Positions 1-64,000 of a DNA stretch of 64,000 nucleotides are shown here, piece after piece. The notes below the pieces were generated by a model that was not told the origin of the DNA, searched no databases, and saw only the letters and a program-made list of their open reading frames with translations. The stretch is from Nocardia veterana NBRC 100344 (lineage in GTDB: Bacteria > Actinomycetota > Actinomycetes > Mycobacteriales > Mycobacteriaceae): contig NZ_BAGM01000033.1 of the NCBI RefSeq assembly GCF_000308855.1, forward strand, positions 1 to 64,000. The letters run 5' to 3'. The position numbers and the translations under genes were made by a program. Each line of letters opens with the position of its first letter. Position 1 is the stretch's first letter.

Positions 1-142
1 AAGATCTTATTTTGCCACAAGTTTTCCGGAATTCCGAACGGGACGTTCACGCAGGCCCGCTCGGACCGCGCTCGCTCCTCGGCGTGCGGCACCGCGTCGA
101 AAGGCGTTGACCGGGACCGTTCCCGGAGTACGGTGGCCTTTT

Positions 143-757
143 GTGAAGAGAAGGCGAACGGCGGGCCGGCTGATCATCGCCGCGGTGCTCGTCACCGTCG
201 CCGGTTGCGGCGCGCACGACTCGGCATCGGATGCGACATCGGCTACCACCGGACCGGCGCTGGGGGTCGGGTCGTTACCGCCGGGGGCGGCGGCCACCGC
301 GCGGGAAGCCGATTCCGATGTGCCGCAATGTGCTACGGCCGACTTGCGGGCGAGCCTCGGGCAGGAGACGGCGGCCGCGGGGACGGTCGCGTTCCCGATC
401 GTCTTCACCAACGCCGGATCGGGACCGTGTGTGGTGGAGGGGTTTCCGGGTGTCTCCTATGCCACCGGTCCCGACAGTGAACCGGTCGGTGCGCCCGCGG
501 CGCGGGACGGGGGGTCGGCCGGCCCGGTGCGGCTGGCGCCGGGTGAGCAGGCGTCGTCGTTGGTTTTCGCGGCCGATGTGCACAATATTCCGCCCGATCG
601 GTGCCGGCCGGTGGCGGTGCCGGGCTTGCGGATCTACCCGCCGGACAACACCGCATCGGTGTATCTCGACCGGGCCGCAACGGCGTGCGGTAACGGGCAG
701 GTGACTACCGCGCAGCTCAGGGTGCGTGCGGTCGTGGCGGGCGCCCGCGGGCAGTAG
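143..757 (+). CDS. DUF4232-type secreted lipoprotein
   Basis: The product is about 204 residues. A basic start (KRRR) precedes a hydrophobic stretch that ends in a lipobox (VAGC), so it is probably a membrane-anchored lipoprotein with lipidated Cys near residue 21. The body has the DUF4232 pattern: an FTN motif, a GPCVVEGFPGVSY-like segment, a conserved LAPGEQASSLVF-like block and a C-terminal beta-rich region. Two cysteine pairs could form disulfides. The function of DUF4232 is not established; it is common in secreted proteins of actinomycetes. I chose the GTG at 143 because it begins directly at the signal peptide; an in-frame TTG at 107 would add 12 residues. The gene stands alone, upstream of the GH25-like gene and on the same strand. 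Confidence 0.75.
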   Translation: MKRRRTAGRLIIAAVLVTVAGCGAHDSASDATSATTGPALGVGSLPPGAAATAREADSDVPQCATADLRASLGQETAAAGTVAFPIVFTNAGSGPCVVEGFPGVSYATGPDSEPVGAPAARDGGSAGPVRLAPGEQASSLVFAADVHNIPPDRCRPVAVPGLRIYPPDNTASVYLDRAATACGNGQVTTAQLRVRAVVAGARGQ

Positions 758-914
758 CGCCCGCCGTACGGGTTTCGTTGTGGCAGCGTGGATTACGACG
801 TGGTCACGAGAACGGCCGTATCGATGCCGGGAGCGGAGTAGCCTCGGAGAATGAGATAGCCACCACACGAAACCCGGTCCCGCCCAAGGGCCGGTCGACC
901 TCTTGGAGGGGATT

Positions 915-1865
915 ATGGTCGATTCCCTTTTCGCCGACGTGTCCGAGTTCCAAGTGCCGGTCGACGATTCGTATCCCTATCGGATCTTCTCGTTCCGCTC
1001 CAACGACGGGACCTACCAGGACCACAACTTCTATCAGAACTATTCCTGGGCGGCGCAGGCCGCCGATTCCGGCCGGATCGCCTGCTTCATCGTCTACTTC
1101 TACTGGCGGCCCAATTGGCTCGACACCGTGGACACCCATCGCGGCATGGTCGGCCGGGCGGGTGGCCCGCATCCGAAGATGATCACGATGATCGACGTGG
1201 AGTCGGGTGGCAATCCCGGCGGCGATCAGTCCGACGGCATCAACCGCGCCTACTGGCGGCTGGCGGATTGGCTGGGCTCCACCCGCCGGGTCATCGGCTA
1301 TGCCAACCGGCCCGATTTCGACAGCATGTGGCCGATCCGACCGGACGGGCTGAACATGATCGGCGCCGGGTACGGCAGCAACCCCAATCTGCCCGGGCAG
1401 ATCGCGCACCAGTACACCGACGGTCAGGGGTACGGCGGGGGACTGCCGGAGGGCGCCCCGCCCTTCGGTAACTGCGATATGAACTCCGCCGACGGGTTCT
1501 CCCCGGAGGAGTTCGCCAACCAGGTCGGGGTGGGTGTCGTCGCGCCGGACCCGGTGACGGACATGTGGATTCAGTTCATGGGGATCGGCGGCAACGGGTG
1601 GCCACAGCTGGCCGGTCACACACTGGTCGACGGGGTCGCCGCCGTCGGGCAGACGCTCGGCCTGCCCGGCTTCGCGCCGCCGCCGGGGCCGACGCAGGTT
1701 CCGTTGCCGCGCGACACCGACGGCCGGATCCGCGACGAGTGGATTCAGATGCGCGGTCTGCAGGGTGACGGCTGGGCACAATTGGGGGGCAGGTCCCTGG
1801 TCGACGCGATCGCGGCGATCGGCCGGAAACTCGACATCCCCGGCTTCCAACCACCTACTCGCTAG
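915..1865 (+). CDS. GH25-like lysozyme domain protein with two C-terminal tandem repeats
   Basis: The protein has 316 residues. The N-terminal domain (about 1-205) carries GH25 muramidase-type signatures: DVSEFQ at residues 8-13 and an IDVE motif (Asp94, Glu96) at the place of the GH25 DxE catalytic pair. This suggests peptidoglycan or other glycan hydrolysis. The C-terminal third holds two related 42-43 residue repeats, each with a WIQ-G-GW-QL-LVD-A-G-PGF pattern, which may bind cell wall or a carbohydrate. I see no signal peptide, so secretion would need a holin-like or leaderless route. The ATG at 915 follows a very strong ribosome site (GGAGGGG, 905-911); an upstream TTG at 903 lies on top of that site and is rejected. 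It is followed within 17 bases by a small gene and then the DUF4185 gene, probably one operon. Confidence 0.65.
   Translation: MVDSLFADVSEFQVPVDDSYPYRIFSFRSNDGTYQDHNFYQNYSWAAQAADSGRIACFIVYFYWRPNWLDTVDTHRGMVGRAGGPHPKMITMIDVESGGNPGGDQSDGINRAYWRLADWLGSTRRVIGYANRPDFDSMWPIRPDGLNMIGAGYGSNPNLPGQIAHQYTDGQGYGGGLPEGAPPFGNCDMNSADGFSPEEFANQVGVGVVAPDPVTDMWIQFMGIGGNGWPQLAGHTLVDGVAAVGQTLGLPGFAPPPGPTQVPLPRDTDGRIRDEWIQMRGLQGDGWAQLGGRSLVDAIAAIGRKLDIPGFQPPTR
1548..1847 (+). repeat. Tandem protein repeat within the GH25-like gene
   Basis: Two coding repeats, 1548-1673 and 1719-1847, translate to related segments sharing W-I-Q, G-GW-QL, LVD, A-G and a PGF ending. They are separated by a Pro-rich linker of about 15 residues. 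This is a diverged duplication of one folding unit, as often seen in wall-binding modules; the binding role is inferred. Confidence 0.6.
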
Positions 1866-1882
1866 TCCGACGGAGTCTTCGC

Positions 1883-2218
1883 ATGCCGACAATCGCCAGC
1901 ACGAACGGCCGCTTCTTCGTGATCACCGAATGTGTGCCCCAGGTCCGGGCGGCGGCGACGGCCGCCGCCGCCGGGGGCGCCCTGGCCGCCCTCACGTCCG
2001 CGTCCGTGGCCGAAATCGTCTTCCCGGACGGTGCGTTCGACGGTGTCACCGCGTGTGATGCCGCACAAGCCGGGCCGACCGCGTGGTTCGCCACCTACAA
2101 CGGCGGAGTTCCCGCCGGGTGTGTCTACGCCATCGATCTCAGCACCGGCAAGATCACCACCGAGAACGCCAACAGCGCGGCGGCTTGGACCAGGTTCGTC
2201 CTCGCCGCACCGGCCTGA
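1883..2218 (+). CDS. Small hypothetical protein between GH25-like and DUF4185 genes
   Basis: The 111-residue protein is not recognised. An Ala-rich helix-like segment (about residues 20-45) is followed by a beta-rich part ending in a WTRFVLA segment, with three cysteines spread over the chain. It has no signal peptide and no clear membrane span. It starts 17 bases after the GH25-like gene and ends 16 bases before the DUF4185 start, so it is probably co-transcribed with both. Codon use matches its neighbours. Confidence 0.55.
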   Translation: MPTIASTNGRFFVITECVPQVRAAATAAAAGGALAALTSASVAEIVFPDGAFDGVTACDAAQAGPTAWFATYNGGVPAGCVYAIDLSTGKITTENANSAAAWTRFVLAAPA

Positions 2219-2234
2219 GCCGGGATCGGCCACC

Positions 2235-3290
2235 ATGCCGAACCACTGGGGCACCCCGCTCACCGGATACTCCGGAAGCTCGGCCGCGCAATTCGGTGTC
2301 GGCGGTACCGATCTCGGCATCCCGTACGACCGGAGCCGCTTCGAACCGGGTGGATCGGGTTTCGTCTTCGGTGACACCTTCACCGGCGACAGCCAGGGAT
2401 CCGGCACCTGGCTCGGTTCACCGGTCCTGTTGTTCGCGTCGGATCCGCCGGATGTGACGACGACGTTCACCGCGACACCCGGCGGGGGACCGGCACGGCA
2501 GGCCCTGACCTACGCGCACAACGCCGACAACGGCTACGGGGTGGAGGTCAGCCGGATTCCGTCCGACGCCTTCGTCGACCCGAACGGCCGAACCTGGTTG
2601 AGCTACACCAGCGTTCACGACTGGTACGCCCCCGGCGATCGATACGGGGCGCTGTTCTGCGGACTGGCCTACTCCGACGACGACGGCCGCACCTGGACCG
2701 ACTACGCGGCCGTGTGGCCGAACGACGGCAGCGACGGCTACGACGGCTGGAGTCCGTTCATGATGCAGACCTTCGCCGGTATCGGGAACAACAACGACGA
2801 CGGCTACGTGTACGTCCTGGCGAAGGAGTGGGGGCGGATCCACAACCGGAACGGACCGATTCTGATGCGCGTGCCGTGGCAGCGGGTCGCCAGTCGCGCC
2901 GACTACGAGTTCTGGGGTTACAACGGATCGGACTGGCAGTGGGGAAATCCCACGCCCACGCCGCTGTTCGCCGGGGCCGGGCCGATCGGTGAGCTGAGCG
3001 TGAAGAACATCGTCGGGACCTGGGTGATGGCGTATTTCGATGTCGACGGCTACTGCATCTCCACCCGCACCGCGCCGGCGATCGACCGAGTGTGGACCGC
3101 CGCGAAGCCGCAGATCTACGGCGCCGTGCCGTGGTGGCGGTTCTGGGTGCGTTCCTTCCCGCAACTCTACGGCGGATTCGTTCATCCTCGCTCGGTCTCA
3201 CCCACCGATGTGACCCTGTATGTGTCGCAATGGAACACCACGACGAACAACCCGTATCGGGTGATGCAGTTCGACGGCATCCATCCCTGA
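2235..3290 (+). CDS. DUF4185 domain protein, sialidase/beta-propeller-like
   Basis: The 351-residue product has a DUF4185 layout: a GDTF motif after a glycine-rich start, repeated Asp-box-like SDDDGRTW and NPYRVMQF segments, and many Trp/Tyr residues, consistent with a five-bladed propeller glycosidase fold. DUF4185 proteins are uncharacterised; some occur in phages and in secreted enzymes. No signal peptide is visible at the ATG at 2235. The reading frame is open further upstream (to 1932), but that part overlaps the preceding gene and reads as shadow Arg/Pro-rich sequence. Third gene of the GH25-like module, so a shared role on a surface polysaccharide is possible (inference). It converges on the kinase-like gene. 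Confidence 0.7.
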   Translation: MPNHWGTPLTGYSGSSAAQFGVGGTDLGIPYDRSRFEPGGSGFVFGDTFTGDSQGSGTWLGSPVLLFASDPPDVTTTFTATPGGGPARQALTYAHNADNGYGVEVSRIPSDAFVDPNGRTWLSYTSVHDWYAPGDRYGALFCGLAYSDDDGRTWTDYAAVWPNDGSDGYDGWSPFMMQTFAGIGNNNDDGYVYVLAKEWGRIHNRNGPILMRVPWQRVASRADYEFWGYNGSDWQWGNPTPTPLFAGAGPIGELSVKNIVGTWVMAYFDVDGYCISTRTAPAIDRVWTAAKPQIYGAVPWWRFWVRSFPQLYGGFVHPRSVSPTDVTLYVSQWNTTTNNPYRVMQFDGIHP

Positions 3291-3300
3291 GCCGGTTGGA

Positions 3301-3774
3301 TCAGAACCGGTACTGCCCCACCGGATTCGGCCGCACCTCGATCGGTGGCCGCGCCTGCTCGGGGACGGCGTTCAGTGGGGCGTACCAGGTGACGCGGTTG
3401 CCGGGCCCGTATTCGCAGCGTCCGGACACCAGGCGGGCGCGCGCCTCCAAAGCGGGAAAGGCATCCGGCCGGCCCCCGTCCCGGCCCGGTTCCGTCCCGA
3501 GGGTTTCGACGGTCACCGTGAGGTAGTCGTCGAGGGAGACGGTGACGACCAGCGTGTCGGCCCCGGCGTATTCGAGCGCTCGGCAGGCGATCTCGCGGAC
3601 GACGACCTCGGCGTGCCCGGCCAGACGGGCATCCACCGCCTGTGCCGGTCCGGTGATCGCCGTGACGATCCGCAGCATGGTATGCCCGACACATCGGTGC
3701 ACGATTTCGTCGATCCGACTGAGCAGACGTGCCCCGGAGAGCACGTGGTCGTCGTCCGTCGGGGCAGCAGCCAT
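3301..3774 (-). CDS. Degenerate histidine-kinase-like ATPase domain protein
   Basis: The 157-residue protein aligns by eye with the C-terminal part of DevS/DosT-type histidine kinases: a helical segment where the dimerisation/His region would lie, then an HEV-VVREI-style helix and a beta-hairpin corresponding to the HATPase_c fold. The phospho-accepting region is RIDEIVHRCVGHT, not a canonical H-box. The N-box Asn and the D-x-G box are not recognisable (VREIACRALEYAGA and TVETLGTEPG instead), so ATP binding and kinase activity are doubtful. The ATG at 3774 sits 10 bases from a GAAAGAGG site; a TTG at 3783 would be too close. It converges with the DUF4185 gene. It may be a diverged sensor remnant or an anti-sigma-like partner. 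Confidence 0.55.
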   Translation of the reverse strand: MAAAPTDDDHVLSGARLLSRIDEIVHRCVGHTMLRIVTAITGPAQAVDARLAGHAEVVVREIACRALEYAGADTLVVTVSLDDYLTVTVETLGTEPGRDGGRPDAFPALEARARLVSGRCEYGPGNRVTWYAPLNAVPEQARPPIEVRPNPVGQYRF

Positions 3775-3866
3775 CGCGGCCAAACCTCTTTCACCCGCCT
3801 ACGACGAACCCGCCCGTGCGCTCGAGCCGGGTACGTCCCCTTCAGTATGTCCCATATCTTTGAAAT

Positions 3867-5402
3867 CTAAACAACTGTATTCCCCGATGTGCGAAGTTCG
3901 CGTTTGAGTAGCTTGCCGCTCTGGTTGCGCGGCAGCGCCGCGACGAAGCGAATGCGCTTGGGCACCTTGAACGGTGCGATCCGCTCCCGGGTGTGGGCGA
4001 TCAGCTCCTCGGCGGTCACCGACTCCCCGTCGCGGACGACCACCACGGCGGTGACCGCTTCGATCCATTTCTCGTCCGGGGTGCCGACGACCGCGACCTC
4101 CGCGACCGCCGGATGGGTGTAGAGCGCGTCCTCGACCTCGCGCGAGGCCACCAGGATGCCGCCGGTATTGATCACATCCTTGATTCGGTCGACGACCGTG
4201 ATGTATCCCTCGGCGTCGCGGGTGACCAGATCACCGGAATGGAACCAGCCGTCGCGAAACGCCTCGGCGGTCGCCTCCGGATTGTCCCAGTAGCCCTGGC
4301 ACAGTTGCGGTGAGCGGTACAGGATCTCCCCGGCCTCACCGGCGGCGACGTCGTTGCCCGCGGCGTCGACGATCCGGGTTTCGACGAAATGGACGGCACG
4401 CCCGCACGAGGCCGGCCGCTCGGCGTGCTCCTCGGGCCGCAGCACGGTGGCGAGCGGGCCGATCTCGGATTGGCCGAAGCAGTTGTAGAAGCCGAGATCG
4501 GGATACCGCTCGCGCAACCGGTTCAACACGGTGACCGGCATGATCGACGCCCCGTACTGCGCCTTGCGCAATGCGGACAGATCCCGCCGGTCCAGGTCGG
4601 GATGATTCGACAGCGGCACCCATACGGTGGGTGCCAGGAACAACGACCCGATCCGCTCGGCCTCGATGCGCCGCAATATCTCCGGAATGTCCGGGGTGGC
4701 CATCAGGTTCACGGTGGCGCCGACCGACAGGTACGGCAGCGCGAACACGTGCATGCCGGCCGAGTGGTACAGCGGCATGGCGACCAGTGGATTGTCCTCG
4801 GCGGTGAGGTCCAGGGCGATCACCGAGGAGACGTACTCGTAGCCGAGCGCCTCGTGAGTCATCATGGCGCCCTTGGGCTTCGACGTCGTGCCGGAGGTGT
4901 AGAGCAACTGGGCGAGGTCGGTGGCGCCGGCCTGGGGCGCCACCTCCGGCACCGGGCCGGAATCGGCCACGGTGAGCAGCGACGGGTCGGCGTCGCGGAG
5001 TGGGACGATCCGCTCGAGCGCCGGCAACTCGGCGCGCACGCTCTCGACGGTGTCGACGAGCGCGGGATCGACCAGCACCGCCCGCGCACCCGATTGGCCG
5101 AGGAGATAGCTCAGCTCTTCGCCGCGCAGCGCGTAGTTCACCGGCACGTGCACCAATCCGGCGCGGGCGCAGGCCAGGAAGCCGATGAGATAGGCGTCGG
5201 AGTTGGTGCCGTAGGCCGCGATCCGGTCACCGGCGACGAGTCCGAGCCCGAGCAGATGTGCTGCGGCCCGGCTGACCGCGGCGTCGAGTTCGCGATAGCT
5301 GCGCGAGCGGCCCTCGAAGGTCACTGCGATGCGGTCGGGGACGCGGGCCGCCGAGCGGCGCAGCACGCCGTCGACGGTGTTGGTGCGAGGATCGAGACTC
5401 AT
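3867..5402 (-). CDS. Acyl-CoA synthetase (AMP-binding, FadD-like)
   Basis: The 511-residue protein is a full-length ANL-superfamily ligase that should activate a carboxylic acid with ATP and CoA. Visible motifs are the P-loop LYTSGTTSKPKGAMMT, the adenylate-binding YGAS and FGQSE, the GDL (GWFHSGDLVTRD) motif, the hinge DRIKD, and the C-terminal lysine in SGKLLKREL. I chose the ATG at 5402 because the protein aligns from residue 1 (MSLDPRTN); the longer open frame upstream is the antisense shadow of the IclR gene. It lies 74 bases downstream of the IclR gene on the same strand and is probably co-transcribed with it. The substrate is unknown; a link with the divergent organosulfur operon is possible. 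Confidence 0.85.
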   Translation of the reverse strand: MSLDPRTNTVDGVLRRSAARVPDRIAVTFEGRSRSYRELDAAVSRAAAHLLGLGLVAGDRIAAYGTNSDAYLIGFLACARAGLVHVPVNYALRGEELSYLLGQSGARAVLVDPALVDTVESVRAELPALERIVPLRDADPSLLTVADSGPVPEVAPQAGATDLAQLLYTSGTTSKPKGAMMTHEALGYEYVSSVIALDLTAEDNPLVAMPLYHSAGMHVFALPYLSVGATVNLMATPDIPEILRRIEAERIGSLFLAPTVWVPLSNHPDLDRRDLSALRKAQYGASIMPVTVLNRLRERYPDLGFYNCFGQSEIGPLATVLRPEEHAERPASCGRAVHFVETRIVDAAGNDVAAGEAGEILYRSPQLCQGYWDNPEATAEAFRDGWFHSGDLVTRDAEGYITVVDRIKDVINTGGILVASREVEDALYTHPAVAEVAVVGTPDEKWIEAVTAVVVVRDGESVTAEELIAHTRERIAPFKVPKRIRFVAALPRNQSGKLLKRELRTSGNTVV

Positions 5403-5476
5403 GGACGTCAGAGTATCGGCCGTCAAACTATTTCGGATCGGTTTGCGCGGTCGTCGAGATCCCGTGGGGTGTGCGG

Positions 5477-6280
5477 TTATCCCGGCCGGCCGTCGGTGGC
5501 GAATCGGGTGGCGATGTCGGCGGCGGTCACCTTGCTCAGTTCGACCAGCAGGGGAAGGCGTTCGGGGAGCATGAGGGTGGTGGGGCCGCGCAGGCCGAGG
5601 GCGAATCGGCAGTCGCCCGCGGGGGAGAGGATGGGCAGCGCGATGGTGCGGAAGCCGGGATCGAGTTCTTCGTCGTTGTAGGCGTAGCCGCGGGCGCGGG
5701 TGCGGTCGAGTTCGGCGCGCAGTTCGGCGGGACTCGACACCGAGCGGTCGGTGCCCTCGTCGTAGGGGAGGGTGGCGAGGAAGTCGTCCGGCACCTCCGA
5801 CCACGCCAGCAGTGCCTTGCCCAGTGCGCTCGCGTGCAGGGGGAGGCGCACACCCATCAGCCGGTGGCCGTCGGTTTCGCGCCACCGGCTGGTGCCGAGC
5901 AGCACCGCGTGGATGCTGTGCCGGATCGCCACCGAGGCGCTGGCCCCGGTGCTGACCGCCAGTTGTTCCAGGCTCGGTTCGGCCAGGTAGATCCGGTGCT
6001 GCCGGTAGGCGATCTGCCCGTATTCGGCCAGTGCGCCGCCCATCCGATAGCGGCTGGAGGCCTCGTCCTTCTCCAGGAAACCGGCATGTACGAGGGCGCT
6101 GAGCAAACGGTGCGTGGTGCTGACGGCAAGGCCTTGCCGCCGCGCGACCTCGGAGACGCCACGTTCCTCGCCGTCGCGGAAACAGTCGAGCACCGACAGG
6201 GCACGGGTGACGGTCTGCACGCCGGAGGCTTCCACGACGGCGACGGTAACACACGCCGTCACCGGAGACGGCTCGTTCAT
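5477..6280 (-). CDS. IclR family transcriptional regulator
   Basis: The 267-residue protein has an N-terminal winged helix-turn-helix (about residues 21-80; SEVARRQGLAVSTTHRLL) and a C-terminal IclR effector domain (A-LGKALLAW and an FALGLRGP-like strand near the end). Such regulators bind small aromatic or organic acids and repress or activate adjacent genes. The ATG at 6280 is chosen; an in-frame extension to 6382 would run through the operator-like repeat at 6325-6360. It is divergent from the organosulfur operon starting at 6514, so it is the likely regulator of that operon and of the downstream acyl-CoA synthetase. Confidence 0.85.
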   Translation of the reverse strand: MNEPSPVTACVTVAVVEASGVQTVTRALSVLDCFRDGEERGVSEVARRQGLAVSTTHRLLSALVHAGFLEKDEASSRYRMGGALAEYGQIAYRQHRIYLAEPSLEQLAVSTGASASVAIRHSIHAVLLGTSRWRETDGHRLMGVRLPLHASALGKALLAWSEVPDDFLATLPYDEGTDRSVSSPAELRAELDRTRARGYAYNDEELDPGFRTIALPILSPAGDCRFALGLRGPTTLMLPERLPLLVELSKVTAADIATRFATDGRPG

Positions 6281-6324
6281 TCCATTATTCGGGAAGTCGG
6301 TCTCGGTCCCGCTTCGGCTTACGC

Positions 6325-6360
6325 TGCGCAAAATTCTGGACCCGACTCGTAATTTGCGCA
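6325..6360. promoter_or_regulatory. Inverted repeat, candidate IclR operator
   Basis: TGCGCAAA (6325-6332) and its exact reverse complement TTTGCGCA (6353-6360) flank a 20-base spacer. The site lies between the divergent IclR gene and the first organosulfur gene, where an autoregulated operator is expected. Binding is inferred. Confidence 0.45.
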
Positions 6361-6411
6361 TGGCACCCGGCGTATCGGACACCTACACCGATTCCGAGTG
6401 GTGCGTCAAGT

Positions 6412-6428
6412 TTTCCGATCTGCGGAAA
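6412..6428. promoter_or_regulatory. Second inverted repeat, candidate IclR operator
   Basis: TTTCCG (6412-6417), a five-base spacer, then CGGAAA (6423-6428) form a 17-base palindrome about 85 bases before the operon start at 6514. Its size fits an IclR-type half-site pair. Binding is inferred. Confidence 0.4.
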
Positions 6429-6513
6429 GCATTACCTCGCAACGGCAGCGCTTCGTCCCTACTGTCGCGGTATCCCGTCGACTTCGGTTCGTATTCGGAA
6501 GAGGTGCTCCACG

Positions 6514-7557
6514 ATGTTTCGCACGCGCAGGCCACACGGTTGGCGACTCGCGATCGCGCTCGCCCCCGTCGTCGCTCTGGTCGCGGCGTGTGGCTCCGGA
6601 TCCGCGACCGAATCGGGCGCCGGATCGCAGCTGGTGTTGAAGGTGGCCGATCCGGGCAACGCGGGCCCACTCGCGGTGGCCAAACGCGACGGCACATTCG
6701 ACAAGGCCCTGGCTCCACTGGGCGCCAAGGTCGAATGGGTCAACACCACACCGGGTTTCAGCTCCATGCTCAAGCTGTTCAACACCAAGCAACTCGACGT
6801 CTCCGGCGCCGCGTTCAGCCCGGTGGTGGGTGCGCTGTCGAAGGACGTCGCGGTCCGCATCGTGGCGGTGCAGGATCCGGCCGGGAAGGACCAGAGCGGC
6901 ATCATCGCCACCAAGGAATCGGGCATCCACTCGGTGGCCGAACTGGTCGGCAAGCGGGTCGCGGTGAATCCGGCGGGCAAGGGCGAGTACATCCTGCTCA
7001 AGGCCCTGGCCCAGGCCGGTATCCCGGCCGACAAGGTGACGCGAGTTCCGTTGCAGCAGAAGGACGCCGCCTCGGCCTTCGCCACCGGCAAGGTCGATGC
7101 CTGGGCCTCGTTCCTGGTGCCCTATCAGGAGGCCAAGGCCAACGGCGGCGTGGAAATCGCGACCGAGCAGAGCATCGGCTCCAAGGACAACACGGTGGTG
7201 GTCTTCCGTACCGAGATCCTCGACAAGCGCCCGGAGATCGCCGCCAAATATCTGGAGGTGTTGCAGGGCTTGACCGTTCAACAGCACGACAATCCGTCCG
7301 CGTTCGAGAACGTCTTCGAGCAGACCGGCCCGCGCGCACTGACCGGCGCCCGGCTCGCCGATGCCATCCGGGTGGACAGCGAGGCCACCGTTCCGCGCCT
7401 GCCGCGGGAATCCGATGCCGCCGACCTTGCCGACGTGGTCGACCTGTTCGCCGGTAACGGCGTGATCAGCCGTACGATCACCGCCGCCGACATCTTCTAC
7501 GACCTGAAGGCCAAGCTCACCCCCGACCAGCTGGCCGCGCTGAAGACGGGCCGCTGA
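6514..7557 (+). CDS. SsuA/NMT1-like ABC transporter substrate-binding lipoprotein
   Basis: The 347-residue protein starts with a twin-Arg-containing basic segment and a lipoprotein signal ending in the lipobox LVAAC (Cys26). The mature part has the two-lobed fold of sulfonate/nitrate/taurine binding proteins: an LVLKVAD start, a VSGAAFSPVVGAL segment, an SVAELVGKRVAVNPAGKG motif, and a DAWASFLVPY segment before the hinge return. It would capture an organosulfur or related anion outside the membrane. It begins an operon and is followed after one base by the permease. A GAAGAGGTG ribosome site precedes the ATG. The substrate cannot be read from the sequence; the desulfurisation enzymes downstream suggest a sulfonate or sulfinate. 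Confidence 0.85.
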   Translation: MFRTRRPHGWRLAIALAPVVALVAACGSGSATESGAGSQLVLKVADPGNAGPLAVAKRDGTFDKALAPLGAKVEWVNTTPGFSSMLKLFNTKQLDVSGAAFSPVVGALSKDVAVRIVAVQDPAGKDQSGIIATKESGIHSVAELVGKRVAVNPAGKGEYILLKALAQAGIPADKVTRVPLQQKDAASAFATGKVDAWASFLVPYQEAKANGGVEIATEQSIGSKDNTVVVFRTEILDKRPEIAAKYLEVLQGLTVQQHDNPSAFENVFEQTGPRALTGARLADAIRVDSEATVPRLPRESDAADLADVVDLFAGNGVISRTITAADIFYDLKAKLTPDQLAALKTGR

Positions 7558-7558
7558 C

Positions 7559-8398
7559 ATGACCGCCGTCATCGCTCCCGTCGTATCCACGGGCCGGCTC
7601 GCACCGCCGCGCAGCCGGATCGAGAAGCGCAGGCCCGCATGGCTGTCGGTGCCGCTGCGCTTCCTGCTTCCGGTGCTGATCTTCGCCGGCTGGTGGATCG
7701 GGTCGGCGACCGGCGCGCTGTCGCCGGAGGTGCTGGCCGGCCCGCCGAAGGTCTGGTCGGCGTTCACCGAACTGGTGAACAACGGACAGCTGGTCGATTT
7801 CGCGCTCGCCTCCTTCGTCCGCGCCGGACTCGGGGTGCTGCTCGGCGTCTCGGCCGGGTTGCTGCTCGGCTTGGCCGCCGGACTGTCCAGCCTCGGTGAG
7901 GAATTGGTCGATTCGACGATGCAGATCGTGCGCGCCGTCCCCTTCCTCGCGCTGGTGCCGCTGTTCATCGCCTGGTTCGGCATCGACGAGTTGTACAAGG
8001 TGCTGCTCATCGCCGTCGCTACCGTCGCGCCCATGTACGCCTACACCTATCTCGGCGTGCGCAATGTGGACCGCAAGGTGGTGGAGGCCGCCCGCGGCTT
8101 CGGGCTGGCCGGGCCGCGGCTGGTGCTGGAGGTGATCCTGCCGTCGGCGCTGCCCGGCATCCTGATGGCGCTGCGAGTCTGCCTGTCCATCAGCATCACC
8201 GGCCTCATCGCGGCCGAACAGGTCGGCACCAGCAAGGGTGTCGGATATCTGGTCACCCTCGCGCAGGAATACAACCGCACCGACTACATGGTGCTGTGCG
8301 TCGTGCTCTACGCGGTCCTGGGCTTGATCTTCGACGGCGCGGTGCGGCTGATCGAGCGCTTCGCGATGCCGTGGCGCGGGCAGGTGGCGATCCGATGA
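7559..8398 (+). CDS. SsuC-like ABC transporter permease
   Basis: The 279-residue integral membrane protein has about six hydrophobic spans. It carries the BPD_transp_1 EAA loop of the sulfonate/nitrate family: VVEAARGFGLAGPRLVLEV followed by ILPSALPGIL. A W-x-G opening (GWWIGSATGALSPEVLAGP) is typical of SsuC/TauC. It should form the homodimeric channel for the binding protein upstream and the ATPase downstream. The stop overlaps the next start as ATGA, so translation is coupled. Confidence 0.88.
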   Translation: MTAVIAPVVSTGRLAPPRSRIEKRRPAWLSVPLRFLLPVLIFAGWWIGSATGALSPEVLAGPPKVWSAFTELVNNGQLVDFALASFVRAGLGVLLGVSAGLLLGLAAGLSSLGEELVDSTMQIVRAVPFLALVPLFIAWFGIDELYKVLLIAVATVAPMYAYTYLGVRNVDRKVVEAARGFGLAGPRLVLEVILPSALPGILMALRVCLSISITGLIAAEQVGTSKGVGYLVTLAQEYNRTDYMVLCVVLYAVLGLIFDGAVRLIERFAMPWRGQVAIR

Positions 8399-9162
8399 CC
8401 GCCGTCGACGAACCACACACCGACACAGCGCTCGCCGTGCGGCTGGTCGGACTCCGAAAAGCCTTCGGCGACAAGGTTGTTCTCGACGGTGTCGAGCTGA
8501 GCATCCGCCGCGGTGAATTCGTGGTGCTGCTCGGCCCCAGCGGCACCGGTAAGACGACGCTGCTGCGACTACTCACCGGACTCGAGGCCCCGGATGCGGG
8601 CGACGTGCTGGTGCCCGCCGTGCGTACCACCGTCTACCAGGAGCCCCGGCTCATCCCGTCCAAACGCGTTCTGGCGAATGTGGTTGTCGGGCAACGTCGT
8701 TCCAAGCCGGTCCGGGAGGCAGGCCTGCGCGCCCTGGCCGAGGTCGGACTCGACGGGAAGGCGCGGCAGTGGCCGGCCACCCTGTCCGGCGGCGAAGCCC
8801 AGCGCGCCGCTCTCGCCCGCGCACTGGTCCGGGAGCCCGAACTGCTGCTGCTGGACGAACCGTTCGCCGCACTCGACGCCCTGACCCGGTTGCAGATGCA
8901 GGACCTCGTCGGCGACCTGGTGGAGCGGCATCGCCCGGCGGTGCTCATGGTGACCCACGACGTGGACGAGGCGGTTCGGCTGGCCGACCGGATCCTCGTG
9001 CTGAACCAGGGCCGCTTCGCCGTCGACATCGATATCGACCTGCCCCGGCCGCGTGACCGGACCGACCCCGCCGCCCTGCGCTATCAGGCGGCTCTGCTCG
9101 CCGAACTCGGCGTCGGGCACACCCAACCATCGAATTCCCCGAACTCACGGAGCATTTCATGA
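8395..9162 (+). CDS. SsuB-like ABC transporter ATP-binding protein
   Basis: The 255-residue ATPase has Walker A GPSGTGKT (residues 47-54), a Q-loop YQEPRLIP (from 81), signature LSGGEAQR (from 130), Walker B LLLLDEP (150-156), D-loop and an H-loop (VTHDVDEA). It powers import with the two preceding gene products. The ATG at 8395 overlaps the permease stop. The C-terminus ends four bases past the start of the DszB-like gene, so all these genes are translationally coupled. Confidence 0.9.
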   Translation: MTAVDEPHTDTALAVRLVGLRKAFGDKVVLDGVELSIRRGEFVVLLGPSGTGKTTLLRLLTGLEAPDAGDVLVPAVRTTVYQEPRLIPSKRVLANVVVGQRRSKPVREAGLRALAEVGLDGKARQWPATLSGGEAQRAALARALVREPELLLLDEPFAALDALTRLQMQDLVGDLVERHRPAVLMVTHDVDEAVRLADRILVLNQGRFAVDIDIDLPRPRDRTDPAALRYQAALLAELGVGHTQPSNSPNSRSIS

Positions 9163-10184
9163 CCGACACCCTCTGGTACACCCGCTGCCCCGTCCCGACG
9201 GCCAGCGGTCTGGCGCACAGTCTGGGCTGGCTCGGGGAAACCGCGCAGCGCAGCGGCCTCATCTTCGGCGTCCTGCAGGACGCCGGGCCCGAACTGGCCG
9301 GATTCCACTTCGATCACGCGCTGCCCGGCCTGGTGCGCGAAGGCGGCAACGTGCCCGCGCTGGCGGCTCGCGCCGCCGGCTCGCCCACTCGGCTCATCGG
9401 CCTCACCTGGATCGACGAATCGCAGGCCATCCTGGTCGGCCCGGATTCACCCGTCACCACCCCGGCCGAGTTGGCCGGTCTGCGCATCGGTGTTCCGGCA
9501 TGGGCACAGGATCAGGCCCGCAGCTTCCCGCGGGCCATGGCGTTGCACGGCTTCGCGAGCGCTCTGCGGCTGGGCGGTCTGACCCTCGCCGATGTCACCG
9601 TGGTCGAACTCGCCGTCGAACGAGATCCGCAGGTGCGCACCGATGTTCAGCAGCGGACCCGCCGTGTCACCTGGGGCGCGGAGGAGCTGCTGCGCGGCGA
9701 GGTCGACGCGATCTACGTCAAGGGCGCACGCGCCCAGGAAGTGGCTACCGAGCACGGCTTGCGGGTGGCGGTGGACCTCGACGCCACCGACAGCAAGCGG
9801 CTGCGCGTCAACAATGGCACCCCGCGGCCCATCACCGTGCATCAGCATCTGCTCGACACCCGACCCGAGGTGGTGATCGACTTCCTCGCGCAGAGTCTGC
9901 GCGCCGCCGACTGGGCCGCCGGCAATCTCGACGGCGTCCGCGCGGTACTGCAACGCGAAACCCTCTCCGGCCCCGACGGAGTCGTGGCCGCCTACGGGGA
10001 GGACTTCCACCGCGGCCTGCACCCCAGCCTGGACGACGAACGGCTCGAACTGCTGGGCGTGCAGAAACAGTTCCTCTACACCCACGGCTTCCTCGCCGCC
10101 GACTTCGACCTCGACTCGTGGGTCGCGCCGGAACCCCTGGCCCGAGCACAAGAGCTGGTCGCGGCCGAACGGGCGGCGGCATGA
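9159..10184 (+). CDS. DszB-like sulfinate desulfinase
   Basis: The 341-residue protein resembles DszB (2-(2-hydroxyphenyl)benzenesulfinate desulfinase) of Rhodococcus. It keeps the three active-site residues: Cys10 in YTRCPVP (DszB Cys27 in YSNCPVP), His50 in GFHFDH (DszB His60) and Arg60 in LVREGGNVP (DszB Arg70 in YTRFGGEIP). The C-terminal block with EDFHRGL, QKQFLYTHGFL and W-APE also matches. DszB has a periplasmic-binding-protein fold but acts in the cytoplasm, and this protein likewise has no signal peptide. It would split a C-S bond to release sulfite from an organic sulfinate. It is embedded in an operon with two flavin monooxygenases, as in dsz clusters, but in a different order and beside a transporter. 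Identity to true DszB looks low, so the substrate probably differs. Confidence 0.75.
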   Translation: MTDTLWYTRCPVPTASGLAHSLGWLGETAQRSGLIFGVLQDAGPELAGFHFDHALPGLVREGGNVPALAARAAGSPTRLIGLTWIDESQAILVGPDSPVTTPAELAGLRIGVPAWAQDQARSFPRAMALHGFASALRLGGLTLADVTVVELAVERDPQVRTDVQQRTRRVTWGAEELLRGEVDAIYVKGARAQEVATEHGLRVAVDLDATDSKRLRVNNGTPRPITVHQHLLDTRPEVVIDFLAQSLRAADWAAGNLDGVRAVLQRETLSGPDGVVAAYGEDFHRGLHPSLDDERLELLGVQKQFLYTHGFLAADFDLDSWVAPEPLARAQELVAAERAAA

Positions 10185-11311
10185 CCGAGTATCTGTGGCG
10201 GCTGCCCAGCCGCGGTGACGGCCGCCGGGCACGCCCGGAGCTGCGGCATCGCGGTGGTTTCGGCGCTCCGGCGCCCACCCCGGCGAGCGGGCGCACCGGT
10301 CATGGTGTGCCCGATCGCGAACCCACCGATGTGCGGCCCGGCCGCTTCGGCCCCTTCGACGACCTGCACCAGGTGATCGACGCCGCCGAACTGGCCGGAC
10401 TCGACGGCGTCCTCGCACCCTACGATCCGCTCGGCGAGGAATCGTGGATCGTCGCCGGCGGCGCCCTGCGCGCCACCCGGCACAGCCGGGTGATCGTCGA
10501 ATTCCAGCCCGCCTTCGGCACTCCCGTCTACGCGGCGAAGGTGTCGGCCACCCTGCAGCGCCTGTCGGCGGGGCGGCTGGGCTGGCGCCTGGCGGTCGAC
10601 ACCGACGACGCGGAGGCGCGCTCGCGCGGCGACCGGGTCTCCGGTGCCGACCGCTACCGTCGCGCCGCGGAATTCCTCACCGTCGCACGCGGTGTGTGGA
10701 ATCGGGATCCGGTGCCGGCGGCCGGATTCCAGGGCACCGGATTCGATTTCGCGGGCGACTACTACGACGTGATCGACGGCGGTTTCCGCGGCGTGCTGTC
10801 GGGCCTGCCCTTCCCGACCGTCTACCTGTCCGGCACCTCGCCCGAGGCCCTGGACCTTTCGGCACGTCACGCGGATGTGCACGTATTCACCGAATCCCCC
10901 GACGGCCCGGGCGAACAGCTGGCCGCGCTGCGCGCCCGCACCGGCGAGACCGGACGCACCGTGCGCGCCGGACTCGAGATCCCGGTCATCGCGCGCGAGT
11001 CCGAGGACGAAGCCTGGGCGCGAGCGGAACGGCAATGGCGTGAGGTGCGCCCGGACGGGCCGGGCGCGCGATCGCTGGCGCTGGGCGACGGCCGCTGGGC
11101 CGGATTCGACCTGCTCGGGTATCCGCAGGCCATCGGTCTGGTCGGCAGTTACGAGCAGGTGGCCCGGCAGCTGCAGGTCTATGCCGCAACGGGTTTCGAC
11201 ACCGTCGTGCTGTCCGGGCACCCGCACATCGAGGAGATACACCGGGCCGGTGAGCATCTGCTGTTCCTGGCCGATCCGGCCGGACGCACCCTGAAGGAGG
11301 TCGCGCTGTGA
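10181..11311 (+). CDS. LLM-class FMN-dependent monooxygenase (SsuD/DszA-like), first copy
   Basis: The 376-residue protein is a luciferase-like TIM-barrel monooxygenase that would use reduced FMN and O2. Evidence: a central block RLGWRLAVD with a following DRYRRAAEFL motif equivalent to the SsuD nucleotide region, a VYLSGTSPEALDLSARHADV flavin/phosphate segment, and a C-terminal GLVGSYEQVARQLQVYAATG motif. The N-terminal 40 residues are Arg/Pro-rich and variable. The start overlaps the previous stop (ATGA) and its stop overlaps the next GTG. It is a paralogue of the next gene but clearly diverged. It probably oxidises a sulfonate, sulfone or the partner's product; the flavin reductase it needs is not in this operon. 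Confidence 0.82.
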   Translation: MTEYLWRLPSRGDGRRARPELRHRGGFGAPAPTPASGRTGHGVPDREPTDVRPGRFGPFDDLHQVIDAAELAGLDGVLAPYDPLGEESWIVAGGALRATRHSRVIVEFQPAFGTPVYAAKVSATLQRLSAGRLGWRLAVDTDDAEARSRGDRVSGADRYRRAAEFLTVARGVWNRDPVPAAGFQGTGFDFAGDYYDVIDGGFRGVLSGLPFPTVYLSGTSPEALDLSARHADVHVFTESPDGPGEQLAALRARTGETGRTVRAGLEIPVIARESEDEAWARAERQWREVRPDGPGARSLALGDGRWAGFDLLGYPQAIGLVGSYEQVARQLQVYAATGFDTVVLSGHPHIEEIHRAGEHLLFLADPAGRTLKEVAL

Positions 11312-12477
11312 CCATCGACGTCTACTGGCGCATCGGTATGGAAGGCGACCACGCCTCGCTGCGCACGCCACGCCGCTACAACCGCGGCAACGCCGGCGGC
11401 TACGGTCCGGGCAATATCGCCCCGGCCGTGCGCGGCGGTGAACTCGACGGCTACAGCTATATCGATCACGTCGCCGCCGTCGCGCGAGCCAGCGAATCCG
11501 CGGGATTCCTGGGCGGGCTCCTGCCCTCGTTCCCGGTCACCGAGGATCCGTGGGCCTTCGCGGCCGCACTGGCCCGCGAGACCACCACCTACCGCTTCAT
11601 GGTCGCCTTCCAGCCGGGCTTCCTGCACCCCGTGCAGGCCGCGCGCATGTCGGCCAGCCTGCAGCGCGCCACCGGCGGGCGGCTCGTCTACAACATCATC
11701 AGCGGTGGCGGCGGTCCGGCCCAATTGTGGTGGGGCGACAAGGTTGCCCACGACGACCGCTACGCCCGCACCAGTGAATTCCTGGATGTGCTGCGCGGAG
11801 TCTGGGACGGGCGGCCGTACACCCACGACGGCCGGTTCTTCCACACCGAGGCCGCCGCCCTGCCGCCGGGCCTGGCCGGGCAACCGTTCCCGGAGGTGTA
11901 CTTCTCCGGGTCCTCCGGCGCCGCGGTGCAGGCCGCCGGACGCCACGCCGACTACTACCTGTCCTGGCTGGAACCCTTCGGCGACCTGCGGGCCAAATTC
12001 GACGGTGTGCGCGCCCACGCCGAAAAGATCGGCCGCACACCGAAGTTCGCGGTGCGCATCGACATCCTGGCCCGGCATACCGAAGAGGCGGCCTGGGACG
12101 AGATCCGCAAGGGTTGGGCCTTCGTCGACCGGGAGGCCGCCAACCGTGCCGCCCAGGGCGATTCGGTGGGAGCGGCGCGGATCAAGGGCTGGGTGCCCGA
12201 AACCATCACCGGCTACCGGGATCTGGAGGTGCAGCCCAACGTCTGGTGCGGTTTCAGCCTGATCCGCGGCGGGCCCGCCTTCGGGCTGGTCGGCAGCTAC
12301 GAACAGGTCGCCCAGCGCCTCGACGAGCTGATCGACCTCGGGGTCGACGCCTTCATCCTCGCCGGCAATCCGCATCTGGAAGAGGCCTACCGGGTCGGCG
12401 AGGAAGTGCTGCCGCTGCTCGGCCGATCCCGCCTGACCGCACCCGATGCCACCCCCGCCCTGACGCACGCCCACTAG
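11308..12477 (+). CDS. LLM-class FMN-dependent monooxygenase (SsuD-like), second copy
   Basis: The 389-residue protein is close in length and pattern to alkanesulfonate monooxygenase SsuD (381 residues in E. coli): RLVYNIISGGG, DRYARTSEFLDVLRGVW, VYFSGSSGAAVQAAGRHADY, and GLVGSYEQVAQRLDELIDLG followed by FILAGNPHLEEA. The predicted reaction is oxygenolytic release of sulfite from an organosulfonate with FMNH2 and O2. The GTG at 11308 overlaps the preceding stop. Seven bases separate its stop from the aldolase gene. Confidence 0.85.
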   Translation: MTIDVYWRIGMEGDHASLRTPRRYNRGNAGGYGPGNIAPAVRGGELDGYSYIDHVAAVARASESAGFLGGLLPSFPVTEDPWAFAAALARETTTYRFMVAFQPGFLHPVQAARMSASLQRATGGRLVYNIISGGGGPAQLWWGDKVAHDDRYARTSEFLDVLRGVWDGRPYTHDGRFFHTEAAALPPGLAGQPFPEVYFSGSSGAAVQAAGRHADYYLSWLEPFGDLRAKFDGVRAHAEKIGRTPKFAVRIDILARHTEEAAWDEIRKGWAFVDREAANRAAQGDSVGAARIKGWVPETITGYRDLEVQPNVWCGFSLIRGGPAFGLVGSYEQVAQRLDELIDLGVDAFILAGNPHLEEAYRVGEEVLPLLGRSRLTAPDATPALTHAH

Positions 12478-12484
12478 GAGAATC

Positions 12485-13192
12485 GTGACCACCACCGAAA
12501 TCCGGCTCGACGACACCGTCACCGAATTCGTCGCCGCCGCCACCCGCGACGCCGAGAAGGCGTTCCGGGTCTTCCGCGAGACCGGCACCGTCGCCGGCAA
12601 CGGGACCGTCAACTTCGTCGAACGCGTCCCCGGCACGGAGATCGCGGTCGCGCTCAACGAGCCCGGGCCCTGGGCCGACGACCGCACCGTGCGACCGGTC
12701 GTCGCGACGTTCGACGGAGAGGTGTTGTCGGGCACCGGTTCCGCGGGATTCGTCACCGGCTACGCCGCGGTCTTCCGCGCACACTCGGACATCACCTCCG
12801 TCGTGCACGTGCACAGCCCGTGGCTGGGCGGCTGGGCGCAGACCCACCGCACCTTCCCGATCCGCTACGCCGCCGTGCAGCGGCTGACCCTGTCGCGAGA
12901 GATCCCGCCGCATATCGACCGCAGTATCGGCGCGGGCGAGTTCATCCTCGGTCAACTGGACCGCGACCCCGACCTCATCGCCATCTTCGAGGCCAACGGC
13001 GGCGCGAACGTCATCGGCCGGGCCGGACTGCTGGACCTGGCGAAGCTGGTCGTCTTGCTCGAGGAGGGCGCCCAATACCAGGCGATCGCCGAAACCCTCG
13101 GCGGCTCCGTCGAATTCGACGCGTCCAATCTGGCGGTGCAGTGGGGGCGCACCGGGCTGGCCGACGAGGCGCGCCGCCGCGGACTGATCTGA
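12485..13192 (+). CDS. Class II aldolase/adducin family protein
   Basis: The 235-residue protein has the class II aldolase fold. Signatures are VVHVHSPW (zinc-binding HxH pair), an upstream N-G-T-V-N-F element corresponding to the GNxS/T phosphate loop, and a helical end with the third metal-ligand region. Family members cleave or epimerise sugar phosphates and related hydroxyacids using a divalent metal. In this operon it may process the carbon skeleton released after desulfurisation (inference). An AGGAG site precedes the GTG. Confidence 0.75.
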   Translation: MTTTEIRLDDTVTEFVAAATRDAEKAFRVFRETGTVAGNGTVNFVERVPGTEIAVALNEPGPWADDRTVRPVVATFDGEVLSGTGSAGFVTGYAAVFRAHSDITSVVHVHSPWLGGWAQTHRTFPIRYAAVQRLTLSREIPPHIDRSIGAGEFILGQLDRDPDLIAIFEANGGANVIGRAGLLDLAKLVVLLEEGAQYQAIAETLGGSVEFDASNLAVQWGRTGLADEARRRGLI

Positions 13193-13227
13193 CCCCCTAC
13201 TTCCGTACTTTCCCGAGGAGCATCCCC

Positions 13228-14175
13228 ATGAGTGTTCGGGTCGGCTACTTCCCGCACAACAATTCGCTGTTCGTCCTGCGCCACCGCGGCATCCTGGAAC
13301 GCGCGCTGCCCGACGTGGAGTGGGTGGATCTGCGCGCCCTGCCGCAGCCGCCCCGCGCCGACGTGAAAACCGCACTGCCGTCGCTGCATTCGGACTACCT
13401 GTTCGGCGCGAACGGCTACGACTTCATCGGCACCGGCTTCACGCCGCCGATCACCGCGCTCGGCAACGACCGCGACATCGTCTACGTCGGCATCTCCGGC
13501 CCGCGCATCGAGAACGGCAGGTTGGTCACCAAGGCCGGCAACGGCATCGAATCGGTGGCCGATCTGAAAGGTAAGCGGGTCGGCATCGCCCACGGCTCCT
13601 GGCAGACCACGCTGCTGCTGTTCGCACTGGACCGGGCCGGACTGGGATGGTCCGATATCGAACCGGTCGACACCGACGTCCACGACGGCGGCGCCCTGCT
13701 GCTCGATGGCACCCTCGACGCGTGGGTCGGCGCCTATCCGGGTCTCGCCGCGGTCGAGGCCGAGGCCGCCCTGCACACGCTGGTCGATACCGAATCCGTC
13801 TTCAGCCACCCGTCGCTGTGGTTCACCCGCCGCGATTTCGCCGAGGGCAACCGCGCGGCCCTGGAGGCGATCGTCACCGCTCTGCAGGAATCCGACGCCT
13901 GGATCGAAGCCAATCCGCGCGCGGCGGCCCGCTACTTCGTCGACGATGTGGTCGCGCGCGGTGGCACCGCCGACCTCGACGCCTGGGAAGCCGCCCTGCG
14001 CGGGCGGCCGTTCGGCATCGGGCCGGTGACCGAGGAGTTCCTCGACGAGCAGCAGCGTGCCGCCGACCTGCTCGCAGCGAACGGGCTACTGCCGGAACGG
14101 ATTCGGGTGCGCGACGCGGTCGATCCCGCGATCGGTGAATTCGTCGCCCGCCGGCAACCGACCCCGGCCAACTGA
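13228..14175 (+). CDS. SsuA-like periplasmic-binding-fold protein without signal peptide
   Basis: The 315-residue protein has the SsuA/NMT1 pattern (VGYFPHNNSLFVLRHRGIL, SVADLKGKRVGIAHGSWQTT, LDAWVGAYPG, NPRAAARYF) but starts directly at the first strand (MSVRVGYFP). It has no hydrophobic leader and no lipobox. The ATG at 13228 has a GAGGAG site five to eight bases upstream, and no upstream codon would add a leader in frame. It contains no cysteine, so it is not a second DszB. It may be a cytosolic enzyme on the same fold, a ligand carrier, or a binding protein that has lost export. Last gene of the organosulfur operon; it converges with a membrane protein gene. Confidence 0.75.
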   Translation: MSVRVGYFPHNNSLFVLRHRGILERALPDVEWVDLRALPQPPRADVKTALPSLHSDYLFGANGYDFIGTGFTPPITALGNDRDIVYVGISGPRIENGRLVTKAGNGIESVADLKGKRVGIAHGSWQTTLLLFALDRAGLGWSDIEPVDTDVHDGGALLLDGTLDAWVGAYPGLAAVEAEAALHTLVDTESVFSHPSLWFTRRDFAEGNRAALEAIVTALQESDAWIEANPRAAARYFVDDVVARGGTADLDAWEAALRGRPFGIGPVTEEFLDEQQRAADLLAANGLLPERIRVRDAVDPAIGEFVARRQPTPAN

Positions 14176-14186
14176 GCGGACGCGAA

Positions 14187-14462
14187 TCAGACCCGCTCCA
14201 CCGTGCTGCGGCGCAGGATCCGGATGGCGCCGACGCACAGGAACGCCAGCACGACGAACACCCCGGACACCACCACATTCCTGGTGGTGGAACTACCGCT
14301 GACAGCGGGCGTGGTGATCGCGAGGAGCACCGAGGCGATGCCGCAGGCCGCCAAGCTGGCCTGGAACGCCTGCGCCCGTCGATCCTGAAGGGCGCGGGCG
14401 ACGAACATCGCGGCGACACTGGTGAACCAGACCGCCATCCCGATCCCGAACAGAATGCTCAT
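14187..14462 (-). CDS. Small three-span membrane protein
   Basis: The 91-residue protein has three hydrophobic helices (about residues 2-24, 33-55 and 62-83) with a basic C-terminal tail (RILRRSTVERV). Family not recognised. The ATG at 14462 is preferred over a longer frame from 14522, whose extra 20 residues are Arg/Ser-rich and lie in the hairpin leader. A weak GAGGCAGGGG site precedes it. Its upstream leader holds a strong hairpin (14481-14520). Confidence 0.65.
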   Translation of the reverse strand: MSILFGIGMAVWFTSVAAMFVARALQDRRAQAFQASLAACGIASVLLAITTPAVSGSSTTRNVVVSGVFVVLAFLCVGAIRILRRSTVERV

Positions 14463-14480
14463 GCTGCCCCTGCCTCTCGG

Positions 14481-14520
14481 GTGCCGCGGATCCGAGCGAG
14501 ACCGCTTGGCTCCGCGGCAC
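14481..14520 (-). promoter_or_regulatory. Long leader hairpin upstream of the small membrane protein
   Basis: GTGCCGCGGA (14481-14490) and TCCGCGGCAC (14511-14520) are perfect 10-base arms. Inside them CCGAGCG and CGCTTGG pair again (one G-U) around an AGAC loop, giving about 17 pairs with a single mismatch. It lies 18 bases before the start codon on the minus strand and lacks a T-run, so a leader structure is as likely as a terminator. Confidence 0.5.
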
Positions 14521-14580
14521 ATTCATGTCTGTGACCGAGAGAGTATGACGCATGATCGGCGCGGTACCGGGCACGGACCG

Positions 14581-14608
14581 CTCGTTCGGGAATCGCTCGT
14601 TCGGGAAT
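14581..14608. repeat. 15-base tandem repeat
   Basis: CTCGTTCGGGAAT occurs at 14581-14593 and again at 14596-14608, a period of 15 bases. It lies upstream of the minus-strand membrane protein gene and could be a pair of operator half-sites on the same DNA face after about 1.5 turns. Confidence 0.4.
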
Positions 14609-14622
14609 TCGGATACCGCGTG

Positions 14623-14820
14623 TCACCCCGCGACGGTGCGCGGCGGTGTGATCACTCGGGTACTGCGGCGGGCGATACCGCTCACCGGCTCGCCCGCCAT
14701 CACCGCGGTCCACCAGTCGTCCAACGCGCTGGGTTCGGGCCACCGCACCACCGGTTCCCGATCGTCGGCCCGGGTGGGCGCCCCGGCCTCGGGCTCCTCG
14801 AAGCCACCTTCGACAGGCAT
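14623..14820 (-). CDS. Small hypothetical protein (65 residues)
   Basis: The predicted peptide is acidic and proline-rich at the start, with a RWPEPSALDDWWTAV segment and a basic C-terminal end (RRSTRVITPP). I prefer the ATG at 14820, nine bases after an AGGGAG site; in-frame starts at 14829, 14838 and GTG 14856 are possible. No family recognised. Support is codon bias and the ribosome site only. Confidence 0.35.
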   Translation of the reverse strand: MPVEGGFEEPEAGAPTRADDREPVVRWPEPSALDDWWTAVMAGEPVSGIARRSTRVITPPRTVAG

Positions 14821-14902
14821 ACCGCTCATCTCCCTCATCGAGGATTCACGCTGCACAGCCAGGAAACCCCGGATTCGGGCCGGTAAACACCCGATCCGAA
14901 AC

Positions 14903-14916
14903 TGGAACGAGTTCTA
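14903..14916. promoter_or_regulatory. KstR-like operator upstream of the aldehyde dehydrogenase
   Basis: TGGAACGAGTTCTA fits the palindromic TnnAACnnGTTnnA motif known for KstR, a TetR repressor of steroid and lipid genes in mycolate actinomycetes. It lies 127 bases before the start at 15043. A second match is at 29065-29078. Assignment is by motif only. Confidence 0.5.
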
Positions 14917-14923
14917 GCCATGG

Positions 14924-14949
14924 GTAGACAGATTTGGTAAGTTGTCTAC
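14924..14949. promoter_or_regulatory. Perfect inverted repeat upstream of the aldehyde dehydrogenase
   Basis: GTAGACA (14924-14930) and TGTCTAC (14943-14949) are exact reverse complements around 12 bases. The region is locally AT-rich and adjoins the KstR-like motif, so it is probably a second regulator site in the promoter. Confidence 0.45.
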
Positions 14950-15042
14950 TGCGTCACAGGGGACGGTCGTCGTGCGGTGAGCTCGGTAGCGGCGGTCCTC
15001 GTGTATCGAGCGAATCGGACCGCGACCACCGAGGGGAAGAGC

Positions 15043-16578
15043 ATGGCCATCGTCCACGCATTGCCGACCACCGACGGCGACCGGCGCAAGCTGGCGTTGG
15101 ACAGTCCGGTGGACCGTCGGCGAATCGGGGAACTCGAGGTCGACACCGCCGACGAGGTGCGCGCGGCCGTGGCCCGGGCCCGGGCCGCGCAGCCGGCCTG
15201 GGCGGCGCGCAGCGTGGCCGAGCGGGCCGCCGTTCTGCGCTCCGCGATCGGCGTGATCGTCGCCCGCCGGACGGAGATCGTCGAGACCATTCGCGCCGAA
15301 ACCGGCAAGCCGGAGGTCGAGGCACTCGGGGTGGAGATCGTGCCGTCGTGCGACTTCCTCAACTACTGGACCGGGCGGGCCCGCCGCGATCTGCGCCCGC
15401 ATCGGCAAAAGCTGCACGGCTATCTGCGCCCGATGAAGAAGCTCTACATGCAGTACCAGCCGCTCGGCGTGGTGGGCGTCGTCACGCCGTGGAACGCGCC
15501 GTTCGTCCTCTCGCTCAATCCGGTGGTGCAGGCGCTGGTCGCCGGAAATACGGTGGTGTTCAAACCTTCCGAGGTGACACCGCGCTCGGGTGAATGGGTG
15601 GCCAGGGTCCTGCACGAGGCCGGGGTGCCCGAGGATGTCGTGCAGGTGCTGCACGGTGACGGCGAAACCGGTGCGGCACTGGTGGATTCGGATATCGACA
15701 AGGTGTGCTTCACCGGAAGTGTCGGCACCGGTCGCAAGATCGCCGCCGCGTGCGCGGCCCGATTGCTGCCCTGCACCCTGGAACTGGGCGGCAAGGACGC
15801 CATGATCGTCTGCGCCGACGCCGACCTCGAGCGGGCGGCCGCGGGTGCGGTGTACCTGTCGATGTTCAACACCGGACAGGTCTGTATGAGTGTCGAACGC
15901 ATCTACGTCGTCGACAGTGTCGCCGACGAGTTCATCCGATTGGTGACCGAGAAGGCGGCCGCGGTCACCTACGGACCCGGTGCCACGGATATGGGTCCGC
16001 TGTTCTGGGATCGCCAGCGCGACATCGTGATCCGGCATATCGACGACGCGAAGGCCAAGGGCGCCGAGATCGTGGTCGGCGGCGCCGCCGATTCCGGTGA
16101 CGGCCTGTATTTCCAGCCCACCGTCGTGGTCGGCGCCCACCACGAGATGGAGCTGATGACCGAGGAGACCTTCGGGCCGGTGACCGCGATCATGCGGGTG
16201 CGCGACGAGGAGGAAGCCATCCGGCTGGCCAACGACTGCAAATACGGGTTGAGCGGTTCGGTGTTCACGAAGGACGCCGTCAAGGCGCGCCGGATCGCCG
16301 CGCGGCTGACCACCGGTTCCGTCGTGCACAACGACGCCGCGGTCATCTACGGCGTGCCCGAGGCGCCGTTCGGCGGTCGCAAGGACAGCGGCGTGGGGCA
16401 GGTCAACGGACCCGATGCGCTCCGCGGTTTCACGCACGCGCAGCCGGTGCTGATCGACCGCTGGCAACCGAAGGGGGAGAGCATCTGGTACCCCTACTCG
16501 GAGAAGACGATTCGCAGCCTGGACGGTCTGATCCGGTACGGATTCGGCAACCGGATCCTGCGCCGCCTACTGTCCTGA
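15043..16578 (+). CDS. NAD(P)-dependent aldehyde dehydrogenase
   Basis: The 511-residue protein is a full-length ALDH, oxidising an aldehyde to the acid. It shows the N169-type TPWNAPF motif, FTGSVGTGR for cofactor binding, catalytic Glu in LELGGKDAM, catalytic Cys in FNTGQVCMS, and the C-terminal EAPFGGRKDSG motif. It has a longer C-terminal extension (KGESIWYPYSEKTIRSLDGL) than succinate-semialdehyde types. The ATG at 15043 is chosen for its GAGGGGAAG site; an open frame runs up to 14977 without such a site. Single gene with a KstR-like operator upstream, so a role in steroid or lipid aldehyde oxidation is possible (inference). Two hairpins follow it. Confidence 0.87.
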   Translation: MAIVHALPTTDGDRRKLALDSPVDRRRIGELEVDTADEVRAAVARARAAQPAWAARSVAERAAVLRSAIGVIVARRTEIVETIRAETGKPEVEALGVEIVPSCDFLNYWTGRARRDLRPHRQKLHGYLRPMKKLYMQYQPLGVVGVVTPWNAPFVLSLNPVVQALVAGNTVVFKPSEVTPRSGEWVARVLHEAGVPEDVVQVLHGDGETGAALVDSDIDKVCFTGSVGTGRKIAAACAARLLPCTLELGGKDAMIVCADADLERAAAGAVYLSMFNTGQVCMSVERIYVVDSVADEFIRLVTEKAAAVTYGPGATDMGPLFWDRQRDIVIRHIDDAKAKGAEIVVGGAADSGDGLYFQPTVVVGAHHEMELMTEETFGPVTAIMRVRDEEEAIRLANDCKYGLSGSVFTKDAVKARRIAARLTTGSVVHNDAAVIYGVPEAPFGGRKDSGVGQVNGPDALRGFTHAQPVLIDRWQPKGESIWYPYSEKTIRSLDGLIRYGFGNRILRRLLS

Positions 16579-16593
16579 CGCCGACTTCGCGCG

Positions 16594-16614
16594 CCACTGC
16601 CGTCGCCGCAGTGG
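16594..16614 (+). terminator. Hairpin after the aldehyde dehydrogenase
   Basis: CCACTGC (16594-16600) pairs with GCAGTGG (16608-16614) around a seven-base loop, 15 bases after the stop at 16578. No T-run follows, as is common in actinomycetes. Confidence 0.4.
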
Positions 16615-16645
16615 TCCGATCTCTCCGAAGCGGGTAACCACCCGA

Positions 16646-16690
16646 CCGGCCCGGGACCCCACCGCGGGGGGCGATGAGGTCCCGGGCCGG
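16646..16690. terminator. Strong inverted repeat between convergent genes
   Basis: CCGGCCCGGGACC (16646-16658) is perfectly complementary to GGTCCCGGGCCGG (16678-16690), loop 19 bases. It lies between the plus-strand ALDH gene and the minus-strand 71-residue gene and can serve both strands. Confidence 0.6.
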
Positions 16691-16703
16691 ACAAGGGCCG
16701 GAT

Positions 16704-16919
16704 TCAGTACGCGAGACAGTCGTACTCGTCGTCGTCGTGCGGCGTGATCCAGTTCTGATCGATGCGGTCGCTGATCTCGGCGGCATCGAAGGCGGCGCGG
16801 ATGCGTTCGGCCAGCGGATGCATCGCCGCGGTGTCGAGGCCGGCTTCGAGGTCGCGGTCGATGACCGGCGTGTTCTGCTCGGCGCGGTCGAGGTCGCTGC
16901 CGGATTCCAGGATGGGCAT
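16704..16919 (-). CDS. Small acidic protein with an Asp-rich, Cys-containing tail
   Basis: The 71-residue protein is strongly acidic. It has a helical middle (PLAERIRAAFDAAEISDRI) and ends with HDDDEYDCLAY, carrying the only cysteine four residues from the end. A very strong ribosome site (GGGAGGAG) precedes the ATG, which makes translation likely. No family recognised and no hydrophobic span. The shape (acidic leader and short C-terminal core) would also suit a peptide precursor, but no modification enzyme lies next to it. A Cys-mediated or metal-binding stress protein is an alternative. Confidence 0.6.
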   Translation of the reverse strand: MPILESGSDLDRAEQNTPVIDRDLEAGLDTAAMHPLAERIRAAFDAAEISDRIDQNWITPHDDDEYDCLAY

Positions 16920-17354
16920 GGCGATCTCCTCCCTCGAACGTGAACGAGTGGTGGCAAAGAGCCGGGTGAGCCCGGCAGCGTCCGCGAACCGGGCCCACCC
17001 GTCGACGGAAGGAACATGAGGACTGACCGATTACCGGGTAGACGAGTTGTGTCGCACCCGGCGGAAGGATCTTCCGGAAGACGGGCACCACCTCGCTTTC
17101 GATCCTCAGATAATCTCTGTCAGATCACACAGATAATAGGTAGCACTCGGCCATGATGTCTGCAAGGCGTTGCCGAGAAAAAGTCGAGCGATTCCGGTAG
17201 GAACGACGCCGGCGGAGTCCGGCTGAACAGGGATAGTGCCAGGTCTTCCGGTCGGATAATCTCTGGAGTGCGCCAGAGATTTTTTCCGTGGATGGCCACA
17301 GGTGGAGGTCGACAGCTGCGGAGATACGCTGTAAGGGTGACAGAAAGGAGTGAG
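16920..17354. promoter_or_regulatory. 435-base divergent intergenic region with repeated GATAATCTCTG elements
   Basis: No gene was found. GATAATCTCTG occurs at 17109-17119 and 17255-17265. The second copy is part of a perfect inverted repeat, AATCTCTGG (17258-17266) and CCAGAGATT (17273-17281), followed by six T. This could be an operator pair for the MerR/HspR-like regulator, an intrinsic terminator-like attenuator, or both. An AAAGGAG ribosome site at 17344-17350 belongs to the regulator. Confidence 0.5.
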
Positions 17355-17720
17355 ATGGGTTCGGACCGGCCCGATGGACACCTCCCGGACGCGCAGCAGG
17401 CGGTCTACACCATCTCCGTCGCTGCCGAACTCGCCGGTATCGGTGTCCAGACGCTGCGGCTGTACGAGCAGCACGGCTTGATCAATCCCGCCCGTAGTGC
17501 GGGTGGAACCCGTCGCTACAGCGGAAACGATCTGGCTCGACTGCGCCGGATCACCACGCTCGCCGGACAGGGTATCCATTTGTCGGCGGTCGCGCGGATC
17601 CTCGATCTCGAGGACGACAACATCGCGCTGCGCGAACACAATACGGTGCTGCGTGAGCGCAATACGGTGCTGACCGCCGAACGCGACCAACTGCGCGACG
17701 ACCTACAGAATCAGGCGTAG
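17355..17720 (+). CDS. MerR/HspR-like transcriptional regulator
   Basis: The 121-residue protein has a MerR-type winged helix from about residue 15 (VYTISVAAELAGIGVQTLRL, YEQHGLINPARSAGGTRRYS) that is closest to HspR, the heat-shock repressor. The C-terminal third is a coiled coil with repeated REHNTVLRERNTVL heptads instead of a ligand domain. There is no dnaK or clpB operon here, so it is probably a paralogue acting on nearby stress genes. The ATG at 17355 follows AAAGGAG by four bases; a GTG at 17337 would add six residues. It converges with the alcohol dehydrogenase gene. Confidence 0.8.
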   Translation: MGSDRPDGHLPDAQQAVYTISVAAELAGIGVQTLRLYEQHGLINPARSAGGTRRYSGNDLARLRRITTLAGQGIHLSAVARILDLEDDNIALREHNTVLRERNTVLTAERDQLRDDLQNQA

Positions 17721-17747
17721 CCGGGGATCGGCGGCCGAGCGAGGGGC

Positions 17748-18917
17748 TCACGGCCGGAAGATCGCGCGAATACACCCTTGTTCCTTGTTCTTGAACAGTT
17801 CGTATCCGCGCACCGCGTCCGTCAGGGGCATGTCGTGGGTGACCAGATACGAGGGGTCGAGGTCGCCCTGACGGATGTAATCGAAGATCCGCGGCACGTA
17901 GCGTTGTCCGTGTTGCTGGGAGGTGCGGATGGTCAGGCCCTTGTTGGTGACGACACCCATCGGGAATTTGTCGGTGAGCCCGTAGATTCCGAGCACGGAG
18001 ACCACACCGCCCTTGCGGCAGGCCAGCAGGGCCTCCCGCAGTGGTGTCGCCCGGTCGGTTTCGAGGCGGAGCAGCTGTTTGGCGCGGTCGTAAATCTGCT
18101 GGAGCCCCGTTCCGTGCCCCTCCATGCCGACGGCCTCGATGCAGGCATCGGGCCCGCGGCCGCCGGTCAGCTCGAGGATCTCGTGCTGCACGCTGTCCAC
18201 CGCCGTGTAGTCGATGGTTTCCGCGCCGAACTGCTTGCGCGCCAAGGCCAACCGTTCCGGATAGCGATCGACGACGATCACTCGCTCGGCGCCGAGCAGC
18301 CGGGCCGAATGCCCCGCCATCAACCCGACGCCGCCACTGCCCCAGACCGCTACCGTGTCCCCGGGCGCGATATCGCAGAACTCGGCGCCCATCAATCCGG
18401 TGGGCACTGCGTCGGAGACGAACAGCGCCTGTTCGTCGGTGATCCCGTCCGGCACGGTGAAGCAGTTGACGTCGGCGAACGGCACCCGGATGTACTCGGC
18501 GTGCGAACCCTGGTACCCGCCGAACGGATGGGTGTAGCCGTAGATGCCGGCCGTCGGGAACCCCAGAACCGGACGCTGCATCGCGGCATTCGGGTTGGTG
18601 GTGTCACAGGACGCCCACAGCTCGTGGGAACAGAACCAGCACGAGCCGCAGCCGATGAAGGAGGGGACGACGACCCGCTCGCCCAGCGTCCGGCGAGTCA
18701 CCTCCGGCCCGAAATCCACGATCTCGCCGGTGAACTCGTGCCCGAATACGTCTCCGTGCCGCATCCCGGGCAGGTAGCCGTCGATGAAATGCAGATCCGA
18801 GCCGCAGGTCGTGGTGAGGTTGACCCGCACGATGGCATCGTGCGGATTGACCAGTTGTGGATCCGGGACCGTCTCGACCGCGAGATCGTTGACACCGTTC
18901 CAGCAGAGTGCGCGCAT
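17748..18917 (-). CDS. Zinc-dependent alcohol dehydrogenase
   Basis: The 389-residue medium-chain dehydrogenase has catalytic zinc ligands Cys38 (TTTCGSDLHF) and His60-Glu61 (GHEF), four structural zinc cysteines in the IGCGSCWFC to ASC segment, and a Rossmann motif GSGGVGL. Length and pattern resemble the formaldehyde dehydrogenase/FDH-like branch with an insertion (HPFGGYQGSHAEY). It would oxidise an alcohol or hemithioacetal with NAD. It lies nine bases after the SRPBCC gene, in one operon behind a sigma-F-like promoter. Confidence 0.87.
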   Translation of the reverse strand: MRALCWNGVNDLAVETVPDPQLVNPHDAIVRVNLTTTCGSDLHFIDGYLPGMRHGDVFGHEFTGEIVDFGPEVTRRTLGERVVVPSFIGCGSCWFCSHELWASCDTTNPNAAMQRPVLGFPTAGIYGYTHPFGGYQGSHAEYIRVPFADVNCFTVPDGITDEQALFVSDAVPTGLMGAEFCDIAPGDTVAVWGSGGVGLMAGHSARLLGAERVIVVDRYPERLALARKQFGAETIDYTAVDSVQHEILELTGGRGPDACIEAVGMEGHGTGLQQIYDRAKQLLRLETDRATPLREALLACRKGGVVSVLGIYGLTDKFPMGVVTNKGLTIRTSQQHGQRYVPRIFDYIRQGDLDPSYLVTHDMPLTDAVRGYELFKNKEQGCIRAIFRP

Positions 18918-18926
18918 CCGTCGCTC

Positions 18927-19442
18927 CTATCCGGTAGTGGCCGACCGGGCGCTGGGGTTGTGCGCCAGGGTGGGGACTTCACCGGTTTGCAGCAGTGCTC
19001 GCGCGCGATAGAGCACGGTGTAGACGACCGGATCGGTGAGGACATCGGGCGCGGCGGTGCTGGTCGTCAGCGTGACCTCGGTGCCGAGGTCGTGCGGCGC
19101 CGTACGCAGATCGACGCGCAAGCCGGGTCCGCTCTGCGTACCGGGTTCCCCGATCGCGGTGAACCGCACACATCCCGGTTCCGCGGTCAAGGCGGTCGCC
19201 CAGGTGACGGACCCGCCGCCGGGGACGAGCCGCCATTCGTAGCGGCCGTTCTCGACCGCTCGCACCTCCGCGATCCCGCGGAAGACGGTCGAGAGCCGTT
19301 CGGGATCACGCCAGAACTGTTCGATCTCGGCCCGGGGCCGGTCGATCGTCACGGTCTGCGGGTGCCCGGTCCTACCCGGCCCGCCGAGCACCGTCCCGAC
19401 CAGATCACCCAGTTGGTCTTTCGCCTTGTCGACAACGCTCAC
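18927..19442 (-). CDS. SRPBCC/cyclase-like lipid-binding family protein
   Basis: The 171-residue protein shows the SRPBCC (START-like) pattern: an amphipathic N-terminal helix (DKAKDQLGDLVG), IDRPRAEIEQFWRDPERLS, then alternating strands with Trp at the cavity (YEWRLVPGGGSVTW), and a C-terminal helix with a YRARALL motif. Such proteins bind hydrophobic ligands. The GTG at 19442 follows a GAGGAG site by six bases; the open frame to 19604 has no such support. First gene of an operon with the alcohol dehydrogenase. Confidence 0.72.
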   Translation of the reverse strand: MSVVDKAKDQLGDLVGTVLGGPGRTGHPQTVTIDRPRAEIEQFWRDPERLSTVFRGIAEVRAVENGRYEWRLVPGGGSVTWATALTAEPGCVRFTAIGEPGTQSGPGLRVDLRTAPHDLGTEVTLTTSTAAPDVLTDPVVYTVLYRARALLQTGEVPTLAHNPSARSATTG

Positions 19443-19476
19443 GCCGAACTCCTCGCATGGTCGCTTCGGCCGCGAG

Positions 19477-19501
19477 CTACCCACCTCGGCCCGCACCAAA
19501 C
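19477..19501 (-). promoter_or_regulatory. Sigma-F/sigma-B-like promoter for the SRPBCC-alcohol dehydrogenase operon
   Basis: On the minus strand GTTT (19501-19498), a 15-base spacer and GGGTAG (19482-19477) closely match the actinobacterial general-stress promoter GTTT-N15-17-GGGTAT. It lies about 35 bases before the start at 19442. Confidence 0.5.
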
Positions 19502-19662
19502 ACCGCGCGGCGACGACCACCGGCGACGCGGGAACCCTGCCACCCCGCTTCGGCGGCCCAGGCGCGTGAATGCCCATGCATGCGGGGTACAGGCGAGATG
19601 ACAACGGCCGGGCAGGCGCATCGCCCGGTGTGACCGTCCGCCAGGAAAGCAGGTCCGTGGAA

Positions 19663-20412
19663 ATGATCGAAGCGAGAGCGTCTGCCGTCGGCGCGTGGGT
19701 GTCCGCCGCCGGGGATCGGCTGATCGAGGAATCGTTCGCGGGGGCCGCTCGGCTCCGGCGGGCGCGGGTGTTTCATCCGCGGGGCATGTGGTTCGGCGGC
19801 AGGCTGCGGGCCGCCCCCGGGTTCGAACGGTATTTCGGCGAGGGGGATCGCGAGGTCACCGCCCGGCTGTCCAAGGCGATCGGCTTGCCGGGGCGACTGC
19901 CCGATGCGGTGGGGCTCGGCCTGCGGGTGTACGCCGAGTCCGGGCAGCGCTGGGATTTCGCTCTCGCCTCCACCCGGTCCGGGCCGGTGACCCGGTTCGT
20001 CCCGGTGCCGGTGCGCTCCTGGCGGGCCGCGACCTACGGCTCACTGCTGCCGTACCGCTTCGACGGCGGTAGTCCGATGTGGGTCTTCGCGCGGCCCGCC
20101 GGCTCGCAGCCGGCCGATCCCTCGTTGGCCGCACTGCGCCAGTACTCGTCCCGCGCGGATCTCGAGTTCTCCCTGACGATCGGCTCGATCGGTGGGCCGC
20201 CGCAGCCTTTCGCCGATCTGAGACTGTCCCTCGAGTCCGCCGCACCATCCGACGACGCGATCGACCCGACCGTCTTCCATCCGCCGGGAGTGGTACTGGT
20301 TCCGCACGTAGTCACGCGAATTCGGAGCAACGCCTATCGCGGCAGCCGGGCGGGCCGAGGAGCCCCGGCTGATAGCGGCGTGCGGACTACAGGACGAGCA
20401 GCGCGACCGTGA
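19663..20412 (+). CDS. Catalase-like fold protein of unknown activity
   Basis: The 249-residue protein has a pattern seen in small catalase-related proteins: HPRGMWFGG, ARLSKAIGLPGRLPDAVGLGLRVY (a shortened form of the catalase RFS...D.RGFA region), followed by PVPVRSW and a long beta-barrel part. The proximal heme Tyr motif (RLFSY) of true catalases is not visible, so peroxidase activity is uncertain. The ATG at 19663 follows a GGAAAGCAGG stretch; GTG 19657 is an alternative. Its C-terminus overlaps the end of the minus-strand 46-residue gene. A GGGTAC at 19585-19590 may be a weak stress-promoter -10 element. It sits among other stress-type genes. Confidence 0.6.
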   Translation: MIEARASAVGAWVSAAGDRLIEESFAGAARLRRARVFHPRGMWFGGRLRAAPGFERYFGEGDREVTARLSKAIGLPGRLPDAVGLGLRVYAESGQRWDFALASTRSGPVTRFVPVPVRSWRAATYGSLLPYRFDGGSPMWVFARPAGSQPADPSLAALRQYSSRADLEFSLTIGSIGGPPQPFADLRLSLESAAPSDDAIDPTVFHPPGVVLVPHVVTRIRSNAYRGSRAGRGAPADSGVRTTGRAARP

Positions 20413-20527
20413 GGGCGATCATCGAGGCGATCCAGACGGCCCAGATGCCCAGGGCCGAGCGGGTACTGCCGTAGCAGTCGGCCACTCGAATCGGCGGTCG
20501 ACGGGTGGCGACACCGGACATTCTCAC
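20387..20527 (-). CDS. 46-residue single-span membrane protein
   Basis: A GTG start at 20527 lies nine bases after an AAGGAG site (20537-20542); an ATG two codons later is possible. The peptide has a basic N-terminus (ATRRPPIRVADCYGSTRS) and one C-terminal hydrophobic helix (LGIWAVWIASMIALTVALLV). A GTTG-N16-GGGTAG promoter-like pair lies at 20639-20614 on the same strand. No family name recognised; small membrane proteins of this kind are often stress-induced. It overlaps the 3' end of the opposite gene by 26 bases. Confidence 0.55.
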   Translation of the reverse strand: MRMSGVATRRPPIRVADCYGSTRSALGIWAVWIASMIALTVALLVL

Positions 20528-20613
20528 CGTGATCAGCTCCTTCCGCTCGCGAATGCATTGCGGCCGAACCGATTCCGCTCAGCGAGCTGCGTTCGGCGGC
20601 CTCGTGCCGAGTC

Positions 20614-20639
20614 CTACCCGAAATGGCATGCGCCACAAC
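20614..20639 (-). promoter_or_regulatory. Weak sigma-F-like promoter for the 46-residue membrane protein
   Basis: Reading the minus strand, GTTG (20639-20636), 16 bases, then GGGTAG (20619-20614). It departs from consensus by one base in each box. The start codon lies 87 bases downstream. Confidence 0.3.
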
Positions 20640-20729
20640 ACAACTACCGAGCTTTCCGAATGGCCTGCGTCACAGTTGCGCCGCGGAACCGGCTGTTTGA
20701 AAGTGTCGGGGGCGGTGAATACGGCGAAC

Positions 20730-20927
20730 ATGATGATCACCTCAGGTAACCGGAGCCCGAACCGCACCAGCATCGATCTGCCCGGCACCCTGTTCGGTGC
20801 CGGCATCTGTGCGTTCTTCCTACTCGGCCTGTCCACGCTGGCCTCGCTGCCGGTGGCGATCGCCGGGAGTGTCGGTCTGGCCGTCGCGACGGTGCTCGTG
20901 TTGAAGATGATGGCGTCGGAAATCTGA
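20730..20927 (+). CDS. Small two-span membrane protein
   Basis: The 65-residue protein has a polar N-terminus ([15 protein letters not shown]) followed by two adjacent hydrophobic helices ([18 protein letters not shown] and [20 protein letters not shown]). Paired ATG codons stand at 20730 and 20733; a GTG at 20703 is a further option. The ribosome site is weak. Family not recognised. Same neighbourhood as two other tiny membrane proteins. Confidence 0.5.
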
Positions 20928-20941
20928 CGGTCTCTTTCCCC

Positions 20942-20966
20942 GTTTGCCGGCGACGCGGCCGGGTAT
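20942..20966 (+). promoter_or_regulatory. Sigma-F/sigma-B-like promoter
   Basis: GTTT (20942-20945), a 15-base spacer and GGGTAT (20961-20966) match the general-stress consensus exactly. The 51-residue membrane protein gene starts 75 bases downstream. Confidence 0.6.
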
Positions 20967-21040
20967 CAGGCAAGAGCGGCCCCCGATTCGACCAACGCGG
21001 CCTACCGGGCTGGGGGTGCTACGCAGTAAGGAGCAATACC

Positions 21041-21196
21041 ATGATCGTCCTCGGAGTAATCCTCCTGGTTCTCGGGTTCATCTTCGGAATCCCGATCCTG
21101 TGGACGCTGGGCATCATCGCCGTCGTGATCGGCGCGATCCTCGCCCTGCTGGGAATGATGGGTCGGCCCGTCGGCGGCCGCGCCCACTACTTCTAG
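21041..21196 (+). CDS. 51-residue two-span membrane protein (DUF6131-like)
   Basis: The peptide consists of two hydrophobic helices (VILLVLGFIFGIPILW and IIAVVIGAILALLGMM) and a GRPVGGRAHYF tail, the pattern of a small actinobacterial family (DUF6131, recalled from family knowledge). AAGGAG (21028-21033) lies seven bases before the ATG, a consensus stress promoter lies upstream, and a strong terminator downstream, so it is a complete single-gene transcription unit. Function unknown. Confidence 0.75.
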   Translation: MIVLGVILLVLGFIFGIPILWTLGIIAVVIGAILALLGMMGRPVGGRAHYF

Positions 21197-21273
21197 ATGT
21201 TTGCACGCGGCGCGGGCGCCGAACGCTCGCGGTGCCGGATTTCCGTCGCACCACGACCGACCGCGCCACTTCG

Positions 21274-21312
21274 CCCCGGGACGATCACCGGATCGTCCTG
21301 GGGCTTGCTTTT
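21274..21312 (+). terminator. Intrinsic-type terminator after the 51-residue membrane protein gene
   Basis: A 13-pair stem (21274-21286 with 21291-21303, one G-T pair) around an ACCG loop is followed by CTTGCTTTT. Confidence 0.7.
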
Positions 21313-21527
21313 GTCCGAAATGACTTGCTGTCCATTTGTTTTCGGATCGTAGCCTGGCGAACACGCACGCAGCGTGGATGATTCGCACAGGCGCTGCTCG
21401 CCCCGACTCGCCTTGGCGGCGTAGCGCGGGGTTCGTCGAATACGCTTGCGGTCGTTGCCCTTCGACCGAGGGGACGGTCGTTCCGGTGGTCCGCCGCACC
21501 GCGCCGCGCGGCGGATCACTGGATGAA
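21313..21527. other. Gene-free interval between terminator and lcp
   Basis: With the terminator, 21197-21527 is a 331-base stretch without a convincing gene. The part near 21310-21350 is relatively AT-rich. Frames across it read as Arg/Pro/Ala-rich shadow sequence. Nothing further is seen. Confidence 0.4.
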
Positions 21528-22751
21528 TCATCGGTTGGTCTGGGGGATTTCGATGCTGATCGGCATGCGCAGTTCCGCCATGTACCACAGCACGAACTGG
21601 CGGAGGAACTCGTCGAACAGCCAGGCGGCGTCGGCCGAGGGCGGGATGGCGCCCAGGACGCCCTCGCGCACGGCCACGAACGGGCCCCAGCTGAACTTCA
21701 GCAACGGATCCCACACCGGTTCGCGGGCGATCTGCAACCAGTCGGCGATCCGATCCCCGAGGATGAACCGGGTGAACGCCCCCAGGATGGGTTTGCTCAG
21801 CAGCGTCAGATCGAGGTCGAAACCCAGATCCAGGAGTTTGTGGGCGAGATCGATGCCCTCCGGGGTCGGCGCCAGAATCGGGTCGAGTACCTGTTTCGCC
21901 TGCGCGTCGGCCTGCTCCCAGGTTGCGGGGATGTACTCGTCGCGGATGCCCAGCAGATGTCCGGCCAGCTGCCAGGTGTGCAGGTAGCCGTCCGATTCGA
22001 CCTGCGGTATCCGCACATTCCAGGTGTGGAAGGTCCGCATGATCGTGGTGGCGAGACTGTGCCAGGTGACCATCAGGTCGTCCTGGCTGATCGGGACGTG
22101 TTCGGCCGGCCAGTGCGGGGACTGCGGCAGCAGATGACGCACGGCGGCGTGGATGATCCTGGTCTTGACGCAGGTCACCACCATTTCCCCGCCGGGCCCG
22201 TAGGCGTTCACGGTGCCGATGTCGTACCCGAATTTGGCGGTCTTGGCGATGCGGTCCTTCAGATGGGATCCGCCGCGTGAGTAGTACACCGCGCGGGCCT
22301 CGTGCGGGATGACGGTCGACATCATGCCGCTGGCGAAGGCGTAGAGCACGCCGAGATAGGTGCCGCGCTTCTTGTTGAACTCGAAGCCGGCGGCCAATGC
22401 GGCTTCATCGGTCCACGGCGGCAGTTGCCGGGCGTATTCCATGAAATCGCGCAGGTTCTTCGGCAGTCCCGCCGGAACGGGCTGGTCGTTCTTGGTCCAG
22501 GTGCGTAACAGGTTGTTGATCGCCGGCACGTCCGCGTGATCGAGCACATCGGCCAGCACCGGATCGGCTTCGGGATCCCACAGCGTCAACGGGTCGGCGC
22601 CACCGCCGCTTCCGACCACCGAACCGCCCGGTGACCAGGTCCAGGGCTCCGCGCGCGCCGTCCGCGCTCCCAAGGCGAGCGCGCCCACCGCGCCCAACAG
22701 TCCACCGCCTGCTCGCAAAGCATCACGCCTGCTGAGACCGAGTCCATCCAT
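21528..22751 (-). CDS. lcp: Latex clearing protein, rubber oxygenase (DUF2236 family)
   Basis: The 407-residue protein begins with a twin-arginine export signal (LSRRDALRAGGGLLG, then a hydrophobic stretch and cleavage near TARAEP), so it is exported folded with its heme. It matches Lcp of Streptomyces K30, a b-type heme enzyme that cleaves poly(cis-1,4-isoprene) into aldehyde/ketone oligomers. The K30 residues Glu148, Arg164, Lys167, Thr168 and the proximal heme ligand His198 all have counterparts at a constant offset of three: Glu151 (PHEARAVYY), Arg167, Lys170, Thr171 (DRIAKT) and His201 (TRIIHAAVRH). It is divergent from a TetR gene, the usual neighbour that controls lcp. The window also contains aldehyde dehydrogenase and beta-oxidation-type genes that could use its products (inference). 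Confidence 0.88.
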   Translation of the reverse strand: MDGLGLSRRDALRAGGGLLGAVGALALGARTARAEPWTWSPGGSVVGSGGGADPLTLWDPEADPVLADVLDHADVPAINNLLRTWTKNDQPVPAGLPKNLRDFMEYARQLPPWTDEAALAAGFEFNKKRGTYLGVLYAFASGMMSTVIPHEARAVYYSRGGSHLKDRIAKTAKFGYDIGTVNAYGPGGEMVVTCVKTRIIHAAVRHLLPQSPHWPAEHVPISQDDLMVTWHSLATTIMRTFHTWNVRIPQVESDGYLHTWQLAGHLLGIRDEYIPATWEQADAQAKQVLDPILAPTPEGIDLAHKLLDLGFDLDLTLLSKPILGAFTRFILGDRIADWLQIAREPVWDPLLKFSWGPFVAVREGVLGAIPPSADAAWLFDEFLRQFVLWYMAELRMPISIEIPQTNR

Positions 22752-22785
22752 GTCAGGTTCCTCTACATCGAGTCACAGATACAGA

Positions 22786-22831
22786 GATACAAGTTCTGCA
22801 TCTGAGTATCCTGATAAGAACACACCGTGTG
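22786..22831. promoter_or_regulatory. Candidate TetR operators between lcp and its regulator
   Basis: AGATAC repeats at 22777-22782 and 22785-22790. GATAC (22786-22790) with GTATC (22806-22810) forms a spaced palindrome, and CACACCGTGTG (22821-22831) is an 11-base palindrome. All lie in the 136-base divergent region. Confidence 0.45.
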
Positions 22832-22887
22832 CGTGATCACAAGAAGTTGGCAAGATTTCGGAAGACCGACCCGCACGAGAGGAAAAA

Positions 22888-23565
22888 GTGAAGCTGGAAT
22901 CCGCGGCCCCCGGGCAACCAACAGACCCCGATTCCCTGTTGCAGCGCGCCTATTCCGCTGCTGTCGAGGGCGCGGAGGAGGATGACGACATCCGGACCCG
23001 GGTGCTGGATGCCGCGTGCGAACAGTTCGCGCTGCTCGGGGTGCGGCGCTCCACCATGGACGATGTCGCACGGCGGGCCAATGTTTCGCGGATCACCGTC
23101 TATCGTCGTTTCGCGACCAAGGACGCACTGGTCGAGCAGGTGATCCTGCGGGAGTATCGCCGCTACTTCGATCAGTTCCTCGTCGAAATCCGGCAGGCGC
23201 GCAGCGCCGCCGACCGAGTGGTGCTCGGCTTCGTCAGTTCGTTGCGTGCGATCCGGGCCAACCCGATCATCGGCGGGTTGCTGGCTCTGGAGCCGGATAT
23301 GTTGGTGGGCACCATGATCGGCGATCAGGGCCGTACCGTGGCGATGGTCAGCGAGTTCGTGGCCGGCCAACTGCGCCGCGAGCAACGCGCCGGCCAGGTC
23401 TCGACGGAGATCGATGCCGAATTGGCGGCCGAGTTGATGGTCCGGATTTCCGCGTCGTTCCTCGCGATTCCCAGTCGGCTGGTCGATCTCGACGACGAAC
23501 AGCAGTTGGCCGATCTCGCCCGGCGTTATCTGGTGCCGATGATCGAACCGCCGGCCGGGCGCTGA
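22888..23565 (+). CDS. TetR family regulator, probably controlling lcp
   Basis: The 225-residue protein has an unusually long acidic N-terminal tail (about 33 residues), then a TetR helix-turn-helix (VLDAACEQFALLGVRRSTMD, VARRANVSRITVYRRF) and an all-helical ligand domain. GTG start with a GAGAGGAAAAA purine stretch. It is divergent from the rubber oxygenase gene, the arrangement reported for LcpR-type repressors in Gordonia and Streptomyces. The effector is probably a rubber-degradation oligomer (inference). Confidence 0.8.
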   Translation: MKLESAAPGQPTDPDSLLQRAYSAAVEGAEEDDDIRTRVLDAACEQFALLGVRRSTMDDVARRANVSRITVYRRFATKDALVEQVILREYRRYFDQFLVEIRQARSAADRVVLGFVSSLRAIRANPIIGGLLALEPDMLVGTMIGDQGRTVAMVSEFVAGQLRREQRAGQVSTEIDAELAAELMVRISASFLAIPSRLVDLDDEQQLADLARRYLVPMIEPPAGR

Positions 23566-23592
23566 CCATCGGGGCAACCGGCCGGCGTGCGG

Positions 23593-23664
23593 TCAGCCGC
23601 CGAAGGCGGACGATCCCATGTCCAGGCGGTAGAGAAGTTCCTGGATCCACACCCACGGGTTCAT
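23593..23664 (-). CDS. Possible 23-residue peptide
   Basis: An ATG preceded by GGAG codes for a short peptide rich in Trp and Leu (MNPWVWIQELLYRLDMGSS, ending AFGG). The amphipathic helix-like start and a Gly-rich end look designed rather than random, but at this length chance cannot be excluded. It lies alone between the TetR gene and the DUF488 gene. Confidence 0.3.
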   Translation of the reverse strand: MNPWVWIQELLYRLDMGSSAFGG

Positions 23665-23978
23665 AGCTGCTCCGTCGTATCGATCGGTCCGTTGTTCGGT
23701 ACGTGCACCCGCCCTCGGTGAGCGGCAACGGTTGAGAATGATTAGTAACTTACTGTCCAGATCGCATGCTTGTGGCAGATTTCAGTGGAGAATTGAGAGA
23801 AACTTGTATTGTGGTCGGGGTGGCGGGGATCTGCGATGTCGAGCCGCACCCGCGGCCTGCTCCGCAGTCGGCATCCCGTCCGCGAGCAGACCACGATCGA
23901 GCACCGATCCGCCCGCTCCGCAGTCGCCCCGCTCGGCCGCCGGTCTCGTGGCGAGTCGGGTTCGAACGCCGTTGTCGC
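23665..23978. other. 314-base interval without a clear gene
   Basis: An AT-rich island at about 23730-23820 contains the palindrome AGTAACTTACT (23744-23754, five-base arms around C). It may be a promoter/operator for the peptide on the minus strand or a degenerate remnant. The rest reads as shadow frames. Confidence 0.35.
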
Positions 23979-24536
23979 TCAGCCTTCCCCGCTGGGCGGG
24001 TAGGTGAGGTGGGTGCCGTCGGCGCGTGCGAACGAGGTCAGGGTATGGCGACGGAAACCGGTGCGGGACAGGATTTCCACGACCTCGACGCCGCGGACGG
24101 TGAGGGCATCGGCGACCAGTGAGCGATGACAGCGCCACGGCACCGCCTCGGCGCACATGATGGCGGTGCGATCCCGACGCCCGAGGGCGATGAGCTCGGC
24201 GAGCGCCGTCTCGAACTTGTCGGTCCGCATGTAATCGGCGTAGCCGCGAAAGCTGGTATTTCGCCAGACCGTATTCGGCGAGTCGGCACGAGTCCTGCGC
24301 AGACCACCCAGCGCAGCCAGATGGCGATAGCCGAATCCGGCGCCCGCGCAGCTGCGGGCCAGTTCGGTCGCCTCGAATTGCGGATTGTGCCGGGACCGGG
24401 GAACGGTCCGGATATCGACCAGAATGCGAATGCCATAGTGGCGCAACAGGTCCAGGAATCGATCGATCGGCATCGTGGAATGGCCGAGGGTGAAGATCGT
24501 GCCCGCGGGCCACTCGGTCGGCGGTTGCTCGGTCAC
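23979..24536 (-). CDS. DUF488 family protein
   Basis: The 185-residue protein has the DUF488 signature set: FTLGHSTMPIDRFLDLL, LVDIRTVPRSRHNPQF, a FRGYADYMRT segment and the C-terminal MCAEAVPWRCHRSLVADAL motif with two cysteines and a His. The fold is small alpha/beta; the function is unknown (nucleotide-modifying or redox roles have been suggested for the family). GTG start at 24536. It is 25 bases after the YbdK-type ligase on the same strand, so likely in the same operon. Confidence 0.8.
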   Translation of the reverse strand: MTEQPPTEWPAGTIFTLGHSTMPIDRFLDLLRHYGIRILVDIRTVPRSRHNPQFEATELARSCAGAGFGYRHLAALGGLRRTRADSPNTVWRNTSFRGYADYMRTDKFETALAELIALGRRDRTAIMCAEAVPWRCHRSLVADALTVRGVEVVEILSRTGFRRHTLTSFARADGTHLTYPPSGEG

Positions 24537-24561
24537 GGCTGACGCTCCCGTGCCGCGGCGA

Positions 24562-25674
24562 TCAGCGCGGTTCGGCGCCGGGCGCCATGGCCGTGGCGTG
24601 GGCGAGTTCGTTCACCACGTCGGTCAGTTCACCGCGCCGCAGCGCCGCCAGCTGGCGGCGGGCGCCGTTGCCGCGGTGAGTGAGCGCGGCGAGGGTTTGC
24701 GTGACGAACTCCTCTTCGCCCAGCTCCCGAAGCGCCGGCCGGGCATAGTCGACGAGCCGGGACAGCCGAACCGTCGCCGGCTCCACCCGCCCGGTCAGCG
24801 GGTCCAGGGCGTCGCCGTCGAGACCGTCGTGGGCCGCCTTCCAATACGCGGCGCGCAGGGTCGCCGCCGGCACCGCCGGTGCGGGCCGGCCCCGCCGCAG
24901 CCGATCGTGCCCGACGATCGCCGCCGCTCGTACCAGGCAGGCGAGCAGCGCCGATTCCTCGACCGTGGCGGGAACGTCGCTGATCCGGATCTCGAGGGTG
25001 GGAAAGGTGGTGTTGCGGCGAATGTCCCAGTACACCATCGCCGGGTCGAGGATGCTGCCACAGGTCAGCATCATGTCCACGGCCGTGTCGTAGTCCGCGC
25101 TCGAGGTGAAGTACGGCGGCGGGCCCGCGCTCGGCCAGCGTCGCCACAGCACATTGCGCCAGCTGGCGTAGCCGGTGTCGGTGCCACGGTAGATCGCCGA
25201 GTTGGCGGTCAGCGAGAGAAATACCGGCAGCCAGGGTCGCAGATGATTGCTGATCTGCACGGCCGTTTCCGGATCGCTCACCGAGACGTGCACGTGGCAG
25301 CCGCACAGCCCCTGCTCGTGGGCCAGCATCCCGAAATGTTTCTCGATGCGTCGATAGCGCGGCGTGTCGGTGACGGGATAGGCGTCGGGAATCGTCGGCG
25401 GAACTCCGGCCGCGAGCAGTCGCGCGTCGTTGTCGGCGGCGCAGCGAACCACCGCGCAGCGCAACTCGTACAGATCGCGCAGCAGCTCGTCGGCTCGGCT
25501 GTGCACCCCCGTGCTCGTTTCGACCTGGCAACTGGTCAACTCCAATTGCAGGTCGACTCCCATGGCGCGGGCCGAATCGGCCACCTGCGTATTCTTCGGA
25601 ATCGGCGCGCCGGACCGCGGATCCACCAGCAGGAATTCCTCTTCGACGCCGAAGGTCACGTCCGCGACATCCAC
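24562..25674 (-). CDS. Carboxylate-amine ligase, YbdK family
   Basis: The 370-residue protein belongs to the GCS2/YbdK group: N-terminal FGVEEEFLLVD with the Glu cluster binding magnesium, a CGCHVHVSV core, ELTSCQVE, and LEIRISDVPATVEE near the ATP pocket. These enzymes form gamma-glutamyl or other amide bonds with ATP; YbdK has weak glutamate-cysteine ligase activity. The native substrates are unknown. It is upstream of DUF488 and 73 bases downstream of the AhpD-like pair. Confidence 0.82.
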   Translation of the reverse strand: MDVADVTFGVEEEFLLVDPRSGAPIPKNTQVADSARAMGVDLQLELTSCQVETSTGVHSRADELLRDLYELRCAVVRCAADNDARLLAAGVPPTIPDAYPVTDTPRYRRIEKHFGMLAHEQGLCGCHVHVSVSDPETAVQISNHLRPWLPVFLSLTANSAIYRGTDTGYASWRNVLWRRWPSAGPPPYFTSSADYDTAVDMMLTCGSILDPAMVYWDIRRNTTFPTLEIRISDVPATVEESALLACLVRAAAIVGHDRLRRGRPAPAVPAATLRAAYWKAAHDGLDGDALDPLTGRVEPATVRLSRLVDYARPALRELGEEEFVTQTLAALTHRGNGARRQLAALRRGELTDVVNELAHATAMAPGAEPR

Positions 25675-25747
25675 GGGTGCTCACCCGCCCCCGTCGCCTC
25701 GGGATCGTCCATGCACCGAAGATGCCCCGGCACGGCGACGGCAAACG

Positions 25748-26329
25748 CTATCGGTAACCGCGCCGGAGCAGGAATTCGGCGCCGGCGTCGAACCCTTCCG
25801 GACTCAGCAGTTCGAAACCGAAGGCGTCGGCGAGGCGGTCGGTGACGGCGAAGGCGGCGGCGACCGCCAAGGCGTCCTCGATCTGTTCCCGGGTCACCCC
25901 CGCGGCCAGGACCTCGCGCATGTCCGTGCCGCTCACGGTGCCCTCCCGGGTCAACCTGCCGAGCATTCGCAGGGTGGCCCGCAGGCCCGGCTCGATCGGT
26001 GCTGTCTCCGGATCCTGCAGCGCCGCGGCAACTTTCGCCTCGTCCCCGTAGGCCCGCGCGGCCGTCGCCGTGTGGGCGCCGATGCAGAAGGCGGTCCCGT
26101 TGACCTGCGATACGTAGGCGGCCATCAGCTCGCGGTCGGCGACCGACCATGCCGAGGGGCCGCGCATGGCCGCGTGGGTGAAGGCTTTGGCGCGGGTGCC
26201 GTAGAAGCCGGGCCGGTAGAACACGATCTTCGCCGCGTCCGGTACTCGATGCCCGGAGAAGCGGCGGATGAGCGCGAACAACAGTTTCGTCTGCGGGCGG
26301 TAACCGTGGTCGAGGATGGCCAGCCGCAT
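25748..26329 (-). CDS. Carboxymuconolactone decarboxylase/AhpD-like protein
   Basis: The 193-residue helical protein carries an AhpD-type core FCIGAHTATAARAYG. The redox motif has only one cysteine (C-I-G-A-H) where AhpD has C-x-x-C-H, so disulfide reductase activity is doubtful and a decarboxylase-like or one-Cys peroxidase role is possible. Its start overlaps the stop of the upstream partner, so the two are translationally coupled and probably interact. Confidence 0.75.
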   Translation of the reverse strand: MRLAILDHGYRPQTKLLFALIRRFSGHRVPDAAKIVFYRPGFYGTRAKAFTHAAMRGPSAWSVADRELMAAYVSQVNGTAFCIGAHTATAARAYGDEAKVAAALQDPETAPIEPGLRATLRMLGRLTREGTVSGTDMREVLAAGVTREQIEDALAVAAAFAVTDRLADAFGFELLSPEGFDAGAEFLLRRGYR

Positions 26330-26643
26330 CAGCGTGCCCCCTCGTCCGCCTCGGCCAGTGCCGCCAGGCCCGCCTCGTACAACCGGGCCGAAGCTCCGAC
26401 GGCGGCGCAGACCACGAGCTCGAACAATTGATCCTCGCTGTAGCCGGCGGCCTTCGCGACGGTGAAGTCCTCGTCGGTGACGGCGGTGGGCCGGGTGGCG
26501 ACCTTGTCGATGAGCGTATGCAGCGGTGGCGGGAGCTCACTGTTGTCGAAGGCGCGAGCACGCTGCTCGGGCGACGCCTTGCCCTTTCCGTGCAGTACGC
26601 CCGCCACCAGCGCGCGGTGCGCCGCTTGCTTGTCGTCCGGCAC
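26329..26643 (-). CDS. Small carboxymuconolactone decarboxylase-like partner
   Basis: The 104-residue protein has the helical core of the same superfamily (DEDFTVAKAAGYSEDQLFEL, VVCAAVGASARLYEAGL) with a single Cys in VVCAAVGA. The GTG at 26643 follows ACGGAGG by five bases. A longer frame to 26682 lacks a site. It is coupled to the larger family member downstream; a heteromeric complex is plausible. Divergent genes are absent; the LysR gene lies upstream on the same strand. Confidence 0.7.
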   Translation of the reverse strand: MPDDKQAAHRALVAGVLHGKGKASPEQRARAFDNSELPPPLHTLIDKVATRPTAVTDEDFTVAKAAGYSEDQLFELVVCAAVGASARLYEAGLAALAEADEGAR

Positions 26644-26739
26644 GACGGCCTCCGTCCTGTTTCGGCAGCAGATCGAACCCACCCGCCAACCTAGGACGGC
26701 GGGCCGCGCCGCGTCGTGGATTCACCGAAAGCCGCACTG

Positions 26740-27633
26740 TCACCGCTGCGGCGGGTCGGGGAGCAGGTCGAGCAGGTTGAGAACGAGCGGACGCGATTCC
26801 GCGGCGCGGTTGGCGAGATAGATCGTTGTGGCGCTGTCGGTTTCGGCGAGCGGAACGATGCGGACCGAGGCGGGTGCGGTGAAGGTGGCGCTGCGGGGTG
26901 CGACCGTGATGCCGAGCCCGGCGGCCACCAGATACAGGATGATGGTCCAGTTGGTGGCCTCCTGCACGATGTGTGGGCGGCGACCCGACCGCAGCAGCGG
27001 GGCGAGGTTCTTGTCGTGGGCGAGCGAGCCCGCGGCGCGGGGGAAGAAGACGATCGGATGGTCGGTGAGTTCGGCGCCGGTGACCTGCTCCCGCGTGGCG
27101 AGGTCGTGATCGTCGGGAACCACCGCGACGAACGGTTCGGTGATCAGTGGGGTGACGACGGTGCCCGCGTGCGGGTCGGGATCGCGGACGATGGCGAGGT
27201 CGAGGGCGCCGGTGGCCAACCGCTCCATCAGATGGCTGGTGAAGCCCTCCACGAGGTCCACCTCGACGAGCGGGAATCGTTCCCGGAAGGCCCGCACGCC
27301 GCGTAACGGTTCGAGCGGCAGCACGGACGGGACGAACCCGAGATACAGCGTTCCCTGACTGCCCCGGCCGATGCGGGCGATTTCGGCGAGATCGCGCTCG
27401 GCGTGGCCGAGCAACGCCGCGGCTCGTTCCCGCAGTACCGCCCCGGCGGGCGTGAGCGCCACGCTGCGGGAGGTCCGGTCGAACAGGCGAGTGCCGAGCA
27501 GGGATTCCAGCCGGCGGATCTGCTGGGTCAGCGCCGGTTGGGCGATGTGCAGCCGGGCGGCCGCCCGGCCGAAGTGGAGTTCTTCGGCCACTGCCAGGAA
27601 ATAGCGCAGGTGGCGCAGCTCGACGTCATCCAT
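26740..27633 (-). CDS. LysR family transcriptional regulator
   Basis: The 297-residue protein has the LysR N-terminal winged helix (RHLRYFLAVAEELHFGRAAA, RLHIAQPALTQQIRRLE, LGTRLFDRT) and a two-lobed effector domain (TLYLGFVPSV, ERLATGALDLAIVRDP). It probably controls the AhpD-like pair downstream or the divergent GNAT gene. The divergent region contains CAAT (27647-27650) and ATTG (27665-27668) as a possible LysR box. Confidence 0.87.
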   Translation of the reverse strand: MDDVELRHLRYFLAVAEELHFGRAAARLHIAQPALTQQIRRLESLLGTRLFDRTSRSVALTPAGAVLRERAAALLGHAERDLAEIARIGRGSQGTLYLGFVPSVLPLEPLRGVRAFRERFPLVEVDLVEGFTSHLMERLATGALDLAIVRDPDPHAGTVVTPLITEPFVAVVPDDHDLATREQVTGAELTDHPIVFFPRAAGSLAHDKNLAPLLRSGRRPHIVQEATNWTIILYLVAAGLGITVAPRSATFTAPASVRIVPLAETDSATTIYLANRAAESRPLVLNLLDLLPDPPQR

Positions 27634-27702
27634 AAGGTCAACGTATCAATTCGAGCTATCGAGTATTGGACGTTATGGTTCCAGGTGGGTGATCCTGGAC
27701 GG

Positions 27703-28188
27703 GTGATAGTCATCGAACCGATGTCGACGTCCGCGGACGCGCGCGCCTTCAAGGAATTGAATCTGGAGTGGATCACGGCCCTGTTCGGTGTCGAACCCGC
27801 CGATCTCGCCACCCTTGATCATCCGGACCGCATCGTCGCGGCGGGCGGGCAGGTGCTGATCGCCCGCGAGGGCGGCGAGCGCGTCGGTTGTGTCGCGCTG
27901 GTCGCGGCGGAGCCCGGCGTCTTCGAGATCTCGAAAATGGCTGTGTCGCCGCTGGTCCGGGGTCGCGGTATCGGGCGGCGGCTGCTGAACGCGGCCGTCG
28001 ACCGGGCGCGCGAACTCGGCGCCACCAGCCTGTTCCTGGCCAGCAATCGGCGCCTGGCCGATGCCGTACACCTCTACGAATCGGTCGGTTTCGTACACGT
28101 CCCGCCCGACCAACTGCATCCGATCCCGTACGACCGCGCCGACGTGTTCATGCGCCTCGATCTGGACAGTCGAGTCCCCGCCCTGTGA
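27703..28188 (+). CDS. GNAT family N-acetyltransferase
   Basis: The 161-residue protein shows GNAT motif A (FEISKMAVSPLVRGRGIGRR) with the acetyl-CoA pyrophosphate loop RGRGIG, and motif B (LYESVGFVHV). GTG at 27703 is chosen because the first strand (VIVIEP) of the fold precedes the ATG at 27721; a GTG at 27685 is also in frame. The substrate is unknown. It is divergent from the LysR gene. Confidence 0.8.
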   Translation: MIVIEPMSTSADARAFKELNLEWITALFGVEPADLATLDHPDRIVAAGGQVLIAREGGERVGCVALVAAEPGVFEISKMAVSPLVRGRGIGRRLLNAAVDRARELGATSLFLASNRRLADAVHLYESVGFVHVPPDQLHPIPYDRADVFMRLDLDSRVPAL

Positions 28189-28249
28189 CGGCGTGCCCGC
28201 GTGACCGCCGCGGATTCGGCGCATTCCGGGCATGCGAGATCATGAGCCC

Positions 28250-29032
28250 ATGACTGATATGCCCGCGATGTTCACCCTCGACGACGACGGCCGGTACCTG
28301 CCCCAGCGCTGGGCGTACGGCCGGTGGGCGGCGGACATGCTCAGTGGCCCGGCGATCTGCGCCGCGGCGGCCCGCTCGCTGGAACGCGCACACGGGTTGC
28401 CGGGCTTCGTGCCCGCCCGATTCACCATCGACCTGTTCAAGGCGGCGCGCGGCCGCCCGCTCGAGGTGTACACCGAGGTGGTGCGCGCCGGCCGGCGCAT
28501 TCACGTCGCGGCCGCCCGGGTGCGTCAGGACGGGGTCGACGTCGCCGAGGCGCGACTGGTCCAGCTGCGCGCCACCGACACCCCGCCCGGCGCGGAATGG
28601 CATTCCGAGCACCCCTTCGACCCCCCGGCCGACACCGGCCTCGACTGGTGGTATCGCAGCGACCACGACTGGTCCACCCGGATGGGTGACCATCAGAACG
28701 CCGGCCGCAAGAGCCTGTGGGTGGTTCCGCTGGGCGCGGTCGAAGGGGAGGAGCGCAGCCCGTTCGTCGAGGCGGTGATCGCCGCCGAATCGACCAGTCT
28801 CGTCACCAACTGGGGGTCGGAGGGCATCGGCTACATCAACGGTGATCTCACCGTTGCCCTGGACCGGCTGCCCGTCGGTGACCGGATCGGGCTGCACGCC
28901 GGGACGCACCTGACCGCCAATGGGATATCCGTCGGCACCGCAACCCTTTTCGATTCGCGCGGCCCGATCGGGACCGGGCTGGTCACCGCCGTCGGCAACG
29001 CCGCCGCCCGGATCGACTTCTCGGGGAACTGA
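28250..29032 (+). CDS. Acyl-CoA thioesterase-like (double hotdog) protein
   Basis: The 260-residue protein looks like a TesB-type tandem hotdog: an N-terminal half with SGPAICAAAARSLERAHG, PARFTIDLFKAARGRPLEVY, RAGRRIHVAAARVRQDG, and a C-terminal half with NWGSEGIGYINGDLTVAL and GVGTATLFDSRGPIGTGL-like strands. It would hydrolyse acyl-CoA to free acid. It precedes the thiolase-like gene by 122 bases, separated by a KstR-like site, so it is not necessarily in the same operon. Confidence 0.75.
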   Translation: MTDMPAMFTLDDDGRYLPQRWAYGRWAADMLSGPAICAAAARSLERAHGLPGFVPARFTIDLFKAARGRPLEVYTEVVRAGRRIHVAAARVRQDGVDVAEARLVQLRATDTPPGAEWHSEHPFDPPADTGLDWWYRSDHDWSTRMGDHQNAGRKSLWVVPLGAVEGEERSPFVEAVIAAESTSLVTNWGSEGIGYINGDLTVALDRLPVGDRIGLHAGTHLTANGISVGTATLFDSRGPIGTGLVTAVGNAAARIDFSGN

Positions 29033-29064
29033 TCGCACCGCACCGCCGCCTCCTCGCCGATATC

Positions 29065-29078
29065 TAGAACATGTTCCA
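29065..29078. promoter_or_regulatory. KstR-like operator upstream of the thiolase-like gene
   Basis: TAGAACATGTTCCA fits TnnAACnnGTTnnA and lies 77 bases before the GTG at 29155. An AT-rich stretch follows it. Motif-based assignment. Confidence 0.55.
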
Positions 29079-29154
29079 GTTTTCGTGATAGCGTCGCTGT
29101 CATCCGAGCGTCGAGACCGCGGGTTCGGCGCTGCGGCGCGAGACGAGGCGGTAG

Positions 29155-30678
29155 GTGTTGATCGATCCACGTACACCGGTGGTCGTCGGTGTCGGGCAGG
29201 TGGCCGACAGTATCGACGACCCGGGCTATCGGCGATTGTCGTCGGTCGAGCTGGCGGCCGCGGCGGCGCGGCGCGCGATCGAGGACACCGCGGCCGAATT
29301 CGCCGGTGTCGCAGCGTCGATCGAGGTGATCGCCGGCGTCCGGCAGTTCGAGATCTCGGCACCGGTGACCGCGCCGCTCGGCCGCTCGGACAACTATCCC
29401 CGTTCGGTGGCGCGGCGGCTCGGCATCGACCCGGCACACGCCGTGCTCGAGGTGGTGGGCGGGCAGGGACCACAGCATCTGGTCACCGAGTTCGCGAGCG
29501 CGATCGCGGCCGGGCGGCTGGAGTCGGTTCTCGTCATGGGTTCGGATGCGATCTCGACCGAGCGCCTCTACGCCGATCGCGACGACAAACCCGACTTTTC
29601 CGAAACGGCCCCCGGGCAACTGGAGGACCGCGGCTTCGGCTACGAGTCGTTCATCGACGAGAATCTCGTCCGGCACGGGGTGATGGGGGCGCCCACGCAG
29701 TACGGCCTGCTGGAGAACGCGCGGCGCGCCCGCGTCGGCGCGAGTCCCGAGGACTATCGGCAGCAGATGGCGGAGCTGTTCGCGCCGTTCACCGCGGTGG
29801 CGGCGAAGAACCCGCTGGCGGCCTCGCCGGTCGTACGCACGGCCGAGGAACTGGCCACGGTCACCGCGAGCAATCGGATGATCTGCGATCCGTATCCCCG
29901 GCTGCTCGTGGCCCGGGATCTGGTCAATCTCGGTGCGGCCGTGGCCCTGATGTCGGTCGCGGCGGCGCGCCGGCTCGGGGTGCCGCCGGAGAAATGGGTG
30001 TACCTGCGCGGCCACGCCGACCTGGTGGAACAGCCGCTGCTGGCCCGGCCCGACCTCGGCGCCGCACCGACGGCCGCGGCCGCGGCCCGAGAAGCCTTGC
30101 GGGTGGCCGGAATCGGCTTCGACGAGGTCGCCACCTTCGATCTGTACAGCTGCTTCCCGGTGGCGGTGTTCAATTTCTGCGACGGCACCGGCCTGGCCGT
30201 CGATGATCCGCGCGGGCTCACCGTGACCGGCGGCCTGCCGTTCTTCGGCGGCCCGGGCAACAACTACTCGATGCACGCCATCGCCGAAACCGTCGCCGGG
30301 GCGCGCGCCGAACCCGGAACGTTCGGACTGGTCGGCGCCAACGGCGGCATCATGAGCAAGTACTCGGTGGGCGTGTATTCGACCGCCGCCGCGAATTGGT
30401 CGCCCGACCGCAGTGCGCAACTGCAGCAGGAGGTCGCGGCGATGCCCGTCGTCCCGCATCGATCGCGGACCGAGGGGCGGGCTCGGATCGAAACCTACAC
30501 CGTGCGCCACGAAGCCGATCCGAAGTCCGGCCTGGTGATCGGCCGGCTGGCCGCCGACGGCAGCCGCTTCGTGGCCCGAATCGACCCCGAAAGCCTTGCC
30601 GCGGTGGCGGATCCACTCGGCCACGACATCCAGGTCACCGCGGACGAGAACGGCAACACCGCCGTCGTGGTGAATTGA
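29155..30678 (+). CDS. Thiolase-like protein lacking the usual catalytic cysteines
   Basis: The 507-residue protein has a thiolase/SCP-x fold (TPVVVGVGQVADS, ESVLVMGSDA, DLYSCFPVAVFNFC, GGLPFFGGPGNNYSMHAIAE). The nucleophile position, normally C-x-S-G, reads VVGGQGPQ, and the C-terminal C-x-G position reads VGANGGIMSKYS, so neither catalytic Cys is present while the His in YSMHA remains. A beta-rich C-terminal extension of about 90 residues follows (RARIETYTVRHEADPKSG). It may bind or retro-process acyl-CoA in an atypical way rather than act as a classic ketothiolase. GTG start. It is 13 bases before the acyl-CoA synthetase gene, in one operon behind a KstR-like site. Confidence 0.78.
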   Translation: MLIDPRTPVVVGVGQVADSIDDPGYRRLSSVELAAAAARRAIEDTAAEFAGVAASIEVIAGVRQFEISAPVTAPLGRSDNYPRSVARRLGIDPAHAVLEVVGGQGPQHLVTEFASAIAAGRLESVLVMGSDAISTERLYADRDDKPDFSETAPGQLEDRGFGYESFIDENLVRHGVMGAPTQYGLLENARRARVGASPEDYRQQMAELFAPFTAVAAKNPLAASPVVRTAEELATVTASNRMICDPYPRLLVARDLVNLGAAVALMSVAAARRLGVPPEKWVYLRGHADLVEQPLLARPDLGAAPTAAAAAREALRVAGIGFDEVATFDLYSCFPVAVFNFCDGTGLAVDDPRGLTVTGGLPFFGGPGNNYSMHAIAETVAGARAEPGTFGLVGANGGIMSKYSVGVYSTAAANWSPDRSAQLQQEVAAMPVVPHRSRTEGRARIETYTVRHEADPKSGLVIGRLAADGSRFVARIDPESLAAVADPLGHDIQVTADENGNTAVVVN

Positions 30679-30691
30679 CATACGGAGAGAG

Positions 30692-32311
30692 ATGATCGAA
30701 ACAGCGACAACCACAGTGGATCCCGCGACCCGGCTGCGCCTGCCGACCCACAACGGTCACGCACTGCTCGCGGGCCTGCGCCGGCACCGCCGCGAGCCGG
30801 TGATGACCCTCGGCGACACCGTCCTCACCGGGGCCGACGTCCTCGACGCGATCAGCCGCTACGTGGCTGCCTTCGCCGCCCACGGCGTCGAAACCGGTAC
30901 GCCCAGTGGGCTGCTCGCGCTCAACCGGCCCGAGGTGTTGTTCATCCTGGGCGCCGGGCAGGTCGCCGGGCACCGGCGCACGGCCCTGCATCCGATGGGC
31001 GGGCTCGACGACCACGTGCACGTGCTGAGCGATGCCGGGATCACCAACCTGGTGATCGATCCGCAGCCGGCCTTCGTCCAGCGCGCGCGGGAACTCGTGG
31101 ACCGGGTGCCGGAGCTGAAGCGGGTGCTCGTGCTCGGCCCGGTGCCGGCGGAACTGTCCGACGTCGGCGTCGACTTGATCGCCGCCGCAGCACAATTCGA
31201 GCCGCAGCCGATCGAGGCCGTGGATCTGCCGCCGGACGCGGTCATCTCGATCAGCTACACCGGCGGAACCACCGGAAAGCCCAAGGGCGTGATCGGCACC
31301 GCCGCCACGATGGCGACGATGACACAGATCCAGCTCTCGGAATGGGAATGGCCGAAGCGGCCGCGGTTCCTGATCTGCACCCCGCTCTCGCACGCCGGTG
31401 CCGCCTTCTTCCTGCCGGTGGTCGTGCTCGGCGGACAGTGTGTGGTGTTGCCGCGCTTCGACGCCGGTGAGGTGCTGCGCGCCATCGAGGAACACCGCAT
31501 CTCGGCCACCATGCTGGTGCCCTCGATGCTGTACGCACTGCTCGACCATCCGGATATCGACAAGCGGGATCTGTCGTCGCTGGAAACGGTCTACTACGGC
31601 GCCTCCGCCATCGATCCCGGCCGGCTGAGCCAGGCCATCGAGCGGTTCGGGCCCATCTTCGCGCAGTACTACGGGCAGTCCGAGGCGCCCATGGCGATCA
31701 GCTACCTGGGCAAGAACGAACACGATCAGGCCCGCCTGACCTCCTGCGGCCGGCCCTCGGTCGTGCTGCGCACGGCACTGCTCGGCCCCGACGGACAGCC
31801 CGTCGAACGCGGGGAGGCCGGAGAGATCTGCGTGTCCGGTCCGCTGCTGGCCGGCGGGTATCTCAACCTTCCCGAGGTGACGGCCGAGACCTTCCACGAC
31901 GGGTGGTTGCACACCGGCGACCTCGCCCGCGAGGACGAGGACGGCTTCCTGCACATCGTGGGACGCAGTAAGGACATGATCGTCACCGGCGGGTTCAATG
32001 TCTTCCCGCGCGAGGTCGAGGACGTCATCGCGACCCATCCGAAGGTGTCCGGGGTGGCGGTGGTCGGCGTGCCGGATCCGCGCTGGGGTGAGGCGGTCAC
32101 GGCCGTCGTCGTGCTCACGCCCGGAACCGCGGCGGATCCGGCGGCCGTCGCGACCGTGATCGAGGAGATCGGGCAGGAGGTCAAGCGCCGCAAGGGGTCG
32201 GTGCAGGCCCCCAAACACGTTGTCGTCGTGGACGAATTGCCGCTGACCGGGCTCGGCAAGATCGACAAGAAGGCGGTCCGGGTGCGCGCCGAGGCCGAGC
32301 TCGGTATCTGA
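30692..32311 (+). CDS. Acyl-CoA synthetase (AMP-binding, FadD8-like)
   Basis: The 539-residue ligase has SISYTGGTTGKPKGVIG (P-loop), YYGASAI, AQYYGQSEAP, GWLHTGDLAREDEDG, the hinge GRSKDMIVTGGFNVFP and the catalytic Lys in LTGLGKIDKKAV. It would activate a fatty or steroid-derived acid to its CoA ester. An AGAGAG site precedes the ATG. Operon position: after the thiolase-like gene and before the DUF3556 membrane gene (52 bases). Confidence 0.87.
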   Translation: MIETATTTVDPATRLRLPTHNGHALLAGLRRHRREPVMTLGDTVLTGADVLDAISRYVAAFAAHGVETGTPSGLLALNRPEVLFILGAGQVAGHRRTALHPMGGLDDHVHVLSDAGITNLVIDPQPAFVQRARELVDRVPELKRVLVLGPVPAELSDVGVDLIAAAAQFEPQPIEAVDLPPDAVISISYTGGTTGKPKGVIGTAATMATMTQIQLSEWEWPKRPRFLICTPLSHAGAAFFLPVVVLGGQCVVLPRFDAGEVLRAIEEHRISATMLVPSMLYALLDHPDIDKRDLSSLETVYYGASAIDPGRLSQAIERFGPIFAQYYGQSEAPMAISYLGKNEHDQARLTSCGRPSVVLRTALLGPDGQPVERGEAGEICVSGPLLAGGYLNLPEVTAETFHDGWLHTGDLAREDEDGFLHIVGRSKDMIVTGGFNVFPREVEDVIATHPKVSGVAVVGVPDPRWGEAVTAVVVLTPGTAADPAAVATVIEEIGQEVKRRKGSVQAPKHVVVVDELPLTGLGKIDKKAVRVRAEAELGI

Positions 32312-32363
32312 AACCCGGTGGGGTAGCGGTCTTTCCGGTTGGGATGCGGGAACGGAGACAAGG

Positions 32364-34088
32364 ATGGGGTTCGTGCGGCCGGAGCTCCCGGTTGTCGATC
32401 AGCAGGTGTGGGAGCGCAGTGACCGCAGTGCGCGGATCCGGCTGATGGCCCGGCACTGGGCCGAGGTCGGATTCGGCACGCCGGTCGTGCTGCATCTGTT
32501 CTACGTGGTCAAGATCTGCCTCTACATCCTCGGCGGCTGGTTGTTCGCGTTGACGACCACCGGCATCGACGGCTTCACCGATGTCGGGAGCTGGTGGTCG
32601 GAGCCGATCGTGCTGGAGAAGGCCGTGCTGTTCACCATGCTGTTCGAGGTGGTGGGGCTCGGCTGCGGCTTCGGCCCGCTGAACAATCGGTACTTCCCGC
32701 CGATGGGCTCGATCCTGTACTGGTTGCGGCCGGACACCATTCGGCTGCCACCGTGGCCCCGCTACGTCCCGCTGACCCGCGGCACCCGTCGCGGGCCGGT
32801 CGATGTCGCGCTCTACGCCCTGCTGCTGGCCTTGCTGGTGTGGGCGCTGGTCTCCGACGGCACCGGCCCGATCCCGGAGCTCCACACCACGGTCGGGGTG
32901 CTGCCCGCCTGGCAGATCGCCCTGATCCTCGCCGTGCTGGTGGTGCTGGGCCTGCGCGACAAGGTGATCTTCCTGGCCGCGCGCGGCGAGGTGTACGGGT
33001 CGCTGGCGGTGGCGTTCCTGTTCACCGGCGCCGATATCGTGCTGGGCGCCAAACTCGTCTTCGTCGTCATCTGGATGGGGGCGGCGACCTCGAAACTGAA
33101 CCAGCACTTCCCGTTCGTGGTCTCGACCATGATGTCGAACAGTCCGATCGTGCGGCCACGCTGGTTGAAGCGGCGCTTCTTCGCGAAGTTCCCGGACGAT
33201 CTGCGGCCCGGCCGGCCGTCGCAGATCGTCGCGCACAGCGCGACCGTGGTGGAGCTGTGCGTTCCGGTGGTGTTGTTCTTCTCCCGGGGCGGCTGGGTCA
33301 CCGCCGTGGCCGCGGTGATCATGCTGTGCCTGCACCTGGCGATCCTCACCGCCATCCCGATGGGGGTGCCGTTGGAGTGGAACGTCTTCATGATCTTCGG
33401 GCTCGGGGTGTTGTTCGTGGCCTACGCGGATATCGGCTTCGCCGAGGCCGCGCACCCGTGGCTGCCGGTCCTGCTGTTCGCGGTGCTCGTCGCGACCGTG
33501 GTCGCCGGAAATCTGGCCCCGGCCAAGATTTCGTTCCTGCCCGGGATGCGGTACTACGCGGGGAACTGGGACACCACCGTATGGTGCATCAAACCGTCTG
33601 CGGCACAGAAGATCTCGGAGAACGTGGTCGCGATCGCGAGTATGCCGCAGGCCCAGATGGAGCGGTTCTACGGCAAGGACCGCGCCCAGATCCCGCTCTA
33701 TCTCGGTTACGCCTTCCGCGCGATGAACACGCACGGCCGCGCATTGTTCACCCTCGTCCATCGGGCCATGGCCGATGGACGCGAGGAGGATTACACCATC
33801 ACCGACGGCGAGCGGATCTGCAGCACCGCGATCGGCTGGAACTTCGGCGACGGCCATATGCACAACGAGCAACTCATCGCCGCGCTGCAGCAGCGGTGCC
33901 GTTTCGAGCCCGGCGAGGTGCGGGTGGTGCTGCTCGACGCGCAGCCGATTCACCGGCAGTGGCAGTCGTATCGGCTGGTGGACGCGGCTACCGGGGAGTT
34001 CGAGCGGGGTCGGGTGCGGGTCGCCGACATGGTGGGCAGCCAGCCCTGGGCCGACGATCTCCCGGTCCACGTGCTCCCGGCGACCTGA
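32364..34088 (+). CDS. DUF3556 transmembrane protein
   Basis: The 574-residue protein has about eight hydrophobic segments between residues 40 and 405 (VVLHLFYVVKICLYILGGWL, YALLLALLVWALVS, IALILAVLVVLGL, VTAVAAVIMLCLHLAILTAI and others). A soluble C-terminal third contains AFRAMNTHGRALFTLVHRAM and a GDGHMHN motif. The DUF3556 family is found in mycobacteria and relatives; its role is unknown, with envelope lipid or small-molecule metabolism suggested by context. Probably the last gene of the KstR-like-controlled operon. Confidence 0.75.
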   Translation: MGFVRPELPVVDQQVWERSDRSARIRLMARHWAEVGFGTPVVLHLFYVVKICLYILGGWLFALTTTGIDGFTDVGSWWSEPIVLEKAVLFTMLFEVVGLGCGFGPLNNRYFPPMGSILYWLRPDTIRLPPWPRYVPLTRGTRRGPVDVALYALLLALLVWALVSDGTGPIPELHTTVGVLPAWQIALILAVLVVLGLRDKVIFLAARGEVYGSLAVAFLFTGADIVLGAKLVFVVIWMGAATSKLNQHFPFVVSTMMSNSPIVRPRWLKRRFFAKFPDDLRPGRPSQIVAHSATVVELCVPVVLFFSRGGWVTAVAAVIMLCLHLAILTAIPMGVPLEWNVFMIFGLGVLFVAYADIGFAEAAHPWLPVLLFAVLVATVVAGNLAPAKISFLPGMRYYAGNWDTTVWCIKPSAAQKISENVVAIASMPQAQMERFYGKDRAQIPLYLGYAFRAMNTHGRALFTLVHRAMADGREEDYTITDGERICSTAIGWNFGDGHMHNEQLIAALQQRCRFEPGEVRVVLLDAQPIHRQWQSYRLVDAATGEFERGRVRVADMVGSQPWADDLPVHVLPAT

Positions 34089-34117
34089 CCGCCGCGCGGC
34101 GAATCGGGCAGCGGCAC

Positions 34118-34135
34118 TCGGCGCGATCGCGCCGA
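34118..34135. repeat. Perfect 18-base palindrome
   Basis: TCGGCGCGATCGCGCCGA reads the same on both strands. It lies between the DUF3556 stop and the methyltransferase start, 81 bases before the latter, so it could be an operator or a weak terminator. Confidence 0.4.
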
Positions 34136-34215
34136 TATCGCGAAAGGCGTTGGCCCGGTTGAGCGGATGCGGTATATCTGCGCGGTACGGATTCGACCTC
34201 AGGAGAGGATCTACG

Positions 34216-35037
34216 GTGCCCCACGGCCCAACCGAACTACGTACCGACGTGGCCCATCCGGCGCGGATGTACGACTACTTCCTCGGCGGCAAGGATTTCT
34301 ACGACGCCGACCGAGTGGCCGCCGAACAGGCGTTGCGCGATTTCCCGGCCGTCCGCGTGACCGCGCGCACCAACCGTGACTTCATGCGGCACGTGACCCG
34401 ATATCTGGTGGAACAGGGTGTGCGACAGTTCCTCGATATCGGCACCGGGATTCCGACCGAGCCGAACCTGCATCAGGTGGCGCAGGAGCACGCGCCGGAA
34501 TCGCGGGTCGTCTACGTCGACAACGATCCGATGGTGCTGGCGCACGCGCGGGCGCTGCTGGTGAGCACCGAACAGGGCCGCACCGCGTACCTGCAGGCCG
34601 ACGCGGGGGATCCGGCAGCGATCCTGGCCGCGCCGGAGGTGACCCGGACCCTCGACCTGTCCCGGCCGGTGGCGGTGTCGCTGATGGCGGTGCTGCACTT
34701 CGTTCCCGGCGACGTCTACGACATCGTGTCGACCCTGATGGCGCCGCTGGCGCCCGGGTCGTATCTCGCGATGTCGCATGTGACAACGGATTTCGACGAC
34801 GGCGAGCGCGATCCGGAAGGGATGGGACGGCTGCTGGACGTCTACCGGGAGCGCGGCATTCCGGTGCGGCCGCGGACCCGGGACGAGGTGGCGCGGTTCT
34901 TCGACGGGCTGGAACTGGTGGAGCCCGGTGTCGAGGTGATCCATCGCTGGCGCAACGGCGGCATCCAGCATCCCCCGAGCCACGACAAGCAGGTCTCGCT
35001 CTACGGCGCGGTGGGGCGCAAGATCCGGGCGGACTGA
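34216..35037 (+). CDS. DUF574-type SAM-dependent methyltransferase
   Basis: The 273-residue protein matches the actinobacterial DUF574 group: AHPARMYDYFLGGKDFYDAD, a SAM-binding FLDIGTGIPT, VVYVDNDPMVLAHARALL, and MAVLHFVPGD. Many paralogues of this family occur per genome and the substrates are unknown. The GTG at 34216 follows AGGAGAGG (34201-34208). Monocistronic by spacing. Confidence 0.85.
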   Translation: MPHGPTELRTDVAHPARMYDYFLGGKDFYDADRVAAEQALRDFPAVRVTARTNRDFMRHVTRYLVEQGVRQFLDIGTGIPTEPNLHQVAQEHAPESRVVYVDNDPMVLAHARALLVSTEQGRTAYLQADAGDPAAILAAPEVTRTLDLSRPVAVSLMAVLHFVPGDVYDIVSTLMAPLAPGSYLAMSHVTTDFDDGERDPEGMGRLLDVYRERGIPVRPRTRDEVARFFDGLELVEPGVEVIHRWRNGGIQHPPSHDKQVSLYGAVGRKIRAD

Positions 35038-35155
35038 GCGGGCGATCCTCGGGTTCCGTGCGGGGAAGATCTCACCGCCGGGTGGGCGGCCGCGGTGATA
35101 TTCGCCGTGCTCATAGCATGAGTGGGGCGACCCCATCGATGGAATCCGAGGATCT

Positions 35156-36634
35156 GTGTTGACTACCGAACAACTTGACCGCTGGAACGCTCAGGAAGCC
35201 GCCGCGGAGGCGATGATCCCGCTCATCGGCACGCTGTACCGGGCGAAAGGGGTGACGATCCTGCTGCACAGCCGGTCGCTGGTGAACAAATCGGTGATCA
35301 GCATTCTGCGGACCCATCGCTTCGCCCGGCAGATCGAGGGCGAGGAACTGTCGGTGGACGAAACCCTGCCCTTCCTGCAGGCGCTCAGCGAGCTGGACCT
35401 CGGCCCGTGCAAGATCGATCTCGGCCAGCTGGTGACGGCCTACCGCGGTGACGACCGCGGTCTGTCGATCCGCGAATTCGCCGCGGAGGCACTGGCCGAG
35501 GTCGTCGACGGAAACAAGGCCGAGTCGCCGGGGCCGCGCGACGTCGTACTGTACGGATTCGGGCGGATCGGCCGGCTGGTCACCCGCCTGCTGATCGAGA
35601 AGGTCGGTTCCGGAAACGGTTTGAATCTGCGGGCGGTCGTCGTGCGCCGGGGCGGCGCCGACGATCTGACCAAGCGGGCGTCGCTGCTGCGCCGGGACTC
35701 GGTGCACGGCCACTTCAACGGCACCATCAAGGTCGACACCGACACCGACACGATCATCGCCAACGGCAATGTCATCAAGTTCATCTACAGCGACGATCCG
35801 GCCGCGATCGATTACACCGACTACGGGATCGAGAACGCGATCCTGATCGACAACACGGGTAAATGGCGCGATCGCGAGGGACTGTCCCAGCATCTGCGGC
35901 CCGGCATCGCCAAGGTCGTGCTCACCGCGCCCGGCAAGGGTGACGTGCCCAATATCGTGCACGGCGTCAACCATCGCGACCTCGACCTGTCGCAGCGGAT
36001 CTTCTCCTGCGCCTCGTGCACGACGAACGCGATCGTGCCACCGCTGAAGGCGATGGACGACGAATTCGGCATCGTCCGCGGACACGTCGAGACGGTGCAC
36101 TCGTTCACCAACGACCAGAACCTGCTGGACAACTACCACAAGGCGGATCGCCGCGGCCGGTCCGCGCCGTTCAACCTGGTGCTGACCGAAACCGGCGCCG
36201 CCTCGGCGGTGGCGAAGGCGATGCCGGACTTCAAGGCCAAGATCACCGGCAATTCGATCCGGGTGCCCACCCCCGACGTCTCGGTGGCGATCCTGAACCT
36301 GCAACTGGAACGGGAGACCACCAAGGCCGAGGTGCTCGAATATCTGCGCCAGGTCTCACTCGCCGGTCCGCTGAGCCGCAACCTGGACTACACCGCGGCC
36401 ACCGACGTGGTCTCCAGCGACTTCATCGGTTCGCGGGCGGCCTCGATCATCGATGCCAACGCCACCATCGTCGACGGCGACACCGTGATCCTGTACCTGT
36501 GGTACGACAACGAATTCGGCTATTCGTCGCAGGTGGTGCGGACCGTGCAGTACATCTCGGGCATCGAGTACCCGACCTATCCGCGTCTGTCCGCCGCGGA
36601 CGTGCGTACCCCGGTCGGCGTCGACGCCGGCTGA
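35156..36634 (+). CDS. gap: Long-form glyceraldehyde-3-phosphate dehydrogenase
   Basis: The 492-residue protein contains a complete GAPDH (VVLYGFGRIGRLVTRLLIEK Rossmann, catalytic Cys288 in FSCASCTTNA, YDNEFGYSSQVVR at the end). It also has an N-terminal extension of about 125 residues (WNAQEAAAEAMIPLIGTLYR, LLHSRSLVNKSVISIL) that is absent from classic 335-residue enzymes. This architecture is known from a second GAPDH of actinobacteria and some proteobacteria, often NADP-using and gluconeogenic. The GTG at 35156 has a GAGG site; TTG 35159 is adjacent. It stands alone. Confidence 0.85.
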   Translation: MLTTEQLDRWNAQEAAAEAMIPLIGTLYRAKGVTILLHSRSLVNKSVISILRTHRFARQIEGEELSVDETLPFLQALSELDLGPCKIDLGQLVTAYRGDDRGLSIREFAAEALAEVVDGNKAESPGPRDVVLYGFGRIGRLVTRLLIEKVGSGNGLNLRAVVVRRGGADDLTKRASLLRRDSVHGHFNGTIKVDTDTDTIIANGNVIKFIYSDDPAAIDYTDYGIENAILIDNTGKWRDREGLSQHLRPGIAKVVLTAPGKGDVPNIVHGVNHRDLDLSQRIFSCASCTTNAIVPPLKAMDDEFGIVRGHVETVHSFTNDQNLLDNYHKADRRGRSAPFNLVLTETGAASAVAKAMPDFKAKITGNSIRVPTPDVSVAILNLQLERETTKAEVLEYLRQVSLAGPLSRNLDYTAATDVVSSDFIGSRAASIIDANATIVDGDTVILYLWYDNEFGYSSQVVRTVQYISGIEYPTYPRLSAADVRTPVGVDAG

Positions 36635-36679
36635 TACCGGCGTCGGATTCGCCTGCGCCGCAACGGTATCGGCGTCCGC

Positions 36680-37060
36680 TCACCGGGCGCTGGACAGCCA
36701 GCGCCAGCGGGGGAGTTCGGCGATCACGGTGGCGGCGGCCAGAATCGTGACGAGGACGGCCGCCCACACCGGCCAGGCGAACCAGGCGCCCAGCACGGCG
36801 GCGGCCAGCAAGACCACCATCATCGCGATGGTCGCCCAGCCCGGCACGGCGACCGGTACCTGCTTCTTGTCCCCGCGGGTGGCGAAGACCGACGGGACGC
36901 CGATCAGGATCACCACCGCGACGACGGCGGCCGCCACCGACCACCGGCTCAACGCCCAGGGCGCGGCGATCCACGCGACGAGTTCGGAGGCGAACCGCAG
37001 GATCGCCGGACCGCGCCCGCGGTCGGTGAGATTGGGCGAGACATCCACGCTGTCGGACAC
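36680..37060 (-). CDS. DUF2568-like small membrane protein
   Basis: The 126-residue protein has four hydrophobic segments (about residues 25-40, 42-58, 75-92 and 95-112) and a short basic tail (PRWRWLSSAR). The pattern RFASELVAWIAAPWAL with four spans resembles the DUF2568/YrdB group. GTG start. Function unknown. It is divergent from the carboxylase gene across 261 bases. Confidence 0.65.
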   Translation of the reverse strand: MSDSVDVSPNLTDRGRGPAILRFASELVAWIAAPWALSRWSVAAAVVAVVILIGVPSVFATRGDKKQVPVAVPGWATIAMMVVLLAAAVLGAWFAWPVWAAVLVTILAAATVIAELPRWRWLSSAR

Positions 37061-37321
37061 GTGGATCAGCCTCGCACGTCCGGCGGCGTCGCGCAGGATT
37101 CGGTACGGCCATGCAGAGATGGCCTTCTCGTGGTTCGAAACTGCTCGAATTGGCGAATTCCCGCTGATGACGGGGGTTTCGTTGAGGGATTTCCCACTAT
37201 ACGTGCGGGTAACCCGTCACGCGGTGTACCTGTGAGCGATAGACGTGCAGACTACGCGGGACCGGCAGTCGCAAACCCCGCCCCCATCGGGCCCGTGCTG
37301 TGAGATGAAAGGAGCTGGCGA

Positions 37322-40300
37322 GTGTTCAGCCGCATCGCCATCGTGAACCGGGGTGAGGCCGCCATGCGCCTCATCCACGCCGTCCGAGATTTGGCCGCGG
37401 CGACCGCGACACAGATCGAAACCGTCGCTCTGTACACCGATGTCGACCGGACCGCGACCTTCGTGCGCGAGGCCGATATCGCCTACGACCTCGGCCCGGC
37501 ATCGGCCCGGCCCTACCTGGATCTGAAGGCGCTGAAACAGGCGCTGGTGACGACGAAGGCGGATGCCGCCTGGGTCGGTTGGGGTTTCGTCGCCGAGGAT
37601 CCCGCATTCGCGGAACTGTGCGAGCAGATCGGGGTGACCTTCATCGGTCCCAGCCCGGACGCGATGCGCAAACTCGGTGACAAGATCGGCGCGAAGCTGA
37701 TCGCCGAGGAGGTCGGTGTACCGGTCGCCCCCTGGAGCCGTGGCGCGGTCGAAACCCTCGACGCCGCGATCGCCGCGGCCGCCGACATCGGCTACCCGCT
37801 GATGCTGAAGGCGACCGCCGGTGGTGGTGGCCGCGGTATCCGCGTGATCAACAACGAGGCCGAACTGGTCGACGCCTACGAGCGCACCAGCCAGGAGGCC
37901 GCCCGCGCCTTCGGCAGCGGTGTGGTCTTCCTGGAACGCCTGGTCACCGGCGCCCGCCACGTCGAGGTCCAGGTGATCGCCGACGGTCAGGGCACCGCGT
38001 GGGCGCTGGGTGTGCGGGACTGCTCGGTGCAGCGCCGCAATCAGAAGGTCATCGAGGAATCCGCCTCGCCCGTGCTGCGGCCGGAACAGGTCGCCGATCT
38101 GAAGGCCTCGGCGGAGCGGCTCGCCGTCGCCGTCGGCTACCGCGGTGCGGCGACCGTCGAATTCCTCTACCACCCCGGTGACGAACTGTTCGCCTTCCTG
38201 GAGGTCAACACCCGCCTGCAGGTCGAGCACCCGATCACCGAGTACACCACCGGGTTCGACCTGGTCCGGGCCCAGCTGCACGTCGCGTCGGGCGGCCGGC
38301 TCGAGGGGGAGCCGCCGGCCGAACGCGGACACGCCATCGAGGCCCGGCTCAACGCCGAGGACCCCGACCGCGACTTCGCCCCGGCGCCCGGCCGGATCGC
38401 CCTGCTCGATCTGCCCGCCGGTCCGGGCATCCGCGTCGACACCGGAGTCAGCGAGGGCGACACCATCCCCGCCGACTTCGACTCGATGATCGCCAAGATC
38501 ATCGCCTACGGTCGGGACCGCGACGAGGCGCTCGGCCGCCTGCGGCGCGCGGTCGGCGAAACCCGCGTCATCATCGAGGGCGGCGCCACCAACAAGAGTT
38601 TCGTCCTCGACCTGCTCGATCAGCCCGAGGTCATCGACGCCAGCGCCGACACCGGCTGGATCGACCGGGTGCGCGGCGAGGGCCGGTTGGTCGCCCAGCG
38701 GCACACCGCCGTCGCGCTGGCCGCCGCCGCGATCGACGCCTACGAGGAGGAGGAGCGGGCCGAGCGGAATCGGCTGCTGTCCACCGCCGCCGGTGGCCGT
38801 CCGCAGGTGCAGCACGAGAGCGGCCGCCCGCTGGATCTGAAACTGCGCGGCGTGACCTACCGGCTGCGGGTGGCCCGGGTCGGTGCGCACCGGTTCCGGA
38901 TCGGGATCGAGGCCGGTGGCGAGGTACACACCGCCGATGTCGATCTGGAGCGTTTCGACCGGCACACCGGCCAGGTCGTGGTGAACGGCGTCCGGTATCG
39001 GCTGGTCACCGGCACACACGGACCGACCCACCTGGTCGACGTCGACGGTGTGACCCATCGGGTCAGCCGCGACGAGGGCGGCGTGGTGCGCTCCCCGGCG
39101 CCCGCGCTGGTCGTCGCCAAGCCGCTCGAGGTCGGTGACGAGGTCGAGGCCGGCGCCCCGGTGCTGGTGCTCGAGAGCATGAAGATGGAGACGGTGCTGC
39201 GGGCGCCGTTCAAAGCGCGGCTCAAGGAGTGCGGCGTCTCGGTCGGTAGCCAGGTCGAGGCCGGCGCCCCGCTGCTGCGGCTGGAACCGATCGCCGACGA
39301 CGAGGAGGCGGCCGACACCGCGGCGACCGAGACCGTCGAGCTGGATCTGCCCGCCGCCCCCTCGGTCCGTGCGCACGAGCGCACGCTGCGGGGCCAGCAG
39401 GATCTGCGTGGCCTGCTGCTCGGTTTCGACGTGGACCCGCACGACAACGGGCGCGTCCTGGCCGACTACCTCGCCGCCCGCGCCGAGGCCATCGCCGACA
39501 ACCGGCGTCCGCTGGCCGAGGAGCTCGAACTGGTCGAGCTGTTCACCGATCTCGCCGAACTGACCCACAACAGGTTCTGGGGTGAGGACGCGGCCCACGG
39601 CCACGTGCACAGCGCTCGCGAGTACTTCCACACCTACCTGCAGAGCCTCGACGTCGAGCGGGCCGGCCTGCCGGAGTCCTACCGCGCCAAACTGGCCAAG
39701 GCACTGGCGCACTACGGCGTCACCGATCTGGAACGCACCCCGGAGCTCGAGGCGGCGGTCTTCCGGATCTTCCTCGCTCAGCAGCGCCCGACCGACACCG
39801 TCACGGTCGTCACCACGCTGCTGCGGGAATGGCTGTCCGAGCCGGTGCCCGACCGGGTGCTGCGGGAGCCGGTCGGCCTCGCGCTGGAGCGTCTGGTGGC
39901 GGCCACGCAGGTGCGCTTCCCGGCGATCGCCGATCTCACCCGCGGCGTGGTTTACGCCTGGTTCGGTCAGCCGCTGCTGCGGCGCAACCGGGCTCGCGTG
40001 TACACCACGGTCCGCAAGCACCTGAGCCATCTGGACGCGCACCCGGACGCCGCCGACCGCGGCGACCGGATCGCCGAGATGGTCCGCAGCACCGAACCTT
40101 TGGTGCGACTGCTCGCGCAGCGACTGTCGCGCGGCAACCCGGACAACGCGGTGATGCTCGAGGTGCTGACCCGCCGCTACTACGGCAACAAGGGACTCTC
40201 CAGCGTCCGCACCCAGGAGGCCGGCGGCTGCACCTTCGTCGTCGCCGAACGTCGCGGGGTCAGCCTGGTCTCGGCGGCGGTGAGCTTCGGCGAACTCGAG

Positions 40301-42778
40301 ACCGTGCTGCGTGGTCTCGCCGAACTCGCCGGCGGTGCGGCCTCGGTCGAGGCCGATATCTACCTCGGCTGGGAGAAGCAGCCGGAGGACTTCGACGCGA
40401 TGGCCGCCGCGCTGCAGGAGGTGCTGGGCGCGAATCCGCTGCCCAATCAGGTGCATCGGATCACGGCGACCGTCGCCGGCAGCGGTGGCGCGGTCATGCA
40501 CCACCACTTCACCTTCCGGCCGTCGGCCACCGGCATGGCGGAGGAGCGGCTGATCCGCGGCCTGCATCCCTACATCGCCGAGCGGATGCAGATGCGCCGG
40601 CTGCGCAAGTTCGACCTCACCCGGTTGCCGTCCTCCGACGAGGAGGTGTACCTGTTCCGCTGTGTCGCGAAGGAGAATCCGGCCGACGAGCGGCTGGTCG
40701 CCTTCGCGCAGGTGCGCGATCTGACCGCGTTGCGTGAACACGACGGCCGGCTGCTGGCGCTGCCGACCGCCGAGAGCACGGTGGCCACCTGCGTCGACTC
40801 CATTCGCCGGGCACAGTCGCGGCGGCCGTCGGCCAAGCGGTTCCACACCAACCGGATCGTCCTCTACATCTGGCCGCCGCTGGATGTGACCCGCGCCGAG
40901 CTGGACACCATCGTCGGCCGCGTGGAGCCGACGACCGCGGGCGCCGGGTTGGAGGAGATCCTGCTGATCGCGCGGCAGCCCGATCCGCAGACCGGTGAGC
41001 TGGTCAAGATCGTGGTCCGCATCCGGTTCGATGCCACCGGTGGCACCGAGGTGACCGTCGGCGAACGCACCGACGATCCGGTCGAACCGCTCGACGAGTA
41101 CCGGCAGAAGGTGCTGCGGGCCGCCGCCCGCGGCACGGTCTACCCGTACGAATTGACCGGCCTGCTCGGTGATTTCACCGAATACGACCTCGACGCCGAC
41201 CATGCCCTGGTCCCCGTCGACCGGCCGAAGGGGCACAACACCGCGGCGATGGTCGCGGGTGTGGTCACCACGCCGACCGAACGGCATCCCGAGGGTGTCA
41301 CCCGGGTCCTGCTGCTCGGCGATCCGACGAAATCGCTGGGCGCGCTGTCGGAACCGGAATGCCGCCGGGTGATCGCGGCCCTGGATCTGGCCGAGCGGAT
41401 GCAGGTGCCGCTGGAGTGGTACGCGCTGTCCTCCGGTGCCCGGATCTCGATGAAGTCCGGCACCGAGAACATGGACTGGGTGGCGGCCGCGCTCAAGCGG
41501 ATCGTCGAATTCACCCAGGACGGTGGCGAGATCAACATCGTGGTTTCCGGCATCAACGTCGGCGCGCAGCCGTACTGGAACGCCGAGGCGACGATGCTGA
41601 TGCACACCAAGGGCATCCTGGTGATGACGCCGGATTCGGCCATGGTGCTGACCGGTAAGCAGGCGCTGGACTTCTCCGGTGGCGTCTCCGCCGAGGACAA
41701 CTTCGGCATCGGTGGTTACGACCGGGTCATGGGTCCGAACGGTCAGGCCCAGTACTGGGCGCCGAACCTGGCCGGTGCGCGTGATGTGCTGATGGCGCAC
41801 TACGACCACACCTATATCGCCCCCGGTGAGCAGAGCCCGCGCCGGGCGCAGACGACCGACCCGGTCGACCGCGACGTGTGCGACTACCCGCACAGCATCC
41901 CGGACAGCGATTTCCGCACGGTGGGCGAGATCTTCTCCGCTTCCGCCAACCCGGATCGCAAGAAGCCCTTCGATATTCGCACCGTGATGCGGGCGCTGTC
42001 CGACCAGGATCATCCGGTTCTGGAGCGGTGGGCCGGGATGGCCGACGCCGAGACCGCGGTCGTGCAGGACGCGCATCTGGGCGGTATCCCGGTGTGCCTG
42101 CTGGGTATCGAATCGCGGGGTGTGCCGCGGCGCGGGTTCCCGGCCACCGACGGTCCGGACACCTACACCGCCGGCACGCTGTTCCCGCGGTCGTCGAAGA
42201 AGGCGGCGCGGGCCATCAACGCGGCCAGCGGCAACCGTCCGCTGGTGGTGCTGGCGAATCTGTCCGGCTTCGACGGCTCGCCGGAGTCGATGCGCAAACT
42301 GCAGCTCGAATACGGTGCCGAGATCGGCCGCGCGATCGTGAATTTCCGTGGGCCCATTGTGTTCTGCGTGATTTCGCGGTACCACGGCGGTGCGTTCGTG
42401 GTCTTCTCCAAGGCGCTCAACCCGAATATGACCGTGCTGGCGATCGAGGGATCGTTCGCCTCGGTACTCGGGGGCGCGCCGGCGGCCGCGGTGGTCTTCG
42501 CCGGCGAGGTGAACACCCGCACCGCGTCCGATCCGCGGGTGCGCGAGCTCGAGTCCCGGGTGGCGAACGCCTCCGGTACCGAGCGTGCGGAGCTGTCGGC
42601 CGAACTCGACGAACTCCGGTCGACGGTTCGCGCCGAGAAGCTCGGTGAGGTCGCCGCGGAATTCGACCGGGTGCACAACATCCACCGCGCCGTCGAGGTC
42701 GGTTCGGTGGATGCGGTGATCAGCGCCCGCGAGCTGCGGCCGCGCATCATCGCCGCCATCGAGGGTGCGTCCGCGTAG
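37322..42778 (+). CDS. Single-chain biotin-dependent acyl-CoA carboxylase
   Basis: The 1818-residue protein carries all functions of an acetyl/propionyl-CoA carboxylase on one chain. Residues 1-450 form a biotin carboxylase (IAIVNRGEAAMR, ATP loop KATAGGGGRGIRV, EVNTRLQVEHPITE). A BCCP domain spans about 590-656 with biotinyl Lys621 in ESMKMET. Residues 660-1260 are a helical connecting region with no known catalytic motif. A carboxyltransferase of eukaryotic ACC type fills about 1260-1800 (SGARISMKSGTENMDW, ANLSGFDGSPESMRKLQ, SRYHGGAFVVFSKALN). Most actinobacterial ACCases are split into alpha and beta subunits, so this form is distinct. The GTG at 37322 follows AAAGGAG. It would supply malonyl-, methylmalonyl- or longer carboxyacyl-CoA; specificity cannot be read. 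A strong terminator follows. Confidence 0.87.
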   Translation: MFSRIAIVNRGEAAMRLIHAVRDLAAATATQIETVALYTDVDRTATFVREADIAYDLGPASARPYLDLKALKQALVTTKADAAWVGWGFVAEDPAFAELCEQIGVTFIGPSPDAMRKLGDKIGAKLIAEEVGVPVAPWSRGAVETLDAAIAAAADIGYPLMLKATAGGGGRGIRVINNEAELVDAYERTSQEAARAFGSGVVFLERLVTGARHVEVQVIADGQGTAWALGVRDCSVQRRNQKVIEESASPVLRPEQVADLKASAERLAVAVGYRGAATVEFLYHPGDELFAFLEVNTRLQVEHPITEYTTGFDLVRAQLHVASGGRLEGEPPAERGHAIEARLNAEDPDRDFAPAPGRIALLDLPAGPGIRVDTGVSEGDTIPADFDSMIAKIIAYGRDRDEALGRLRRAVGETRVIIEGGATNKSFVLDLLDQPEVIDASADTGWIDRVRGEGRLVAQRHTAVALAAAAIDAYEEEERAERNRLLSTAAGGRPQVQHESGRPLDLKLRGVTYRLRVARVGAHRFRIGIEAGGEVHTADVDLERFDRHTGQVVVNGVRYRLVTGTHGPTHLVDVDGVTHRVSRDEGGVVRSPAPALVVAKPLEVGDEVEAGAPVLVLESMKMETVLRAPFKARLKECGVSVGSQVEAGAPLLRLEPIADDEEAADTAATETVELDLPAAPSVRAHERTLRGQQDLRGLLLGFDVDPHDNGRVLADYLAARAEAIADNRRPLAEELELVELFTDLAELTHNRFWGEDAAHGHVHSAREYFHTYLQSLDVERAGLPESYRAKLAKALAHYGVTDLERTPELEAAVFRIFLAQQRPTDTVTVVTTLLREWLSEPVPDRVLREPVGLALERLVAATQVRFPAIADLTRGVVYAWFGQPLLRRNRARVYTTVRKHLSHLDAHPDAADRGDRIAEMVRSTEPLVRLLAQRLSRGNPDNAVMLEVLTRRYYGNKGLSSVRTQEAGGCTFVVAERRGVSLVSAAVSFGELETVLRGLAELAGGAASVEADIYLGWEKQPEDFDAMAAALQEVLGANPLPNQVHRITATVAGSGGAVMHHHFTFRPSATGMAEERLIRGLHPYIAERMQMRRLRKFDLTRLPSSDEEVYLFRCVAKENPADERLVAFAQVRDLTALREHDGRLLALPTAESTVATCVDSIRRAQSRRPSAKRFHTNRIVLYIWPPLDVTRAELDTIVGRVEPTTAGAGLEEILLIARQPDPQTGELVKIVVRIRFDATGGTEVTVGERTDDPVEPLDEYRQKVLRAAARGTVYPYELTGLLGDFTEYDLDADHALVPVDRPKGHNTAAMVAGVVTTPTERHPEGVTRVLLLGDPTKSLGALSEPECRRVIAALDLAERMQVPLEWYALSSGARISMKSGTENMDWVAAALKRIVEFTQDGGEINIVVSGINVGAQPYWNAEATMLMHTKGILVMTPDSAMVLTGKQALDFSGGVSAEDNFGIGGYDRVMGPNGQAQYWAPNLAGARDVLMAHYDHTYIAPGEQSPRRAQTTDPVDRDVCDYPHSIPDSDFRTVGEIFSASANPDRKKPFDIRTVMRALSDQDHPVLERWAGMADAETAVVQDAHLGGIPVCLLGIESRGVPRRGFPATDGPDTYTAGTLFPRSSKKAARAINAASGNRPLVVLANLSGFDGSPESMRKLQLEYGAEIGRAIVNFRGPIVFCVISRYHGGAFVVFSKALNPNMTVLAIEGSFASVLGGAPAAAVVFAGEVNTRTASDPRVRELESRVANASGTERAELSAELDELRSTVRAEKLGEVAAEFDRVHNIHRAVEVGSVDAVISARELRPRIIAAIEGASA

Positions 42779-42794
42779 CACTGTCGACCGACGT

Positions 42795-42828
42795 CCCGGC
42801 CGGGCCCGCCTCGTGCGGCCCGGCCGGG
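42795..42828. terminator. Strong hairpin between the carboxylase and the APH-like gene
   Basis: CCCGGCCGGGCC (42795-42806) pairs perfectly with GGCCCGGCCGGG (42817-42828), loop of 10 bases. It lies between convergent genes and can end transcription from both sides. Confidence 0.7.
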
Positions 42829-42845
42829 CCCGTATTCGGCAACGT

Positions 42846-43745
42846 CTAGGGCAGCGGAACCCATCCCGGCCACTGGCGCGGTCCCTCGTCGCCGCGAATA
42901 CAGCGCAATCGCAGCCGCGCCTGGTCGCGGTGGGCGGGGTTCTCCGCGGCGGCCCGGGCCGCGGCCATCGTCATCCGCAGTTCCAGGATGTCGCGCATCA
43001 GGTAGAACCCGCCCCATCGCAGCACGTCCTGGCGGTAGACATCGCAGAATCGGGCGTATTCGGCGGCCGTGATCCAGCCGAAGGACAGATATTCGACCGC
43101 CGTCGGAACCAGGTCCCATTCGGGCGGGCCGATCGCGAGATTCTCCGCATTCAGCAGGATCACTCGATCATCAACGGTTGCTGCAAATTCGCCATCCCAG
43201 GCTTCGCCGTGGATGACACACCACGGCCTGCCCGGCGGCAGCGTCTGCCACCGGCTGCGGAGCTGGTTCAGGTGTTCGGTGAGCCAGCGCCGGTCGGCGG
43301 GCCCGAACACCCGGGTGGTCTCGATTTCGTGGGCCAGACCGAGGAAGGGCTGGAAACGGCCGAGGGTGAAGCTCGTCGGCGGGGGCAGCTCGTGCAGGCG
43401 GCGCAGCACCGTGGCGACGTCGCCGAGGGTGCCGTGCTCGTGTGGGGGCGGGTCGAGCCAGAACGTGACCGTGCGGCCGTGCACGTCGACGGGCTGGCGC
43501 ACGTGGGGGACGGCTTCCATCGCCGGGATGCCGGATTCGGTCAGCCAGCGCGCCGCCTCGATTTCGCGGCGTGCTCCCGAGCGGTGCTCGGGTCGGCTGA
43601 TGCGGACCACGACCCCGCTGGGAAGCCGGTAGTCGGTGCTGGTCCCGAACTGGATCCGGCGAGCGCCCCCCGCTTCCATTCCGACACTCAAACATGCGGC
43701 GCGCAGAACGGACAGTAATCCGTTTCCTGCCAGTTCTGCCGTCAT
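42846..43745 (-). CDS. Aminoglycoside-phosphotransferase-fold protein with altered active site
   Basis: The 299-residue protein has the APH/choline-kinase fold: an N-lobe with YRLPSGVVVRISRPEHRSGA, a hinge around VTFWLDPPPHEHGTL, and a C-lobe with a NLAIGPPEWDLVPTAVEYLS segment typical of the family. The Brenner motif expected as HGDxxxxN reads VIHGEAWDGEF, with Glu in place of the catalytic Asp, and the metal-binding D-F-E reads NAEN. Phosphotransfer is therefore doubtful; a pseudokinase or scaffold role is possible. The ATG at 43745 is chosen; a TTG at 43757 would add four residues. Confidence 0.72.
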   Translation of the reverse strand: MTAELAGNGLLSVLRAACLSVGMEAGGARRIQFGTSTDYRLPSGVVVRISRPEHRSGARREIEAARWLTESGIPAMEAVPHVRQPVDVHGRTVTFWLDPPPHEHGTLGDVATVLRRLHELPPPTSFTLGRFQPFLGLAHEIETTRVFGPADRRWLTEHLNQLRSRWQTLPPGRPWCVIHGEAWDGEFAATVDDRVILLNAENLAIGPPEWDLVPTAVEYLSFGWITAAEYARFCDVYRQDVLRWGGFYLMRDILELRMTMAAARAAAENPAHRDQARLRLRCIRGDEGPRQWPGWVPLP

Positions 43746-43950
43746 GCCGTTATCCAAGTTCGTGTGGAATCCTCATCGTTGTCGTTCATTGTGGGGCATC
43801 AACCGACCGTGGGTCACGATTTCGGCAACATTGTGGTTACTGGACGCTGAGTCCAAGATCACGTCGCACGGCCTGAGTCCGGCCCGGCGTTCTGTTACGG
43901 TCTATAACCGGAGATTCACTCCGTTTCAGATCGTGGGAGGAAACGTACCC

Positions 43951-46218
43951 GTGGCGCGTGTCAAATCCCGCCCGCACTACAACGTCGTCTTCGCGGTGCT
44001 GCTGCTCGGAATATCCGCGTACGCACTGCTGCAGTCGATGATCGTTCCGGTGCTGTCGCTGTTGATCCCTGCCCTGCACACCACCCAGAACACCGCGACC
44101 TGGCTGATGACCGGCTACCTGCTGTCGGCCTCGGTCGCCACGCCGATCCTCGGCCGGATCGGCGACAAGGTGGGCAAGGAACGCATGCTCGTCGTCACCC
44201 TGGTCGCGTTGACGGTCGGCTCGCTGATCGCGGCTCTGACCGACTCGGTCGGCGTGATGATCGTCGCCCGGGTGATCCAGGGGCTGGGCGGCGGCGTAAT
44301 TCCCTTGGCGTTCGGCATCATTCGTGACGAGTTCCCGGCGGAGAAACTGCACGGGGCGGTGGGTGTCGCCTCGTCGCTGATCGCGGTGGGTTCGGGTGTG
44401 GGCCTGGTGCTGGCCGGTCCGATCGTGGATCACCTCAACTACCACTGGCTGTTCTGGGTGCCGATGATCATCACCGCGGTCGCCGCGGTGGCCGCGATGC
44501 TGTTCGTGCCGGAATCACCGGTGCGCAGCCCCGGACGGATCAATTGGGCTGCGGCGCTGTTGCTTTCGGCCTGGCTGGTGGCGCTGCTGCTGGCCGTCAG
44601 CAAGGGTCCGTCGTGGGGGTGGGGTTCGGCGGTGACGCTGGGGCTGTTCGCGGCGGCCGTCGTGTGCGCGGCGGCGTGGATCGTGGTCGAGCTGCGATCG
44701 GAGACGCCGCTGATCGATATGCGGACGATGCGGATTCCGGCCGTGTGGACCACCAACCTGGTCGCCGTGCTCACCGGCGCCGGTATGTACGCGATGATGA
44801 CGTTCCTACCGCAGCTGCTGCAGACGCCGAAAGCCGTGGCGGGATACGGACTGAGCGCGAGTATCACCCAGTCCGGGCTGTACATGCTGCCGCTGTCGGT
44901 GGCGATGTTCGTGATCGGCCTGACGATCGGCCCGCTCGCGGCCTGGGTCGGGCCGAAGGCGATCGTCTTGATCGGCAGCGTGATCACCGTGCCCGCATTC
45001 GTGATGCTCGCCGTCGGGCACGACCACAGCTGGGAGATCTACCTGGCGGGCGCGCTGCTGGGCATCGGCATCGGGCTGGCCTTCTCGTCCATGCCGGCGA
45101 TCATCGTCGCCGCGGTGCCGCCCGCCCAGACCGGCGCGGCGACCGGGATGAACGCCAATGTCCGCACGGTCGGTGGCGCGATCGGCAGCGCGGTCTCCGG
45201 CGTGCTGCTGACCTCCGGGGCGACCACCGCACACGGCCTGCCCGCCGACTCGGGCTATTCCCACGTGTTCTGGTTCCTGGCCGGAATCTCGGTGCTGGCT
45301 GCCCTCGCCGCCGTGATCATTCCCGCGGCCCGGGCGCGGGCGCCGCAGCAGGTGGTGGCCGCCGAGGAGGCGGGCCTCGATGCCACGGCCGGTATCACCG
45401 GGGTGACGGCGCCGCAGGGTGCGCAGGCGGTGCTCGATGCGGACCCGCACGCCGTCACCGGAACCGTCCGTCGCGACGGCGGGTCGGTCGTCCCGGGAGT
45501 GGCGCTGACGCTGATCGACCAACGCGGACACCAGGTTTCGCGTGCCCACAGCGGCGGCGACGGCGGCTATGCCATGACCGCGCCCGCGCCGGGCGCCTAC
45601 GTCCTGATCGCCTCGGCGGCCGCACATCAGCCGGTCGCGGTGAATGTCGTGGTCGGCGCGCGGCCGCAGTGGGTGGAGTTGACGCTGCCGAGTTCGGGTG
45701 AGGTGTCCGGCACGGTCCGCCGTGCGGGCGACGGCCGACCGGTACCGGGCGCCACCGTGACCTTGACCGACCCCCGCGGCGAGGTCGTGGGCGCGGCGGT
45801 GACCGGTGCGGACGGCGGCTACCAATGCCGCGGCGTCGCGCCGGGCACGCACACCCTGGTCGTGGTCGCCGAGGGGATGCGCCCCCATGCCACGACGCTG
45901 ACCGTGCCGGAGAGCGGGCTGCTGCGACACGACCCGGAACTGGAGCCGACCGCCACCCTGGCCGGTGCCGTCCTGGCCGATGGCCAGGCGGTGCCCAACG
46001 CGCAGGTGACCGTACTGGACGAACACGGTGCGCGGGTCTGCGTCGCCCGCACCGATCGGACCGGCCGGTACCACGTCACCGGGCTGCCGTCCGGTCGGTA
46101 CACGGTAGTGGCTCGCGGATATCCGTCGGTGCGCAGCAATGTCACCGTGGCCGCCGGCCGAACCAGCCACGACCTGCACCTGGGCTATGAAGAGACGGCG
46201 GAGCTACCGGTCCGGTAG
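43951..46218 (+). CDS. MFS transporter fused to three Ig-like (carboxypeptidase-regulatory/CnaB-type) repeats
   Basis: The 755-residue protein has an N-terminal MFS drug-efflux-type domain (about 1-465; 14 spans; GYLLSASVATPILGRIGDKV motif A, VIQGLGGGVIPLAFGIIRDE motif C region). A soluble tail follows with three related units of about 80 residues beginning near 500, 583 and 668. Each has the pattern GTVRR-G-PGA-VTL-D-G-DGGY-G-Y-L. They resemble CarboxypepD_reg/CnaB beta-sandwiches, which usually lie outside the cell, although the C-terminus of a 14-span MFS is expected in the cytoplasm. The GTG at 43951 follows GGGAGG. Substrate unknown. Single gene. Confidence 0.85.
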   Translation: MARVKSRPHYNVVFAVLLLGISAYALLQSMIVPVLSLLIPALHTTQNTATWLMTGYLLSASVATPILGRIGDKVGKERMLVVTLVALTVGSLIAALTDSVGVMIVARVIQGLGGGVIPLAFGIIRDEFPAEKLHGAVGVASSLIAVGSGVGLVLAGPIVDHLNYHWLFWVPMIITAVAAVAAMLFVPESPVRSPGRINWAAALLLSAWLVALLLAVSKGPSWGWGSAVTLGLFAAAVVCAAAWIVVELRSETPLIDMRTMRIPAVWTTNLVAVLTGAGMYAMMTFLPQLLQTPKAVAGYGLSASITQSGLYMLPLSVAMFVIGLTIGPLAAWVGPKAIVLIGSVITVPAFVMLAVGHDHSWEIYLAGALLGIGIGLAFSSMPAIIVAAVPPAQTGAATGMNANVRTVGGAIGSAVSGVLLTSGATTAHGLPADSGYSHVFWFLAGISVLAALAAVIIPAARARAPQQVVAAEEAGLDATAGITGVTAPQGAQAVLDADPHAVTGTVRRDGGSVVPGVALTLIDQRGHQVSRAHSGGDGGYAMTAPAPGAYVLIASAAAHQPVAVNVVVGARPQWVELTLPSSGEVSGTVRRAGDGRPVPGATVTLTDPRGEVVGAAVTGADGGYQCRGVAPGTHTLVVVAEGMRPHATTLTVPESGLLRHDPELEPTATLAGAVLADGQAVPNAQVTVLDEHGARVCVARTDRTGRYHVTGLPSGRYTVVARGYPSVRSNVTVAAGRTSHDLHLGYEETAELPVR

Positions 46219-46223
46219 TGCCG

Positions 46224-46918
46224 TCACTTGCGGTCGGGTTTCTCGGACTGCAACCGGGTGTGGACGGTCAGCAGCAGGTGGTCGAAGGCGGTGATGGTTT
46301 GCGGGGACGGGGCGGGGAGCAGCGGAAGCTCCTCGATGATCTGGGTGGCCAGGTCGCGAAGTTTGGTGTTGGTCTCCTGGGAGCGCCAGGCCAGCACCTT
46401 GAAGGCCTGATCGGCGCTGATGCGGTACATCCGCATCAGCACCCCCTTCGCCTGCTCGATCACGGCCCGGTTCTCGATGACGTCGGGCAGGGTCGAGGTC
46501 AGCGTTTCGCGCTCGTTCTCCGCCAGGGTGTCGGTCAGATCGATGTAGAAACCCGCCGTCGCCGCGACCTTGCCCTCATCGTCGAAGATGCGGTCGGCGA
46601 CCACCATGACGTTGTGCACCTTCCCGCCCGTATCGACGAAGCGGTGCCGGCTCGAGAACGATTCGCCGAGCTCGATGGCGCGGGCGATGGTCCGGGCGAC
46701 CTCCTCGCGGTCGTCGGGATGTTTGTGCGCCAGCAGCAGCTCGGTGGTGGGGACGACGCCGCCGGGGCGTACCCGTGCATGCGGTAGACCTCTTCCGACC
46801 ATTCCCAGCGGCGGGTGGCGAACCAGAATCGGAACGATCCGACCCGCGGCGCGGAATCCGCGCGCGCACTCATAGCGGAGCTGTTGTTCCTGGTCGGGTC
46901 GGTTCTATGCACAGACAT
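46224..46918 (-). pseudogene. PAS-ANTAR regulator interrupted by a frameshift
   Basis: Two frames together make one protein. From 46918 the frame reads VGSFRFWFATRRWEWSEEVY, RMHGYAP, the start of a PAS domain; then the other frame continues with GGVVPTTELLLAHKHPDD, the rest of the PAS domain and an ANTAR domain (NRAVIEQAKGVLMRMYRISA, DQAFKVLAWRSQETNTKLRD) that binds RNA hairpins to cause antitermination. The shift lies near 46760-46770 in a C/G run; one additional G would restore APGGVVPTTELL. Either a true inactivating deletion, a sequencing error, or rarely programmed slippage. The downstream fragment alone starts inside the PAS domain. Confidence 0.75.
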
Positions 46919-47011
46919 CAGTATGTGTGAACGCTATCGGTAGCGCCGTAGGTGGGGACTGAACTGGACAGAACCGTTCGCTTTTCGGCTCGTCCTTCGC
47001 CCGATGGGTCG

Positions 47012-47959
47012 TCAGCGGCCGAGGGTGGCGGCCGGTGACCGCCCGTAGTGGCGGCGGTAGAGGGCGGCGAAGCGCCCGGGGTGTCCGAACCCCCAGGCGG
47101 CGGCGATGGCGGCGACACTGTCGCCGTCGGCCGGACAGCCCGCGACGAGTTGTTCGTGCGCCCCACGCAGCCGCAACTGCTTGAGATAGGCCATCGGGGT
47201 CGTGTCCAGATGGCGTCGGAACGCCAGCTGGAGAGCGCGGACGGTCACGTAGGCCGCCGCCGCGATATCGGCGACCGTGATATCGCGGTGCACATTCGAT
47301 TCCATATACGCGATCGCCCGGCGCAGGGCCGCCGGATGCGCATCGCGGTTGTCCCGGGGGCCGGGCTCGGATGCGGCGGTGTTCGGGAAGGCGTGCAATA
47401 CGCTCGCGGCCAGATACTGGGTCGCCGTCGCCGCCACCAGCGGCGGTACCTCGCCGTCGTAGGTCGCTGTGAGCTGCTGGATGTGCGCGAGGACCGAGGC
47501 CAGGCCGCGGCCCGCGGCAGCAGTGACCGGCCGGTGCCCGGTCAGCCGGACGGGTGCGCCGTCGGGGTCGTCCGTGGTAGCGACCTGGTTCAGCACGGCC
47601 GGGTCGAACATGGTGATCGTGTACCGAGCCTGGTGGACCGTCCCGGAAAAGGGCAGTTCGGGCGGGGTGAGAACACCCACGTCGCCCGGGCCGAAGGTGT
47701 CGGTGCCGATGTCGACGTAGTTCTCCGCGATCCGCCCCGATTCCACCGCGCACAGGCAGATCTTCTGCAACGGATCGGCGTCGTAGGCCATGTCGAAGCC
47801 GAGTTCGAGCCGATCCAGGCTCACCGACCCCAGCATGTCCCGGGTGATGTGACTGCGCACGGGCGTCTCGGCGGCGTTGCCGATGTGCATTGTCGTGTAG
47901 TTCCGGTTCAGGAACTCCTCGGTATCCGCCAAGCTGGCGCTCTCGAACTGCACGGTCAT
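47012..47959 (-). CDS. AraC family transcriptional regulator
   Basis: The 315-residue protein has an N-terminal AraC-binding-like sensor (FLNRNYTTMHIG, GDVGVLTPPELPFSG) and a C-terminal double helix-turn-helix (DITVADIAAAAYVTVRALQL, AFRRHLDTTPMAYLKQLRL, WGFGHPGRFAALYRRHYG). ATG at 47959 with AAGGAG upstream; the long open frame to 48265 is shadow of the HAD gene. It lies 34 bases after the HAD gene on the same strand, so they may be co-transcribed. Confidence 0.85.
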   Translation of the reverse strand: MTVQFESASLADTEEFLNRNYTTMHIGNAAETPVRSHITRDMLGSVSLDRLELGFDMAYDADPLQKICLCAVESGRIAENYVDIGTDTFGPGDVGVLTPPELPFSGTVHQARYTITMFDPAVLNQVATTDDPDGAPVRLTGHRPVTAAAGRGLASVLAHIQQLTATYDGEVPPLVAATATQYLAASVLHAFPNTAASEPGPRDNRDAHPAALRRAIAYMESNVHRDITVADIAAAAYVTVRALQLAFRRHLDTTPMAYLKQLRLRGAHEQLVAGCPADGDSVAAIAAAWGFGHPGRFAALYRRHYGRSPAATLGR

Positions 47960-47993
47960 CTCGTCTGCGCTCCTTCGCGGGCGAACCCGAAGG

Positions 47994-48662
47994 CTACCGC
48001 AGGGCGGCGATGGGGGTCCGCGCGATCCGGTGCCGCAGCTGCTCGACATCGTCGCAGACGACGGCCGCTCCCTCGGCCTCCAGCTCGGCCCGGCCGATGC
48101 CGCCGCTGAGCACCCCGACCGCGGGAAGTGCGAGGTCGGCGCAGGCCCGCATATCCCAGACGGTGTCGCCGACGAACACCGCGCGCCGCGCCGGCACCCC
48201 GGCTCGTTCCAGCGCGATGCGCACGATCGTGGGATCCGGCTTGGCGGTCTCGACGTCCTCCCCACCGGTCACCGCGTACAGCAGGGATTCGCTGTCGAGC
48301 AGGTCCCGCAGTACGGCCAGTTCGTCCGGCGGTGCGGAGGTGGCCAGCACGATCCGCAGCCCGTCTCGGTGCAGATCGCGCAGGATTTCGCGCGCGCCCG
48401 GCAACAGCGTCAGTTCGTCGGCACGCTCGAGATAGAGCCGGCTGTGCAGGTCGCTCGCGGTGTCGGCCGCGTCGTCGTCGAGTTCGGGGGCCAGTGTCCG
48501 GACCAGGGTGTCGCCGTCCATCCCGATACTGCGGTGGATTCGCCAGATCGGGACGTCGAGATCGACGGCGCGAAAGGCGCGATGCCAGGTCAGGGCGTGC
48601 AGATAGTTGGAATCGACGAGGGTTCCGTCGATATCGAACAGTACGGCTGCGGGCTCCGGCAC
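47994..48662 (-). CDS. HAD-superfamily hydrolase (phosphatase/phosphomutase type)
   Basis: The 222-residue protein shows all four HAD motifs: DxD in LFDIDGTLVDS (Asp9, Asp11), a Thr/Ser in LATSAPP, Lys in TAKPDP and the acidic VFVGDTVWDMRA. The cap is a small helical C1 type (FRAVDLDVPIWRIHRSIGMD), close to phosphoglycolate phosphatase or beta-phosphoglucomutase. The substrate is a small phosphate ester, not further definable. Confidence 0.85.
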   Translation of the reverse strand: MPEPAAVLFDIDGTLVDSNYLHALTWHRAFRAVDLDVPIWRIHRSIGMDGDTLVRTLAPELDDDAADTASDLHSRLYLERADELTLLPGAREILRDLHRDGLRIVLATSAPPDELAVLRDLLDSESLLYAVTGGEDVETAKPDPTIVRIALERAGVPARRAVFVGDTVWDMRACADLALPAVGVLSGGIGRAELEAEGAAVVCDDVEQLRHRIARTPIAALR

Positions 48663-48874
48663 GGCGATGTCCTCCTGTCCCGTTCGGCACCCGGTCGGGT
48701 CGACCCGGAGACATCCGGGCCGACCCGACCGTAGCCCGGGGTGCGCTGGTGATCGGGCACACGCGGACCGTGTCGGCGGTCCCCGTGTGCACGGCAGTAC
48801 CCACTGTGCCCCGCCGTATGCCGGTCACCGGACGGCGTGCCGCATCGAAGCTGCCCCGGCTTCGGCGACCCGGA

Positions 48875-51091
48875 TCAGACCCGCTGCGGCAGCGGGGCCG
48901 CCGGCTCCGCTTCGGTGCGCGCGGACATGCCGTCGGCACACCGCTTTTCGGTGTCGCCGCGCCCCGGCCGTCGCAGTCGGCGCGGTGCCCACCAGCACGC
49001 GTCGCCGAGTAGTCGCATCGTCGCCGGGACGAGCACGACGCGCAGCACCGTGGCGTCGATCACCAGCGCCGCCACCATGCCGAAGGCGATGTACTGCATC
49101 ATCACCAGATCGGAGAGGGCGAAGGCGCCGGTGACGACGAGCAGGATGAGCGCGGCCGCGGTGATGATGCGGCCGGTGTGCGCGACACCGGCCCGGATCG
49201 CCTCCGGTGTGGTCGCCCCCGCGGCCCGCGCCTCGACCATCCGGGAGAGCAGGAAGATCTCGTAGTCGGTGGACAGTCCGTAGATCACCGAGACGATCAC
49301 CACCAGCACCAGCGCCATGATCGGCTGCGGAGTGAAGCCGAGCACCGCCGCACCGTGGCCGTCGATGAAGATCCAGGTGAGGATGCCGACGGTCGCGCCG
49401 AGCCCGAGCAGATTCAGTCCCGCCGCCTTCAGCGGCAGGACCAGCGAGCGCAGGCTCAGCGTCATCAGCACGGTGGTCGCCAGGAATACGAGCGCGACCA
49501 CGAGCGGTATGCGGTGCACGAGGGCGTCGATGCTGTCCTTCTCGATGGCCGGTTGGCCACCGACGAGCAGGGTGGTGCCCGGCGGTAGCGGCAGCGAGCG
49601 CAGCCGCTCGATGGCGGCGTCGGGGTCCGCATCGGCGGTCAGCACCGTCTGGGTGGTGAAGACACTGGACTGCGCGGGCCGCTGCAGCCAGTCGGGGAAG
49701 GGTGCGGCCAGCCCCGGGGTGCGATCGGCGGCGGCCAGCACGGTGTCCTTGGCGGCCGGGTCGTAGGTGATCAGCACCAGATCGATCGGGTTGATCCGGC
49801 GCAACGGAAAGATCTCGTCGAAGTGCTGCTGCGCCACCCGGGTCGGATGATCGGGCGGTAGAAAGCGCTCGTTGATGGTGCCGAACGCGAGGTCGCGAAG
49901 CGGCGCGATGAGTACCAGCAGGCCGAGACAGACCGGAACCGCCACGGCGAGAGGCCTTTTCATGACCCGCGCCGCGATCCGGCTCCACAGGTTGTCCGGA
50001 ATACGGCCGGGTGGCGTGCTGCGCCGGAACCAGTCGACCCCGAACCGGTCCACCCGGTGTCCGAGCACGGCCAGCATCGCGGGCAGCAGCGTGATCGAGG
50101 CGAAGGCGGCCAACGCGATGGTGATGATCGCGCCGTAGGCGAACGAACGCAGGAACCCCTGCGGAAACACCAGGATCCCCGCGGCGGCGACGGCGACGAT
50201 GGTGCCGGAGAACAGCACCGTATGTCCCGCGGACCCGACCGTGCGCCGCACCGCCTCGTCGACCTCGCGCCCGTCGGCCAGCTCATCGCGGAACCGGCTC
50301 AGGACGAACAGGCCGTAATCGATGGCGAGGCCGAGGCCGACCATCGAAACCACCGGGGAGACAAAGGAGTTCACCTCGGTGACGGTGGTCAGCAGCCGAA
50401 TGAGCCCCCAGGCCCCGAGTACGGTCAGTCCGCCGACGATCAGCGGTAGCGCGGCGGCCACCACCCCGCCGAAGACGAAGAACAGCAGCACCGCTACCGC
50501 GGGAACGGCGAACAATTCCATCCGCTGCTGATCGTGGGCCATGGTGTCGTTCAACGCACCGGCCACCGCCTGTCCGCCGGCGACCTCCATATCCACTCCG
50601 GGCACGTCGAAGGCGTGCGCGAGGGTGCGGAAGTTGCGCATCTGCTCGGTCGGGGTGTCGCCGTGGATCGCGACCGAGGCGAAGGCGTGGGTGCGGTCGG
50701 GCGAGCCGAAGACGTCGGGTAGCGCCGATCCGGTACGGGTCGGCCAGTACGCGCCGTTGATCCGGTCGATGCGACCCGGATAGCGTTCGGGCAGACTGTT
50801 CAGGCTCGCGACGACGGGGCCGGAGAATGCCGGATCGTCGATCGTCGTTCCCGGTGGGGCGTGATACAGCAGGATGACGTCGGCACTGTGGTCGCGTCCG
50901 AACACCTCGGCGCGAATCCGCGCCGCCTGCACCGACTCCGAGTTCGGATCGTCCCATCCGCTGGAACTGAGATGGTCACCGAGTCCGAGCCCGTAGCCGC
51001 CGAGCGCGAGCAGGCCGGCCACCAGGGCGACGATCACTGATCGCCGCCTGCGCAGCACGATATCGGCCCAGCGCGTCATACCGGCGAACAC
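48875..51091 (-). CDS. MmpL-type RND lipid exporter
   Basis: The 738-residue protein is an MMPL-family transporter of 12 spans: one N-terminal helix, a porter domain, five helices, and the same again. The proton-relay Asp-Tyr pairs are present in both halves (Asp258-Tyr259 in LAIDYGLFVLSR; Asp609-Tyr610 in LSTDYEIFLLSR). It lacks the long C-terminal domain of mycobacterial MmpL3 and of trehalose-lipid MmpLs. GTG start with GGGAGG six bases upstream. It diverges from the PKS operon, so it probably exports or periplasmically handles the PKS product, as MmpL7/8/10 do in mycobacteria (inference from synteny). Confidence 0.85.
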   Translation of the reverse strand: MFAGMTRWADIVLRRRRSVIVALVAGLLALGGYGLGLGDHLSSSGWDDPNSESVQAARIRAEVFGRDHSADVILLYHAPPGTTIDDPAFSGPVVASLNSLPERYPGRIDRINGAYWPTRTGSALPDVFGSPDRTHAFASVAIHGDTPTEQMRNFRTLAHAFDVPGVDMEVAGGQAVAGALNDTMAHDQQRMELFAVPAVAVLLFFVFGGVVAAALPLIVGGLTVLGAWGLIRLLTTVTEVNSFVSPVVSMVGLGLAIDYGLFVLSRFRDELADGREVDEAVRRTVGSAGHTVLFSGTIVAVAAAGILVFPQGFLRSFAYGAIITIALAAFASITLLPAMLAVLGHRVDRFGVDWFRRSTPPGRIPDNLWSRIAARVMKRPLAVAVPVCLGLLVLIAPLRDLAFGTINERFLPPDHPTRVAQQHFDEIFPLRRINPIDLVLITYDPAAKDTVLAAADRTPGLAAPFPDWLQRPAQSSVFTTQTVLTADADPDAAIERLRSLPLPPGTTLLVGGQPAIEKDSIDALVHRIPLVVALVFLATTVLMTLSLRSLVLPLKAAGLNLLGLGATVGILTWIFIDGHGAAVLGFTPQPIMALVLVVIVSVIYGLSTDYEIFLLSRMVEARAAGATTPEAIRAGVAHTGRIITAAALILLVVTGAFALSDLVMMQYIAFGMVAALVIDATVLRVVLVPATMRLLGDACWWAPRRLRRPGRGDTEKRCADGMSARTEAEPAAPLPQRV

Positions 51092-51647
51092 GTGCCGCCT
51101 CCCACCTGTGTGTGCGGCTCGGTAGGGAACCGGGTCGCGCCGAGCGCCGGTCCGGTCGCCGAGAATTTCTGGAAATTAGCTGTCCGGACGCTGCGCTGCA
51201 GGACCGGCAGTTCCCCGCTGAAAATGGGCATCGAACGAAAGATTAGGACGCCACGCGCTTCGGGTCGGCGGTGGCGTATTCAATTTTCCGACCGATCATA
51301 ATTTCACCGCGGCGGTGTTGTGACCGGTGGGTACGAGACGCGGTCGCCAGGCCGACGGTACCGCCGCATCGCCTTGAATACTGTTGCATTCCAGCGCTTT
51401 CGGACTCCGTGTTGCCCGGTCGATGGCAGTCCGGCCGATGATCACGGGGCAGGGCGCGAGGCCACTGGGCGAGTTCACAATTTCGGGCCGGGACCGTGGT
51501 TGGCGGATCCAAATGTCCGGTAAAGCATTTCTTTCCGTAGTGATCGGCCAATAGCGTGGGCGCCATCGGTCAATGCCCAGGACCAAAAAGACGAGTGAGT
51601 CGCCGAGTCGGCCCCGGTGGCTGTGTAGGCGAGACCGGAGGATATTC
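51092..51647. promoter_or_regulatory. 556-base divergent control region between MmpL and PKS
   Basis: No gene was found; frames across it read as shadow. Base composition is clearly lower in GC than the neighbours, especially 51160-51310 and 51520-51560. A perfect palindrome AATTTC-TG-GAAATT lies at 51164-51177. A CCGGAGGA ribosome site at 51636-51643 precedes the PKS GTG. It should hold both promoters and probably an unknown regulator site. Confidence 0.55.
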
Positions 51648-54600
51648 GTGTCGGATATTGCAATTGTGGGTATCGGATGTCGGTTCGCGGGCGGAATCGA
51701 CTCGCCTGAGACATTCTGGGACTTCGTGGTCGACAAGCGCGACGGCGTGGTCGACATTCCGGCGGATCGCTGGGATTACCGCAGGTACTACGACCCGGAA
51801 CCGCGTACCCCGGGGCGCAGCTACACCAAGCGCGGCGCCTTCATGACCGTCGACCCGTGGCAGTTCGACCCCGACTTCTTCGGCATCTCCCCGCGCGAGG
51901 CGACGGTGCTCGATCCACAGCAGCGCCTCATGCTCGAGGTGACCTGGGAGGCGCTCGACGATGCCGGGATGGCCGGGCGCGCGGCCGGCTCCTCGGTCGG
52001 CGTGTACGTCGGCGGGTTCGTGGTGGACCAGTCGGTGATCGGCGTGGTCGGGCCCGCCCTGTTCCACACCGATATGCACACCCCCGCCAGCGCGTCCTAC
52101 ACCATGCTGTCGAACCGAATCGCCTACGCGCTCAACCTGGTCGGGCCCGCGATCACCGTCGACACCGCCTGTTCCTCCTCCCTGGTGGCCTTCCATCTGG
52201 CCTGCCAGGCGCTCGAGAACGACGACTGCCGGGTGGCGCTGGCCGGCGGTGTGAACGTGATGCTGCAGCCGGAAACCTTCGTGCTGATGTGCAAGGGCGG
52301 ATTCCTCGCCGCCGACGGCCGGTGCAAATCCTTCGACGCCTCTGCCGACGGATACGGGCGCGGCGAGGGCGCCGGCATGGTGGTGCTGAAGAAGCTCGAC
52401 GATGCGGTGCGCGACGGCGACCGGATCTACGCGGTGGTCAAGGCCACCGGTTCGAATCAGGACGGGCGCACCACCGCGATCACGGTCCCCAACGTCGATT
52501 CGCAGGAGGCCCTGGCCCGCACGGTGTGTGAACGGTCCGGCCTGGCGCCGCACTCGATCACCTACCTCGAGGCGCACGGCACCGGGACACTGGTGGGCGA
52601 TCCCGTCGAATTGCGCGCACTGGGACGGGTTTTCGGTGCGCAGTCCGGTCGCACCGACGCGGTGGGCGTCGGTTCGGTGAAGGCCACCATCGGCCACACC
52701 GAGGCCGCCGCCGGCGTCGCGAGCGTCATCAAGGCGGCGCTGGCGATCAAACATCGCACGCTGCCCCCGCAGGGCTGGCTGGAGAAGCAGAACCCCGACA
52801 TTCCCTTCGACGAGCTGGGCCTGTACGTGCAGACCGAAGCGCAACCGCTGGCGCCCGATGCGGGACCGATGTCGGTGGCGGTCAACGGATTCGGCTACGG
52901 CGGCACCAACGCCCACGCCATTCTGCAGGAGTACGTGGGCGATCGGCAGCCCGCGGCGACCGCACCGAAACGCCACTTCGGCATCCTGCCGATCTCGGCG
53001 CGCAGCACCAGCGCGGCGCGGGCGCTGGCCGGTCGCTTCGCCGACCTCGTCGCCGCGGGCGCCGATCCCGACCATCTCGCGGAGGCGGCCTGGACGCGCA
53101 TGGCGCACCACCCGTTCCGCACCGGCGTGCTGGTCGGCGAGTCGACCGACGATCTCGTCCGGGATCTGCGCGACTACGCGGCCGGCGAGGGTCGCGACGC
53201 CTCTCGCACCATCGTGTCGCGGGCCGCCGAACCGGTCTTCGTCTTCTCCGGCATGGGTCCGCAGCATTGGCGGATGGGCCGGGAACTGCTCGCGGCCGGT
53301 GGCGCGTTCGCCGCCGCGGCGCAGGAGATCGACGCCGAATTCCGGAAGCTGTCCGGCTGGTCGATCATCGACGAACTGAACAAACCCGAGGACGAATCCC
53401 GGGTCACCCGCACCGAAGTCGCGCAGCCGGCGAACTTCCTGGTCCAGGTCGGGATCGTGCGGGAACTGGAACAGTACGGCATCACCCCGGCCGCCATCGT
53501 CGGCCACAGCGTGGGCGAGGTGTCGGCCGCCTACCTCAGCGGCATGTTGTCGCTGCGGGATGCGGTGCGGGTTGCCTACCATCGCGCCCGGTTGCAGGCG
53601 ACCACCGCCGGCACGGGCGGGATGCTCGCCGTCGGCCTGCCGAAGGACAAGGCGCTCGAACTGATCGGCGACGACGGCGGTATCGACATCGCCGCCGTCA
53701 ACAGCCCCAGCGCGGTCACCCTCTCCGGTGAGGTCGAGCGGCTGGACCGGCTGGCCGAAAAGCTCACCGAGGACGGCGTTTTCGCGCGTCGCCTGCGCGT
53801 CGAGGTCCCTTACCACAGCCGCCTGATGGCCCCGATCGAGGCCGAATTGCGCTCCGAGCTGGCCGATCTCACACCGCGCAAACCGTCGGTGCCGCTGTAT
53901 TCGACGGTGACCGGCATGCAGGTCTCCGAAGGCGATTGGGACGCCTCCTACTGGTGGTCCAACGTCCGGCAGCCGGTGCGCTTCTTCGACGCCGTGACCG
54001 CGTTGATCGGCGCCGGGCACCGGATCTTCCTCGAGGTCGGTCCGCATCCGGTGCTGTCGGGCAATATTCGCGAAGCCCTGCTGGGCGCGGATGCGCAGGG
54101 CACGACCGTGGCGACGCTGGACCGGGAACAATCCGACGCCGACAGCCTGCGCCGCACCCTGATCGGACTGCATGCCGCGGGCGTCCTGGACCGCGAGGTG
54201 CTGTTCCCGTCCGATCGTGCCGCGACGCCGCATCTGCCGCTGCCGCGCTACCCCTGGCAGCGCACCCGCCTGCACTCGGCGCTGCCGCTGTTCGAACAGG
54301 CCCGCCTCGGCACCCCCGGTTCCTACGCCATGCTCGGCGATCCCGATGTCGAGGGCCGGCCGGAGTGGCTGCTGCAGGTCGGCGCCGAATTGCTGCCGTG
54401 GCTGGCCGATCACGTCGTCAACGGCATCAAGATCATGCCGGGTGCCGCATATCTGGACGCCGCGCTCAGCGCCACCAAGTCGCGGATCGGCTCGGACCAG
54501 GTCGCGCTGGAGGGGGTCCGATTCGTCGCACCCCTGATCATGGGCGCCCCGGATGTGCCGCTGGTCGCGCTGAGCATCGAGGAGGCCAGCGGCCGGTTCC

Positions 54601-57600
54601 TGATCCGATCCCGCAGTGCCACCGGTACCGCGTGGACCGTGCACGCCACCGGACGCACGCTCACCGGCAGCCACGAGCAGACGACGGTCGATGTCCCGGA
54701 GATCGAGGTCGGCATCGACGTGGACCCGGCGATGTTCTACACGGGCCTGGCCGCGGCCGGGCTCCAGTACGGGCCGTCGTTCCGGCGGGTGACCTCGGTG
54801 CGCGTGGGCCGGGATGTGGTGGTGGCGACCGTCGACGGCGAAATCGCCGCCGACTCCGGCCATCTGGCGCATCCGGCGGTCGTGGACGCGGCCATGCAGT
54901 GTGCCGCCATGCTGTTCGCCGACGAACGCATCGACGAGGGCGTCATGGTGCCGGTCGGCGTCGGCGCGGTGCGCTTGCTCGCGGAACTGCCGAAGGAGGT
55001 GACGGTGGTGGCGCGGCGCGATCCGCATGCGCGACTGCGCGCCGATGTCGATCTGCTCGACGCCGACCACAAGCTGGTCGTCCGCCTCTCCGGCCTGCAG
55101 ATCGGCGCGCTGCGTCCCGGTGACGACCCGCTGCACCGGATGGCCGACTTCTACTACACCGAAACCTTCGAGGAACGCGATCCGATCGACCCGGCCGCAT
55201 TGGCCGATGTCGGCTCGGCGAGCACCGTGGTGGTCCGACTCGGCGAGACCACACGGGCCGCCGAACTCGCGGCCGCGCTCCCGGATTCCCGCCTGCACGT
55301 CGTGGCCTCGACCGGTCCGGAACTGGAGACCGAGTTGATCGAGCAGCTGCGCGCCGCCCGTGCGGAACCGACGCAGCGGTTGCACATCTGCGTGGTGGCC
55401 GGTGCGGTCAGCGACGATATCGCCGATCTATGGACCCTCAAACGCCTCGCGGTGGCGATCGCCGAATTCGTCGAACCGGACGGCGAAAATGCCGCTCCAC
55501 AAACGATTTTCGGAGACGGCGCGGTGCATTGCACCCTGGTCACCGAATCCGCGTTCGCCCTGCCCGGCAGTTCCGCCGTTCCCGATACCGGGCAGGCCGC
55601 GCTGGCCGGCGCGCGGCGCGTTCTGCTCAACGAGCAGACCGCACTGCGGTGGCGGCTGGTCGACACCGAACCCGGCACGCCGATCGCCGATCTCGTGGCG
55701 GAACTGGCGGTCCCCGGCGCTTTCACCCACGACAACTGCGACGAGGTCGTGCTGCGGGACGGGAAGCGCTGGGCGACGGTGATCACCAAACCGCTGCCCG
55801 AACGCCTGGAGGCCCTGGAAACCTCGGCGCCGCTGACCGATCCGGAGGCCAACTTCGAACTCGATATGCCGCGCACCCGGCTGCTGTCGGCCCTGGCGTG
55901 GCGCGAATGCCCGCGGGTGGCACCGGGTCCGGGCCAGATCGAGATCCGGATGCAGGTCGTCGGATTGAATTACAAGGACCCACTCAAGGTCATCGGACTA
56001 CTCGGCGAGCGGGAGCTGGCGCCGACGTACTTCGGCACCGTGCCCGGGATGGAGGGCGTCGGCACCGTGGTCCGGGTCGGCCCGGGCGTCGAGGACGTCA
56101 AGGCCGGCGATCTGGTCGGTGTGGCCGCCAAGGGCATGATGCGCCGGTTCGCGGTCGTGGACCGCCAGCTCGCGGTGGTGCTGCCCGAGGGCACCGATCC
56201 CGGGCACTGCACCAGCATCATCGCGTTCGGCACCGCCGAATACGCGCTGCTGGATCTGGCGCGGCTGGAACCGGGGGAAACGGTGCTGGTGCACGGCGCG
56301 GCCGGTGGTGTCGGCACCGCCGCGATCCAGGTGGCCAAGGCGCGCGGCGCCACCATCATCGGCACCGCCAGCACGCCGGAGCGGCGTGCGCACGTGCTGG
56401 CGATGGGCGCGGACTACGCGGTCAATTCGCGGTCGCTGAACTTCGTCGACGAGGTCGCCGCGATCACCGGCGGCGCGGGCGCCGACGTGATCGTCAGCAG
56501 CGCGCCGGGCGAGATCCTGCGCCAGAACTTCAATGCCGCAGCGGAATTCGGTCGCATCGTCGAGGTCGGCAAGGCCGACATCTACACCGGTGGACTGCTC
56601 GAGCTGGCCAACTTCGACAAGAACCTGTCGTACTTCTCGATGGACCTGGACCGGCTGGTCAAGGTGAAGCCGCAACGGCTGGCGGCGCTGCTGCAGCGGG
56701 TGTTCGAGAAGGTCACCGAGGGCACCTACCGCCCGCTGCCGTACCACTTGTTCGACACCGCCGAGGTGAGCAAGGCGTTCGAGGAGACGCTGCGCTCGTC
56801 GCGGCCGGCCCGCATCGCGCTGCGGATGGATGCCGCCGAACCACCGGTGCGCCCGTATCTGCCAGGTGTCGAGATCAGCGACAGCGCAACGTATTTGATC
56901 ACCGGAGGCTTCGGTGGCTTCGGGCTGGCGATCGGCCGATGGCTGACCCTGCGGGGTGCGCGGCGGCTGGTGCTGGCCGGACGCCGGGGTGCCACTACGG
57001 AGGAGGCGCGCCGTCAGCTCGAGGCGTGGCGGGCCATCGGCATCGAGATCGTCGAGGAACTGCTCGACGTGACCGACGCCGACGCCGTGGCCGCCGCGAT
57101 CGGGCGCATCCACAGCGCCGAGCATCCGCTGCGCGGCGTCTTCCACGCCGCGGGCGCGGTCGCGGACAACAATCTCGCCAAGATGGAACTCGGTCAGCTC
57201 GAACAGGTCTATCTGCCGAAGGTGCTGGGCGCCCAGCTCGTGCACCGCGCCGTGGCCGAGGCGGGCATCGACCTGGACATGTTCGTGCTGTGCTCGTCCG
57301 GCGGGTCGATGTACGGCATCTACGGCCAATACAGCTACTGCGCGGCCAATGTCGCGGTCGAATCGCTGGCGCTGCGCTGGTCGCAGGCGGGGGAGCGGGC
57401 GTTGTGCGTCGGCTGGGGCCACCTCTCCGGCGCGGGCGGGATGGCGGCGAACGAGACCTCCGAGAAATATCTCGACCTGGTCGGATTCGGTCCCATCGAT
57501 ATGGGCGATGCCACCGCCTATCTGGAACAGTGCTTGCGGCTGGGCGTCTCGCGGGTGGCCGTCATCCCGACCGATTGGGCCAAGCTCACCGGCACCTTCC

Positions 57601-58079
57601 CACAGCTGGCCCGCACCGGTCGCACCGCCGCGCTGGCCCGGGCCTCGGCGAAGGACACCTCGGAGCTGGCCCGGCTGCGCGAGGAGCTGGCCGCGATGGA
57701 GGAATCCAAGCGCGGCCCGCACATCGCGCGGCTGATGGCCGGCGAACTGGCCGTCGTCATGGGCGTGGACGTCGACACCATCGATATGACGGTCCCGGTC
57801 CCGGAGCTGGGCCTGGATTCGCTGATGGCGGTCGAACTCGGCGCCCGCGTCACCAAGACGCTCGGCATCGACCTGATGTCGCTGCAGATGGGTCGTTCGT
57901 TCAGTCTGGAGCAGGCCGGGCCCAAGGTGGCCGAGTTGATCCTGGCGCACGAACCCGGTGGCGCCCAACCGGATCCGGCGGCGCTGGCCGCAGCGGTCGA
58001 CAGGTCCGTACCGGACGGGTCCGAGGCGGCCCCCGCGAACTCCGCCGGGGCGGTCGCGGAAATGGCAGGTGTCAGCTGA
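51648..58079 (+). CDS. Highly reducing type I polyketide synthase (KS-AT-DH-ER-KR-ACP), mycocerosate-synthase-like
   Basis: The 2143-residue protein is one iterative module. KS: residues 1-425, Cys175 in DTACSSSL, His310 in EAHGTGT, His350 in IGHTEAAAG. AT: about 527-840, Ser621 in GHSVGEVS; His723 lies in VEVPYHS where malonyl ATs read HAFH and methylmalonyl ATs YASH, so extender choice is unclear. DH: about 885-1170, His922 in DHVVNGIKIMPG, Asp1080. ER: about 1410-1735, VLVHGAAGGVGTAAIQ at 1545. KR: about 1747-1980, YLITGGFGGFG and GQYSYCAAN. ACP: Ser near 2057 in LGLDSLMAVEL. The order equals mycobacterial Mas and Pks2-type enzymes that make methyl-branched chains. No FAAL starter ligase or thioesterase is adjacent; release by the PapA-like protein is likely. 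GTG start. Confidence 0.9.
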   Translation: MSDIAIVGIGCRFAGGIDSPETFWDFVVDKRDGVVDIPADRWDYRRYYDPEPRTPGRSYTKRGAFMTVDPWQFDPDFFGISPREATVLDPQQRLMLEVTWEALDDAGMAGRAAGSSVGVYVGGFVVDQSVIGVVGPALFHTDMHTPASASYTMLSNRIAYALNLVGPAITVDTACSSSLVAFHLACQALENDDCRVALAGGVNVMLQPETFVLMCKGGFLAADGRCKSFDASADGYGRGEGAGMVVLKKLDDAVRDGDRIYAVVKATGSNQDGRTTAITVPNVDSQEALARTVCERSGLAPHSITYLEAHGTGTLVGDPVELRALGRVFGAQSGRTDAVGVGSVKATIGHTEAAAGVASVIKAALAIKHRTLPPQGWLEKQNPDIPFDELGLYVQTEAQPLAPDAGPMSVAVNGFGYGGTNAHAILQEYVGDRQPAATAPKRHFGILPISARSTSAARALAGRFADLVAAGADPDHLAEAAWTRMAHHPFRTGVLVGESTDDLVRDLRDYAAGEGRDASRTIVSRAAEPVFVFSGMGPQHWRMGRELLAAGGAFAAAAQEIDAEFRKLSGWSIIDELNKPEDESRVTRTEVAQPANFLVQVGIVRELEQYGITPAAIVGHSVGEVSAAYLSGMLSLRDAVRVAYHRARLQATTAGTGGMLAVGLPKDKALELIGDDGGIDIAAVNSPSAVTLSGEVERLDRLAEKLTEDGVFARRLRVEVPYHSRLMAPIEAELRSELADLTPRKPSVPLYSTVTGMQVSEGDWDASYWWSNVRQPVRFFDAVTALIGAGHRIFLEVGPHPVLSGNIREALLGADAQGTTVATLDREQSDADSLRRTLIGLHAAGVLDREVLFPSDRAATPHLPLPRYPWQRTRLHSALPLFEQARLGTPGSYAMLGDPDVEGRPEWLLQVGAELLPWLADHVVNGIKIMPGAAYLDAALSATKSRIGSDQVALEGVRFVAPLIMGAPDVPLVALSIEEASGRFLIRSRSATGTAWTVHATGRTLTGSHEQTTVDVPEIEVGIDVDPAMFYTGLAAAGLQYGPSFRRVTSVRVGRDVVVATVDGEIAADSGHLAHPAVVDAAMQCAAMLFADERIDEGVMVPVGVGAVRLLAELPKEVTVVARRDPHARLRADVDLLDADHKLVVRLSGLQIGALRPGDDPLHRMADFYYTETFEERDPIDPAALADVGSASTVVVRLGETTRAAELAAALPDSRLHVVASTGPELETELIEQLRAARAEPTQRLHICVVAGAVSDDIADLWTLKRLAVAIAEFVEPDGENAAPQTIFGDGAVHCTLVTESAFALPGSSAVPDTGQAALAGARRVLLNEQTALRWRLVDTEPGTPIADLVAELAVPGAFTHDNCDEVVLRDGKRWATVITKPLPERLEALETSAPLTDPEANFELDMPRTRLLSALAWRECPRVAPGPGQIEIRMQVVGLNYKDPLKVIGLLGERELAPTYFGTVPGMEGVGTVVRVGPGVEDVKAGDLVGVAAKGMMRRFAVVDRQLAVVLPEGTDPGHCTSIIAFGTAEYALLDLARLEPGETVLVHGAAGGVGTAAIQVAKARGATIIGTASTPERRAHVLAMGADYAVNSRSLNFVDEVAAITGGAGADVIVSSAPGEILRQNFNAAAEFGRIVEVGKADIYTGGLLELANFDKNLSYFSMDLDRLVKVKPQRLAALLQRVFEKVTEGTYRPLPYHLFDTAEVSKAFEETLRSSRPARIALRMDAAEPPVRPYLPGVEISDSATYLITGGFGGFGLAIGRWLTLRGARRLVLAGRRGATTEEARRQLEAWRAIGIEIVEELLDVTDADAVAAAIGRIHSAEHPLRGVFHAAGAVADNNLAKMELGQLEQVYLPKVLGAQLVHRAVAEAGIDLDMFVLCSSGGSMYGIYGQYSYCAANVAVESLALRWSQAGERALCVGWGHLSGAGGMAANETSEKYLDLVGFGPIDMGDATAYLEQCLRLGVSRVAVIPTDWAKLTGTFPQLARTGRTAALARASAKDTSELARLREELAAMEESKRGPHIARLMAGELAVVMGVDVDTIDMTVPVPELGLDSLMAVELGARVTKTLGIDLMSLQMGRSFSLEQAGPKVAELILAHEPGGAQPDPAALAAAVDRSVPDGSEAAPANSAGAVAEMAGVS

Positions 58080-58121
58080 TGGATCCGTCGTTACGGCAAA
58101 CGAGGGAATCGAGGTAAACCC

Positions 58122-59528
58122 GTGGTCGATTTCGGGCTCATCGACGAATGGGAGCCGCCGCCCGGACGGTTGGTCACCTGGGTCGCGTCACCGGACTCGG
58201 TGGCCGCCGCCCAGGCGGCGCCGCGGCATCCGGCGCCGCCGTCGCTGCAGCAGGAACAGTATCTGCGGCTGGCCGCCCGGCACGCCGGAGCCGACTTCCG
58301 GTTCTCCGGCCTGTGCCTGGTCACCGCGGAAATCCCCACCGGCGACCTGGACCGGGAGGTCATGACCCGGATCATCAACGCCTTCCTGCTGCGCCACGAC
58401 ACCTTCCGCACGTGGTTCGACATCGACTCCGCCGGCGTCGTGCGGCGGCATCTGGTGCCGGCGGAGGCGGTCGATTTCGTCCCGATCGACTACGGCTGGA
58501 TCGACGATGCCGCATCGATCCGCCAACATGTCGAGAAGACGACTCCCGGTCCGTTCCAATGGGATTGCTTCACCTTCGGCGCCATCGAACACGGCGAGGC
58601 GACCACGGTCTATCTCGCCGTCGACCACCTGCACACCGACGGTCTGGGCCAGTACCTGTCCGCCTCCGACTTCGCACAGCTGTACCTGGCCGAACTCGGC
58701 GGCGAGACCGGGCCGCTGCCACCGGCGGCGAGCTATCTCGACTACTGCCTCGCCGAGCGGGCCTTCAGCGACCAGCTGACCCTGTCCTCACCCGGCGTGG
58801 TCAAGTGGCTGCAGCTGTTGCGCGGCAACGACAATCGGCTGCCGTCGTTCCCGCTGGATCTCGGCAAGCGCGCCGACAGGTACAACCGTTCCGCCCATCG
58901 CACGGTGCGATTGCTCGACGAGGCCGAAGCGCTGGCCTTCGAACGGGTCTGCCGCGCCAACGACGCCGAGTTCGTGGGCGGGGTGTTCGCGGCGGCGGCC
59001 CTGGCCGAGAGCGCCCTCGCCGATTCCGACTACTACTTCGGAATGACGCCGGTCAGCACCAGAACCTCGGCGGCGGAGGCGAATTCGGTCGGCTGGTATG
59101 TGACCCTGGTGCCGGTCGCCTTCCCCCTCGGTCCCGGCACGCCGGTCACCCGCACGCTGAAGTTGGCGCAGCGCGCCTACGAGAACGGGCTGCTGCTGGC
59201 GCCCACCTCGTTCCACCGGGTGCTGGAACTGCTGCCGCCGGACTCGGAGATCAAGGTCGAACCCGGTTGGGTGACACCGATGATCTCGTTCATCGACGCC
59301 CGCGATTTCCTCGGCCACGAATTCTTCGACGAGATCACCGCCGGGGTCTACGCCAACCGCGCGGCCTCGGAGGAGGCGCTCATCTGGGTGAACCGGTTGC
59401 CGTCGGAAACCACGCTGAGCGTGATCTATCCCGATACCGAGGTCGCTCACGAATCGGTGGCGCGCTACATCGACACCATGCGGTCGATGTTCGCGGCGAT
59501 CGTCGAGCAGGCCACGGTATCGAGCTGA
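58122..59528 (+). CDS. PapA-like acyltransferase (condensation-domain fold)
   Basis: The 468-residue protein belongs to the PapA/condensation superfamily. The HHxxxDG motif reads AVDHLHTDG with His169 and Asp173, as in the PapA1/2/3 group. Supporting segments are LLRHDTFRTWFD near residue 90, SYLDYCLAERAF, and WYVTLVPVAFPLG before the C-terminal lobe. Such enzymes transfer the ACP- or CoA-bound polyketide onto a hydroxyl of a carrier such as trehalose or a diol. It lies 42 bases after the PKS gene, so direct transfer from the PKS is the natural reading. Confidence 0.85.
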   Translation: MVDFGLIDEWEPPPGRLVTWVASPDSVAAAQAAPRHPAPPSLQQEQYLRLAARHAGADFRFSGLCLVTAEIPTGDLDREVMTRIINAFLLRHDTFRTWFDIDSAGVVRRHLVPAEAVDFVPIDYGWIDDAASIRQHVEKTTPGPFQWDCFTFGAIEHGEATTVYLAVDHLHTDGLGQYLSASDFAQLYLAELGGETGPLPPAASYLDYCLAERAFSDQLTLSSPGVVKWLQLLRGNDNRLPSFPLDLGKRADRYNRSAHRTVRLLDEAEALAFERVCRANDAEFVGGVFAAAALAESALADSDYYFGMTPVSTRTSAAEANSVGWYVTLVPVAFPLGPGTPVTRTLKLAQRAYENGLLLAPTSFHRVLELLPPDSEIKVEPGWVTPMISFIDARDFLGHEFFDEITAGVYANRAASEEALIWVNRLPSETTLSVIYPDTEVAHESVARYIDTMRSMFAAIVEQATVSS

Positions 59529-59542
59529 CTTCAGGAGGTTTC

Positions 59543-60223
59543 GTGCACACCCTCTTCCGCGATCCCGGAATCCCGGACGGCGAGAAATGCCGATACGCCG
59601 TCGGGATGTCCGGGCAGCCCGCCGGATTCGAGATGACCAGTGTCGTCTCCCACGAGTCCGGCGGCTACCGCGCGATTCTCGACGCCACCGTCGGGCGTGA
59701 TCTGGAGATGACGATCGACCAGCGCTTCGGTCGCGTCGACGGCTACCTGCGCGCGGAGGACTACCGGGCCGAGACCCGCTCGAAGGGCCGGGTGGTTTCG
59801 CGGGAGGAGGCGCATTTCGTCGATACCGTGCACCTGCCGATCGGTGGCGCCCCGGCGCCGTTTCCCCCGAACGTGATGCCGATCGTCGGCGGCATGACGC
59901 TGCTGCGCGGCCTCGAATTCACCGAGGGCACAGTCGAATCGATCGATCTGTGGTTGTCGTTCTCGGTGCACTGGCCGCTGATCGCGCGGGTCGACAAGCG
60001 CACCGAGATCCGGGTCGACGCGGGCGTCCTCGACTGCTGGCAGGTGCGGCTGCGGCCCGGCTTCGCACACGTCAACGGACTGCTGGACAAGGTGATCGGC
60101 GGCCTGGTGCCGCCCCTCGTCGCGCATTTCGAGCATGCCGCACCGCATCGATTGGTGCGATTGAGTTTCCCGACGGAGTTCGCGATGTCCGCGGCGCGCG
60201 GAGTGATCGAGTTGATCGGCTGA
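59543..60223 (+). CDS. Unrecognised 226-residue protein of the PKS operon
   Basis: The protein is beta-rich with regularly spaced Arg/Asp (YRAILDATVGRDLEMTIDQR, FGRVDGYLRAEDYRAETRSK), a LPFGG-like LPIGGAPAPFPPNVMPIVGG stretch, and a C-terminal half repeating the pattern around WLSFSVHWPLIARVDKRTEI. It has no signal peptide or membrane span. The shape recalls DUF3108-like or lipocalin-like barrels that bind lipids, but I do not recognise a family. A strong AGGAGG site at 59533-59538 supports the GTG. Its stop overlaps the MFS start (TGATG). Conservation in the operon would suggest a role in product modification or hand-over. Confidence 0.7.
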   Translation: MHTLFRDPGIPDGEKCRYAVGMSGQPAGFEMTSVVSHESGGYRAILDATVGRDLEMTIDQRFGRVDGYLRAEDYRAETRSKGRVVSREEAHFVDTVHLPIGGAPAPFPPNVMPIVGGMTLLRGLEFTEGTVESIDLWLSFSVHWPLIARVDKRTEIRVDAGVLDCWQVRLRPGFAHVNGLLDKVIGGLVPPLVAHFEHAAPHRLVRLSFPTEFAMSAARGVIELIG

Positions 60224-61686
60224 TGACCGAAGACGTCGGGCAGGAACCGATCACCGTTGCCGACGCCGGCCCGGCCGGGCTGGTCGCCTCGGCGCGTGCC
60301 GTGATCGCCGCCGAACTCCCCGCCTGGCTGGCCTTCACCGGCTGCCTGATCGCGGTGTTCATGCAGATGATCGACGTGACCATCGTGAACACCGCGCTCC
60401 CACGACTGAGCGCCGATCTGCGGGCCTCGCGTTCCGCCGAGCTGCTGGTGATCTCCGGCTACTCCCTGGCCTTCGCCTGTACCCTGCTCACCGCCGCGCG
60501 GCTGGGCGCGATCGTCGGCCGCCGCACCATGTTCCTGACCTCGGTCCTGGCCTTCACCGCCGCGTCCGTGTGGTGCGGATTGTCCACCGGCGCCGCGGAA
60601 TTGGTGGTGGCGCGCATCGGGCAGGGCGCGGCGGGCGCCGGCATGGCCGCCCAGACCATCGCCATCCTGATCGCCAGCTTTCCCCGCGAACGGCACTCCC
60701 TGGTATTCGCCATGTACGGCGGCGTCGCCGGTTTCGCCGGTATGCTCGGCCCCATCCTCGGCGGTGCGCTGCTCACCCTCGATCTCGGCGGCTGGGGCTG
60801 GCGCACCGTCTTCCTGATCAACCTGCCGATCGGAGTGGTCGCCTTCGCCCTGGCCTGGCGCTTCCTGCACATCGGCCGGCCCCCGGCTCCGGATCGGCTG
60901 GACCTCGGCGGCGCGGCGCTGTCGGCCGTCGGACTGTTGCTGATCGTCTACGCCCTCGCGCTGATCCAGCAGCACGGCTGGCAGCCGGGGCCGGTCGCAC
61001 TCGGCCTGGCCGGGTCCGTGGTGACCGCGCTGTTCGTGGCCCACCAGATCCGCCGCGCGGCCCGTGGCGCCGATCCGTTGATGCGATTGAACATCTTCTC
61101 CGACAAGGGATTCCGGGTCGGCTCGGTCCTGGTGTGCGTCTTCTTCGGTCTGTTCACCGCCTTCGTCTTCGCCGCCTCCGTCACCATGCAGGACGTGCTC
61201 GGCTACACCCCGTGGCACACCGCCATCGTGATGACCCTGTTCGCGGTGGGGGCGGGTGCGGGCGCGCTCGGCTCGCTGTTCCTGGTGGGCCGATGGGGAA
61301 TCATCGTCCTGGCGGCCGGGGTCACCCTCTACGGCGGCTGTATGGCCGCGGGCGCGATCTACCTGTACCTGACCAGCGGTGAGGTCAACGCCTTCCTGGC
61401 CGGCCCGCCGTGCTTCGCGGCCGGTTTCGGTGTCGGAATCTTCGCCGTGCAGATCCAGCCGATCATGCTGTCGGGTCTGCACGCCGACCACATGGCCGAG
61501 ACGTCGGGGGTGATCCCGACCATCGAACAAGTCGGCAACGCACTGGGTTTGGCGATTCTGACCACCCTGTTCTTCCGCTCCCACACCCTCGGCGGGGCAA
61601 TCACCATGATGCTGGCGTTGGCGGTGGTGTCCTTCGGACTGGGTGCGCTGACCCTCACCCTGCCGCGAGCACGGACGGCGGGGTGA
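60223..61686 (+). CDS. MFS (DHA2, 14-TM) transporter
   Basis: The 487-residue transporter has DHA2-family motifs: IDVTIVNTALPRLSADLR after TM1, RLGAIVGRRTMFL (motif A), GQGAAGAGMAAQTIAILIAS and LGPILGGALL (motif C), with about 14 spans. It is translationally coupled to the preceding gene and ends the PKS operon. It may export the lipid or an intermediate, in addition to the divergent MmpL; two exporters for one locus also occur in mycobacterial lipid clusters. Confidence 0.85.
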   Translation: MTEDVGQEPITVADAGPAGLVASARAVIAAELPAWLAFTGCLIAVFMQMIDVTIVNTALPRLSADLRASRSAELLVISGYSLAFACTLLTAARLGAIVGRRTMFLTSVLAFTAASVWCGLSTGAAELVVARIGQGAAGAGMAAQTIAILIASFPRERHSLVFAMYGGVAGFAGMLGPILGGALLTLDLGGWGWRTVFLINLPIGVVAFALAWRFLHIGRPPAPDRLDLGGAALSAVGLLLIVYALALIQQHGWQPGPVALGLAGSVVTALFVAHQIRRAARGADPLMRLNIFSDKGFRVGSVLVCVFFGLFTAFVFAASVTMQDVLGYTPWHTAIVMTLFAVGAGAGALGSLFLVGRWGIIVLAAGVTLYGGCMAAGAIYLYLTSGEVNAFLAGPPCFAAGFGVGIFAVQIQPIMLSGLHADHMAETSGVIPTIEQVGNALGLAILTTLFFRSHTLGGAITMMLALAVVSFGLGALTLTLPRARTAG

Positions 61687-61696
61687 GCGTGCCCGA

Positions 61697-62716
61697 TCAT
61701 TCCGAGTAGCTGGGCCCGTCCGCGTCGTCGTGGCGGTCCGTCACGACGAAAGCCGTGTCGGCCAATGGTTCCCCGACCGGAGTGTCCGCCCATTCCGCCA
61801 GTTGCTGCTGAGTGTCGGCGAGCCGCAGCAGTTCCACCACGTCGGTGATTTTCGGTCGCTCGGCGAGCACACACCGGAGTACCGGCTCGCCGTGGGACTG
61901 CACGGGGTAGCCCTCGTCGTCCGTCTCGTCTGCCTCCCACCGGTCGAGAGCCACTCCCCACTGTCCGCGGTTGTGCCTGCCACCGGGCAGGGGAGCCGCC
62001 ACGGTGAGGAAGAGATCCTCGGCATCCCCCGGTTCCGCCGTGATGGACAGGTCCTCCAGTTGGAGACGGATATCGGGGTCGTCGACCTGGGCGTCGATGT
62101 CGAGGATCAACCGCAGATCGATGATCGCGTCCCGCAGTTCCCGGTCCGTGCCCTCCGCTTCGAGGTGGTCCAGTAGATCGCGGTCCCGGCTGTCGAGACC
62201 GGCCGATCGACCGTCGAACGTGACGAGCGGGTTCTCCAGGTCCCAGATGCGCCGGGTGTCGTCGTCGCCGGCTTCCGCGGTCAGTGAGTATTCGGCCAGG
62301 GCGTTGCGGAGCGAGCGGGCTTCGGCTTCCAGCTCGGTGGCCAGGGCGGAACGAACCGGTGCCGGTGCCTCGACCGTCGCATCGTCGAGATCGGTCAGCG
62401 CTTCGTACAGCAGCCACATCACCTGCTCGTACCACAGGCTGTGCGTGCCTTCCCGCAGACCGGCGCGTGCGGCACGGTCGGTCAGCGCGGCGAGGTGCCG
62501 GTCCGGATACCGTTCGAAGCCACCGCCACGCCGGTCGGTCACGCCCAGCGGAATCGACGCGCACGCCGAGATCCGGTTGAGGGCGTCGACGATCCGCGCC
62601 GCCGTCGCATCGGACTTCACAGTGGTCACGGTCGAAGACAGCACGCCGCCCGGGGTGTGGTGGGTGGCCACGATCCGAATGTCCCCGCCCTGCGGCTGCC
62701 GGGAGTAGATGGTCAT
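61697..62716 (-). CDS. Unrecognised acidic protein
   Basis: The 339-residue protein is very acidic, with helical segments rich in Asp/Glu/Leu (RDRDLLDHLEAEGTDRELRD, DAIIDLRLILDIDAQVDDPD) and a beta-rich start (TIYSRQPQGGDIRIVATHHT). It has no signal peptide, membrane span or cysteine-rich site. The ATG at 62716 is supported by a GGAAGGG stretch; an open frame extends to 62794. It converges with the PKS operon, 10 bases away. The function is not predictable. Confidence 0.6.
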   Translation of the reverse strand: MTIYSRQPQGGDIRIVATHHTPGGVLSSTVTTVKSDATAARIVDALNRISACASIPLGVTDRRGGGFERYPDRHLAALTDRAARAGLREGTHSLWYEQVMWLLYEALTDLDDATVEAPAPVRSALATELEAEARSLRNALAEYSLTAEAGDDDTRRIWDLENPLVTFDGRSAGLDSRDRDLLDHLEAEGTDRELRDAIIDLRLILDIDAQVDDPDIRLQLEDLSITAEPGDAEDLFLTVAAPLPGGRHNRGQWGVALDRWEADETDDEGYPVQSHGEPVLRCVLAERPKITDVVELLRLADTQQQLAEWADTPVGEPLADTAFVVTDRHDDADGPSYSE

Positions 62717-62934
62717 CGCCGATGAGCCCTTCCGGCCGACGTGACACCGCGGCCTGAGATAGGAAAACGGATACGCGGCGGTGGTGGGTCCCACGCCCCA
62801 TGCCGCAGCAGAGAAGTCGGCAGTGATTCAGGAAAACCCTGAACTCCCAACCGCCGCAAGAGGTTACCCGAGCGAGGGGCAGCCGCCAACCGGCCGGAAC
62901 GCCCGATCGACGTGCCGGTCGCGCCGGCCCGACA

Positions 62935-63250
62935 TCACACAGCCTCCAGAACGCGGTCGAGCGCCGCTCGCCCGGCCGGCCCCCAGTGCGATTTACCGCG
63001 GGGCACGCCTCGATCACCGTTCTGTCCCATGAGCATCAGGAAGAGGCTCTTCATGGCGGTCGGCCCGCGGGCACGCCGGACCGCCGCGTCGTCCGCCCGG
63101 GCGTAGCTGTCGAAGAACCGCGCGGCCGTGCCGGCGGGAGCATCCAGGCGGCAGCGAGGTCCCACGCCGGATCCCCGGCACACAGGTCCCCGAAGTCGAC
63201 GACCTCCGCGAGCGTTCCGTGCGCGACGACGCCGGCGAACCAACCCTACC
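62935..63250 (-). pseudogene. Remnant of an aminoglycoside phosphotransferase family gene
   Basis: On the minus strand one frame reads EVVDFGDLCAGDPAWDLAAA then WML, the metal-binding DFGD and following helix of the APH family. A second frame takes over with AGTAARFFDSYARADDAAVR and the typical C-terminal helices. The switch lies near 63140-63150 and needs one extra base. The N-lobe and the catalytic HGD loop are missing, since homology begins abruptly near 63250. Both a 5' truncation and a frameshift mark it as a decayed gene. Confidence 0.7.
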
Positions 63251-63425
63251 GAGGCGGTAGCGCGGCCGACCACAAGACCGAAGGTCGCGATGTCGTGAAA
63301 TCTCCACACTTGCAACGGAATACGAAGTTATTGGCCGACGGTATCGGAATATTTCAGCAGTTGTTCTTTTCGGGTCGATCCACACGTCGGGGCGTGGTAC
63401 GGCCGCACTATCTTCTGGAGACCCG

Positions 63426-64000
63426 ATGCCCGACATTCGTACGTGCTTCTGCCACAAATCCGTTCGGCTGCTCGCTGCCCCCGCGATTGCCGCGGCGGCG
63501 ATGGTCACGACCTGGGCCGCGGCGCCTACCGCGGGAGCGGACGTCGTGTCCGATGCGATCGGCTCGGTCGTGCATCAAGTCGAGGCCGCGACCGGCGCGG
63601 CGCTGGCGGGGTTGCCGGCTCCGCACGGCCCGGACACGGCGATCGTCGTGCTCGGCTACGGCCTGCTGCCCGATGGTGATATGCGCCCGGAGCTGGTCGA
63701 ACGCTTGCAGGCCGGGCTCGTGCAGGCGGTCGTGTCGCCGAGTTCGCCGATCATCGTCACCGGGGGAAATCCGCGCAACGGCACCACCGAAGCCGAGGCG
63801 ATGGCCCGGTGGCTGACCGATCACGGGGTGGCGCCCGAGCGCATCCACATCGAGCCGCGGGCCGCCAACACGATCGAGAACGCCGCCAACTCCGAGGCGC
63901 TGATGAAGTCGCTCGGTTCCCGCGACGCGGTGGTGGTCACCTCCGCCGACCATATGCCCCGCGCGGTCGCCGACTTCGTCGATGCCGGAGTTCCGGTGGT
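63426..64000 (+). CDS. DUF218 (YdcF/SanA-like) exported protein, cut by window end
   Basis: At least 191 residues are present and the gene continues past the window. An N-terminal signal (basic CHKSVR then LLAAPAIAAAAMVTTWAAAP) indicates export. The DUF218 motifs follow: DTAIVVLGYGLLPDGDMRPE, PIIVTGGNPRNGTTEAEAMA, IEPRAANTIENAANS and VVVTSADHMPRA. YdcF/SanA proteins are linked to envelope integrity and bind S-adenosylmethionine in one case. A GGAG lies five bases before the ATG. Two cysteines occur in the first ten residues. Confidence 0.75.
   Translation, partial: MPDIRTCFCHKSVRLLAAPAIAAAAMVTTWAAAPTAGADVVSDAIGSVVHQVEAATGAALAGLPAPHGPDTAIVVLGYGLLPDGDMRPELVERLQAGLVQAVVSPSSPIIVTGGNPRNGTTEAEAMARWLTDHGVAPERIHIEPRAANTIENAANSEALMKSLGSRDAVVVTSADHMPRAVADFVDAGVPV

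What the first reader, a model, noticed from the sequence alone, without database searches (positions are those of the whole stretch)
6514..14175. Eight-gene organosulfur uptake and desulfurisation operon of a new composition
All eight genes are spaced by less than 40 bases or overlap. They combine an SsuABC-like importer, a DszB-like desulfinase, two SsuD/DszA-like monooxygenases, a class II aldolase and a leaderless SsuA-like protein, facing an IclR regulator. Known dsz clusters (dszABC) carry no importer or aldolase, and ssu clusters carry no desulfinase. The combination suggests a pathway for an unusual sulfonate, sulfone or sulfinate, with the carbon skeleton also processed.
Basis: partly seen in the sequence, partly recalled or inferred. 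Interest (0 to 1): 0.75.

Follow-up and report, generated by a model that had tools for sequence, protein, structure and literature searches.

The report
Starvation operon that scavenges organic sulfur
Eight adjacent genes, found in the same order in dozens of other actinobacterial genomes and encoding proteins with strikingly few sulfur-containing amino acids, likely let this bacterium import organic sulfur compounds and cut out their sulfur when sulfate is scarce; a matching set of eight genes was already listed in a 2013 Gordonia study, so the arrangement is not new, though its natural substrate is still unknown.

Summary
In detail: eight same-strand genes (6514-14175) lie at most 35 bases apart, facing an IclR gene. 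The composition is not new: Gordonia terrae C-6 locus tags GTC6_01620 to 01585 name the same eight gene kinds in the same order, all induced on benzothiophene, and bdsABC (genes 4-6) turned benzothiophene into o-hydroxystyrene in E. coli extracts. Of the 80 best related loci, 64 keep all eight genes in order and 13 lack only the aldolase-like gene. The DszB-like protein keeps the catalytic Cys/His/Arg in 81 of 81 sequences, and that Cys is its only one. The operon's proteins hold 0.67% Cys+Met against 2.6% in other window genes. A TTCC-N7-GGAA palindrome precedes the operon in 60 of 60 loci with an adjacent IclR gene, against 22 of 2292 control segments. The 'class II aldolase' lacks its third metal histidine and catalytic glutamate, so carbon-skeleton processing is unsupported. 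Gene 8 has no leader (0 of 78 orthologues; gene 1 control 78 of 79). Best reading: a sulfate-starvation operon of the bds type, likely IclR-controlled, importing organosulfur anions and releasing sulfite. Natural substrate unknown.

The parts
5477..6382 (-). IclR-family regulator gene, divergent from the operon; predicted regulator of it (true start probably near 6250)
   Evidence: IclR_C E 3e-24 and HTH_IclR E 7.1e-16; orthologue in 65 of 80 loci, within 400 bp of gene 1 in 60 of them; homology starts at median residue 44
6405..6428 (+). predicted IclR operator near gene 1 (GTCAAGTTTTCCGATCTGCGGAAA; core palindrome TTCCGATCTGCGGAA at 6413-6427)
   Evidence: TTCCN7GGAA in 60 of 60 IclR-adjacent loci, 22 of 2292 control segments; extended form occurs once in the whole genome at up to 2 mismatches
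6280..6295 (.). second, imperfect operator-like palindrome near the iclR start (TTCCATTATTCGGGAA)
   Evidence: aligned with conserved TTCC/GGAA columns of other loci; 46 of 60 loci have two or more exact copies
6514..7557 (+). gene 1: exported SsuA-like substrate-binding lipoprotein (lipobox VAAC)
   Evidence: NMT1 E 8.3e-16; SsuA_fam E 3.7e-34, below the curated cut-off; hydrophobic leader in 78 of 79 orthologues
7559..8398 (+). gene 2: SsuC-like ABC permease
   Evidence: BPD_transp_1 E 2.8e-29; SsuC model E 3.6e-60, below cut-off
8395..9162 (+). gene 3: SsuB-like ABC ATPase
   Evidence: ABC_tran E 6.8e-27; best NCBIfam model aliphatic sulfonate ATPase E 4.5e-68, below cut-off
9159..10184 (+). 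gene 4: DszB-like desulfinase (position of bdsA); catalytic C10, H50, R60
   Evidence: PDB 2de2 E 2.5e-23 with C27/H60/R70 aligned; invariant in 81 of 81; only Cys of the protein in 81 of 81
10181..11311 (+). gene 5: LLM flavin monooxygenase 1 (position of bdsB); SsuD fold, sulfonate-contact residues lost
11308..12477 (+). gene 6: LLM flavin monooxygenase 2, SsuD/MsuD-like (position of bdsC); keeps the two sulfonate arginines
   Evidence: Bac_luciferase E 4.9e-58; MsuD E 4.2e-64 and SsuD E 3.6e-61; R250, R320, W220 invariant in 78 of 78
12485..13192 (+). gene 7: class II aldolase-fold protein, altered active site, role unknown, accessory
13228..14175 (+). gene 8: leaderless, predicted cytoplasmic SsuA-fold protein, no Cys, no internal Met
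   Evidence: SsuA_fam E 1.2e-42, below cut-off; alignment to mature SsuA begins at residue 4; no leader-like segment from any start in 78 orthologues; present in 55 of 55 genomes that have gene 4

Best explanation
These eight genes match, in kind and order, the Gordonia terrae gene cluster around bdsABC, and they likely form one operon that would be switched on when sulfate is short, predicted to import an organic sulfur compound and to release its sulfur as sulfite. Mechanism, all inferred unless stated: genes 1-3 make a sulfonate-type ABC importer; gene 6 (SsuD-like, two sulfonate arginines kept) would oxidise a sulfonate to aldehyde plus sulfite; gene 5 (same fold, sulfonate site lost) would act on an uncharged sulfur compound such as a sulfone and yield a sulfinate; gene 4 would then remove the sulfinate as sulfite with its Cys/His/Arg triad, as DszB does. 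Reduced FMN would come from a flavin reductase elsewhere in the genome (six Flavin_Reduct genes, none in the operon). The divergent IclR protein would bind TTCC-N7-GGAA palindromes in the shared promoter region. Genes 7 and 8 belong to the operon by order and by lack of sulfur amino acids, but their role is unknown; gene 7 is unlikely to be an aldolase and gene 8 is unlikely to be an exported binding protein. Shown directly: gene content, order, conservation, catalytic residues, palindromes, amino-acid composition.
For: Same order 01620 to 01585 in G. terrae C-6, all eight genes up 92- to 188-fold by RNA-seq on benzothiophene versus sulfate, and bdsABC extract activity that needed NADH, FMN and a flavin reductase. 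R. qingshengii IGTS8 peg4799, 4801, 4802, 4804, 4806 raised on dibenzothiophene. Synteny in 64 of 80 loci, four of them Gordonia (L084-L087). C10/H50/R60 in 81 of 81. Cys+Met 17 of 2529 residues without initiators, 66 expected at the window's 2.6%; none in 63 of 66 gene 7 rows, 77 of 79 gene 8 rows and 53 of 79 gene 5 rows. Palindrome in 60 of 60 IclR-adjacent loci, in 5 of 5 loci with IclR about 4 kb off, in 1 of 14 scanned loci without a detected IclR; control 22 of 2292. Gene 8 in all 55 genomes with gene 4, of 401. Flavin reductases.
Against: No expression or enzyme data for this genome. The C-6 record (KC831580) is not held, so the match to C-6 rests on gene names and order and on four other Gordonia loci. 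The benzothiophene result used crude extract and a single product peak; no enzyme was tested alone, and the paper gives BdsB a DszC-like role, which gene 5's fold (LLM, not acyl-CoA dehydrogenase) does not by itself support. An ABC importer is odd for a hydrophobic substrate such as benzothiophene. Gene 2 is not depleted in Cys+Met (2.52%), and among 29 LLM paralogues of the genome 10 are at or below gene 6 and one equals gene 5, so low sulfur content is not unique to this operon. In 15 of 80 loci no IclR gene was detected, two of these at contig ends (L021, L094), and one such locus (L063) still has the palindrome.
Confidence: 0.74

Rival explanations
1. A broad sulfonate-only operon: gene 6 does the work as an SsuD, gene 5 is its inactive partner subunit (as LuxB is to LuxA, recalled), and the DszB-like protein desulfinates a by-product.
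For: Genes 5 and 6 stand in this order in all 79 loci that hold both, overlapping by 4 or 11 bases in 72 of 79; gene 5 diverges faster (50-60% identity in the Gordonia and Amycolatopsis loci where gene 6 keeps 82-84%) and has lost the SsuD C54, W196, H228 and R297 equivalents.
Against: Gene 5 keeps a full SsuD-like fold and conserved blocks of its own; gene 6 has D at H228 and T at C54 in 78 of 78 rows, so it is not a standard SsuD either.
Confidence: 0.2
2. The operon is dedicated to thiophenes such as benzothiophene (the published bds assignment): BdsB oxidises the sulfur, BdsC opens the ring, BdsA desulfinates.
For: Extract of E. coli with bdsABC formed o-hydroxystyrene from benzothiophene; induction on benzothiophene.
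Against: The operon is in many Nocardia species, not only in oil isolates (titles; isolation sources recalled); it has a sulfonate-type importer; IGTS8 proteins rise in dibenzothiophene culture as part of a general sulfate-starvation response, so induction does not name the substrate.
Confidence: 0.2
3. A carbon-catabolic operon for a sulfur-containing compound, in which the aldolase and the neighbouring CoA ligase and aldehyde dehydrogenase feed the skeleton into central metabolism.
For: Class II aldolase fold; CoA ligase domain protein at 3867-5477 and an aldehyde-dehydrogenase-like frame at 14977-16578 in the window (the latter named from its sequence, not scanned).
Against: Neither neighbour is kept: of 80 loci only L046, L089 and L099 gave any hit, at 27-38% identity; gene 7 lacks the metal and catalytic residues; near absence of Cys and Met fits sulfur acquisition better than carbon use.
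Confidence: 0.06

Closest known systems
bds gene cluster of Gordonia terrae C-6 (bdsABC with GTC6_01585-01620)
   Same: Same eight gene kinds in the same order: SBP, permease, ATPase, desulfinase, FMN monooxygenase, alkanesulfonate monooxygenase, hypothetical protein, SBP
   Different: The paper calls only the three middle genes an operon, leaves the seventh a hypothetical protein, and its main text holds neither 'IclR' nor 'aldolase'
IGTS8_peg4799-4806 of Rhodococcus qingshengii IGTS8
   Same: SsuA, SsuB, SsuA/DszB, SsuD and SsuA proteins at matching positions, raised on dibenzothiophene
   Different: peg4800, 4803 and 4805 are not in the passage of the table that I saw; no function tested; 'IclR' is not in the main text
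dszABC (4S pathway)
   Same: DszB-type desulfinase with C27/H60/R70
   Different: No DszC (acyl-CoA dehydrogenase type) and no DszA-type monooxygenase here; importer and genes 7-8 are extra
ssuEADCB alkanesulfonate operon
   Same: SsuABC-type importer, SsuD-type monooxygenase with both sulfonate arginines (gene 6)
   Different: Desulfinase and second monooxygenase added, no SsuE; gene 6 has T for C54, D for H228 and mostly N for Y331
Sphingobium sp. TomTYG65 plasmid cluster (L101)
   Same: SsuABC importer, three DszB-like proteins, a 57.7% gene 6 homologue, a gene 5-like and a 38.6% gene 7-like protein
   Different: Other order and strand, different regulator, extra DszA-sized LLM gene; no leaderless SBP among the 13 proteins compared

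Membership tests
bds-type operon (G. terrae C-6) | desulfinase, LLM 1, LLM 2 in that order | tested here: met
   same order in all 79 of 80 loci that hold genes 4-6
bds-type operon (G. terrae C-6) | flanking importer, hypothetical protein and SBP as in locus tags 01585-01620 | tested here: met
   order read from Table 1; four Gordonia loci carry the whole set
bds-type operon (G. terrae C-6) | sequence orthology to the C-6 proteins themselves | not tested
   KC831580 is not in the annotated collections and no C-6 contig was among the 80 loci
bds-type operon (G. terrae C-6) | converts benzothiophene to o-hydroxystyrene; induced without sulfate | not testable with these tools
   published for C-6 only
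DszB-type sulfinate desulfinase (gene 4) | catalytic Cys27, His60, Arg70 (roles of His60 and Arg70 recalled) | tested here: met
   alignment; C10/H50/R60 in 81 of 81
DszB-type sulfinate desulfinase (gene 4) | releases sulfite from a sulfinate | not testable with these tools
   needs an enzyme assay
dszABC 4S operon | DszC, acyl-CoA-dehydrogenase-type S-oxygenase in the operon | tested here: not met
   no such Pfam domain in genes 1-8
dszABC 4S operon | DszA (NtaA/DmoA-type LLM) | tested here: not met
   genes 5 and 6 are nearest SsuD/MsuD; TIGR03860 52.3 and 83.3 bits against cut-off 279.7
SsuD alkanesulfonate monooxygenase (gene 6) | C54, W196, R226, H228, R297, Y331 (recalled active-site list) | tested here: inconclusive
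   W, R, R kept in 78 of 78; T and D in 78 of 78 and N in 69 of 78 at the others; 263.4 bits against NCBIfam cut-off 518.2
SsuD alkanesulfonate monooxygenase (gene 5) | the same residues | tested here: not met
   of 79 rows: G 78, F 76, E 47 (R 15), P 78, G 73 (R 1), H 51 at these positions
Class II (FucA/AraD) aldolase or epimerase (gene 7) | three metal histidines and catalytic Glu (FucA H92, H94, H155, E73, recalled) | tested here: not met
   H108, H110 kept; G172 at the third His by alignment to 6vop (E 0.0019, weak); no Asp/Glu at 85-94; 66 of 66
Exported sulfonate-binding protein (gene 8) | signal peptide | tested here: not met
   no leader-like hydrophobic segment from any in-frame start in 78 of 78 orthologues; control gene 1: present in 78 of 79

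The most novel reading that the evidence does not exclude
Gene 8 and gene 7 are two new cytoplasmic working parts of sulfur scavenging: a periplasmic-binding-protein fold that moved inside the cell (as the ancestor of DszB once did) and now hands imported organosulfur anions to the enzymes or acts as a cysteine-free enzyme, and an aldolase fold with a rebuilt two-histidine site acting on the released carbon product. The strict pairing of gene 8 with gene 4 and the near-total absence of Cys and Met in both genes 7 and 8 would then mark them as core members of a sulfate-famine machine under direct IclR control.
Probability: 0.25. Interest if true: 0.62.

Novelty: new member of a known kind. Interest (0 to 1): 0.42.

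Why it matters
It turns a loosely described three-gene benzothiophene operon into a well-bounded eight-gene unit that is kept in Nocardia, Rhodococcus, Prescottella, Gordonia, Williamsia, Tsukamurella and Amycolatopsis genomes, mostly with a predicted regulator and operator. That makes two open questions testable: what the natural organosulfur substrate of these 'desulfurisation' enzymes is, and what a cytoplasmic binding-protein fold does there. It also corrects a likely over-annotation (the 'aldolase').

Tried and rejected

Papers, what I saw: PMC3868597 passages and sections 7 and 8; PMC8557817, PMC7661421, PMC11022551, PMC11852219, PMC9861168 passages; PMC6100217 title and start of abstract in a search listing. 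SsuD, DszB and FucA residue numbers are recalled; their places were then read from the alignments.
Full report
WHAT IS THERE. The window holds eight + strand genes from 6514 to 14175; of seven junctions four are 4-base overlaps and three are gaps of 1, 7 and 35 bases. Domain scans confirm an SsuA-like lipoprotein, an SsuC-like permease, an SsuB-like ATPase, a DszB-like protein, two luciferase-like (LLM) monooxygenases, a class II aldolase-fold protein and a second SsuA-like protein without leader; a divergent IclR gene lies at 5477-6382.

CONSERVATION. A scan of one genome per species found 337 places that encode a gene 4 relative; the best 80 were kept. Of these 80, 64 carry all eight genes in the same order and strand, 13 lack only gene 7, and three (L021, L026, L094) are cut by contig ends. 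In the 13 the space between genes 6 and 8 is -4 to 207 bases, so gene 7 is really absent there; they are four Nocardia, one Pseudonocardia and eight Actinomadura, Sphaerisporangium or Nonomuraea genomes. In 401 genomes of the same family (own genome included), gene 4 is in 55, gene 8 in 56 and gene 7 in 53. All 55 genomes with gene 4 have gene 8; 52 of them have gene 7. The one extra genome (G210) has gene 8 with an internal stop and a partial gene 7 but no gene 4, which looks like a decaying copy.

ALREADY IN PRINT. Table 1 of PMC3868597 (section 7) lists eight consecutive locus tags of Gordonia terrae C-6: 01620 SBP, 01615 permease, 01610 ATPase, 01605 desulfinase (bdsA), 01600 FMN monooxygenase (bdsB), 01595 alkanesulfonate monooxygenase (bdsC), 01590 hypothetical, 01585 SBP. 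That is the window's order. RNA-seq ratios benzothiophene/sulfate are 165, 120, 112, 125, 169, 92, 176 and 188. Extracts of E. coli with bdsABC, NADH, FMN and a flavin reductase formed one new peak, o-hydroxystyrene, from benzothiophene (section 8). In Rhodococcus qingshengii IGTS8, peg4799 (SsuA), 4801 (SsuB), 4802 (SsuA/DszB), 4804 (SsuD) and 4806 (SsuA) are among the sulfur-metabolism proteins raised on dibenzothiophene (passages of PMC8557817); another strain of that species has the whole operon with IclR (L073). So the claim of a new composition fails. Neither main text holds the word IclR, and the first calls only the three middle genes an operon. The C-6 sequence itself was not held.

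GENE 4. phmmer aligns it to DszB (2de2, E 2.5e-23) with C27, H60 and R70 over C10, H50 and R60. All three are invariant in 81 of 81 sequences, 80 loci plus the window, and C10 is the only cysteine in 81 of 81. This is what a working DszB-type desulfinase would show. A sulfur-free substrate is thereby unlikely but not excluded.

GENE 8. Its alignment to mature SsuA starts at residue 4. In 78 orthologues no in-frame start gives a leader-like hydrophobic segment (0 of 78), while the same test finds one in 78 of 79 gene 1 orthologues; 37 of the 78 have an in-frame stop within 32 codons upstream (N-termini). It is therefore predicted to be cytoplasmic. 77 of 79 rows have neither Cys nor internal Met, so a DszB-type cysteine is not available.

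SULFUR-SPARING COMPOSITION. Without initiators the eight proteins have 17 Cys+Met in 2529 residues (0.67%), against a pooled 2.6% in 26 other genes called in the window; 66 would be expected. Genes 5, 7 and 8 have none. In the 80 loci the means are 0.48, 2.85, 0.71, 0.59, 0.12, 1.18, 0.02 and 0.01% for genes 1-8, against 2.35% for 425 flanking genes. The permease (2.52%) is not depleted, and for gene 6 12.7% of flanking genes are as low. Among 29 LLM paralogues of the same genome, out of 54 matches (the 30 best had loci, one is gene 6), the mean is 1.71%, one has none and ten are at or below 1.03%; some of these may themselves be sulfur-scavenging enzymes. IclR (2.67%) is normal. Low sulfur content of sulfate-starvation proteins is a known pattern (passages of PMC8557817, PMC7661421 and PMC11022551).

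REGULATION. IclR was detected in 65 of 80 loci, within 400 bp of gene 1 in 60 and about 4 kb away in five Gordonia/Williamsia loci. TTCC-N7-GGAA occurs in the 330 bases before gene 1 in 60 of 60 IclR-adjacent loci (46 with two or more), in 5 of 5 loci with the distant IclR, in 1 of 14 scanned loci without a detected IclR, and in 22 of 2292 random segments of the same loci. In the window the exact copy is 6413-6427, with an imperfect one at 6280-6295. The extended 24-base form is unique in the genome at up to two mismatches. This supports a dedicated IclR operator; binding was not tested.

WIDER FAMILY. Clusters with related parts but other order exist on a Sphingobium plasmid (three DszB-like proteins, gene 6 homologue at 57.7%, gene 7-like protein at 38.6%, SsuABC) and a Streptomyces plasmid (IclR, DszB-like, SsuA, permease, ATPase, a 42.6% gene 8 homologue, LLM). 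The parts thus occur together beyond this family.

VERDICT. A known kind of operon (bds type), here newly bounded: eight genes, a predicted IclR operator, near sulfur-free proteins, a probable non-aldolase and a cytoplasmic binding-protein fold. Desulfurisation under sulfate famine is likely; the natural substrate is unknown.

Noticed in passing
L101 (Sphingobium sp. TomTYG65 plasmid), 2413-15802: A sulfur cluster with SsuABC importer, three DszB-like proteins, a 57.7% gene 6 homologue, a gene 5-like protein, a DszA-sized LLM and a gene 7-like protein.
   Followed up: partly
L102 (Streptomyces sp. SAT1 plasmid), 7635-14745: IclR, DszB-like, SsuA, permease, ATPase, a gene 8 homologue and LLM in a row: a rearranged relative of the window's operon.
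   Followed up: partly
L104 (Allorhizobium ampelinum pAtS4e), 7980-10195: DszB-like protein next to an acyl-CoA-dehydrogenase-family gene on a plasmid; 98 plasmid records hold DszB-like places, 49 of them Sinorhizobium and 22 Rhizobium.
   Followed up: no
own genome contig C205, about 18681-64788: Four LLM matches and a flavin reductase on one contig; one of the LLMs (L108) has only 0.27% Cys+Met, so a second sulfur-acquisition region is possible.
   Followed up: no
G210 contig C1, about 1961582-1963012: Gene 8 with one internal TAG and a partial gene 7 but no gene 4 at E 1e-60: looks like a decaying copy of the operon.
   Followed up: no
L077, L084-L087: In Williamsia and Gordonia about 4 kb with two ABC ATPase matches sit between iclR and gene 1, yet the palindrome stays next to gene 1.
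   Followed up: partly
window 14278-14292: A second exact TTCCN7GGAA just after the operon, downstream of gene 8; may be chance.
   Followed up: no
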